This document shows positions 1-41,269 of a DNA stretch of 41,269 nt, one piece after another (position 1 is the first letter of the stretch; each line of letters starts with the position of its first letter). A program made the position numbers and the translations under genes. The notes beneath the pieces are model-generated. The model searched no databases. It worked only from the letters and a program-made list of their open reading frames with translations, and was not told where the DNA came from. The stretch spans positions 1-41,269 of the forward strand of contig CAMBEF010000002.1 in the NCBI GenBank assembly GCA_945865495.1, given 5' to 3'. Source of the stretch: an uncultured Bacteroides sp. (GTDB lineage: Bacteria; Bacillota; Clostridia; Lachnospirales; Lachnospiraceae).

Positions 1-3000
1 CGCATACGTGTAAACAATGTCAAATATAACTTTGGAACCCAGTATTATGATGATTTCATGATGCGCTTTTCCGGCAAGAATACGCTGTATGATCTTGCCA
101 ACGGCGGCGGTAAGAGTCTTCTTATGCTTCTGCTTATGCAGAATATGATTCCAAATTGCACACTTGATGACAAACAGCCGATAGAGAAGCTTTTTCGCGG
201 GGACAGCGGCAATACAACGATACATTCACTTATAGAGTGGAATCTTGACCCATGCTACCGTAAGGACAATTACAAATATATGCTTACGGGCTTTTGCGCA
301 CGCAAAGCAAGAAATACATCATCAGAGCAGCCAGCAGTGCCAGATGGATATGATACGGACGGCACGGGAACGTCACAGGCTTCATCCGTATCAGCTGCTT
401 CACAGGCAGTTTCGGCAAATGACCAGGCATCAGTGGAATATTTTAACTATGTCATATTCTACAGGGAATTCGGCGATAATGACATAAGAAATCTGCCGCT
501 TTCAAAGGATGGCAAAAAGGTAACATATCAGGAACTTAAAGATTACCTGAGAGACCTTGAGAAGAAGGATTTCGGAGTATCGGTAAAGATATTTGACCGC
601 AAGGGAGATTATCAGAACTTTATAAGCGGATATGGAATCTATGAAAGTGAATGGGAAATCGTAAGAGGAATCAATAAGACGGAAGGTCATGTAAGAACAT
701 ATTTTGAGACGAATTACAGGACAAGCCGCAAGGTTGTTGAGGATCTGCTTATTGAGGAGATTATCCAGAAATCCTTCCACAACATAACAGGCAACGGTAA
801 TGATGATGACCGCATGGCAAGGACGCTTCTTGACATAAAGGATAAGCTTGTTGAACTTTCAAGAAAGCATGCCATTATGGATGAGTATGACATGCAGATA
901 CAGGCCATAGATGAGTTCGCACAGGGACTGTCAGATTTTGAAAGTATATACCGCAATAAAAATGAGAACAGTGCCAGACTTGTAAGGATGCTCGCGGCAG
1001 CAAGGAAAAAGAGTGATGAAACAGCTGCTGAGGAGCAGTCTGCAACAGAGGCGATTGAGAGAATACAGATTGAGACCGACAGAGAACATCGGCTCATAGA
1101 CACTGCGGAGATTATCGAACAGAAGAATTCAATGAAGGAAGTCGGGGAACTTCTCAGGCAATCTGAGCAGGAGAGGTCGTCTGCTGTGCAGGCTTCGGAA
1201 AGTCTGCGGCTTGAACTTACCCTTAAGGAGTGCATTGCAGATTACAGGGAATATCTTGAATATAAGAGGCAGTTTGATGAGATAACCCAGATTATAGATA
1301 ACAGACTCCGTGACCATGAAGACATAGCTGCGGAACTGAGAAATCTTGCATCATATAAAAAATCAGCTGATGATATCAGAAGACATGAATTATTGTCGGG
1401 TATGACAGAGGCAAAAGCACTTCTTGCCAATGAGGAGAACGTATCCAATACAGCAGCAGATGCACTTAAGGCAGCAGAATCAGGAATATCCAAGGCACTT
1501 GGACGTTCTGAATATCTCAAGAATGAGATAACTTCCGACGAGAATGCCATATCGGGAATGCTTGGTGCCGATACGGTACTTGTCGCTGAGAATGCGTCTG
1601 ATGAGCTGGCAGGAGTGAATGATGAGGCAGCAGCATGCAGAATGCATATGCGGGAACTTGAGGAAAAACTGGCGTCAGTAAAGACACAGATTGATATGTG
1701 CCGTACTAAGCTTGACAGAACAGATACTCTTATAGAGGTGAACGGACAGCAGGCAGAGAAGCTTGAACAGGAACTTGCGGCAGGAAAGCATGCCGATGAG
1801 CTTTTTGACAAGCTGTGCAATGTGTATTCACAGAAGACGCCGGAGGGGCTGGCAAGAGCGGTATCGGCGGCACTTAAGGAGACGGAATCACAGTTTGACA
1901 AAAGTATGCGCAGAAGATCTGACCTTGAAGTATATGCTGAGTCACTTAAGAACGGCGTGTATGTGTGCCGCGATGAACAGTATGACAAAGTGTGGGATTA
2001 TCTTCAGAAGCAGTATGGCGAAGATGCCATGCAGGGCTCACGCTGGTATGCGGGCCTTAAGCAGGGACAGAAACGGGATGTCATAAAGCGCGTTCCATTC
2101 ATTCATAACGGCTTTATAATAAAAAATGATTTTGAAAGAGTCAGGGCGGATACAGTGCTTGGAAGCTTTAACGGTGCATATGCGGTACCGGTTATCAGTG
2201 AAAATGTGCTGTATGATATGAAGCTTGAAGTGAACAATGAACTTGTGACATTTGCATCGAGGGATATGTCATTTCTTACAGAACCGTCAGGCATTGACAA
2301 TGAGATTAAAAAATGCAGCGAAGAGATAGCTGAGCTTGATGATGTGATAGCGCGTCTTTCAGACAGAAGAGATGTGATAAGGGAGGACTATGATTTTGCA
2401 GTAAGAGAAGCGGTAAAGAGGTCTGATTATAATGACAGTCCGGCAGTCCGGCTTGAAAAGCTTAAAGCTGAAGCAGTGCAGCTTGCAGAGACCAGAACGG
2501 AGCTTATCGGCAGACTTGAGAACCTTAACACATCAAAGGCTTCACTCACAAGAGAGTACGATGACGAATCGCAGAGAGAGGCACATGATCTTAAGAGGGC
2601 AGAGCTTCTTCAAAAGATTACAGAGCTGTTCGACAGGGCTGTGGGACACAGAGCCGAAGTGAAGCAGCTTGACGGGATGATTCAGGAGTACTCTTCAAGG
2701 AAACAGAAAGCGGGGGCAGATCTCAGCGCATCACAGGAAAGAGCCGGCGCATACCGGTCGAAAATTGCATCGGTACAGAGTGCGCTTGAAAGAATGGATG
2801 TCCAGTGGACTGCATTTGCACCGTATTATAGTGAAGATTACGAAGCAGGTTCCGGTAACACGGTTAATGCACAACAATTCAGTGAACAGGATCTCGAGAG
2901 CAGGTTTGCAGCACTCAGAAGCATTATTGAGCAGGATACATCTGACATAACGGATAAGGAGAAGCTTAAGAACCATCTTGCTGCGTCTATGGACAAATGC

Positions 3001-4497
3001 TGCCGTATGATAGAGTACAGGCGAATGTCGGTTGATGATGTCAGGAAAGCGCTTGATGACGACTCAATGGCGGACAGCAGTAATGATGCGCTTATGTCGA
3101 TACGTGACAGACTGGCTGAGTATGATGGGCAGATTGCTTCAATAACACAGACAATAGAATCGCAGAGCGCACTTTATAACAGACTTGACGGAAGTATAGC
3201 ACATGGAATCTATCAGATAGAGGAAAAATACGGAAGTTATGAGGAATTTGAATGTGCCAATACAGCGGCATTCAAGGAGCAGCATACGGCGCTTGTTGCA
3301 AAGATGAGAGAAAACAAAGCCAGGCTGTCTGACAGACAGAAAGAGACTGTTAAGCAGCACACAAAGCTTGAGGTCATGATTAAGGATATGGAGAGGATTA
3401 TCCGTGCTGCCGGAATAGATGAGGCGGATGCGGATGTGACCGGAGCAGATGAGAATGTGGCTTTGGAGAATTACATGGATTACGAGAATGTCCAGAAAGA
3501 GCTCGAGAGGATTCTTGCAAGGCTTGAAAAGCGCAAGGATACATTTGCAAAGCAGAAAGCAGAGCTTACTGACAGACTGCGCAGACTTGAGGCAGCAGAT
3601 CTTGCGGATGAATTTACAAGAAGCCTGGATGCACCGGCTGATGCAAAACAGTGCGAAGAGCTTGCCGGACAGCTAAAGGAGACCAATGAGTATATAGCGC
3701 TTGAGAGAGATAATGTTGCAAAGAGCACGGAAGACATGGAACGTATAAAGGAAAGCTTTGAGAACAGATGTCTTCAGACCTGCAGCAATATAAAGACGGA
3801 GCTTGACAGGCTTCCACAGCTTTCGACAATAACGCTGGACGGAAAGCTTATATCGATAATTGACCTGCAGATACCATATGTAAAAGAGGAGTCATACAAG
3901 GAGCGCATGTCTGCATACATAGACGAGACAGTGACAGCGGCTGAGAGCTTCAGGGATGCGGCACAGAGACTTCAGTATATACGCAACAGACTGACATGGA
4001 AGAGACTTTTTTCTGTCATTGTTACGGATATGGATGCAATAAGGGTGAATCTGTACAAACGTGAGAGAATCGGCGATCAGAGCAGGTTCCTTAAGTATGA
4101 GGAGGCTGTGGGAAGTACGGGACAGTCACAGGGCATATATATTCAGTTCCTGATTGCGATTATCAATTATATCTCCAATATAAATGCGGCAACTCATGGA
4201 GCAGCGGTGACTGGCAAGGTAATATTTATCGATAACCCGTTTGGTGCGGCTAAGGATATATATATATGGGAGCCTATATTCAAACTGCTTAAGACAAACC
4301 ATGTACAGCTTATTGTTCCTGCGAGAGGTGCAACGCCTGCAATTACGGGAAGATTTGATGTTAATTATATTCTTGGACAGAAGATGGCAGGCAGAATGCA
4401 GCAGACAGTTGTTGTGGATTATCAAAGTAACATAGAGCGCGAAAATCTTGAGTATTCAAGGATTGAATATGAGCAGCAGACACTTGACCTGCTGTAA
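1..4497 (+). CDS. SMC/MukB-like coiled-coil ATPase, 5'-truncated by the window edge
   Basis: The frame is open from nt 1 (RIRVNNVKYNFGTQYYDDFMMRFSGKNTLYDLANGGGKSLLML), so the ORF start at 58 is probably internal. Walker A-like ANGGGKS, very long charged heptad-like region, central hinge-like segment (SRWYAGLKQ...VPFIHNGFIIKNDFERV), C-terminal head with GSTGQSQGIYIQFL and Walker B-like KVIFIDNPFG. Confidence 0.8.
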   Translation, partial: RIRVNNVKYNFGTQYYDDFMMRFSGKNTLYDLANGGGKSLLMLLLMQNMIPNCTLDDKQPIEKLFRGDSGNTTIHSLIEWNLDPCYRKDNYKYMLTGFCARKARNTSSEQPAVPDGYDTDGTGTSQASSVSAASQAVSANDQASVEYFNYVIFYREFGDNDIRNLPLSKDGKKVTYQELKDYLRDLEKKDFGVSVKIFDRKGDYQNFISGYGIYESEWEIVRGINKTEGHVRTYFETNYRTSRKVVEDLLIEEIIQKSFHNITGNGNDDDRMARTLLDIKDKLVELSRKHAIMDEYDMQIQAIDEFAQGLSDFESIYRNKNENSARLVRMLAAARKKSDETAAEEQSATEAIERIQIETDREHRLIDTAEIIEQKNSMKEVGELLRQSEQERSSAVQASESLRLELTLKECIADYREYLEYKRQFDEITQIIDNRLRDHEDIAAELRNLASYKKSADDIRRHELLSGMTEAKALLANEENVSNTAADALKAAESGISKALGRSEYLKNEITSDENAISGMLGADTVLVAENASDELAGVNDEAAACRMHMRELEEKLASVKTQIDMCRTKLDRTDTLIEVNGQQAEKLEQELAAGKHADELFDKLCNVYSQKTPEGLARAVSAALKETESQFDKSMRRRSDLEVYAESLKNGVYVCRDEQYDKVWDYLQKQYGEDAMQGSRWYAGLKQGQKRDVIKRVPFIHNGFIIKNDFERVRADTVLGSFNGAYAVPVISENVLYDMKLEVNNELVTFASRDMSFLTEPSGIDNEIKKCSEEIAELDDVIARLSDRRDVIREDYDFAVREAVKRSDYNDSPAVRLEKLKAEAVQLAETRTELIGRLENLNTSKASLTREYDDESQREAHDLKRAELLQKITELFDRAVGHRAEVKQLDGMIQEYSSRKQKAGADLSASQERAGAYRSKIASVQSALERMDVQWTAFAPYYSEDYEAGSGNTVNAQQFSEQDLESRFAALRSIIEQDTSDITDKEKLKNHLAASMDKCCRMIEYRRMSVDDVRKALDDDSMADSSNDALMSIRDRLAEYDGQIASITQTIESQSALYNRLDGSIAHGIYQIEEKYGSYEEFECANTAAFKEQHTALVAKMRENKARLSDRQKETVKQHTKLEVMIKDMERIIRAAGIDEADADVTGADENVALENYMDYENVQKELERILARLEKRKDTFAKQKAELTDRLRRLEAADLADEFTRSLDAPADAKQCEELAGQLKETNEYIALERDNVAKSTEDMERIKESFENRCLQTCSNIKTELDRLPQLSTITLDGKLISIIDLQIPYVKEESYKERMSAYIDETVTAAESFRDAAQRLQYIRNRLTWKRLFSVIVTDMDAIRVNLYKRERIGDQSRFLKYEEAVGSTGQSQGIYIQFLIAIINYISNINAATHGAAVTGKVIFIDNPFGAAKDIYIWEPIFKLLKTNHVQLIVPARGATPAITGRFDVNYILGQKMAGRMQQTVVVDYQSNIERENLEYSRIEYEQQTLDLL

Positions 4498-4575
4498 TTC
4501 GGCTGTGATATATGACAATAATGTAACAGCTGCTAATATGCCATGTATTGGATGATATTGGAACGGTAAACTTTT

Positions 4576-4604
4576 TTGACAAGCACTATATGCTGTGATA
4601 AACT
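4576..4604 (+). promoter_or_regulatory. Putative sigma-70-type promoter for the TPR/AAA gene
   Basis: TTGACA (4576-4581), 17-nt spacer, TAAACT (4599-4604), about 45 nt upstream of the GTG start. Confidence 0.6.
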
Positions 4605-4648
4605 TAATTATGTATGTTTAACTTTCTTTTTGAAAAGGTGGCGTTATC

Positions 4649-7600
4649 GTGGATAAATACGAATTCAATATAAAATTAGAACAGATTAAGAAACTCGCAG
4701 CCAGAAAAGATTACAAGGCGGCAGCAGCTATTGCTAATTCCATGGATTGGCGCAAGATGAAGGATTGGGCTACACTTGCAACAATAATTAATGTTCAGGA
4801 AGCAGCAGGATACATAGAGGAAGCAAGAGATACTGCCATACTCGCATATAACAGGAACCAGGGCGGAAGAAGGCTTGTATATAAGCTTACAGAGCTTTTT
4901 ATCAGACTTGGACAGTTCGAGGATGCGGAAGATCTGTATGAGGAATATGTTCATATGGCATCACATGATGTGAACAGATTTATTCTTGAGTATAAGCTCC
5001 GCAAGGCAGAGAATGCGCCGGTAGATACTCTTATCGAGATACTTGAGGAGTACAAGAGCCAGGAGATAGACGAGAAGTACATGTATGAGCTTGCACAGCT
5101 TTACAGCTATGCCGGCATGTCTGATAAGTGTGTTCATATATGTGATGAGATTATATTGTGGTTCTCTGACGGTGAATATGTTGACAGTGCAATAAGGCTT
5201 AAGCAGAAGTATGCTGACATAACGGCTACACAGCAGAAGATATTTGAAGAGGCTGTCAGAAAAAAGGATGCACCGGATGCGGATCAGACAAAAGAGCTGA
5301 TATTTGCAAAAGAGCATGAGAAGATCCGATACAGTGATGAGATGGAAAAGGAGCTTGAGGAAGAGTACTCACAGGATGAGTATGACGAATATGATGCCGG
5401 ATACGGGGACGCAGTATATGAGGATGACCGGCAGGCAGACAGCAATCTGCCATCTTATGAATATGAAGATGATGAGGAAGATGACGGCCCTGCGATGGAT
5501 CTTATCCAGAACAAGGCTGACGAGAATGCCAAGAATTTTTTTCGTGCGTTAATTAATAAGGCTGCCATGAGTGCAAAGGGCGGCAGTGCTGATGATGAAG
5601 ATGAGGAAGAAGAGGATGAGGAGACTTTTGTCGACTCGCAGGCAGACAGTCAGGAATATCAGGATTCATCATATGAAGATGATTCGGAGTATGACAGCGA
5701 TGATACGGATGAATACACAGCCGGATCAGATGATGCACAAGATGTGGATGATGCAGATGATGCGGATTCATCAGGTGCGGATGACAGAGCTTCAGCATCC
5801 GGCAATGAAGGAATAGAAAAAGCAAAGCAGTCGCTTAATGAGCTTATTGCAAAGGCAAGACAGAATCTTGAAGACAGTTATGAAGATGTACGTCAGGCAG
5901 ATGCGGAAGAGCGAATTGCCAAGACAGCAGAGCAGATAGAGGTTCCTGTAAGGGAATACAGCATATATGACACGCGAAATCTTCAGGCAGAGCTTGCAAA
6001 GAATCTTGATGAGATTATGAATTCAGATACTGCGCCTATTACACCTGTAAGTCCAATGCCGTCATTTATGAATAGTGACTTTGGCAGTGTTCAGGATGAG
6101 ACTGACAAAGACAGTAAGAATGATAGTGACGGTGACAGTGCTAATACTGATGATGAACAGATAGAAGGCCAGATGAGCATTGCCGACTGGGTAGAGGCTG
6201 TACAGGAAGAAAAATACGGCAACCGGGAGACAAGGGAATTCTCCAAAGAAGAACTAGAGAGAGAGCTTGCAGCAAGGGAGTCCAAGGAAGAGGCATATGA
6301 CAGGCTTATGGCAAAGCAGAAAGCGGCAGCTGCCAGAAGCGGTGTACCTTTTGATGAGGCAAGGGCAAGAGATAATGCCAATCAGGAGCTTATGCTGCAG
6401 TCGGTGAAGACAGACCTTGCAATCAGAACAGGTAAGGCAGCAGCACATATTGAGACGGATGCTGTAAAGCAGAAGGAAGACGGAAGAATATGGCTGTATG
6501 CGTACAAGAGCAAGCTTGCAAAAGACAGGGAAGAAGCAGCGGCAGAGGAGCAGCGCAGGGTGTTAGAGCAGAGGTTCTCTGATGAGGAACAGGAGATGCA
6601 GGCACAGAAGGTCATGGCAGATGAACTTGCCAGAGAGGTAAGGGAAGCTATGGATAACAGTGCTGTATCACAGGAGCAGGACTCACAGGAACCGGTTTCT
6701 GATGCAGAAGATGAAGAATACGATGACAGTTATGATGACGTATATTCGGAGGAAGAAGAATACTCAGAAGATGACTATGACGATGAGTATCCTGAAGATG
6801 AATATTCGGAAGACGATGAATACTCAGAAGATGACGAATATTCAGAAGACGATGAGTATGATGAAGATGGGGAGTACGAAGAGGACGAGGAGTATGATGT
6901 AGAGCCGATTGAGGAAGAAGAGCCATCAGGCGTAAGGGCATTATTCCATTTTGGCAGAAAGAAAAAGTCAAAGCCGGTTGAGGAAGAACCGGAAGAAGAC
7001 GAATATGAGGAAGAATATGAAGGCAGCACTGATGAAGAAGAGCCTGAATATGACGAATCAGAATATGATGATGGAGAAGAGGCGTTTGAATTGGAAATCC
7101 CAAAGGAAGTACGTAAGTTTTTCAACAAATATAATGATATGGATGGCGTAACCGAACAGCTGGCAGAGTATTTTGACACTGTCGGTGATGAGATAGGCCA
7201 GAATACATCGGAGAGAGGCAATATCATTATCAGCGGTAACAGGAGTGCTGATAAGACAAGTCTTGCCAAGAATATTGCGAGGGCACTTAACCAGCTGTAT
7301 CCGGAATATCCTAAGAAGATTGCTAAGACTACCGGTGAGAGTATTAACCAGCGTGGAATCGCCAAGTCACTTCCAAGACTTATAGGAACGGTTCTTATTG
7401 TAGAAGATGCGGGTTCAATTGTTCCGAAGAGAATCACGGAGCTTCTTGAGGTCATGAAGCAGGATACAGGCGGAATGATTGTAATACTGATAGATTCAGA
7501 TACAGAGATTAATGTTCTTCTCAGTGTTAATCCTGATCTGGCAGAGAACTTTAACCACAGAATAGTTATCAAGCAGTATGCGGTTGCAGAGCTTGTTGAC

Positions 7601-7843
7601 TATGCAAGAAAATATGCGGGCAAGCGCCAGCATGTTGTAAATGATGATGCACTTACACTTCTCTATATGAAGATTAATAAATTAAGCAAAGAAAAAGAGT
7701 ATGTAAGGACGGATGAAGTTAAGGAGATTATAGACAAGGCTATTGTCAAGGCAGAACGACGTGCTTCGAGAAGATTATTCGGAAGGCATGTAAGACGTGG
7801 CGGAGAATATTTTGTGCTTACCGAGTCTGATTTTAAAGATTGA
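4649..7843 (+). CDS. TPR-repeat protein with long acidic low-complexity linker and C-terminal AAA-like domain
   Basis: GTG start with AAAAGGTGG upstream. N-terminal helical repeats (FIRLGQFEDAEDLYEEY, ELAQLYSYAGMSDKCVHICDEII); D/E/Y/S-rich middle; C-terminal NIIISGNRSADKTSLAKNIARAL and TVLIVEDAGSI resembling degenerate Walker A/B. Confidence 0.75.
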   Translation: MDKYEFNIKLEQIKKLAARKDYKAAAAIANSMDWRKMKDWATLATIINVQEAAGYIEEARDTAILAYNRNQGGRRLVYKLTELFIRLGQFEDAEDLYEEYVHMASHDVNRFILEYKLRKAENAPVDTLIEILEEYKSQEIDEKYMYELAQLYSYAGMSDKCVHICDEIILWFSDGEYVDSAIRLKQKYADITATQQKIFEEAVRKKDAPDADQTKELIFAKEHEKIRYSDEMEKELEEEYSQDEYDEYDAGYGDAVYEDDRQADSNLPSYEYEDDEEDDGPAMDLIQNKADENAKNFFRALINKAAMSAKGGSADDEDEEEEDEETFVDSQADSQEYQDSSYEDDSEYDSDDTDEYTAGSDDAQDVDDADDADSSGADDRASASGNEGIEKAKQSLNELIAKARQNLEDSYEDVRQADAEERIAKTAEQIEVPVREYSIYDTRNLQAELAKNLDEIMNSDTAPITPVSPMPSFMNSDFGSVQDETDKDSKNDSDGDSANTDDEQIEGQMSIADWVEAVQEEKYGNRETREFSKEELERELAARESKEEAYDRLMAKQKAAAARSGVPFDEARARDNANQELMLQSVKTDLAIRTGKAAAHIETDAVKQKEDGRIWLYAYKSKLAKDREEAAAEEQRRVLEQRFSDEEQEMQAQKVMADELAREVREAMDNSAVSQEQDSQEPVSDAEDEEYDDSYDDVYSEEEEYSEDDYDDEYPEDEYSEDDEYSEDDEYSEDDEYDEDGEYEEDEEYDVEPIEEEEPSGVRALFHFGRKKKSKPVEEEPEEDEYEEEYEGSTDEEEPEYDESEYDDGEEAFELEIPKEVRKFFNKYNDMDGVTEQLAEYFDTVGDEIGQNTSERGNIIISGNRSADKTSLAKNIARALNQLYPEYPKKIAKTTGESINQRGIAKSLPRLIGTVLIVEDAGSIVPKRITELLEVMKQDTGGMIVILIDSDTEINVLLSVNPDLAENFNHRIVIKQYAVAELVDYARKYAGKRQHVVNDDALTLLYMKINKLSKEKEYVRTDEVKEIIDKAIVKAERRASRRLFGRHVRRGGEYFVLTESDFKD
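6800..6889 (+). repeat. 18-nt in-frame tandem repeat (EYSEDD), three good units plus degenerate units
   Basis: Units gaatattcggaagacgat / gaatactcagaagatgac / gaatattcagaagacgat at 6800, 6818 and 6836, then diverged units. Confidence 0.8.
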
Positions 7844-7873
7844 TATAAACTTGTATAACAAGGAGGATTTACA

Positions 7874-9868
7874 ATGAACAACAGTGCGATTGACAATTTG
7901 TCAGTTAACGCAATACGTGTATTATCAGCAGATGCAATCCAGAAGGCCAATTCAGGACATCCGGGACTTCCACTCGGTGCAGCACCTATGGCATATGAGC
8001 TCTGGACAAAGCATATGAATCACAATCCTAAGGATCCGGAATGGAAGAACAGGGACAGATTTATTCTTTCGGGCGGACATGGTTCGATGCTTCTGTATTC
8101 ACTGCTTCATCTGTTTGGATATGGTAATCTGTCAGCTAAGGATCTCTCAGAGTTCCGTCAGTTTAATTCACTGACACCGGGACATCCTGAATACCGCCAT
8201 ACAGTTGGCGTGGAGGCAACAACAGGTCCTCTTGGTGCCGGAATGGGTATGGCAGTAGGTATGGCTATTGCAGAATCTCATCTTGCAGCTGTATTTAATA
8301 AAGACGGATATGATGTGGTTGACCATTATACATATGTTCTCGGCGGAGACGGCTGTATGATGGAAGGTATCTCATCTGAGGCATTTTCACTTGCAGGTAC
8401 ACTTAAGCTCGGCAAGCTCATAGTTTTCTATGATTCCAATAATATTTCAATTGAAGGAAGCACTGATATAGCATTTACAGAGAATGTGCAGAAGAGATTC
8501 GAGGCATTCGGCTTCCAGACAATAGATGTTGCTGACGGTAATGACCTTGAAGCAATAGGCAGGGCTATTGAGGAGGCAAAGGCTGACCAGACACGTCCTT
8601 CACTTATTACGGTTCATACACAGATTGGTTATGGATGCCCGGCTAAGCAGGGTAAGGCAAGCGCACATGGTGAGCCGCTCGGCGTTGAGAATGTTGCGGC
8701 ACTCAGAGAGAACCTTAAGTGGCCGTTAGAAGAAAGCTTTGCAGTACCGGAAGAGGTATATGCTAATTACGCACAGTATGCAGCTAAGGGAGCAGCCAAG
8801 GAAGAAGAGTGGAATAAGCTCTTTGAGGAGTATTCTGCAAAGTATCCTGACATGCGTAAGCTGTGGGATGAATATTACGGAGACAATGCAGAGCTTGATA
8901 AGCTCTTTGCATCAGATGAATACTGGGCACGTGGTGAGAAGCCGGAAGCTACAAGAGGTATCTCGGGCCGTGTGCTTAACGAGATTAAGAAGGTAATGCC
9001 TAATCTTATCGGTGGTTCAGCAGACCTTGCACCATCTAACAAGACTAACATGACAGGTATGGGCGATTATTCAGCACAGGACAGAAGCGGATGCAATATG
9101 CACTTTGGTGTAAGAGAGATTGCAATGGCAGCTATCGGCAACGGAATGATGCTTCACGGAGGACTGCGTGCATTCGTGGCAACATTTTTTGTATTCAGCG
9201 ATTATGTTAAGCCTATGGCAAGACTTTCAGCGATTATGGGAGTGCCGCTTACATTTGTACTCTCACACGACAGCATAGGAGTAGGAGAAGACGGACCTAC
9301 CCATGAGCCTATTGAGCAGCTTGCAATGCTTCGTTCACTTCCTAACTTTAACGTATTCAGACCATGTGATGCAATTGAGACAGAAGCTGCATGGTACGCA
9401 GCAATAAAGTCAGACAGGACACCTACTGCACTTGTACTTTCAAGACAGAATCTTGCTCCGATACCGGGAAGCAGCAAGGATGCACTTAAGGGCGGTTATG
9501 TAATCGATGATTCAGCTAAGGAAGTCCCTGATGTAATTCTTATGGCATCAGGTTCAGAAGTAGAACTTGCAGTAGAGGCTAAGAAGCTTCTTGCCGGTGA
9601 CGGAGTTGATGCGAGAGTTGTAAGTATGCCATGTATGGATATTTTTGAGACACAGAGCGATGAGTACAAGGAGTCGGTTCTTCCTAAGGCATGCCGTAAG
9701 AGAGTTGCGGTAGAAGCTCTCTCAGACTTTGGATGGGGAAGATATGTGGGACTTGACGGTGCATATGTCACAATGCATGGTTTCGGAGCTTCAGGTCCAT
9801 CTAAACAGCTTTTTGAATATTTTGGATTTACAGCAGAGAATGTTGCAAATGTTGCAAAGAGTCTCTAA
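7874..9868 (+). CDS. tkt: Transketolase
   Basis: [78 protein letters not shown]. Confidence 0.97.
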
Positions 9869-9876
9869 TTAATTGG

Positions 9877-9905
9877 TTGAGAAATTGGGCCATATATGCT
9901 AAAAT
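9877..9905 (+). promoter_or_regulatory. Putative sigma-70-type promoter for the phosphofructokinase gene
   Basis: TTGAGA (9877-9882), 17-nt spacer, TAAAAT (9900-9905). The leader contains an inverted repeat CTGACCC...GGGTCAG (9934-9961). Confidence 0.55.
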
Positions 9906-9994
9906 ATCAGTATATTAACAGTATCAGCATACGCTGACCCGGTGAACGGCCAATGGGTCAGGGATGGGTATACAATTATTAGGAGGGCTACATA

Positions 9995-11221
9995 ATGGTA
10001 GGTAATGTTATTGTTGGACAGTCAGGAGGTCCTACATCGGTTATCAATTCAAGTCTTGTAGGTGTATATAAGACAGCTAAGGACAGAGGAGCTAACAAGG
10101 TGTATGGTATGCTCCACGGAATTAAGGGATTACTGGACGGACAGTATGTCGATCTGTCAGAACATATTAAGACAACACTCGACATAGATCTTCTTAAGAG
10201 AACGCCATCTTCATTCCTCGGTTCATGCCGCTATAAGCTTCCGGAGATTTGTGATAACAAGGAAGTTTACGAGAAGATATTTGCAAAGCTTAAGGAACTT
10301 GAGATATCAGCATTCTTCTATATTGGTGGTAACGATTCAATGGATACTATCAAGAAGCTTTCAGATTATGCTATATTGATTAACAGTGATATCAAGTTTA
10401 TGGGTGTTCCTAAGACTATTGATAATGACCTTGCAATCACAGACCACACTCCGGGATACGGAAGTGCTGCCAAGTTTATCGCAGCATCACTTAAGGAGAT
10501 TATCAGAGATGGTCTTGTATATGATTACCCGACTATCACTATAGTTGAGATCATGGGACGTAACGCAGGATGGCTTACAGCAGCTGCAGCGCTTTCACGT
10601 TCAGACGATTGCGAAGGCGTTGATATGATCTATCTTCCTGAGAAGGTATTCGATATCGATGATTTTATGGAGCAGGTTAAGAAGAGAAGTGCTACAGGCA
10701 AGTCTCTTGTAATCGCTGTTTCAGAAGGTATTAAGGTTGCAGACGGAAGATATGTATTCGAGCTTGCAGACCATGTTGAGTTCGTTGATGCATTCGGTCA
10801 TAAGCAGCTTGCAGGTTCAGCTAAGTTCCTTGCAGATAAGATTGGCTCAGAGCTTGGAATTAAGACAAGAGCACTTGAGTTCTCAACACTTCAGAGATGT
10901 GCAGCTCATATGACATCACGTACAGATATAACAGAGGCCTTCCAGGTTGGCGGTGCTGCTGTTAAGGCTGCATTCGAGGGAGAGACAGGTAAGGTTGTAG
11001 TACTTAAGAGAGTATCTGATGACCCATACATCTGCATCACAGAGACACATGATGTTCATAAGATTGCCAACATCGAGAAGAAGATTCCTCTTGAGTGGAT
11101 TACAGATGACGCATATGTAACAGATGATCTTATCCATTACATCCGTCCTCTGATTCAGGCAGAGCTTTCACCAATCATGGTTGATGGTCTTCCAAGACAT
11201 CTCAGACTTGGTGATGAATAA
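9995..11221 (+). CDS. pfp: 6-phosphofructokinase, probably pyrophosphate-dependent
   Basis: GQSGGPTSVINSSLVG, YIGGNDSMDT (GGxDS rather than GGDGS), GVPKTIDNDLAITDHTPGYGSAAKF. Confidence 0.9.
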   Translation: MVGNVIVGQSGGPTSVINSSLVGVYKTAKDRGANKVYGMLHGIKGLLDGQYVDLSEHIKTTLDIDLLKRTPSSFLGSCRYKLPEICDNKEVYEKIFAKLKELEISAFFYIGGNDSMDTIKKLSDYAILINSDIKFMGVPKTIDNDLAITDHTPGYGSAAKFIAASLKEIIRDGLVYDYPTITIVEIMGRNAGWLTAAAALSRSDDCEGVDMIYLPEKVFDIDDFMEQVKKRSATGKSLVIAVSEGIKVADGRYVFELADHVEFVDAFGHKQLAGSAKFLADKIGSELGIKTRALEFSTLQRCAAHMTSRTDITEAFQVGGAAVKAAFEGETGKVVVLKRVSDDPYICITETHDVHKIANIEKKIPLEWITDDAYVTDDLIHYIRPLIQAELSPIMVDGLPRHLRLGDE

Positions 11222-11241
11222 GATAATAATTGTTGAAGATT

Positions 11242-11278
11242 GGGGCTGCATATATTAATTATATGCAGTCCCATTTTT
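11242..11278 (+). terminator. Rho-independent terminator after phosphofructokinase
   Basis: GGGCTGCATATA TTAAT TATATGCAGTCCC followed by ATTTTT. Confidence 0.8.
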
Positions 11279-11310
11279 AAAGTATGGAGTTAAAGTATTC
11301 GGGAGGGAAT

Positions 11311-11670
11311 ATGTCAGAGAAAATATTACTGTTTGAAGTATCACCTACTGTGAGTGCCAAAGTTCAGAAAATAGCATCACAGATGCGGATTAAGACTAAA
11401 GTTGTAGGCAAAGCGGAGTATGGAAAAACAATAGGAATGATTGCTGAAACAGATGATGCGGTAAGCAGCACAGGTACAGAATTTAGTCCGGATAAAAGCC
11501 TTATGGTAATGTGCGGACTTACGGAAAAACATATGGACAGACTGTTGTTTGCATTGAGAAGGGATAATGTTGACATAGGATACAAAGCAATACTTACAAA
11601 GACTAATGCATCATGGGGTGTATCCAGAATGTATGCCCACATGGAGCTTGAGCATAAGCTGACACATTAA
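11311..11670 (+). CDS. DUF3783-like small protein
   Basis: SD GGGAGGG before ATG at 11311 (the track start at 11284 lies upstream of the SD). ILLFEVSP...KVVGKAEYGKTIG...MLVMCGL-type pattern...KAILTKTNASW... Confidence 0.65.
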   Translation: MSEKILLFEVSPTVSAKVQKIASQMRIKTKVVGKAEYGKTIGMIAETDDAVSSTGTEFSPDKSLMVMCGLTEKHMDRLLFALRRDNVDIGYKAILTKTNASWGVSRMYAHMELEHKLTH

Positions 11671-12119
11671 TACGGCGGGTCAAGATTCTTCTGTATGCGC
11701 TTGAGAAAGTCATAAAGCTGTTCAATCTCCTCCTTGGAGAAGCCTTTGGTTAGCTGCTTGTCCATTTTTTTAAAATAAGGTACAAACAGCTCAAATGCGT
11801 CTCGTCCCTTGTCAGTTATGACAAGCTTCTTAAGACGTGCATCTTCGGGACATCCTACACGCATTATAAGCCCGTGGCGCTCCATAACCTGAAGTGTATT
11901 AGTTGCTGTGGCGCGTGATATATCGAATTCATGCTCAATGTCGCGCTGGAATACATCTGTATTTTTGTGAGCCATAAGGTATCCCAGAATATGGCACTGA
12001 GGCTGTGTGAGGGCTTCTGACTTGCCGACCTCGCTGATAAAGCAGGATATATATTTGTTAATTTTGTTGTGAACAACACGAAATTCATGACCAAGTCTTT
12101 TCTTCACGCGAATCTCCAT
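11667..12119 (-). CDS. MarR-family transcriptional regulator
   Basis: EALTQPQCHILGYLMAHKNTDVFQRDIEHEFDISRATATNTLQVMERHGLIMRVGCPEDARLKKLVITDKG winged helix. Divergent from the ABC exporter operon. Confidence 0.88.
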   Translation of the reverse strand: MEIRVKKRLGHEFRVVHNKINKYISCFISEVGKSEALTQPQCHILGYLMAHKNTDVFQRDIEHEFDISRATATNTLQVMERHGLIMRVGCPEDARLKKLVITDKGRDAFELFVPYFKKMDKQLTKGFSKEEIEQLYDFLKRIQKNLDPPY

Positions 12120-12209
12120 TCATATGCATCAGATTTTAAGCAGCTTTCATTTTAATTTGTAATATGGCGGATGTCAAGCAAAGGTCACAAAATGTACACA
12201 AATAGCGGC

Positions 12210-12251
12210 TTGACATTAAAAAAATATTGTATTATTGTTAGCACGCTAACA
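12210..12251 (+). promoter_or_regulatory. Promoter of ABC exporter operon with overlapping palindromic operator (candidate MarR site)
   Basis: TTGACA (12210-12215), 17 nt, TATTGT (12233-12238); palindrome TGTTAGC-AC-GCTAACA (12236-12251) overlaps the -10. Confidence 0.7.
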
Positions 12252-12293
12252 TATTGATATTATTGAAATCTATTGAAAAGGAAGTGGAAGAAT

Positions 12294-14042
12294 ATGATTA
12301 AAACGCTGGCGGCACATATTAAGGAGTACAAAGCAGCTTCAATTGCGACGCCTATATTCATGATTCTTGAAGTAATCATGGAGACAGCGATTCCCGTGCT
12401 GATGGCATCAATTATTGATAAAGGTGTCGAAGCGGGCAACATGAAGCATATATATACGGTTGGTGCAATGATGGTTGCTGTCGCGGCACTTGGACTGTTA
12501 TTCGGCGTGCTTGGTGGCAAGTATGGCGCCAAGGCCTCTACAGGATTTGCAAGGAACTTAAGAAAGGCAATGTATGAGAACATACAGACATTTGCATTCT
12601 CTAATATCGATAAGTTCAGTACGGCAGGTCTTGTAACGAGACTTACAACCGATGTAACCAATGTACAGAATGCATATCAGATGATTCTGAGAATGTGTAT
12701 GAGAGCGCCGTTTTCACTTATCTGCGCGATGGTAATGGCATTTATCATTAATGCGAGACTTGCAAGCGTATATCTGATAGCAGTCATAATACTCGGCGGA
12801 GCGCTTGTGCTTATTATGAGCAGGGCAACGAAGTATTTTGGAATGGTGTTTGAAAAATACGATGACCTTAATGCAAGTGTTCAGGAGAACATATCAGCAA
12901 TCCGCGTTGTCAAGGCATATGTACGTGAGGATTATGAGAAGGATAAGTTCAAAAAGGCGAACGGCAACATTTACAATATGTTTGTAAATGCCGAGAAGAT
13001 AATTACGCTCAACGCACCTCTTATGCAGACAACGGTCTATACATGTATCCTCTGCATAAGCTGGATGGGTGCTAAGATGATCGTGGGAGGCAGCCTGACC
13101 ACAGGTGAGCTGATGAGTCTTCTTACATATTGTATGAATATCCTGATGAGCCTTATGATGCTCTCGATGGTATTTGTAATGATAACGATGAGTGCGGCAA
13201 GTGCAAGACGTATTACTGAGGTGCTTAATGAGAAAACTGATATCTGCAATCCTGAAGAGCCTGTATATGAGGTTGCTGACGGAAGCGTAAGGTTTGACCA
13301 CGTTAATTTTGCATATGGAAAGAATGCCGCAGAGCCTGTACTTAAGGATATTAACATCAGTATAAATGCAGGCGAGACGATTGGCATTATCGGCGGAACA
13401 GGAAGTGCAAAGTCAAGTCTTGTCAACCTTATAAGCCGTCTGTATGACGTTAATGGCGGTGCCGTATACGTCGGCGGAAGGGATGTAAGGGAATATGATA
13501 TCGAGACATTGAGAGATGAGGTATCGGTTGTTCTTCAGAAAAATGTCCTTTTCTCGGGTACTATTCTTGATAATCTCCGCTGGGGCAATAAGAATGCAAC
13601 GGAGGAAGAATGCAGACGTGCCTGTGAGCTTGCGTGCGCGGATGAATTTATCGAGAGATTCCCTGACGGATATAAGACATATATTGAGCAGGGCGGAAGT
13701 AACGTATCCGGCGGACAGAAGCAGAGACTCTGTATAGCAAGAGCGCTGCTTAAGAAGCCGAAGATACTTATTCTTGATGACTCTACAAGTGCTGTTGATA
13801 CGGCGACGGATGCCAAGATAAGAAGAGCATTTGCAAAAGAAATTCCCGATACTACCAAGATTATTATTGCACAGCGAATCTCAAGTGTTGAGCACTGTGA
13901 CAGAATAATTGTGCTTGATGACGGAGTGGTAAGCGGATTTGGTAATCATGATGAGCTTATGAAGTCTAATGAGATCTATCGTGATGTATATGAGTCACAG
14001 ACCGGTGGCGGCGGTGACTTTGATGAGCCGGGAAAAGTATGA
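12294..14042 (+). CDS. ABC exporter, half-transporter 1 (degenerate NBD)
   Basis: Six-TM ABC exporter fold; GGTGSAKSSL, NVSGGQKQRLCIARALL, LILDDSTSAVD, IIIAQRISSVEHCD. ATG at 12294 with GGAAG upstream; the track start at 12273 is a TTG. Confidence 0.92.
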   Translation: MIKTLAAHIKEYKAASIATPIFMILEVIMETAIPVLMASIIDKGVEAGNMKHIYTVGAMMVAVAALGLLFGVLGGKYGAKASTGFARNLRKAMYENIQTFAFSNIDKFSTAGLVTRLTTDVTNVQNAYQMILRMCMRAPFSLICAMVMAFIINARLASVYLIAVIILGGALVLIMSRATKYFGMVFEKYDDLNASVQENISAIRVVKAYVREDYEKDKFKKANGNIYNMFVNAEKIITLNAPLMQTTVYTCILCISWMGAKMIVGGSLTTGELMSLLTYCMNILMSLMMLSMVFVMITMSAASARRITEVLNEKTDICNPEEPVYEVADGSVRFDHVNFAYGKNAAEPVLKDINISINAGETIGIIGGTGSAKSSLVNLISRLYDVNGGAVYVGGRDVREYDIETLRDEVSVVLQKNVLFSGTILDNLRWGNKNATEEECRRACELACADEFIERFPDGYKTYIEQGGSNVSGGQKQRLCIARALLKKPKILILDDSTSAVDTATDAKIRRAFAKEIPDTTKIIIAQRISSVEHCDRIIVLDDGVVSGFGNHDELMKSNEIYRDVYESQTGGGGDFDEPGKV

Positions 14043-14117
14043 AAAACAGATTACAATCTGTAACAGATTGATATCTGATTTTTATACGCAAGATTTGTGC
14101 TTATGCACAAACTTGAT

Positions 14118-14294
14118 ATGCGCAAAAGGCAGCGCAGGAATGGAGAATAATGTGAAAAATCAGCCTGATATCTGATTTTTCACACAGCTATTTGTGCCGC
14201 AGGCACCACAAATAGCATCTATCGCAGAGCCAAATCTGACATTTGGCTCGCGATTCCTCCGGCACTTTGTGCCTGCGGAATGGAGAATAGTATG
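14118..14294 (+). repeat. 177-nt structured intra-operonic leader element, copy 1
   Basis: About 90% identical to 27574-27750. Hairpins TGCGC..GCGCA, TGTGAAAAATCAG..CTGATTTTTCACA, GCTATTTGTG..CACAAATAGC, GAGCCAAAT..ATTTGGCTC, ATTCCtccGGCAC..GTGCCtgcGGAAT; ends on the start codon of ABC subunit 2. Confidence 0.9.
14152..14175 (+). other. Candidate leader mini-ORF in element copy 1 (GTG AAA AAT CAG CCT GAT ATC TGA)
   Basis: GGAG at 14142-14145, 6-nt spacing to GTG, the same spacing as the real downstream start (GGAG-AATAGT-ATG). Confidence 0.4.
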
Positions 14295-16214
14295 GCAGAG
14301 AAAGTACGTGAATTCAAGGGCGGACCGGGAGCGAGAGGCCGCGGACCAAGACCAAAGGTAGCTAATCCCGGCAAGCTGTTTAAAAGAATCATGCAGTATG
14401 TCATGAGAAGATATACTGTTCATATTATAGTAGTTGTCATATGTATATTTGTCGGTGTACTTGCCAATGTTCGCGGTACACTCTTTATGCAGACGCTTAT
14501 TGATGATTATATACTCCCTATGATGGGAAGTGCAGACCCTGACTTTGGACCGCTTCTTGCTGCAATGGCAAGAGTAGCCGTGTTCTATGCGATAGGTGCG
14601 CTGTCGACATGGGTTTACAGCAGAATCATGGTTAATGTTACACAGGGAACATTAAGAGACCTCCGTCAGGATTTGTTTTCTAACATGGAGGGACTTCCTA
14701 TAAAGTTCTTTGATACACATGCACATGGCGATATCATGTCAATATATACTAACGATATTGATACGCTCAGACAGATGATAAGCCAGAGTATGCCGCAGCT
14801 TCTTAACAGTGTAATTACGGTTGTCAGTGTATTTATAAGCATGGTAGTGCTTAATGTCCCGCTGACGGTTGTTACATTGGTTATGGTTGCAGTCACGCTT
14901 ACATCTACCAAGACGATTGCCGGAAGGAGCAGTAAGTACTTTATTGCACAGCAGAAGGAGCTTGGTAAGGTTAACGGCTATATAGAGGAAATGATGGACG
15001 GACAGAAGGTTGTCAAGGTATTCTGCCACGAAGAGGAAAGCATAGAGAACTTTAACAGACTTAATGATAAGCTCTGCGAGAGTTCATATAATGCCAACCA
15101 GTTCGCTAACATCATGGGTCCGGTAACCATGCAGATCGGTAACATAAGCTACGTTGTGTGTGCCATGGTCGGTGGTGTTCTTGCACTTAACGGCTTTGGC
15201 GGATTCACTCTTGGCGGACTTGCAAGTTTCCTTACATTTAATAAGAGTTTCAACCAGCCTATCAACCAGATGAGCCAGCAGCTTAACAGCGTTATAATGG
15301 GCCTTGCGGGTGCAGAGCGGGTATTCAGGCTGCTTGACGAGGTTCATGAAGAGGATGAGGGTAATGTAACCCTTGTAAATGCAAAGCTTGAGAATGGTGT
15401 TCTTACCGAGACTGACGAGAGAACTGAGATGTGGGCATGGAAAAATATCCGTAAGGACGGAACGGAGGAGCTTGTCGAGCTTAAGGGTGATGTTGTATTT
15501 GATGATGTTGATTTTGGATATAACCCTGATAAGATAGTCCTTCACGGAGTTAATCTGTATGCGACACCGGGGCAGAAGATTGCATTTGTCGGCTCGACAG
15601 GTGCGGGAAAGACTACTATTACCAATCTTATTAACCGTTTCTATGATATTCAGGACGGTAAGATAAGATATGACGGAATAAATATAAACCACATTAAGAA
15701 GGATGACTTAAGACATTCGCTCGGAATAGTTCTTCAGGATACGCATCTGTTCACGGGAACAGTACGTGATAATATCAGATACGGAAAGCTTGAGGCAACT
15801 GACGATGAAGTTATTGCAGCAGCAAAGCTTGCCAATGCGGACAGCTTTATCAGAAAGCTTCCTGACGGCTACGACACTGTGCTTAAGGGTGACGGAGCTA
15901 ACTTGAGTCAGGGACAGAGACAGCTTCTTGCCATTGCAAGAGCCGCGATAGCAGACCCGCCGGCACTCATACTTGACGAGGCGACAAGCTCGATTGATAC
16001 AAGAACAGAGCAAATCGTACAGGACGGAATGGATAAGCTTATGAAGGGCAGAACAACATTTGTAATTGCCCACAGACTTTCAACAGTGCGTAACTCAGAC
16101 TGCATCATGGTGCTTGAGAACGGACGGATAATAGAACGTGGTAATCATGACCAGCTCATGGAGCTTAAGGGAAGATATTACCAGCTGTATACGGGAGGAC
16201 TGGCAGCCAGCTGA
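14292..16214 (+). CDS. ABC exporter, half-transporter 2 (canonical NBD)
   Basis: FVGSTGAGKTTI, NLSQGQRQLLAIARA, ALILDEATSSID, FVIAHRLSTV; start ATG 14292 preceded by GGAG. Confidence 0.93.
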   Translation: MAEKVREFKGGPGARGRGPRPKVANPGKLFKRIMQYVMRRYTVHIIVVVICIFVGVLANVRGTLFMQTLIDDYILPMMGSADPDFGPLLAAMARVAVFYAIGALSTWVYSRIMVNVTQGTLRDLRQDLFSNMEGLPIKFFDTHAHGDIMSIYTNDIDTLRQMISQSMPQLLNSVITVVSVFISMVVLNVPLTVVTLVMVAVTLTSTKTIAGRSSKYFIAQQKELGKVNGYIEEMMDGQKVVKVFCHEEESIENFNRLNDKLCESSYNANQFANIMGPVTMQIGNISYVVCAMVGGVLALNGFGGFTLGGLASFLTFNKSFNQPINQMSQQLNSVIMGLAGAERVFRLLDEVHEEDEGNVTLVNAKLENGVLTETDERTEMWAWKNIRKDGTEELVELKGDVVFDDVDFGYNPDKIVLHGVNLYATPGQKIAFVGSTGAGKTTITNLINRFYDIQDGKIRYDGININHIKKDDLRHSLGIVLQDTHLFTGTVRDNIRYGKLEATDDEVIAAAKLANADSFIRKLPDGYDTVLKGDGANLSQGQRQLLAIARAAIADPPALILDEATSSIDTRTEQIVQDGMDKLMKGRTTFVIAHRLSTVRNSDCIMVLENGRIIERGNHDQLMELKGRYYQLYTGGLAAS

Positions 16215-16235
16215 TTGCGTGGCGGCATAAAGGAC

Positions 16236-16310
16236 GCCGCAGCAGATATATGTGGGGACGCCTCAATGTTTTACTTAACTTCGGCGTACCCCACATATAT
16301 CTGCTGCGGC
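16236..16310. other. Long hairpin A with conserved loop core
   Basis: 22-nt perfect arms GCCGCAGCAGATATATGTGGGG / CCCCACATATATCTGCTGCGGC plus ACGCC/GGCGT; loop TCAATGTTTTACTTAACTTC. Confidence 0.9.
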
Positions 16311-16394
16311 TGTTTTATTGCGTAGCGACAATTAATCTAAGCTCTACACAGCGCATCGCAAAAGTATGACGCAGCGAATGGAATAGAGATTATA

Positions 16395-16460
16395 ATATAA
16401 ATACAGGGAGATAATCCGAAGGTAAGTAAAACGTTGAGGATTATCTCCCTGTATTTATAT
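16395..16460. other. Long hairpin B with the same loop core in inverse orientation
   Basis: 23-nt perfect arms ATATAAATACAGGGAGATAATCC / GGATTATCTCCCTGTATTTATAT; loop GAAGGTAAGTAAAACGTTGA. Confidence 0.9.
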
Positions 16461-16492
16461 GGTATTCTGCCGAATCGTCCGATACTCTGCGA

Positions 16493-17830
16493 TTACGCTG
16501 CCTTATCTATTACCTTTATCTGACTCCATTTGCCACTGATAAATCTTGCGGTAAAGCATATTCCACGTACAAACCAGTCACATGCCATGCCTATCCAGAC
16601 GGCAATCGGGCCGAAGCCGAATACGCGGCAGAGGATTGTAACTATAAGAACACGGCAGGTCCACATTGTGATTGACGATACAATCATTGAGAATTTAACG
16701 TCACCGGCGGCACGCATTCCGTATGCAAGACTGAATGAAAATACCCATGGAATAGGCTTTATTATTGATACGAAGGTAGACATTTCTATAAACATCCGCG
16801 TACTCTCAGGTGTCATGTTACCAAGCACTGCAAGCGGTCTTGTTGCAAAATATGTGAGGGCGCATGAGATGATAAGTGCAACCTCGGCGTATTTGGCAAG
16901 CTTTATTATGTAGCGCTTTGCCTCGTCAGGTCTGCCGGCACCCATGCACTGGCCGACGATGGTTATTGTGCCGAGACCTATGCCGATTGCGGCCATACTG
17001 TTGAAGGATTCAAGAATCGTCTGCATGGCGTTGGCGGCAATGGCATCCGTTCCGAGTGTAGATACGGTAGACTGGATTGCAAGCTTACCGAACTGAAACA
17101 TTCCGTTTTCAATACCGGTAGGTATTCCGACACTTAAGATGGTGCCGATAAGAGCCCATTGAGGACGCACTGACGAGTAATTATTGATGACAATCTCCTG
17201 CTTGGGCTTACGAAGACTGTAAAGTACGACAACGGCACAGAAAGCACGTGAAACAAGTGTTGGAATTGCGACACCCTCAACGCCGCAATGCAGTCCGAAT
17301 ATAAGGATTGCGTTACCCACTACATTTACAACATTGGCAACCATTGAGATTGTCATTGGATATTTGGAATTGCCGCATGCGCGGTAAAGTGCCGCACCTG
17401 CATTGTAGAGCGCGATAAAAGGATACGAAAATGCCGTTATTACAAGATAAGTAAGTGCATTAGTCATGATTGCCGGCTCAACGCTTCCGAATATTAATGA
17501 AAGCAGCGGTCTCCTTAATATTACTGCAAATGCTGTAATTATCAGTGAGATTGCAAGCACTGCAAGTAAAAGCTGCTGGCCGGATTCGTTGGCTTTTTTG
17601 TGGTTGCGGCTTCCGATGTACTGTGAGCATACTATCGCTCCGCCTGTTGCAAGTGCTGAGAATACCTGTATGATAAGTGTGTTTATCGAATCTACAAGCG
17701 ATACCGCTGATATTGCAGTTGGGCCTACGGTACTGACCATAAGTGAGTCCATCATGCCCATGACGGAATTAAGAATCTGTTCTATTATGAGCGGTATGAT
17801 TAATTTGAAAATATCCTTATTGCTGAACAT
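16493..17830 (-). CDS. MATE family efflux transporter
   Basis: 445 aa, 12-TM pattern; IPLIIEQILNSVMGMMDSLMVSTVGPTAISAVSLVDSINTLI, ALYRACGNSKYPM, GIPTGIENGMFQFGKL. Confidence 0.92.
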   Translation of the reverse strand: MFSNKDIFKLIIPLIIEQILNSVMGMMDSLMVSTVGPTAISAVSLVDSINTLIIQVFSALATGGAIVCSQYIGSRNHKKANESGQQLLLAVLAISLIITAFAVILRRPLLSLIFGSVEPAIMTNALTYLVITAFSYPFIALYNAGAALYRACGNSKYPMTISMVANVVNVVGNAILIFGLHCGVEGVAIPTLVSRAFCAVVVLYSLRKPKQEIVINNYSSVRPQWALIGTILSVGIPTGIENGMFQFGKLAIQSTVSTLGTDAIAANAMQTILESFNSMAAIGIGLGTITIVGQCMGAGRPDEAKRYIIKLAKYAEVALIISCALTYFATRPLAVLGNMTPESTRMFIEMSTFVSIIKPIPWVFSFSLAYGMRAAGDVKFSMIVSSITMWTCRVLIVTILCRVFGFGPIAVWIGMACDWFVRGICFTARFISGKWSQIKVIDKAA

Positions 17831-17882
17831 ACTTTTCCTTCCTGTAATAAAACTTTTCTGTGACTAAAACTTTCCTGTAACT

Positions 17883-17908
17883 AAAAAGACGGATGATAAA
17901 CATCCGCC
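17883..17908 (-). terminator. Terminator of D-Ala-D-Ala carboxypeptidase gene
   Basis: On the minus strand: GCGGATG TTTAT CATCCGTC TTTTT. Confidence 0.75.
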
Positions 17909-17914
17909 TTTGGT

Positions 17915-19459
17915 TTATCTGTGTCTTTTTCGGTTATATGATCTCCTGCGGTGCTTTCTCATCTTATTATCATGTGTGGTGTCGATTATCTCGAAGATTA
18001 TCAGAACCACAATAATGATAATTATAACATGCCATATATTGATGACAAGGCACTTTTTTTGGCTCACTACAGAAGAAGTACTCTCTTGAATATAAGGGAG
18101 ATTGGTATCTTTGGTGTCGGACTTCGGAGTTGTAACGAGCAGCGTGGCTGTTCCGACTCTGTGACCGCCGTAGTTGAATGAAAGATCTGCTGTGAAGTCA
18201 TAGTTATTATCAGAGGCTTCAATGTTCTCAGAAACAGATATATCAATATCAGTAATCGAGGCACTCTGAGGAATATCCACATAAGCCGAATCCATGGAGA
18301 ATGATATTCCGGCATTGCCAAATACATTGGAATTGTAGTAGTTGGAGCTGTTAAATAGTGAGCTTACATCACTGCTTGATATCGAAGCTTTTTTAAAATT
18401 ATTGAATCCGTAATCAAACAGAGCTTTGGAATCAACGTATCTTGATGCGTCATCCGATTCGCGGAACACAACGCATATAAGCCTCATATCATCTTTCTGC
18501 GCAAATGTGATAAGAGTATATCCTGACTCATCCGTAAAGCCCGTCTTACCGCCTTTGAAATACTCATACTGATATCCGTTGCCATTGGCCATTCCATGAC
18601 GCTGCCTGAAGTAACGCGTCTCGGCAGTCTTGTTGGTAGGCGGTATGCTGTAACTTACGGAAGAAGATATCGTCATGAAAGTAGAGTTGTTAAAGCATGC
18701 GCGTCCGATCATTGCAAGGTCATAGGCCGTTGTATAGTGATTGGTGTCTGAAAGACCGTTAGGGTTGTTAAAATGTGTGTTAAGTGCACCAAGTTCCCTG
18801 GCACGTTCGTTCATCATATCAGAAAATGCAGGAATGCTTCCGGCGATGTATTCGCCAATTCCGTAGGCAACTTCATTGGCCGACTTAAGGAGTGTGGCGT
18901 ACAGTGCCTGTTCCATGGTGAATTGCTCACCTTCGCGGGTGCCTGTGTTGGCCTCATCCCACTTATAGCTGTTGGCAGCTGCTTTGGAAAATGTTATCAC
19001 ATCATCAAGTGAACTGTTCTCAATTGCAAGAAGTGAAGTCATTATCTTGGTTGTACTTGCGGGATATGCACGTGAGTGGGAATCCTTTTCATATAAAATG
19101 GCGCCTGTGTCTGCATCTATAAGAATGGCACTTCCGGCAGATATCGTTGGTGACGCCGGCCATTGATTATCAGAACTGCCCTGGGAATTGTCGGTTGTGT
19201 TCTGCACAGTGCCATTGCCGGCTGACGTTGCAGCATTGGAAGCAGAGGTTGAGGCAGTACTGGAAGCAGTGGTTGAAGCTGTGGCAGCAGTAGATGCAGT
19301 TGTCTTGGAATTAGAGTTTGTGGCGCTCTTTGTGGGTGTAGGTGCTGCGAGTACTGAAAATGCAGCTGAAGCTGATATTGTCACCGCACAAAGCGATACA
19401 GCTGTTGAACGCAGTAACATTTTCCTGATATTATGTAGCTTTATTTTATTGAAGTTCAT
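17915..19459 (-). CDS. D-alanyl-D-alanine carboxypeptidase (PBP5/DacF-like) with S/T/A-rich linker and C-terminal TM anchor
   Basis: SxxK STTKIM, SAN, KTG (FKGGKTGFTDESGYT); signal peptide; C-terminal IIIIIVVLIIFEIIDTT. SD GAGG before ATG at 19459. Confidence 0.92.
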   Translation of the reverse strand: MNFNKIKLHNIRKMLLRSTAVSLCAVTISASAAFSVLAAPTPTKSATNSNSKTTASTAATASTTASSTASTSASNAATSAGNGTVQNTTDNSQGSSDNQWPASPTISAGSAILIDADTGAILYEKDSHSRAYPASTTKIMTSLLAIENSSLDDVITFSKAAANSYKWDEANTGTREGEQFTMEQALYATLLKSANEVAYGIGEYIAGSIPAFSDMMNERARELGALNTHFNNPNGLSDTNHYTTAYDLAMIGRACFNNSTFMTISSSVSYSIPPTNKTAETRYFRQRHGMANGNGYQYEYFKGGKTGFTDESGYTLITFAQKDDMRLICVVFRESDDASRYVDSKALFDYGFNNFKKASISSSDVSSLFNSSNYYNSNVFGNAGISFSMDSAYVDIPQSASITDIDISVSENIEASDNNYDFTADLSFNYGGHRVGTATLLVTTPKSDTKDTNLPYIQESTSSVVSQKKCLVINIWHVIIIIIVVLIIFEIIDTTHDNKMRKHRRRSYNRKRHR

Positions 19460-19509
19460 TTTGTTAATCCTCATTATTAATTGTGATTCTGTTTTAAGGC
19501 TATCTTTAA

Positions 19510-19538
19510 ATTATATTGTAAAATGAAAAAACGTGCAA
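19510..19538 (-). promoter_or_regulatory. Putative promoter of carboxypeptidase gene
   Basis: Minus strand TTGCAC, 17-nt spacer, TATAAT. Confidence 0.55.
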
Positions 19539-19601
19539 TAGCACATTTGGTTTTGGTGGACTTTTGCTGAGATTTCATATAATATAGATTTTATCGTATT
19601 G

Positions 19602-19643
19602 ATTATAATGATGTCGGGGCTTTTGACCCGGTATCATTATAAT
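19602..19643 (+). promoter_or_regulatory. Leader hairpin upstream of trmB
   Basis: ATTATAATGAT...ATCATTATAAT perfect 11-nt arms around TGTCGGGGCTTTTGACCCGGT (CGGG/CCCG). Confidence 0.6.
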
Positions 19644-19673
19644 GTATTTATTTTAAATCGAAAGGAATTGAAT

Positions 19674-20312
19674 ATGCGTCTTAGAAATGTACCCGGTGCA
19701 AGGGATGTTATGGAAGAAAGCGGTTTTGTATTCACTGAACCGGCAGGGATGAGCGGAACATGGAAGGAAGTCTTTGGTAATGATAATCCTATTTATATAG
19801 AAGTCGGAATGGGAAAGGGACAGTTTATAACTACTCTGGCCGAGCAGAATCCGGATATTAATTATGTAGGAATTGAAAAGTATTCAAGTGTGCTTCTTCG
19901 CGCTGTAGAGAAACAGAACGAGAAGCAGCTTCCTAATCTTAAGTTCATAAGAATGGATGCGGAGAATATAAAGGATGTATTCGGTGAACATGAGGTTGGC
20001 CGCATTTACCTTAACTTTTCAGATCCGTGGCCAAAAGACAGACATGCGAAGCGCCGTCTGACATCAAGACAGTTTTTTGACAGATATGATTATATTCTTG
20101 CTCCTGACGGAGAAGTACAGTTCAAGACAGACAACGTGGATCTGTTTGACTGGTCACTTGAGGAGATAGGTGAGACAAAATGGAGACTTACAGCCCAGAC
20201 GCATGACCTCCATAACGATGCGGTTCTTAATGAGGGCAATATCATGACGGAATATGAAGAGAAGTTTTCTTCAATGGGTAATCCAATCTGCAAGCTGATA
20301 GCTGTAAGATAG
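19674..20312 (+). CDS. trmB: tRNA (guanine-N7-)-methyltransferase
   Basis: IYIEVGMGKGQFITTLAEQNPDINYVGIEKYSSVLLRAVEK, YLNFSDPWPKDRHAKRRLTS. Likely start MRLRNVPGA at 19674 after GAAAGGA. Confidence 0.95.
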   Translation: MRLRNVPGARDVMEESGFVFTEPAGMSGTWKEVFGNDNPIYIEVGMGKGQFITTLAEQNPDINYVGIEKYSSVLLRAVEKQNEKQLPNLKFIRMDAENIKDVFGEHEVGRIYLNFSDPWPKDRHAKRRLTSRQFFDRYDYILAPDGEVQFKTDNVDLFDWSLEEIGETKWRLTAQTHDLHNDAVLNEGNIMTEYEEKFSSMGNPICKLIAVR

Positions 20313-20349
20313 ACCTGGGATATATCCGTGTATTTTTTACATGATGCCG

Positions 20350-20413
20350 GGGCAAAAGGTCAGAAACCGCATGAGTCTGCTATTAAGTGGGTGAAAGACC
20401 TTGTGCCCTTTTT
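20350..20413 (+). terminator. Large-loop hairpin/terminator after trmB
   Basis: GGGCAAAAGGTC ... GACCTTGTGCCC (11/12 paired), then TTTTTG. Confidence 0.55.
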
Positions 20414-20706
20414 GGGTAACCGTTATTCCGGAAGATGCATATAATAATGTAACATCGTTAATCAGTGCAATAGGTATTATGATGCGCAGAAGATTCTATA
20501 GCCGGATGGATTTGTTCATGTATAAGAATTGCAAATTCAACAGATGCTTAATAAAAATGAAAAATTCTTATCGCGAAATCTACAAAATTATTAATTCTGA
20601 TCCCTGCTGTACCAATCCCAAACCGCTGAAAAAGCGCTAAAACAGGGGCTTTGCGGGGAATTGTACAAATTGTGTCAAAAAATTTTAAAAAATTTTAAAA
20701 AAGTAC

Positions 20707-20735
20707 TTGCATTTTTTGAAACCATCATATATAAT
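20707..20735 (+). promoter_or_regulatory. tRNA-Lys promoter with A/T-rich upstream tract
   Basis: TTGCAT (20707-20712), 17 nt, TATAAT (20730-20735); upstream AAAAAATTTTAAAAAATTTTAAAAAA. Confidence 0.75.
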
Positions 20736-20798
20736 AACCATTGTGTTCAGCAAGTGAACAAAACATGAAAACTTCCTGAACAGTAAAATTTATCACAT

Positions 20799-20871
20799 GC
20801 GCTTCTAGCTCAGTTGGTAGAGCACCTGACTCTTAATCAGGGTGTCCAGGGTTCGAACCCCTGGAGGCGCA
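20799..20871 (+). tRNA. tRNA-Lys (anticodon CTT), 3' CCA not encoded
   Basis: Cloverleaf GCGCTTC TA GCTC AGTTGGTA GAGC A CCTGA CTCTTAA TCAGG GTGTC CAGGG TTCGAAC CCCTG GAGGCGC A; the next bases are CTA. Confidence 0.96.
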
Positions 20872-20975
20872 CTAAGAAAAGCACTGTTTTTGCAGACGTA
20901 GGAGCTGCGGGGGCGGTGTTTTTTGTTTGCCTTTTTTAGGGGGAGAAGAATCAGGGTGTTTAGGAGGGTATTATA

Positions 20976-21512
20976 ATGAAAAGAAAAATGTTATCGGCAA
21001 TGGCATGTGCGTGTGCAATGATCATTATGACAGGCTGCGGTGTGGCTAAAGGAAATGGCAGTGAAGGTGATAATGTGGAGAATAACGTCAGTACAGCACA
21101 GGTTACAGCTTCAATGGCGGCGCAGACAACAGCAGGAGTGCAGGGCAGCACGGTAAACGCAGTGTCAAAGCAGCAGACAACGGAAGCGTCATCAGAGCTT
21201 GTGATGTATGTTACAACGGCAGAGAGAAGCCTTAAGGTGCTCGGTGGATATACAATGGATAACGGAAGTAAGAAGGAAGTAACAAAGCAGCCGCTTGCAG
21301 ACGGATGTACTTTCTATAATAATAACGGAGAGCAGATTGCGTATAAGGATTTTGCAGATGCTGTAGAGGCACAGGCTTCGGGCGCCGGTGTTGAATGTAA
21401 GGTACAGTATGAGGGTAAGCAGATTATTAAGGTTTCAATACTCGACAAGGCTGTTAATACAGGTGCGTCAGGAGAGATTCCTTCGACACTTTATCAGCAT
21501 ATGGGAAAATAA
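20976..21512 (+). CDS. Small secreted lipoprotein, function unknown
   Basis: Signal peptide plus lipobox MTGCG; TAGGAGG RBS. Confidence 0.75.
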   Translation: MKRKMLSAMACACAMIIMTGCGVAKGNGSEGDNVENNVSTAQVTASMAAQTTAGVQGSTVNAVSKQQTTEASSELVMYVTTAERSLKVLGGYTMDNGSKKEVTKQPLADGCTFYNNNGEQIAYKDFADAVEAQASGAGVECKVQYEGKQIIKVSILDKAVNTGASGEIPSTLYQHMGK

Positions 21513-21624
21513 GCATATAAGCATTTTTTAATTAAAAACAGCATTTGAAGTATATTTTAGGTTGCGCCGTTACATTATTTACAGACACAGATACAGTGAT
21601 GTAGATAAAGGGATGGTGGCGCAT

Positions 21625-22794
21625 ATGAAAAAAATATATTTTCTTATAATAGTTATAACCGTGTGTATTATTGCAGGACAGAACAGGCACGGATATGAAT
21701 ATGTACAAAAAGAACCTGCGGCGAGTGAGGCGTATACGGTTAATACTGGGGAGACGTATATTGTGAGCCCTGAGGAAACAAATGCAGTGAGCACTGAAGA
21801 GATGTATACAGTGAATGCTGAAGAATCATATATTGCAGAGCAGCAGTCCCAAAGGAAGATATCCTGCTGGGGTGACAGCATGATGGAAGGGTACGGAAGC
21901 AGCGAGGCATATGTGATGACGAACAGTGGAACAGTAGACATAAGCTATTACACTGCACCGATGGCGCTTGAGGCACTGACAGGGCTTAAAACATATAATT
22001 TCGGAGTGAGCGGCGAGACATCAGAGGAGATTGCGGTCAGAGCCGGTGGAATAACATTATATACGGACAGAAACATTTACATAAGCAGTAAGAAAAGCAC
22101 AACCGCAGTGCTTGTTGATGGCAGCGGACAGGCTGTTATGATGAGTGATTTCAGCGGATATGGCAGTGAAGATAATGATATGCCTGATACATGCTATATT
22201 AACGGAAGGCTGTGCCGGGTAACTCAGGTGAGGAACTCGCAGAGGGTAAGGATACAGCTCTGTGATGAGGGTGACGGCAGCGGATACATGTTTGTGCCAA
22301 AGGGTACTGCTGTTATTCCGAAAGCTGCGGTTGGCCATTCGGATGATATAATGATTCTTGAGATGGGAAGCAACGGAGGCTGGTACGGAGATTACAGCCT
22401 TCTTGTGGAGCAATACAGACAGATTATTGATAACAGTGGATGCACGGACTATATAATTGTTGGGGATACAGATAACCCCGGAGAATCGCTTGCTGATGTA
22501 ATGCAGACGCAGTATAATTCAGACGGGACATATGTAGGCACAGGCGATACTATGTGGGAGGCTGCACTTAGGGAAGCATTTGGAGAGCATTTCCTTAATA
22601 TGAGAGTGTATATGCTTGAAAATGGGCTTGCTGACTGTGGACTTGAACAGGCACCTTCTGATGCGGCTGCATATGAGATGGGCTATATACCGGAGCAGCT
22701 TAGAAGCGATTGGACGCATTTTAACTCATACGGATATTACGCCAAGGGAATGGGAATATATCTTAAGGGCGTGGAATTGGGGTATTGGCAATGA
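21625..22794 (+). CDS. Secreted/membrane-anchored SGNH/GDSL-like hydrolase
   Basis: N-terminal TM; ISCWGDSMMEGYGSS (GDS block I), EMGSNGGW (GxN-like), SDWTHFNSYGYYAKG (DxxH block V). Confidence 0.8.
   Translation: MKKIYFLIIVITVCIIAGQNRHGYEYVQKEPAASEAYTVNTGETYIVSPEETNAVSTEEMYTVNAEESYIAEQQSQRKISCWGDSMMEGYGSSEAYVMTNSGTVDISYYTAPMALEALTGLKTYNFGVSGETSEEIAVRAGGITLYTDRNIYISSKKSTTAVLVDGSGQAVMMSDFSGYGSEDNDMPDTCYINGRLCRVTQVRNSQRVRIQLCDEGDGSGYMFVPKGTAVIPKAAVGHSDDIMILEMGSNGGWYGDYSLLVEQYRQIIDNSGCTDYIIVGDTDNPGESLADVMQTQYNSDGTYVGTGDTMWEAALREAFGEHFLNMRVYMLENGLADCGLEQAPSDAAAYEMGYIPEQLRSDWTHFNSYGYYAKGMGIYLKGVELGYWQ
21730..21825 (+). repeat. 24-nt (8-aa) degenerate tandem repeat in the SGNH protein linker
   Basis: AYTVNTGE / TYIVSPEE / TNAVSTEE / MYTVNAEE (then SYIAEQQS). 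Confidence 0.7.
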
Positions 22795-23462
22795 GAATAT
22801 TACTTGCGGAGGATGATACATCACTTGCGAGGGCAGTGGCAACAATCCTCAAAAAAAATAATTATTCGGTTGATGCAGTTGGTGACGGAGAGGCAGTGCT
22901 TGAATATCTTGAGGCCAAGATATATGATGCTGTCATACTCGATATTATGATGCCTAAGATGGACGGAATTACTGCACTTAAGAAGATAAGACAGAGCGGT
23001 AATATGATACCTGTGCTGCTGCTTACGGCAAAAACGGAGATAGAGGATAAGGTAGAAGGACTTGATACGGGTGCCAATGACTACCTTACGAAGCCGTTTG
23101 ACACAAGGGAGCTTCTTGCAAGGCTGCGTGTTATAACGAGGACAGTGACACAGCAGGACTCATCCGTACATGCAGGTAATCTTAAGCTTGACACCAATAC
23201 ATGTATTCTGTCATCGCCTAAGGGAAGCTACCAGCTTTCCAATAAGGAATACCAGATGATGAAGATGTTTATGTCGAATGTCAATCAGGTTATTTCGGCA
23301 GAACATTTTATGGAAAAAATATGGGAGAGCGATTCTGATTCAGAGCTTAATACGGTGTGGACATACATATCGTATCTCAGACGCAAGATGGAAGCACTTG
23401 AAGCGGATTGTAAGATAGCAACTAGAAGAAATCTTGGATATTGTCTGGAGGTTAATCAATGA
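22791..23462 (+). CDS. OmpR-family response regulator 1
   Basis: MRILLAEDDTSLARAV, DAVILDIMMPKMDG, LLTAKTEIEDKVEGLDTGANDYLTKPF plus winged-helix C-terminus. ATGA overlap with the preceding stop. Confidence 0.93.
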   Translation: MRILLAEDDTSLARAVATILKKNNYSVDAVGDGEAVLEYLEAKIYDAVILDIMMPKMDGITALKKIRQSGNMIPVLLLTAKTEIEDKVEGLDTGANDYLTKPFDTRELLARLRVITRTVTQQDSSVHAGNLKLDTNTCILSSPKGSYQLSNKEYQMMKMFMSNVNQVISAEHFMEKIWESDSDSELNTVWTYISYLRRKMEALEADCKIATRRNLGYCLEVNQ

Positions 23463-24667
23463 AAATAAAGATGCGCAACAGGATTAATGACAGAATGATG
23501 TTTAAGATAAGGATGAGATTTGTGCTGGCAGCAATGTCAGCACTTATTGTTATGCAGGCAGTAATCATATTTTTCAGTGTATATAATTCGTATAGCAGAA
23601 TGGTGGCAAAATCGGATTCGGTCATAGCGGCTGCGTATGAGGGAATAAAGTCGGGTGCAGATAATATTGATGCAGACGGACGTTTTTTCTGGGTCAGTAC
23701 AGATAAGACAGGCAGGGTTACCGATATAAATACAACTTATAACAGCTCGGTAAAGCCAAAGGCGGCAGCAAGGTACTACAGGGATGTTATTAACAGCGGT
23801 AAGGAAAATGGATTCTACGAAGGCTACAGGTATGCAATATATGAGTCTGACGGAATGACAACGGGAGTGTTTCTTCTTAGGAGCGCCAATATAGACATGC
23901 TCAGGAAAAATGCGGTTTCAATGGTGCTTATATCAGCATCGGGGCTTGGTATAATGCTGATTATACTGATATTTGCGTCGGGAATAATTGTAAAGCCTAT
24001 GGAACGCGGATATCAGAAGCAGAAGGAATTCATCACATCCGCAAGCCATGAGCTTAAGACACCGCTTACGGTTATTATGGCGGATACCGATATTCTTCAG
24101 ATGGATGATGAAGATAATGAGTGGGTTCACGATATAAGAGTGCAGGCAGACAGGCTTACGGGAATGACGAACAGCCTTGTAAGCCTGGCGAGGCTTGATG
24201 AACGCGGAGAAAATATAAACAGGATTGAGTTTCCTATATCTGATGTTGCGCAGGATATAGCAGGCTCCTACAAGGCGATGGCGATAAGCTGCAACAAGGA
24301 ATTTGTATGTGATATAACTCCGGAGCTGTCATTTAACGGTGATGAAAATGGAATACGGCAGCTATTTACTATACTGCTTGACAATGCGTTTAAATATTGC
24401 AGTGACAACGGAAGGATAGAGCTTGAACTGAAGAAAAACGGCAGTGCCATAAAGATATGCGTGCGTAATAATGTGCCTTCGGCTGCCGATATAAATACTG
24501 ACAGGATGTTTGACAGGTTCTACAGGGCTGATGCAACGGCAGCCGCTGTTAAGGGCTATGGGCTCGGACTGTCAATTGCAGCCTCAATAGCTGCCGCACA
24601 CAGAGGCAGTATGAGGGCTTATGCCGAGGGAGACAATGTGATAGCAGTTGAGGCGGTTGTTAAATAA
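23459..24667 (+). CDS. Sensor histidine kinase 1
   Basis: Two TMs; SASHELKTPLTVIMADTDIL H-box; DNAFKYCSDNGRIEL N-box; GYGLGLSIAASIAAAH. ATGA overlap with RR1. Confidence 0.92.
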   Translation: MKIKMRNRINDRMMFKIRMRFVLAAMSALIVMQAVIIFFSVYNSYSRMVAKSDSVIAAAYEGIKSGADNIDADGRFFWVSTDKTGRVTDINTTYNSSVKPKAAARYYRDVINSGKENGFYEGYRYAIYESDGMTTGVFLLRSANIDMLRKNAVSMVLISASGLGIMLIILIFASGIIVKPMERGYQKQKEFITSASHELKTPLTVIMADTDILQMDDEDNEWVHDIRVQADRLTGMTNSLVSLARLDERGENINRIEFPISDVAQDIAGSYKAMAISCNKEFVCDITPELSFNGDENGIRQLFTILLDNAFKYCSDNGRIELELKKNGSAIKICVRNNVPSAADINTDRMFDRFYRADATAAAVKGYGLGLSIAASIAAAHRGSMRAYAEGDNVIAVEAVVK

Positions 24668-24719
24668 TGGATTTTAAGCTTAAGATATCGTTAAATATGA
24701 TCAGGTATGGAGGATTATA

Positions 24720-25412
24720 ATGAAGCTTTTACTTGCTGAGGATGAGAAGGAGCTTTCCAATGCACTTGTGGCTGTGCTGAAAGCAAATAATTATATAGTA
24801 GATGCCGTATATGACGGAGCAGATGCATATGATTGGGCAGTGACTGACGATTATGACGGAATTATACTTGATATAATGATGCCGAAGCGCAACGGACTTG
24901 ACGTGCTTGCGCAACTGAGAAAGGATGGCATAAAGACACCTGTGCTGCTGCTTACGGCAAAGTCGGAGGTAGAAGACCGTGTGCTGGGACTTGATACGGG
25001 AGCCGATGATTATCTTACGAAACCATTTGCAATGAAGGAGCTGCTTGCAAGAATACGCGTAATGACGAGGCGTACGGCATCATATGCGCCTGATACGCTT
25101 GATGTTGACGGAATGAAGCTTAACCGCGAGAACTGCATGCTTGAGTATAACGGCGGCGAAGTGCAGCTTGTTAACAAGGAGTACCAGATGCTTGAGATGC
25201 TTATGAGGAATAAGGGCAGGCTTGTCTCGTCAGAGCAGTTTATTGAACATGTATGGGGTTATGAGACTGATATCAATGTAAATGTTGTCTGGGTCAATAT
25301 ATCCAATCTCAGGCGCAAGCTTACACAGATTAATGCTCCGGTTGAGATTAAGGCTGTGAGGGGCCTTGGCTACAGGCTTGAAGGTACAGGAGAGCAGAAC
25401 GGAGGGCAGTAG
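24720..25412 (+). CDS. OmpR-family response regulator 2
   Basis: MKLLLAEDEKELSNAL, DGIILDIMMPKRNGLD, LLTAKSEVEDRVLGLDTGADDYLTKPFAMKELLARIRVMTRR. Confidence 0.93.
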   Translation: MKLLLAEDEKELSNALVAVLKANNYIVDAVYDGADAYDWAVTDDYDGIILDIMMPKRNGLDVLAQLRKDGIKTPVLLLTAKSEVEDRVLGLDTGADDYLTKPFAMKELLARIRVMTRRTASYAPDTLDVDGMKLNRENCMLEYNGGEVQLVNKEYQMLEMLMRNKGRLVSSEQFIEHVWGYETDINVNVVWVNISNLRRKLTQINAPVEIKAVRGLGYRLEGTGEQNGGQ

Positions 25413-25413
25413 G

Positions 25414-26742
25414 TTGATAAAACGTCTTCAGAGGAAATTTGTAATGATAACGGCATTGTCTGTTGCAATCGTAATGATAGTGCTTCTTGCCGGAATTAAT
25501 GCCGCTAATATGATACAGACCGAGCAGGATTCGGACACGATTCTTCATATGCTAAGTGACAATGACGGAAGATTTCCGGATAATAATAAGGATTCAATGA
25601 AGGTAAAGACGGGCAGCCTGCAGCAGGGTAATCCACAGGATAATATGCAGCAGAATAGTCCACAGCAGGACAATCCGCAGCAGAATGATGTATGGCAGAA
25701 AAACGGCAGCAGGCCGGGAGCACTTGCGTCCCCTGAGGCTAAGTTCCGTACACGCTATTTCTCTGTATATATTAAAAATGACGGCACCTGTGATATAAAT
25801 ACCGACAGCATAGCGGCAGTATCCCAGGATGGCGCAAGGCAGATGGCTGACAGCGTGCTCAAGGGAGGAAGAACGGAAGGCTACAATGGTAATTACAGAT
25901 TCAAGGTTACCGTAAAAGATGACGGGCAGCTTATTGTATTTCTTGACTGCGATGAGAGCCTGCGTACGATGCGCAATTTCGCCCTGCTGTCGGTGATTAT
26001 AGGGGCGGTATGTCTTGCGCTCGTCACAGTACTTGTGATGATATTCTCAAGGCGCGCAATAAAGCCGGTGGCACAGAGCATAGAAAAGCAGAAAAGATTT
26101 ATAACGGATGCCGGACATGAGATTAAGACACCGCTTGCAATAATATCTGCCAACGCAGAGGTTATTGAGATGATGAATGGTGAGACTGAGTGGACGAAGA
26201 GTATCTGTAATCAGGTTGAGAGGCTGAATGTCCTGGCCAAGGGCATGCTTGAATTAAGCCGTATGGATGAGATGTCCGAAAAACCTCAATTTGTAAATGT
26301 TAATCTGAGCGAAACGGTTCGTACAGGCACAGACGGCTTCATGGCGATGATGCAGAAGAAAAATATTACATGCAGTACCGATATAGCTGACAATGTATGT
26401 GTTATGGGAGATTCGGGAAGACTTGCCGAGCTTGTGTCTCTTCTTATTGACAATGCAATAAAGTATTGCACAGAGGGCGGAAGCATGAGTGTGAAATTGT
26501 GGATAAACGGGCGCAAGGCAGTATTCTCTGTGTACAATTCTTATGACGGAGAGCTCCCGGACGATATGAATAAGCTTTTTGACAGATTCTACAGAACAGA
26601 CGAATCACGCTCAAGAAGCACGGGCGGCTATGGCATAGGTCTTTCGGTGGCACAGGCTATCGTGCAGCTTCACAAAGGAAAGATAAGCGCAGAGAAAAAG
26701 GATGGCGGCGCATGCTTTACGGTGACGCTTGCGCGAGCGTAG
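25414..26742 (+). CDS. Sensor histidine kinase 2 with Q/N/P-rich extracellular insert
   Basis: Likely TTG start at 25414 just after the RR2 stop, SD GGAGGG; TDAGHEIKTPLAIISANAEVIE H-box; DNAIKYCTEGGSMSV; GGYGIGLSVAQAIVQLH; insert SLQQGNPQDNMQQNSPQQDNPQQND. Confidence 0.88.
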   Translation: MIKRLQRKFVMITALSVAIVMIVLLAGINAANMIQTEQDSDTILHMLSDNDGRFPDNNKDSMKVKTGSLQQGNPQDNMQQNSPQQDNPQQNDVWQKNGSRPGALASPEAKFRTRYFSVYIKNDGTCDINTDSIAAVSQDGARQMADSVLKGGRTEGYNGNYRFKVTVKDDGQLIVFLDCDESLRTMRNFALLSVIIGAVCLALVTVLVMIFSRRAIKPVAQSIEKQKRFITDAGHEIKTPLAIISANAEVIEMMNGETEWTKSICNQVERLNVLAKGMLELSRMDEMSEKPQFVNVNLSETVRTGTDGFMAMMQKKNITCSTDIADNVCVMGDSGRLAELVSLLIDNAIKYCTEGGSMSVKLWINGRKAVFSVYNSYDGELPDDMNKLFDRFYRTDESRSRSTGGYGIGLSVAQAIVQLHKGKISAEKKDGGACFTVTLARA

Positions 26743-26748
26743 AGGGAG

Positions 26749-26770
26749 TGTGTAAAATTTATTTTACACA
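26749..26770. other. Short perfect inverted repeat after HK2
   Basis: TGTGTAAAAT TT ATTTTACACA. Confidence 0.6.
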
Positions 26771-26811
26771 AAATTCTAAAATTAAGTTTCAATTTAAGTT
26801 TGTATTTTATA

Positions 26812-26852
26812 GTGGATATATGGAAAGGAAAACAACCATATATCCACTTTTT
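26812..26852 (+). terminator. Terminator-like hairpin upstream of the VTC gene
   Basis: GTGGATATATGG AAAGGAAAACAA CCATATATCCAC TTTTT. Confidence 0.75.
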
Positions 26853-26882
26853 AAATATTTAAAATAAGAGACAGGAGGCTTT

Positions 26883-27572
26883 ATGAACAACATAATGACA
26901 TTTAAAAGGCGCGAAATAAAATACCTTCTGGATGACGATGTGTATAACAGTCTGAAGGAGCGTCTGAAGGCAAGGCTTGTTGAGGATGAGCATGGCAGGT
27001 CTACGATATGCAACATTTATTATGATACTCCCGATTTCAGGATTATAAGGAAATCTCTTGAAAAGCCTGTGTACAAGGAGAAACTCAGGCTGAGAAGCTA
27101 TGGGACGGCAGGAGCGGAGGATAAGGTTTTTGTTGAACTTAAAAAGAAGTACAACGGAATCGTATATAAGAGGCGTGAAACGCTGACGCTCGCACAATCT
27201 GATGAATATCTTGCAGGTCACACGAAGGCACCTTGCGATACACAGATTTTCCGCGAGATAGACTGGTTCAGGGATTACTATGAGAATCTGAAGCCGGCGA
27301 TGTACATTTCATATGAGCGCGAGGCATACTATTCGCTTGAAAATCCGGATCTGAGGATTACATTTGACCAGAATATTATGTACCGCTCATATAACTTAAG
27401 CCTTGCGGCAGGAGTTGAAGGTGAGAAAATACTTGAACCGGGGCAGCATCTTATGGAGCTTAAGGCCGGCGGAGCAATTCCGGTGTGGCTTACAAGAACG
27501 CTTGATGAGCTGGGGATATACCCTACATCATTTTCAAAGTACGGAAGAGCGTACTTAAGTCAGGTAGGTTGA
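26883..27572 (+). CDS. VTC-domain polyphosphate polymerase-like protein
   Basis: FKRREIKYLLDDDVY, YYDTPDFRIIRKSLEKPVYKEKLRLRSYG, VFVELKKKYNGIVYKRRETL, YEREAYYS, LRITFDQNI, HLMELKAGG, FSKYGRAY: conserved basic/acidic tunnel motifs of the VTC family. Confidence 0.87.
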   Translation: MNNIMTFKRREIKYLLDDDVYNSLKERLKARLVEDEHGRSTICNIYYDTPDFRIIRKSLEKPVYKEKLRLRSYGTAGAEDKVFVELKKKYNGIVYKRRETLTLAQSDEYLAGHTKAPCDTQIFREIDWFRDYYENLKPAMYISYEREAYYSLENPDLRITFDQNIMYRSYNLSLAAGVEGEKILEPGQHLMELKAGGAIPVWLTRTLDELGIYPTSFSKYGRAYLSQVG

Positions 27573-27573
27573 G

Positions 27574-27750
27574 ATGCGCAAAAGGTAGCGCAGAAATGGA
27601 GGATAGTGTGAAAAATACAGATTGATATCTGTTTTTCACACAGCTATTTGTGCCGCAGGCGCCACAAATAGCATTTATCGCAGAGCCAAATCTGACATTT
27701 GGCTCGCGATTCCTCCGGCACTTTGTGCCTGCGGAATGGAGATTAATATG
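27574..27750 (+). repeat. 177-nt structured intra-operonic leader element, copy 2
   Basis: Same length and hairpin order as 14118-14294; ends on the ATG of the DUF4956 gene; starts 1 nt after the VTC stop codon. Confidence 0.9.
27608..27625 (+). other. Candidate leader mini-ORF in element copy 2 (GTG AAA AAT ACA GAT TGA)
   Basis: GGAGG at 27598-27602; GGAG-to-GTG spacing is 6 nt, as in copy 1. Confidence 0.4.
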
Positions 27751-28434
27751 ACAACAATTTTTCAATCAATAGCAGATACAACAACAGGAACAGTTACGAT
27801 TCAGACATTTTTAATATGCATAATAGCAGCGGTAGCGCTTGGCGTGGTGATAGCCGCAGCGCACATGTACCGCAACACATACACAAAAAGCTTTGTGGGA
27901 ACGCTGGTGCTTATGCCTGCAATAGTGGCACTTGTGATTATGCTTGTAAATGGCAATCTCGGCGCAGGAGTTGCGGTTATGGGTGCATTTTCACTTGTTA
28001 GGTTCCGTTCGGTGCCGGGAACAGCGCGTGAGATTAACAGCATTTTCCTTGCAATGGCAGTAGGTCTTGCCTGCGGAATGGGCTACATCGGAGTAGCAGT
28101 GGTATTTGTGATTATTATGGAGCTTGTAAATGTTATTCTCACACTCAGCAGCTTTGGCGACAGACCTGAGCTTGAGAGAAGCTTAAGAATAACAATTCCG
28201 GAATCACTTGATTACACAGATGTATTTGAAGAGATATTTGATAAGTATGTTACAAAATGCGAGCTTGTAAATGTTAAGACTTCAAGCATGGGAAGTCTGT
28301 TCAAGCTTGAATACCGAATCAGGCTTAAGGATTCGGGAACAGAGAAGGATATGATTGATGAACTGAGATGCCGCAACGGTAATCTTGAGATTATGTGTAG
28401 CAGGGCGGCCAATCAGGCAAGGGAGGAATTATAA
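27748..28434 (+). CDS. DUF4956-family membrane protein
   Basis: TMs followed by GNLGAGVAVMGAFSLVRFRSVPGTAREINSIFLAMAVGLACGMGYIG, typical of DUF4956 proteins next to VTC genes. True start 27748; the track start at 27622 lies inside the repeat. Confidence 0.85.
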   Translation: MTTIFQSIADTTTGTVTIQTFLICIIAAVALGVVIAAAHMYRNTYTKSFVGTLVLMPAIVALVIMLVNGNLGAGVAVMGAFSLVRFRSVPGTAREINSIFLAMAVGLACGMGYIGVAVVFVIIMELVNVILTLSSFGDRPELERSLRITIPESLDYTDVFEEIFDKYVTKCELVNVKTSSMGSLFKLEYRIRLKDSGTEKDMIDELRCRNGNLEIMCSRAANQAREEL

Positions 28435-30314
28435 TGAGAAAGATATTTGTAAATAAAAATGCAGCCGCAGCGGTTGTCATGTCAGGTGCGCTTGTCATGA
28501 CAACACTTGCAGGCTGCGGACAGACAGGCACTACAGGAAGTGCCTCGGATACTTCTTCAAACGGCGCATACATTACAACGGCTGTATCGGAAAATCAGAA
28601 GAAGATAGAGCTTACAGATTCCAAGGTTGATATCAATTTTACCGACAGGGACAAAAGCGGCGAATATGATGAAAACAGCGCGGTAAAGATTACACTTAAC
28701 GGCAACAGTGCCGGTGTAAGCGGCAGCGGAGTAAGCGGCAGCGGAGTAAGCATAAGCGGAAGTACGGTAACAATTACGGCAGCGGGAACATATATTATAA
28801 GCGGCTCTCTTAGTGACGGACAGATTGTTGTTGCGGCATCAGATTCAGACAAGGTTCAGCTTGTACTTAATAATGCTGAGATTAATTGCAGTACAAGTGC
28901 CGCAATATATGTAAAGAGTGCGGATAAGGTATTTGTAACACTTCCGGCAGGCACAACAAGCAGCCTTGGAGGTGGCACTGAGTATATCCAGACAGATGAT
29001 AATACGGTTGACGGCGTAATATTCAGCAAGAGTGATCTCACGCTTAACGGAACAGGTACTCTTAAGATTGATGCCGATTACAAGCATGGAATAGTGACAA
29101 AAGATACACTGTGCATAACCGGAGGAACATATGTAATTGATGCTGTTAAGACATGTCTTGCAGGCAAGGACGGAATTAAGATACTAGATGGCAGCTTTAC
29201 TCTCACGGCAGGCAACAAGGGTCTTAACTCAGGCAACGATGACGATGCCAAGGAAGGCAATATATATATTGCCGGAGGAGCATTTACAATTAAGTCAGAG
29301 GATGATTCAATACATGCGGACGGAAGCTGCATAATCGCCGGAGGAACATACACAATAGACGCGGGAGATGACGGAATCCATGCGGATTACGATACTATAA
29401 TCACAGACGGCAACATAACAATCACGGACAGCTATGAGGGAATTGAAGGACGCAGGGTTACTGTAAGCGGAGGCACAATTAATCTTACGGCAAGTGATGA
29501 CGGAATAAATGCAGCCACAGGCGGAAGCTCAGATGAACAGCAGATGCCGGGCGGACAGAAGGGCGATTTTGGCGGATTTGGCAGACAGAAGGGGGCTGGC
29601 GGACAGTCACAGGATGGACAGCAGCCACAGGAAATGCAGGCACCGCAGGACGGACAGCAGCCACAGGAAATGCAGGCACCACAGGACGGACAGCAGCCAC
29701 AGGAAATGCAGATGCCGCAGGACGGACAACAGCCATCAGGAATGGACATGGGCAATAAGGGTCAGGCACCGGGAAGCCAGTCTGCATCCGATGATGATGT
29801 ATATATAAAGATTACAAGCGGAACAATAACGGTCAATGCAAGCGGTGACGGCATTGATTCAAACGGCAATCTCTATATTACAGGTGGAACAGTATATGTT
29901 GCAGGCCCGACAAGTAACGGTGACGGTGCGCTTGATTATGACGGAGAGGCCTCAATTACAGGCGGAACACTCATAGCGGCAGGCTCAAGCGGAATGGCTC
30001 AGGGCATGGGAAGCAATTCAACGCAGTGCTCAATACTTGTCAATCTTTCAGAGACAATAGCAGCAGGCTCAGTTATAAGTCTTAAGGATTCATCAGGAAA
30101 CGTGCTGATATCATGGACATCACCTAAGCAGTTCTCAAGCGTTGTGATAAGTACGGCAGAACTTGTTCAGGGCAGCACATATACACTTGTGACAGGAGAT
30201 ACACAGACAGAGGTAACACTCAGTTCGGTTGCAACAACAAGCGGCAATGCTGGATTTGGCGGCGGCTTTGGAGGTGCCGGCGGACGCGGCGGCAATGGAG
30301 GCGGCAGACGTTAA
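28434..30314 (+). CDS. Lipoprotein with beta-helix-like carbohydrate-binding domain (DUF4353-like)
   Basis: Lipobox LAGCG; repeated GGTYTIDAGDDGIHADYDTII / GGTINLTASDDGINA patterns; Gly-rich C-terminus. TAATG overlap with the DUF4956 stop. Confidence 0.8.
   Translation: MRKIFVNKNAAAAVVMSGALVMTTLAGCGQTGTTGSASDTSSNGAYITTAVSENQKKIELTDSKVDINFTDRDKSGEYDENSAVKITLNGNSAGVSGSGVSGSGVSISGSTVTITAAGTYIISGSLSDGQIVVAASDSDKVQLVLNNAEINCSTSAAIYVKSADKVFVTLPAGTTSSLGGGTEYIQTDDNTVDGVIFSKSDLTLNGTGTLKIDADYKHGIVTKDTLCITGGTYVIDAVKTCLAGKDGIKILDGSFTLTAGNKGLNSGNDDDAKEGNIYIAGGAFTIKSEDDSIHADGSCIIAGGTYTIDAGDDGIHADYDTIITDGNITITDSYEGIEGRRVTVSGGTINLTASDDGINAATGGSSDEQQMPGGQKGDFGGFGRQKGAGGQSQDGQQPQEMQAPQDGQQPQEMQAPQDGQQPQEMQMPQDGQQPSGMDMGNKGQAPGSQSASDDDVYIKITSGTITVNASGDGIDSNGNLYITGGTVYVAGPTSNGDGALDYDGEASITGGTLIAAGSSGMAQGMGSNSTQCSILVNLSETIAAGSVISLKDSSGNVLISWTSPKQFSSVVISTAELVQGSTYTLVTGDTQTEVTLSSVATTSGNAGFGGGFGGAGGRGGNGGGRR
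28716..28760 (+). repeat. 15-nt tandem repeat (VSGSG) x3
   Basis: gtaagcggcagcgga x2 then gtaagcataagcgga. Confidence 0.85.
29610..29735 (+). repeat. 36-nt in-frame tandem repeat (QDGQQPQEMQAP), three full copies plus one partial
   Basis: Units begin at 29610, 29646, 29682 and 29718 with very few differences. Confidence 0.92.
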
Positions 30315-30341
30315 TGCCGTCAGGCAGGAATATAGAAGCAG

Positions 30342-30374
30342 AAAGCTCTATCCTCAATGGATAGAGCTTTTTTT
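30342..30374. terminator. Bidirectional terminator between the lipoprotein and AraC genes
   Basis: AAAGCTCTATCC TCAAT GGATAGAGCTTT TTTT; overlaps the last codons of the minus-strand AraC gene. Confidence 0.8.
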
Positions 30375-31193
30375 GCGGTACTGTAGAGGAGACTCTCCTG
30401 TTATTCTCCGGAAACAGTCACTGAAGTAGCTGCTGCTGGAGAAGCCGGCTTCTGCTGCGATGTCAGATATCTTCATATTAGAGCCGGTCAGCAGTATGCG
30501 TGCATATGCAATCTTCTCATTCAGAAGAAAGACAGAGTATGGCGAGTGGAGGCAGTTGATAAATGCCTTTGAAAGATGTGACGGCGAGACGTTCACGGCT
30601 GCGGCGGTCTCTCCAAGGGAGGGGTTATCACGCAGATTGGCTTTGACATATTTTATTGCGTCAGCAAGCTCGCGGTGGCGTTCTTCAATATTCATCAGAT
30701 TAAACCCACCAACAGTATGCTCGCGCAGTACGGTTATGATAAGTTCGTTGAGCATTCCCTTAATGAGAAGCTCGGAATAATTATTATAATGCTTCCATTC
30801 GTCCTCAATCCTCATAAGTATTGAGTAAACCTTTTTTCCGGTCTCATTGCCAAGGCGGATAACATGCTCGGAGCATAATGCATCAAAGCTGCTTTGTCCA
30901 ATAGTGCTGATAAGCCCGTCAATCATACTGTCATTAAACTTCAGCAGTATGCGCTCATATGAAGAATCTGACACATAGGTAGTGCGGCGGTATAGATGCT
31001 TAGGTATAAATACAATATCACCTGCCTGCGTTATCGTTGTAAATGTTGGTGTATATATAAGTCTTTCGCCGCTTATCATATACGAAATCCCATAAAAATC
31101 AGTGTATTCCTCAGCGGATGACATCTCATAAAAAGGTTCGCGGATCTGCCTGTCATAATTGAAATTATATCCGGGCTTTAGCGGAAGTGGCAT
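30354..31193 (-). CDS. AraC-family transcriptional regulator
   Basis: N-terminal cupin-like region; C-terminal LGETAAAVNVSPSHLSKAFINCLH...ISDIAAEAGFSSSSYFSDCFRRITGESPLQYRK. Confidence 0.92.
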   Translation of the reverse strand: MPLPLKPGYNFNYDRQIREPFYEMSSAEEYTDFYGISYMISGERLIYTPTFTTITQAGDIVFIPKHLYRRTTYVSDSSYERILLKFNDSMIDGLISTIGQSSFDALCSEHVIRLGNETGKKVYSILMRIEDEWKHYNNYSELLIKGMLNELIITVLREHTVGGFNLMNIEERHRELADAIKYVKANLRDNPSLGETAAAVNVSPSHLSKAFINCLHSPYSVFLLNEKIAYARILLTGSNMKISDIAAEAGFSSSSYFSDCFRRITGESPLQYRKKSSIH

Positions 31194-31384
31194 AGCGTAC
31201 TCCTTCCTGAATGATATGTTATGGAAATGTGCTGCAAAACTGAAAAATCAGCTATAAATAATTATATCACACCCACTGCCTGAAATCTAAAAAAATGCAA
31301 TAAAGCAGACTGAACTATGAAGAAAAAATGCAGACCGTTGTGTTATAATAAAACAAAATATTGTGCGAAAGGAAATACACACCT

Positions 31385-32332
31385 ATGGGGAACAACGGAA
31401 GATACATGGCAGGAAAGATTCTGGAGGAAGTAGGCAAGGCTGTGTGCGGCAAGGAAGACAGTCTTGAACTGATAATGAATGCGATAATTGCGGGAGGACA
31501 TGTTCTCATTGAAGATATTCCCGGTGTCGGTAAGACAACGGTTGCGGTAGCATTTGCAAAGGCAATGCGGCTTGACTATAACAGAGTGCAGTTCACACCT
31601 GATATACTGCCTTCGGATATTATGGGATTTTCAATGTATGACAGGGAACATTCACAGTTTGTATATCAGCCCGGAGCAGCAATGTGCAACGTATTTCTTG
31701 CGGATGAGATTAACAGAACATCATCAAGGACACAGGCGGCGCTTCTTGAGGTAATGGAAGAGGGAACGGTAACTGTTGACGGCAATACGAGAGAAGTTCC
31801 GAAGCCGTTTTTTGTAATGGCAACAGAGAACCCGGTAGGCTCGGCGGGAACACAGATACTTCCCGAATCACAGCTTGACAGATTCATGGTATGCATGTCG
31901 ATGGGATATCCCGATGCAGCCAGTGAGATAAATATACTCAAGGGCAATACAGGACGTAATGCGATAGATATGGTTGAGGCTGTTGCCAACGGTGATGATA
32001 TAGAGCTTATGCAGAGGGAGGCATCGCAGATATTTGTTAAGGATGCACTTTATCAGTATATGGTGAGACTTTGCAGTGCTACAAGAAAGCATCCAAAGAT
32101 AGAGCTTGGAGTAAGTCCGCGAGGAAGCATAGCATTATGCAAAATGGCAAAGGCAAGGGCATACATGAGAGGCAGGGAATATCTGATACCTGAGGATGTA
32201 AAGAGTGTTGCAGTTCCTGTGCTGTCACACAGAATAATTATGACAGGTAATGCAAGAATGGAAGGCCTTACTTCAGAGAAGCTGGTGAAGAGTCTGCTTG
32301 TGTCTGTGCCGGCACCTTCAATCAACAAATAA
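31385..32332 (+). CDS. MoxR-family AAA+ ATPase
   Basis: GGHVLIEDIPGVGKTTVAVAFAKAM, FTPDILPSDIMGFSMYD, VFLADEINRTSSRTQAALLEVMEE, MATENPVGSAGTQILPESQLDRFM. Confidence 0.94.
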   Translation: MGNNGRYMAGKILEEVGKAVCGKEDSLELIMNAIIAGGHVLIEDIPGVGKTTVAVAFAKAMRLDYNRVQFTPDILPSDIMGFSMYDREHSQFVYQPGAAMCNVFLADEINRTSSRTQAALLEVMEEGTVTVDGNTREVPKPFFVMATENPVGSAGTQILPESQLDRFMVCMSMGYPDAASEINILKGNTGRNAIDMVEAVANGDDIELMQREASQIFVKDALYQYMVRLCSATRKHPKIELGVSPRGSIALCKMAKARAYMRGREYLIPEDVKSVAVPVLSHRIIMTGNARMEGLTSEKLVKSLLVSVPAPSINK

Positions 32333-32351
32333 GATAATAACGGAGGTTAGC

Positions 32352-33545
32352 ATGACCAAGAGATTAGCAGCTTACATAATTCTCCTTGCGTCTGTTGTAT
32401 ACATGTCACTTCTGTATGAAGGCGAGGCAATGACATTTCTGATTGCATTCGGAATATTGCTGCCGGTAATAATGGCTGTGATTGTCATAATACAGAAGAA
32501 AGACATAGAAATTGAATATCTCTCAGGACGTAACATAGTCGGCAAATCAGATATCGTTGAGATTGAAGCTCTGGTAAAATACAAAATAATGCCGCTACAG
32601 CTTCTTCTTCCGGTACACAGAATAAGCGTAGGCGGAAAGTGCATATGTACGGACAAATCTGAGAAAAAGCTGTCGGTGTCATTTGAAAAGCAGGAGAACG
32701 AACAGTATGCAGAGACGTATAAAAATGAGCGACAGATATTGAGCCTTACGGATGTGACAGCGCATTACGGAGTGGTAAAGATAGAGCTCAACAGGGTAAA
32801 GATGTATGATTATATGTCACTTTTTGCAATAGGTCTTCCGTTCAGATATTCCGGCGAGGTGTTCGTATTTCCACAGGACAGACCATTAACCATAGATATA
32901 CGGAGTCTTAAATCAAATAACGGCGTAAGAATAGATAACATTTGTATAGAGAGCAAGGGACGTTCACAGGAGAGCATTAATGACCCGCGTGAATATCGCC
33001 CGGGAGATCCGATGAAGAGGATTCACTGGAAGGTAAGCGCCCGGATTGACAAGCTTATGGTGAAGGAATATGCGGGACTTATGTCCTCTAATATACTTCT
33101 GCTGATTGACGGAATGCCGAAAGCTCCGCGTGCGGAATATATCAAAAACGGCATGGCGAGCAGGAGTATGTTGGGAAAAATCATAACCAATAAAAGAAAA
33201 GCTGCCAATACAACAGGCAGTGAAGAGTTTAACAGCAAAAAAGATAAATGGATTGAGAATGTATTTCTTATCAGCAGCGCACTTGACACGCAGTTTGGTG
33301 TATATCATATCGGCTGGATGCAGGACGGCGTCTTTTCGGATTATAAGATAGAGAGCCGGCGCGATTATTCGGATGCTATGCAGACATTTATACGTGCGCA
33401 GCAGGACAGAAAGATAGGCAGGCTTGATAAGAAAGACGGAAGTGCTATGCGCGCAAATATATATGGCAGATATACAACGGTGCTGGAATTCACGCCGGAC
33501 GGAGTTGTCCGTGTAGAGGGTGAAGAGCTTACAGGCCTTGCATAA
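32352..33545 (+). CDS. DUF58 domain-containing protein
   Basis: Two N-terminal TMs; DPREYRPGDPMKRIHWKVSARIDKLMVKEY signature; CGGAGG RBS. Confidence 0.92.
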   Translation: MTKRLAAYIILLASVVYMSLLYEGEAMTFLIAFGILLPVIMAVIVIIQKKDIEIEYLSGRNIVGKSDIVEIEALVKYKIMPLQLLLPVHRISVGGKCICTDKSEKKLSVSFEKQENEQYAETYKNERQILSLTDVTAHYGVVKIELNRVKMYDYMSLFAIGLPFRYSGEVFVFPQDRPLTIDIRSLKSNNGVRIDNICIESKGRSQESINDPREYRPGDPMKRIHWKVSARIDKLMVKEYAGLMSSNILLLIDGMPKAPRAEYIKNGMASRSMLGKIITNKRKAANTTGSEEFNSKKDKWIENVFLISSALDTQFGVYHIGWMQDGVFSDYKIESRRDYSDAMQTFIRAQQDRKIGRLDKKDGSAMRANIYGRYTTVLEFTPDGVVRVEGEELTGLA

Positions 33546-33566
33546 TATCAGCGGAATGGGGATTCA

Positions 33567-35996
33567 ATGAAGAAAAACGGAAGCCTTGGAAGGTATGCAC
33601 ATTGGGGAAGCTGGCTTGTCCTTACGGCATGTGCGTGCGCAGTGTCAGTCGGACTTGAGCGGTTTGTGGTGTTTCTGACAAAAGCATATTGCAGTAAGAT
33701 AATAATGGATTGCGCAAGCATAATAACGGTTGTCATACTTGCGTTTATATTTAATCTGATGAGAGCATTTATTGTAAGCAGGGAAAAAAGTGTCCGCAGA
33801 TACACAATGCCGGTAATTGCACTTCTGTTTGTATTGTGGGTATTGGCGGTATGGTATCTGTTCCGGGCTGATTGCAGTAATTTTCTGGATGCATCTGTTC
33901 AGGAAATTGTTCCTGTAATAAACAGTTATTATCATGTGCATATACTATATAAGACCGTAAGCGGAATAGGCTATATGAGTCAGACAATAGGTGCGCTTGT
34001 ACTGCTTGCACCGATTTATGCGGTAATTACATGGGAGATAATAATGAAGCTTAAGTCAGCAGTTTCATTGGCGGTATTTGGAATATTGTTTGCTGCGTCA
34101 CTTATGCTCGGACTTGTTCCGGATATTCTTCCGGTTGCCTGTATGCTTGTCGGCGCGATTGCCGTAATACCTGCATCACAGGGAAGAACGAAGGGGGCAT
34201 ATGAGGCTGCAATACTTGGCGGTATAGCTGTTGTTGCTGCTGTTATTGCACATTCGGCAGGTACTCCTATGGTAAATGAGGCCATGAAGACAACGGAGGA
34301 TACCAAGGTGAAGGTTGCTTCATTCTGGAATGACGGAGGCGGCAGCAGATGGAGCATTGACAATCTTTTTCCGTCACTTGCGTCAGGAGGTGTCAACGGA
34401 GGACAGCTTGGAAAGATTGCCGGCTTTACATACACGGATAAGACCTATCTTGAGATTAAGGTAAATATAAAGCCGGAGGGTCCGGTATATATGAGAGCAT
34501 TTATCGGCGGTGATTATACAGGGGACAGTTGGACAACTGCTGATGAAAGCCGTGAGCATGATGCAGACAGGATTGCGCATGCTGCATATGAGCAGATTTA
34601 CAGATACAGACGTGATTCTATAGGTGAAAGCAATATGGAGGTAAGCCGTGTAAGGGCATCAGACCAATATGTGTACAGACCATATGCGGTTGCGGAGGAT
34701 ACATATCCTGCGGCATCACAAACGCAGTATTCGTATACATTTTATCAGAACAGATGGCCTCTGGGAGTGTATTATACTGGAGCGCTGAATGATACTTCGA
34801 TGTCACAGCAGGAGAAAAGCTATCGCAATTATGTGTACAATACATTTACAAATGTGCCTTCAATAGGGCTGGATACGCTTAAGGATGAATGCCGCCGTGC
34901 CAATACGGGAAGCTTTGAACTGGCATATAAGTTCATTGTGACAAGGCTTCAGCAATGTACATACAATATGGATGTTGGCGTAACACCGGAAGATGCGGAC
35001 TTCATTAATTATTTTCTTTATGACAGACATGAGGGTTACTGTACACATTTTGCATCTGCGGCAGCAATAATGTTCAGAATGGCAGGCTATCCTGCACGCT
35101 ATGTGACAGGATATGTTGTTGACAGGGATGCATTTAACGAAACAGGATATAATGAATATACTGCGGAAGTGAAAGACCGTAAGGCTCATGCGTGGACGGA
35201 GGTCTATCTTGACGGAACCGGCTGGGTTGTTGTTGATGCGACACCGGGATATGTGAATAACAATTATGCAACGGTATACAGTATAACATCATCAAAGGCG
35301 GTGGCTTCCAATGTGTCAGCGGGAAACACTGAGCAGCAGACAGCCTCAGGTAATGGCGGTACAGACGGTGCCGGAAGAACAGGAGCGGATGGGACGGATT
35401 CATCTGACGGTGCAGATTCCGGTGACGCAAGTACAACGGATGGCAATGGAACAAATAACGGCGGCAATGGGGCATCCGGCATCAATACAGACGGCGGGCA
35501 GAGCATTGGCGGACTTGTAATTCCTGCTCCGGTAATGAAGGTGATAAAAGCGGTATTGCTGCTTCTGGCGGTCTGCATTGCAATATTTGTGGCTGTGGCA
35601 GCAATAATGGCACTGATATATGCAGTGATGCGCACTATTGTCACACGAGGGCTCAGGCTTCCTGCACGCGGAGATTATAACAGCATAGTTGAGAAAAAAT
35701 TTCATTGGCTGTATAATATTGCTTTAAGCGCAGGATTACCGGATAATATTAATTCAGCAGGTGCAAGGTTCATCAATATGTTCACGGAGCATTTTGAGAA
35801 TATTGACAGGTCAGCATATAAAGCGGTAATTGATATAGTAAGGCGTGCCAATTATTCGGATGATAAGATATCCAGGGCAGAAGCCGATAAGGTGCTGCAA
35901 TGCTGCAAAAAGATGCTTATACATGAGGAACGCAGGCTGTCGCCTGTTCAACGCTGGAAATTATATTTTAATATATTATCAGGGCGCGGCAGATAG
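33567..35996 (+). CDS. Transglutaminase-like membrane protein (TgpA/DUF3488-type architecture)
   Basis: N-terminal TMs; GYCTHFASAAAIMFRMAGYPARYVTGYVV ... KAHAWTEVYLDGTGWVVVDATPG (Cys-His-Asp); G/D/T-rich linker; C-terminal TM. Confidence 0.92.
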   Translation: MKKNGSLGRYAHWGSWLVLTACACAVSVGLERFVVFLTKAYCSKIIMDCASIITVVILAFIFNLMRAFIVSREKSVRRYTMPVIALLFVLWVLAVWYLFRADCSNFLDASVQEIVPVINSYYHVHILYKTVSGIGYMSQTIGALVLLAPIYAVITWEIIMKLKSAVSLAVFGILFAASLMLGLVPDILPVACMLVGAIAVIPASQGRTKGAYEAAILGGIAVVAAVIAHSAGTPMVNEAMKTTEDTKVKVASFWNDGGGSRWSIDNLFPSLASGGVNGGQLGKIAGFTYTDKTYLEIKVNIKPEGPVYMRAFIGGDYTGDSWTTADESREHDADRIAHAAYEQIYRYRRDSIGESNMEVSRVRASDQYVYRPYAVAEDTYPAASQTQYSYTFYQNRWPLGVYYTGALNDTSMSQQEKSYRNYVYNTFTNVPSIGLDTLKDECRRANTGSFELAYKFIVTRLQQCTYNMDVGVTPEDADFINYFLYDRHEGYCTHFASAAAIMFRMAGYPARYVTGYVVDRDAFNETGYNEYTAEVKDRKAHAWTEVYLDGTGWVVVDATPGYVNNNYATVYSITSSKAVASNVSAGNTEQQTASGNGGTDGAGRTGADGTDSSDGADSGDASTTDGNGTNNGGNGASGINTDGGQSIGGLVIPAPVMKVIKAVLLLLAVCIAIFVAVAAIMALIYAVMRTIVTRGLRLPARGDYNSIVEKKFHWLYNIALSAGLPDNINSAGARFINMFTEHFENIDRSAYKAVIDIVRRANYSDDKISRAEADKVLQCCKKMLIHEERRLSPVQRWKLYFNILSGRGR

Positions 35997-36035
35997 ATAA
36001 AAATTGCAAAATTATGGAATCAATGGAGGTTAATT

Positions 36036-36656
36036 ATGAAGGTTATTCTTGTAAATGGAAGTCCACACGAGAAGGGCTGTACATATACGGCACTTACTGA
36101 GGTGGAAAAGACTCTTAACAAAGAAGGCATAGAGACAGAGATGCTGTGGCTTGGCAATGAGCCGGTCGCAGGCTGTATCGGATGCGGAGCGTGCCTTAAG
36201 AGCGGCAGATGCTTCCGTAATGATGTGGTTAATACATTTATAGAGAAAATGTCGCAGGCAGACGGATTTGTATTCGGAAGCCCGGTTCACTTTGCATCAG
36301 CCTCAGGTGAGCTTACAAGCTTTATGGACAGAGCATTCTACGGAAGAGGCAGCCTTGTTGCGGGCAAGCCGGCAGCAGCAGTTGTAAGCTGCAGACGTGG
36401 TGGCGCAACGGCAGCATTTGACCAGATTAACAAATATTTCTCTATTTCAAATATGCCTATCGTTACTTCACAGTATTGGAATCAGGTTCACGGCAACACG
36501 CCGGAGCAGGTTGTTCAGGATGAGGAGGGTATGCAGACGATGCGTACACTCGGAATGAATATGGCATGGCTCCTGAAGTGCATTGAGGCAGGTAAGAAGG
36601 CCGGAATTGACAGACCGGAGTATGAGAAGAAGATTGCGACTAATTATATAAGGTGA
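36036..36656 (+). CDS. Flavodoxin-family / NADPH-dependent FMN reductase-like protein
   Basis: MKVILVNGSPHEKGCTYTAL, CIGCGACLKSGRC, ADGFVFGSPVHFASASGELTSFMDRAF. Confidence 0.9.
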   Translation: MKVILVNGSPHEKGCTYTALTEVEKTLNKEGIETEMLWLGNEPVAGCIGCGACLKSGRCFRNDVVNTFIEKMSQADGFVFGSPVHFASASGELTSFMDRAFYGRGSLVAGKPAAAVVSCRRGGATAAFDQINKYFSISNMPIVTSQYWNQVHGNTPEQVVQDEEGMQTMRTLGMNMAWLLKCIEAGKKAGIDRPEYEKKIATNYIR

Positions 36657-36660
36657 TGGG

Positions 36661-36787
36661 GTGATTTGTGTGTGGCCCGCGGCGCCCGCTCCCGCTACGA
36701 TGCAGACGCAGCGGATACTAATGCTGCAAAGGACGCAGCATAAGTACCGGCGTCTGCATAGTGCGCCGCAAACCACACACAAATCAC
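36661..36787. other. 127-nt multi-segment palindrome (large intergenic hairpin)
   Basis: Nested arms GTGATTTGTGTGTGG/CCACACACAAATCAC, GCGGCGC/GCGCCGC, ATGCAGACGC/GCGTCTGCAT, ATGCTGC/GCAGCAT. Confidence 0.88.
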
Positions 36788-37050
36788 AGCAGGATTACGC
36801 GGGGCGCGGCTTCTGCGAAGCGCGCCGGGTGGGGGTGCGTGCATCTTGGATGCACGGCACCACCCACCCCTAGCCATGCGCTATATTGGGGGCGTGAATG
36901 AAGTGAGATTTTGGCGGGGAGAGATGTGAGATGAGGTGTGGTTGGATGCGCACAGCGAGAGCGTGCCTGCGTTGCCTTGCCGCCCTTCAGGCGTCACCTG
37001 CCGAAACACTTGCTCACAAATCACACTTTTTCAGAAGGGAGACACACAAC

Positions 37051-38166
37051 ATGAAGGTTCTGGTTCTGTCATGTGCCACCGGCGGAGGACACAATGCCTG
37101 TGGTGCGGGAATTGCGGAAGCACTGACGGATTGCGGTCATGTGGCTGATTTTATGCCTAATTATCTTGCTTTGCACGGCAAGCTTGTGGACAGGGCTGTG
37201 TGCGGCGCATATGTCAAGAGCGTCAAGGTGTGTCCGGCGGCATTTCGTGGTGTGTATCACATCGGAAGAGCTGTAAGCACATTTAACCATAATATCAATA
37301 TAAAGTCGCCTGTGTACTATGCTAACGCGGGTATGGCGCAGCATCTTGCGGATGTGATTGAAAATGGTCATTACGATGCCATTGTGATGCCGCACCTCTA
37401 TCCGGTTGAGACGATTACATGGATGAAGAGGAATGGCTACAGACTGCCGCTTACGATTGCGGTTGCGACGGATTATACGAGTATTCCGTTCTGGGAAGAG
37501 ACCGACAGTGATTATTATGTCATACCGCATGAGGACTGCATGGAGGACTTTGTAAGACGCGGAATCGACAGGGATAAGCTGATACCTCTCGGAATACCTG
37601 CTCCAAGGGATTTTATTGCGGATAATACACGCACTGCAAATGATATATGCCGTGACATACTTGTCATGGGTGGAAGCATGGGAGCTGGCAGAATGTCACA
37701 GATTGTGGGAGAGCTCCGAGGTGAGCTGATAAAAAACGGACTGCCTGAGTGCAGCATAACTGCAATATGCGGCAATAATGGAAAGCTTCACGCGAGAATG
37801 CTTGAAAGCTATGGAACTGACAGGCATATAAATGTTCTCGGCTATGTCAATAATGTTTATGATTACATGAATAAATGCGATGTAATATTTACTAAGCCGG
37901 GCGGTCTTACAGCAACACAGAGTGCGATAATGAGGATTCCGGCAGTATTTATGGAACCTCTGTCAGACTGTGAGAAGGCTAACAGTGAGCTGTTTGTAAG
38001 GCATGGAATGGCAATAGCGCCAAAGCGTGAGAATCTTGTAAATGAAGGCGTGGCACTGATAAAATCATGGAGCAGGCGGCAGCAGATGATAGAAGCCCAG
38101 AAGCTGTGCATCAAAGGAAACTGCGGCATGGAGCTTGCTCACATAATTGAGGAGTTATGCAGATGA
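37051..38166 (+). CDS. MGDG synthase-like glycosyltransferase (GT28-type glycolipid synthase)
   Basis: MKVLVLSCATGGGHNACGAGIAEAL, VATDYTSIPFWEE, ILVMGGSMGAGRMSQIV, DVIFTKPGGLTATQSAIMRIPAVFMEPLSDCEKANSELF. SD AAGGGAG before 37051; the track start at 36931 is too far upstream. Confidence 0.88.
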   Translation: MKVLVLSCATGGGHNACGAGIAEALTDCGHVADFMPNYLALHGKLVDRAVCGAYVKSVKVCPAAFRGVYHIGRAVSTFNHNINIKSPVYYANAGMAQHLADVIENGHYDAIVMPHLYPVETITWMKRNGYRLPLTIAVATDYTSIPFWEETDSDYYVIPHEDCMEDFVRRGIDRDKLIPLGIPAPRDFIADNTRTANDICRDILVMGGSMGAGRMSQIVGELRGELIKNGLPECSITAICGNNGKLHARMLESYGTDRHINVLGYVNNVYDYMNKCDVIFTKPGGLTATQSAIMRIPAVFMEPLSDCEKANSELFVRHGMAIAPKRENLVNEGVALIKSWSRRQQMIEAQKLCIKGNCGMELAHIIEELCR

Positions 38167-38753
38167 AAGTTATGCTGATATTTGCCATAGCCGGATATGT
38201 ATGCGGAAGCTTTATGTCGGCATACTATATACCGCAATGGCTGTATGACATGGATGTTGCCCTGGTGAGTGATGACGGGAATCCGGGGGCTGCAAATGTA
38301 TTTAAAAATGCAGGCGTGCCGTGTGGTATATTGGTGCTTGTGGCAGATCTGCTCAAGGGCTATCTTCCGGTGCATATGGCGCTTAATTATATACCTGAGC
38401 AGTCAATGCTCATAATACCTGTGCTGATTGCGCCTGTGCTTGGTCATGCATATCCGGTGTTCAGAAGGTTCAGGGGAGGCAAAGCAATAGCAGTGTCATT
38501 CGGTGTGCTTATCGGTCTTGCGCCGGACTGGGTGCCTGCGCTGTGCCTTGCATTTTTCTATATATTGTTTTCGGCGGTCAGGCTTAACCCGCATTCCAGA
38601 CGGTCGATAATAACATTTACATGCTGGTGGGCAGCGCTTGCTGCAATGAGATATGATAAGAGTGTGTGTATTGCCGCCGTCATAATCTCTGCGGTGGTTG
38701 TGCATAAGCATATACGGGCAGAAAAAAAGTCATATGATATATGTAACCGTTGA
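38163..38753 (+). CDS. PlsY-like glycerol-3-phosphate acyltransferase
   Basis: GSFMSAYYI, NPGAANVFKNAG, DLLKGYLPV, GHAYPVFRRFRGGKAIAVSFG; ATGA overlap with the glycosyltransferase stop. Confidence 0.82.
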   Translation: MKVMLIFAIAGYVCGSFMSAYYIPQWLYDMDVALVSDDGNPGAANVFKNAGVPCGILVLVADLLKGYLPVHMALNYIPEQSMLIIPVLIAPVLGHAYPVFRRFRGGKAIAVSFGVLIGLAPDWVPALCLAFFYILFSAVRLNPHSRRSIITFTCWWAALAAMRYDKSVCIAAVIISAVVVHKHIRAEKKSYDICNR

Positions 38754-38782
38754 AAAACGGCGATATATCATATGACTTTTTT
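38723..38782. terminator. Bidirectional terminator between plsY-like gene and ilvE
   Basis: AAAAAAGTCATATGATATAT / ATATATCATATGACTTTTTT perfect 20-nt arms with inner CCGTT/AACGG. Confidence 0.88.
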
Positions 38783-38785
38783 AAA

Positions 38786-39811
38786 TTACTTTATTACCTT
38801 AATCCATCCCTCTGGAGCTTCGATACGGCCCATCTGGATGCCTGTAAGTGTCTCATAAAGCTTCTTGGTTACAGGACCCATCTCTGTCATTCCGCTTGGG
38901 AAGCAGATTTCCTTGCCATGATCAACAATCTTGCCGACAGGTGAGATAACTGCGGCTGTACCACAGAGACCACACTCAGCAAAATCCTTAACTTCGTCAA
39001 AGTAAACTTCTCTTGTCTCAGCCTTGAGTCCAAGGTAATGCTCAGCAACGTACATAAGTGAACGACGTGTGATTGATGGAAGAATACTGTCTGACTTAGG
39101 TGTTACAACTGTGCCATCCTTTGTAACGAAGATGAAGTTAGCACCACCTGTCTCTTCAACCTTAGTTCTTGTTGCAGCATCAAGGTACATGTTCTCATCA
39201 TAACCTTCCTGATGAGCAGATACGATTGCATGAAGGCTCATTGCATAGTTAAGACCAGCCTTGATGTGACCTGTTCCGTGAGGAGCCGCACGGTCAAAAT
39301 CTGAAACTCTGATTGTAAGAGGCTTAGCGCCGCCCTTGAAGTATGGACCAACAGGAGTTGTAAGAATTCTGAACTGATATTCCTCAGCAGGCTTAACACC
39401 GATTACGGCGTTGCTTCCGAACATATATGGACGAATGTATAATGTTGCACCTGAACCATAAGGTGGTACATAAGCTTCGTTAGCTTCAACAGTCTTAACA
39501 ACTGCCTCAACAAACTTGTCCTCAGGGTAAGCAGGCATCTCAAGTCTTCTTGCTGAGTTAGCCATACGCTCTGCGTTGAGGTCAGGACGGAATGTTACGA
39601 TATGTCCATCCTCTGTTGTGTAAGCCTTAAGTCCTTCAAAGCATGACTGTGAATACTGGAAAACACATGCGCACTCGTTAAGTACGACATTAGGATCAGA
39701 TGTAAGTGTTCCCTCATCCCATGCTCCGTTCTTGTAATTAGCAACAAATCTCTTGTCTGTAGGCATGTAGGCAAATCCAAGATTGCCCCAGTCGATATCT
39801 TTCTTTTCCAT
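38786..39811 (-). CDS. ilvE: Branched-chain amino acid aminotransferase
   Basis: CFEGLKAYTTEDGHIVTFRPDLNAERMANSARRLEMP, YIRPYMFGS, EETGGANFIFVTKDGTVVTPKSDSILPSITRRS, AECGLCGTAAVISPVGKI. Confidence 0.96.
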   Translation of the reverse strand: MEKKDIDWGNLGFAYMPTDKRFVANYKNGAWDEGTLTSDPNVVLNECACVFQYSQSCFEGLKAYTTEDGHIVTFRPDLNAERMANSARRLEMPAYPEDKFVEAVVKTVEANEAYVPPYGSGATLYIRPYMFGSNAVIGVKPAEEYQFRILTTPVGPYFKGGAKPLTIRVSDFDRAAPHGTGHIKAGLNYAMSLHAIVSAHQEGYDENMYLDAATRTKVEETGGANFIFVTKDGTVVTPKSDSILPSITRRSLMYVAEHYLGLKAETREVYFDEVKDFAECGLCGTAAVISPVGKIVDHGKEICFPSGMTEMGPVTKKLYETLTGIQMGRIEAPEGWIKVIK

Positions 39812-39852
39812 TACTGAATCCTTCCTTTCGACTATATAAATAAATTATCTCA

Positions 39853-39881
39853 AGTATAAGTCACGAATTTAAGAATGTCAA
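39853..39881 (-). promoter_or_regulatory. Putative ilvE promoter
   Basis: Minus strand TTGACA, 17-nt spacer, TATACT. Confidence 0.7.
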
Positions 39882-39925
39882 CAATTCTCTTGATTTGACA
39901 TGATTTTAATAGGTAGAAATAGGAA

Positions 39926-39954
39926 TTGACTTATCTGTATCATTTGTGTAAAAT
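39926..39954 (+). promoter_or_regulatory. Putative promoter of Fur/PerR gene
   Basis: TTGACT (39926-39931), 17 nt, TAAAAT (39949-39954). Confidence 0.65.
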
Positions 39955-40025
39955 ATCATTAAGAGTAATAGTTATTAATTTTAAAATAATAATAAAATTA
40001 AAAGGATTTAAAAAGAGGTGATGAT

Positions 40026-40463
40026 ATGGCAGCAATAAAACACAGCAGACAGAGGGACGCGATTTTTACATTTCTTATAAGCCGAAAGGATCATCCGACA
40101 GCGGAGGTTGTTTATGAGAATGTCCGCAAGGAATTCCCCAAGATAAGTCTTGGTACTGTATACCGTAATCTTACCCTGCTTGTTGATATGGGGCATGCAA
40201 TTAAGGTTCCGTGTGATGACGGCTCAGTGCATTTTGACGGCAATGTAAGCCCTCACTATCATTTTGAATGTACGCGGTGCGGAGCGATAATCGACCTTAT
40301 GAATATAGATGCCAGGAAGCTCATGGCAATAGATGAGATGGTTCAGGACGGATTTGACGGAAAGATTCAGGGACATCAGTTGTTTTTCAGCGGCATTTGT
40401 CCGGCATGTATAAAAAAAGAAAATAAAAGCAAAATAAGTGTTGACAATATTGATAAAAAATGA
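40026..40463 (+). CDS. Fur-family regulator, PerR-like
   Basis: HPTAEVVYENVRKEFPKISLGTVYRNLTLL; HYHFECTRCGAIIDL; SGICPACIKK. Confidence 0.88.
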   Translation: MAAIKHSRQRDAIFTFLISRKDHPTAEVVYENVRKEFPKISLGTVYRNLTLLVDMGHAIKVPCDDGSVHFDGNVSPHYHFECTRCGAIIDLMNIDARKLMAIDEMVQDGFDGKIQGHQLFFSGICPACIKKENKSKISVDNIDKK

Positions 40464-40486
40464 TAAATTAATATCAACAACAAAAC

Positions 40487-40499
40487 AGTAATCATTACT
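40487..40499. promoter_or_regulatory. Candidate PerR/Fur box upstream of rubrerythrin
   Basis: Palindrome AGTAAT-C-ATTACT; core TAATNATTA matches the centre of the PerR consensus TTATAATNATTATAA. Confidence 0.5.
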
Positions 40500-40552
40500 A
40501 ATATGTTAATGATTGCGATAGAACATTTATGATTTTAAAGGAGGATAACAAT

Positions 40553-41092
40553 ATGAAGTTTGTATGTACAGTTTGCGGATATGTATATGAAGGAGATGCA
40601 GCACCGGCTGAGTGTCCGGTATGCCATGCACCTGCTGACAAGTTCAAGGTTCAGGATTCAGGCATGACATGGGCTGCAGAGCATACGGTAGGAGTTGCAC
40701 AGGGTGTAAGCGAGGACATCATGGCAGACTTAAGAGCTAACTTTAACGGTGAGTGCTCAGAGGTCGGTATGTATCTTGCAATGGCAAGAGTTGCATTCAG
40801 AGAAGGATATCCTGAGATTGGACTTTACTATGAGAAGGCTGCTTATGAAGAGGCAGAGCATGCTGCCAAGTTTGCGGAACTCCTTGGCGAGGTTGTAACA
40901 GACAGCACTAAGAAGAATCTTGAACTCAGAGTTGCTGCTGAGAACGGCGCAACAGCAGGCAAGACAGACCTTGCTAAGCGTGCTAAGGCTGCTAACCTTG
41001 ATGCAATCCATGATACAGTTCATGAGATGGCTAGGGATGAGGCCAGACACGGAAGAGCTTTTGAAGGCCTGTTAAAGAGATACTTTGGTTAA
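40553..41092 (+). CDS. Rubrerythrin with N-terminal rubredoxin domain (reverse-rubrerythrin order)
   Basis: [27 protein letters not shown], then ferritin-like domain with [20 protein letters not shown]-type ligands; AAGGAGG RBS. Confidence 0.93.
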
Positions 41093-41143
41093 TTGACAGC
41101 AGGATTTAATAGTCTGAGAGCCACTTAATATAAGGATTGGTAA

Positions 41144-41178
41144 AAGGAATGAGTACTTATGTGCTTGTTCCTTTTTTT
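41144..41178 (+). terminator. Terminator after rubrerythrin
   Basis: AAGGAATGAGTAC TTAT GTGCTTGTTCCTT (with G-U pairs) then a T tract. Confidence 0.75.
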
Positions 41179-41269
41179 GCTTGTGTTTTTGCCCGTACTC
41201 TGCTACAATCAACACAAAGCATATATTCTACAATTCAACAACGTAAGTTGATCTAATTTCTAATCTTTA

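Follow-up and report, generated by a model that had tools for sequence, protein, structure and literature searches.

In Clostridia, DNA inversion by tyrosine recombinases at short inverted repeats is a well-known process (PMC5903667; PMC2784873). A 2025 survey linked one group of invertible elements, inverton group 139, to tyrosine integrase group 35; 32 of 33 come from Clostridia, and in one example repeats of 26 bp are separated by about 230 bp (PMC11892184). Here we describe a locus within a 41,269-nt stretch of DNA (hereafter the window; contig CAMBEF010000002.1 of assembly GCA_945865495.1, a Lachnospiraceae genome deposited as an uncultured Bacteroides sp. and termed G000 below), in which two long hairpins present a shared loop in opposite orientations and enclose a fragment of a tyrosine integrase gene. 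With moderate confidence, we interpret this block as a solo tyrosine-integrase inversion unit that has shrunk to a remnant.

Two hairpins share an inverted core

The paired inverted hairpins at 16236–16460 are real and consist of perfect stems of 22 and 23 bp that are mutually unrelated. In hairpin A (16236–16310), the 22-nt 5′ arm (16236–16257, plus strand) is 100% complementary to the 3′ arm (16289–16310, plus strand), and a 5-bp inner helix, ACGCC/GGCGT (16258–16262 and 16283–16287), extends the 22-bp stem with a single bulged A at 16288. Hairpin B is read in minus-strand sense: its 23-nt 5′ arm (16438–16460) pairs perfectly with its 3′ arm (16395–16417), and the 23 pairs enclose a loop of 20 nt. 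The fold z-scores are −10.9 for hairpin A and −7.5 for hairpin B, and no shuffled sequence was equally stable.

Core A, CCTCAATGTTTTACTTAACTTCGG (16261–16284, plus strand), and core B, CCTCAACGTTTTACTTACCTTCGG (16416–16439, minus strand), are identical at 22 of 24 positions in inverted orientation, where zero such matches are expected in shuffled windows. The mismatches, at positions 7 and 18, occupy mirror positions of the core, the internal dyad symmetry of which is weak. Both hairpins have the same CC/GG closing pairs and the same loop on stems without anything in common: the 20-nt arms adjoining the cores agree at 8 of 20 positions in an ungapped comparison, which amounts to no clear similarity. 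The long perfect hairpins, the inverted core match and the dissimilarity of the stems, all claimed in a preliminary description of this DNA, are thereby confirmed.

An adjacent inverted hairpin pair with a common loop is unique to the window among 1.7 Mb of sequence examined, setting aside matches of short AT-rich 8-mers and the sites of integrase units. A terminator scan called none at either stem; hairpin A is followed by TGTTTTATT and hairpin B by TATAATCT, both of which are imperfect T tracts. At gathering score, the Rfam covariance models gave no match to the hairpins and a single tRNA elsewhere in the window; the sub-threshold matches at the hairpins, mostly to microRNA models, were spurious. 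A further perfect hairpin of 20 bp with a 20-nt loop is present at 38723–38782; its stem and loop, unlike those of hairpins A and B, are largely conserved in the closest congener, G001 (L037, 15359–15416).

The block lies between convergent transporter genes

Both hairpins are contained in a block of about 280 bp (16215–16492) that fills the interval between two convergent genes, from stop codon to stop codon. They lie at the 3′ ends of these genes, a type of context that the preliminary description had raised and that the gene positions bear out. A 644-aa open reading frame (14280–16214, plus strand), assigned to the ABC transporters from its sequence motifs, reads into hairpin A, and a 445-aa open reading frame (16493–17830, minus strand), a putative MATE-type efflux protein judging by its sequence, reads into hairpin B. 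In G001, the ABC and MATE genes abut: approximately 276 bp of the block are missing in the alignment, and the flanking DNA is about 95% identical on both sides. The MATE orthologue in G001 shares 98% amino acid identity, with a C terminus that differs by two codons at the junction. The G000 lineage may have gained the block, rather than G001 having lost it. Two similar short sequences, GCGTAATCGC and CGCAATCAGC (minus strand), one at either end of the block, are by eye like the single G001 site and might represent a decayed target duplication.

The convergent gene ends of G001 (L009, near 2825–2850), where there is no block, contain GGCTGCC...GGCAGCC, a possible shared terminator hairpin within the coding ends. 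Elsewhere in the window, two segments of about 3.2 and 5.5 kb (21472–24707 and 30217–36045) are largely missing in the otherwise collinear G001 region. The window also holds two copies of a dispersed intergenic repeat with internal palindromes (14031–14300 and 27569–27753; 92% alike); the 14031–14300 copy is absent at that position in G001, and copies or partial copies occur elsewhere in G000 and G001 (L039, L046, L063, L068 and L072).

An integrase gene remnant separates the cores

The spacer between the cores contains a 51-bp piece of a tyrosine integrase gene corresponding to the catalytic R-box, FHSLRHTFAMRCVEL (16334–16384, minus strand), which shows 84% DNA identity to an integrase open reading frame of G212 (E 6e-9) and 81% to the integrase gene of G225. 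An nhmmer search with a profile of six integrases picks exactly this interval in the window (E 3e-11). Beyond G212, the remnant is matched in G225, G571, G604, G634 and G666, and DNA identity is 78–81% in four genomes from a different family within the same order. The full-length proteins that match the remnant are tyrosine integrases (Pfam PF00589 with PF14659); translations of the block gave no Pfam match, being too short. An intact integrase of the remnant's family was not found in the G000 assembly, which is 88% complete. Both the strand of the remnant and the side on which it lies fit hairpin A as the downstream site; relative to the remnant, core A is the proposed right-hand recombination site and core B the proposed left-hand one.

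The block might instead comprise two ordinary long intrinsic terminators, with a shared loop that is not a recognition site and that arose, while the integrase gene decayed, by inverted duplication or template switching at the locus. We regard this as a serious but rather unlikely explanation. Strong folds and a location where two convergent genes end are consistent with it, and long perfect hairpins are common in G000 (about nine with a score of at least 17 in the ~440 kb examined). Read in frame with the remnant and on its strand, core A gives ...KLSKTLRR, and a 34-nt stretch that includes core A aligns at 23 of 31 positions to the box-III region of the integrases when six sequences are used (1 of 300 shuffles); on these two grounds the core could be integrase coding sequence. 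With 26 integrases, however, support for the match falls (15 of 200 shuffles) and the core taken alone does not reach significance; the coding assignment, suggestive with six sequences, was set aside. A single duplication, moreover, does not give the same closing pairs and loop on unrelated stems, and the U tracts are imperfect, with no canonical terminator called at the stems.

Many related integrases are bounded by inverted lox-like sites

In about 14 of the 26 analysable loci of related integrases, two inverted copies of one site flank the gene, counting any inverted pair with a score of at least 15; in the control, made up of random genome segments of the same geometry rather than other integrase genes, 0 of 120 had an inverted pair of that score. 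The consensus site is lox-like and 27 bp long, TTTCGYAGA-N9-TCTRCGAAA. Its 9-bp arms are similar across genomes, and its 9-nt spacer differs between loci and is common to the two sites of a pair. Such bounded solo integrases are found at L094, L095, L097, L146, L147, L150, L157, L158, L160, L165, L171, L172 and others, and the gene in intact relatives has approximately 320–490 codons. Given identical sites in inverted orientation around its gene, the enzyme would be able to flip the segment between them. A pattern scan located the consensus site in 25 of 200 genomes, and nearby site pairs are always inverted, either about 1.0–1.45 kb apart with an integrase inside or 180–430 bp apart without one. 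The TTTCGYAGA pairs are probably elements of the same kind as inverton group 139, to which we liken them by description and not by motif (PMC11892184).

The window core does not match this consensus, no consensus site was found in G000 (allowing at most one mismatch) or in G002, and no intact relative carrying the window core was found in the genomes searched. Because the core departs from the consensus and no cognate integrase was found intact, we do not claim membership in the consensus-site family; the likeness of the window to the solo-integrase units is architectural. As in those units, two near-identical inverted sequences bound the candidate unit, here the 24-nt cores with 22 of 24 positions in common.

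The G212 integrase (L144), which is closest in DNA sequence to the remnant, lacks flanking consensus sites, and no inverted pair around it passes the test. A perfect hairpin of 15 bp lies on each side of it, with unrelated stems, TTTTATACTATTTTC and ATTTTGAGGCTGTTA, and with TAAAAAGT common to both loops in direct orientation. These loops were considered as homologues of the window core and set aside (p ~0.12, not significant).

Shrunken derivatives and sites within local stems

The short inverted site pairs without an intact integrase occur in G204 (C20, C24 and C30), G031 (C81 and C122), G027 (C7) and G014 (C5), each with its own 9-nt spacer, and are candidate invertons. On contig 15 of G031 (L191, 702–1075), two inverted sites 347 bp apart enclose a C-terminal integrase remnant, that is, the 3′ end of the gene. 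L191 derives from the full-length unit L160, on contig 34 of G031, by a clean internal deletion, to the left and right of which the two copies are about 95% identical. The order of its parts, with a site, an integrase remnant and an inverted site, is the one seen in the window block. Other short pairs matching a wider integrase profile were left uncounted, because this profile includes downstream site sequence.

Four of 72 sites in relatives (L183, L178, L094 and L095) have 9–10 of 12 outer positions paired, the criterion being at least 9, a level reached by 0.4% of combinations in a null in which the flanks of different sites were combined; the outer flanks of the remaining sites are mostly unpaired. 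A constant recombination site in a locus-specific stem thus exists among the relatives. The outer stems there measure 8–12 bp, versus 22–23 bp in the window, where the arrangement is more extreme in that both sites are so enclosed. We found no description of sites placed in terminator-like stems in the open-licence papers searched.

It is improbable that the block is a functional inverton, in which flipping of the 131-bp segment would swap the inner arms and so disable the two convergent terminators at once. When the segment was inverted through the cores in silico, the folding energy rose from −58.2 to −13.0 kcal/mol for hairpin A and from −34.7 to about −10 kcal/mol for hairpin B, values no better than those of shuffles; since both hairpins are removed, a two-terminator switch is conceivable. 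The spacing of the pair is, in addition, near that of the short integrase-less pairs in relatives and near that of the published Clostridia inverton, with its ~26-bp repeats ~230 bp apart (PMC11892184). However, no integrase of the relevant family was found in the 88%-complete assembly, and the cores differ by two mismatches. Sites in the loops of two terminators would constitute an all-or-none phase switch of transcription termination, not of a promoter, and we consider this doubtful to the same degree. If flipping does persist, termination of both genes would switch together, as phase-variable termination.

The core is confined to one locus of the assembly

In G000 (88% complete, 280 contigs), the core occurs only twice, as cores A and B, allowing up to three mismatches; a further copy may lie in the missing part of the genome. 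Matches to the 20-nt loop in 97 relatives were not above control, the 24-nt core had zero matches in 175 relatives of G212, and across several hundred related genomes the core was not above chance. A covariance model of hairpins A and B yielded no convincing third member among 61 relatives and 397 family genomes, and BLAST of phages and plasmids returned weak chance matches only. Several individual candidates were examined and rejected. A weak covariance-model match in G266 (E 0.017) has a loop with an inner helix and is at chance level for the number of genomes searched. A core-like match in G230 is without arms, an upstream reading frame seems by eye to cross it, and about 0.3 such matches are expected by chance. 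Public collections gave four genome and five viral core matches, all chance-like and without arms, and a coding-degenerate core pattern had 46 unrelated matches in viral contigs.

Without other copies of the core or above-chance matches in relatives, the hairpin pair is one locus and not a genome-wide constant-loop family. Nor does it behave as a dispersed repeat of the REP/MITE type, as the assembly holds a single locus and not multiple copies. The preliminary description had taken the loop to be the recognised part, presented by a variable stem. As a general family of variable stems and constant loops, this proposal fails: no further copy of the core turned up in the assembly or in the relatives searched, and the public-collection matches lack arms and are chance-like. 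The description had itself named absence of the core elsewhere as evidence against such a family, and the genome search for the core returned just the two known copies. Its suggestion of a recombinase, by contrast, fits the context, with an integrase remnant between the cores and with related solo integrases flanked by inverted identical sites, sometimes in locus-specific stems. The indel relative to G001, the integrase fragment in the spacer and the uniqueness of the core in the assembly had gone unremarked in the description.

The loops have the same sense sequence in the transcript of each gene, and one RNA-binding protein or small RNA could in principle bind this common loop and coregulate the two efflux mRNAs. 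We judge such an RNA-level element to be very unlikely: no Rfam family is matched other than spuriously below threshold, the core is missing from all other genes and relatives searched, and G001 keeps both genes without the block. Perfect palindromes are a known signature of chimeras, and with 280 contigs and 88% completeness this is a fragmented assembly, but an assembly or library artefact generated by fold-back is equally remote, as two different palindromes, one inverted core and a diverged integrase fragment cannot come from a single fold-back and both flanking genes are intact.

A probable remnant of a solo-integrase inversion unit

We favour, on balance, the interpretation of the block as what is left of a solo tyrosine-integrase inversion unit. 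The ancestral unit would have consisted of an integrase gene between two identical inverted recombination sites, and was presumably active. The integrase gene would then have been almost wholly lost, leaving the 51-bp catalytic piece and the two inverted 24-bp cores, which are probably the inverted recombination sites of the former unit. The unrelated perfect stems would be locus-specific arms grown around each site, and would now read as long hairpins resembling terminators where the two convergent genes end. The hairpins are probably now long terminators of the ABC and MATE genes, and the block may now only end transcription.

On this interpretation, the case shows a solo integrase inversion unit shrinking to a MITE-like inverted site pair and then serving as the terminators of its neighbours. 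It also points to a class that is common in this bacterial family and little described, that of tyrosine integrases bounded by inverted lox-like sites, which includes integrase-deleted derivatives and sites embedded in locus-specific stems.

Comparison with known systems

Inverton group 139 (PMC11892184) resembles the TTTCGYAGA pairs in its short inverted repeats, its association with a tyrosine integrase and its occurrence in Clostridia. The sites of the window, by contrast, differ in sequence from the TTTCGYAGA pairs, sit in long unrelated stems and are accompanied by an integrase scrap only. The RecV switches of C. difficile, such as cwpV (PMC5903667; PMC2784873), are comparable in that a tyrosine recombinase acts on inverted repeats in a clostridial host, but there one recombinase serves several switches, and the sites and the hairpin arrangement are unlike those of the window.

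Bidirectional intrinsic terminators of convergent genes have the location and the strong hairpins of the window; the shared inverted loop, the unrelated stems, the 20-nt loops and the imperfect T tracts set the window apart. Hin of Salmonella is a serine recombinase that operates a promoter switch and, unlike the window, involves no long hairpins. The likeness to the Hin segment (named in PMC5903667) lies in a recombinase gene inside a segment bounded by inverted sites.

The solo integrase units (L094, L095, L097, L146, L147, L150, L171 and others) differ from the window in having an intact gene and 27-bp palindromic sites with conserved 9-bp arms. Like them, the window has integrase sequence, here a 51-bp remnant, between near-identical inverted sequences, and in some of these relatives (L094, L095, L178 and L183) the sites lie, as the cores do in the window, inside locus-specific outer stems.
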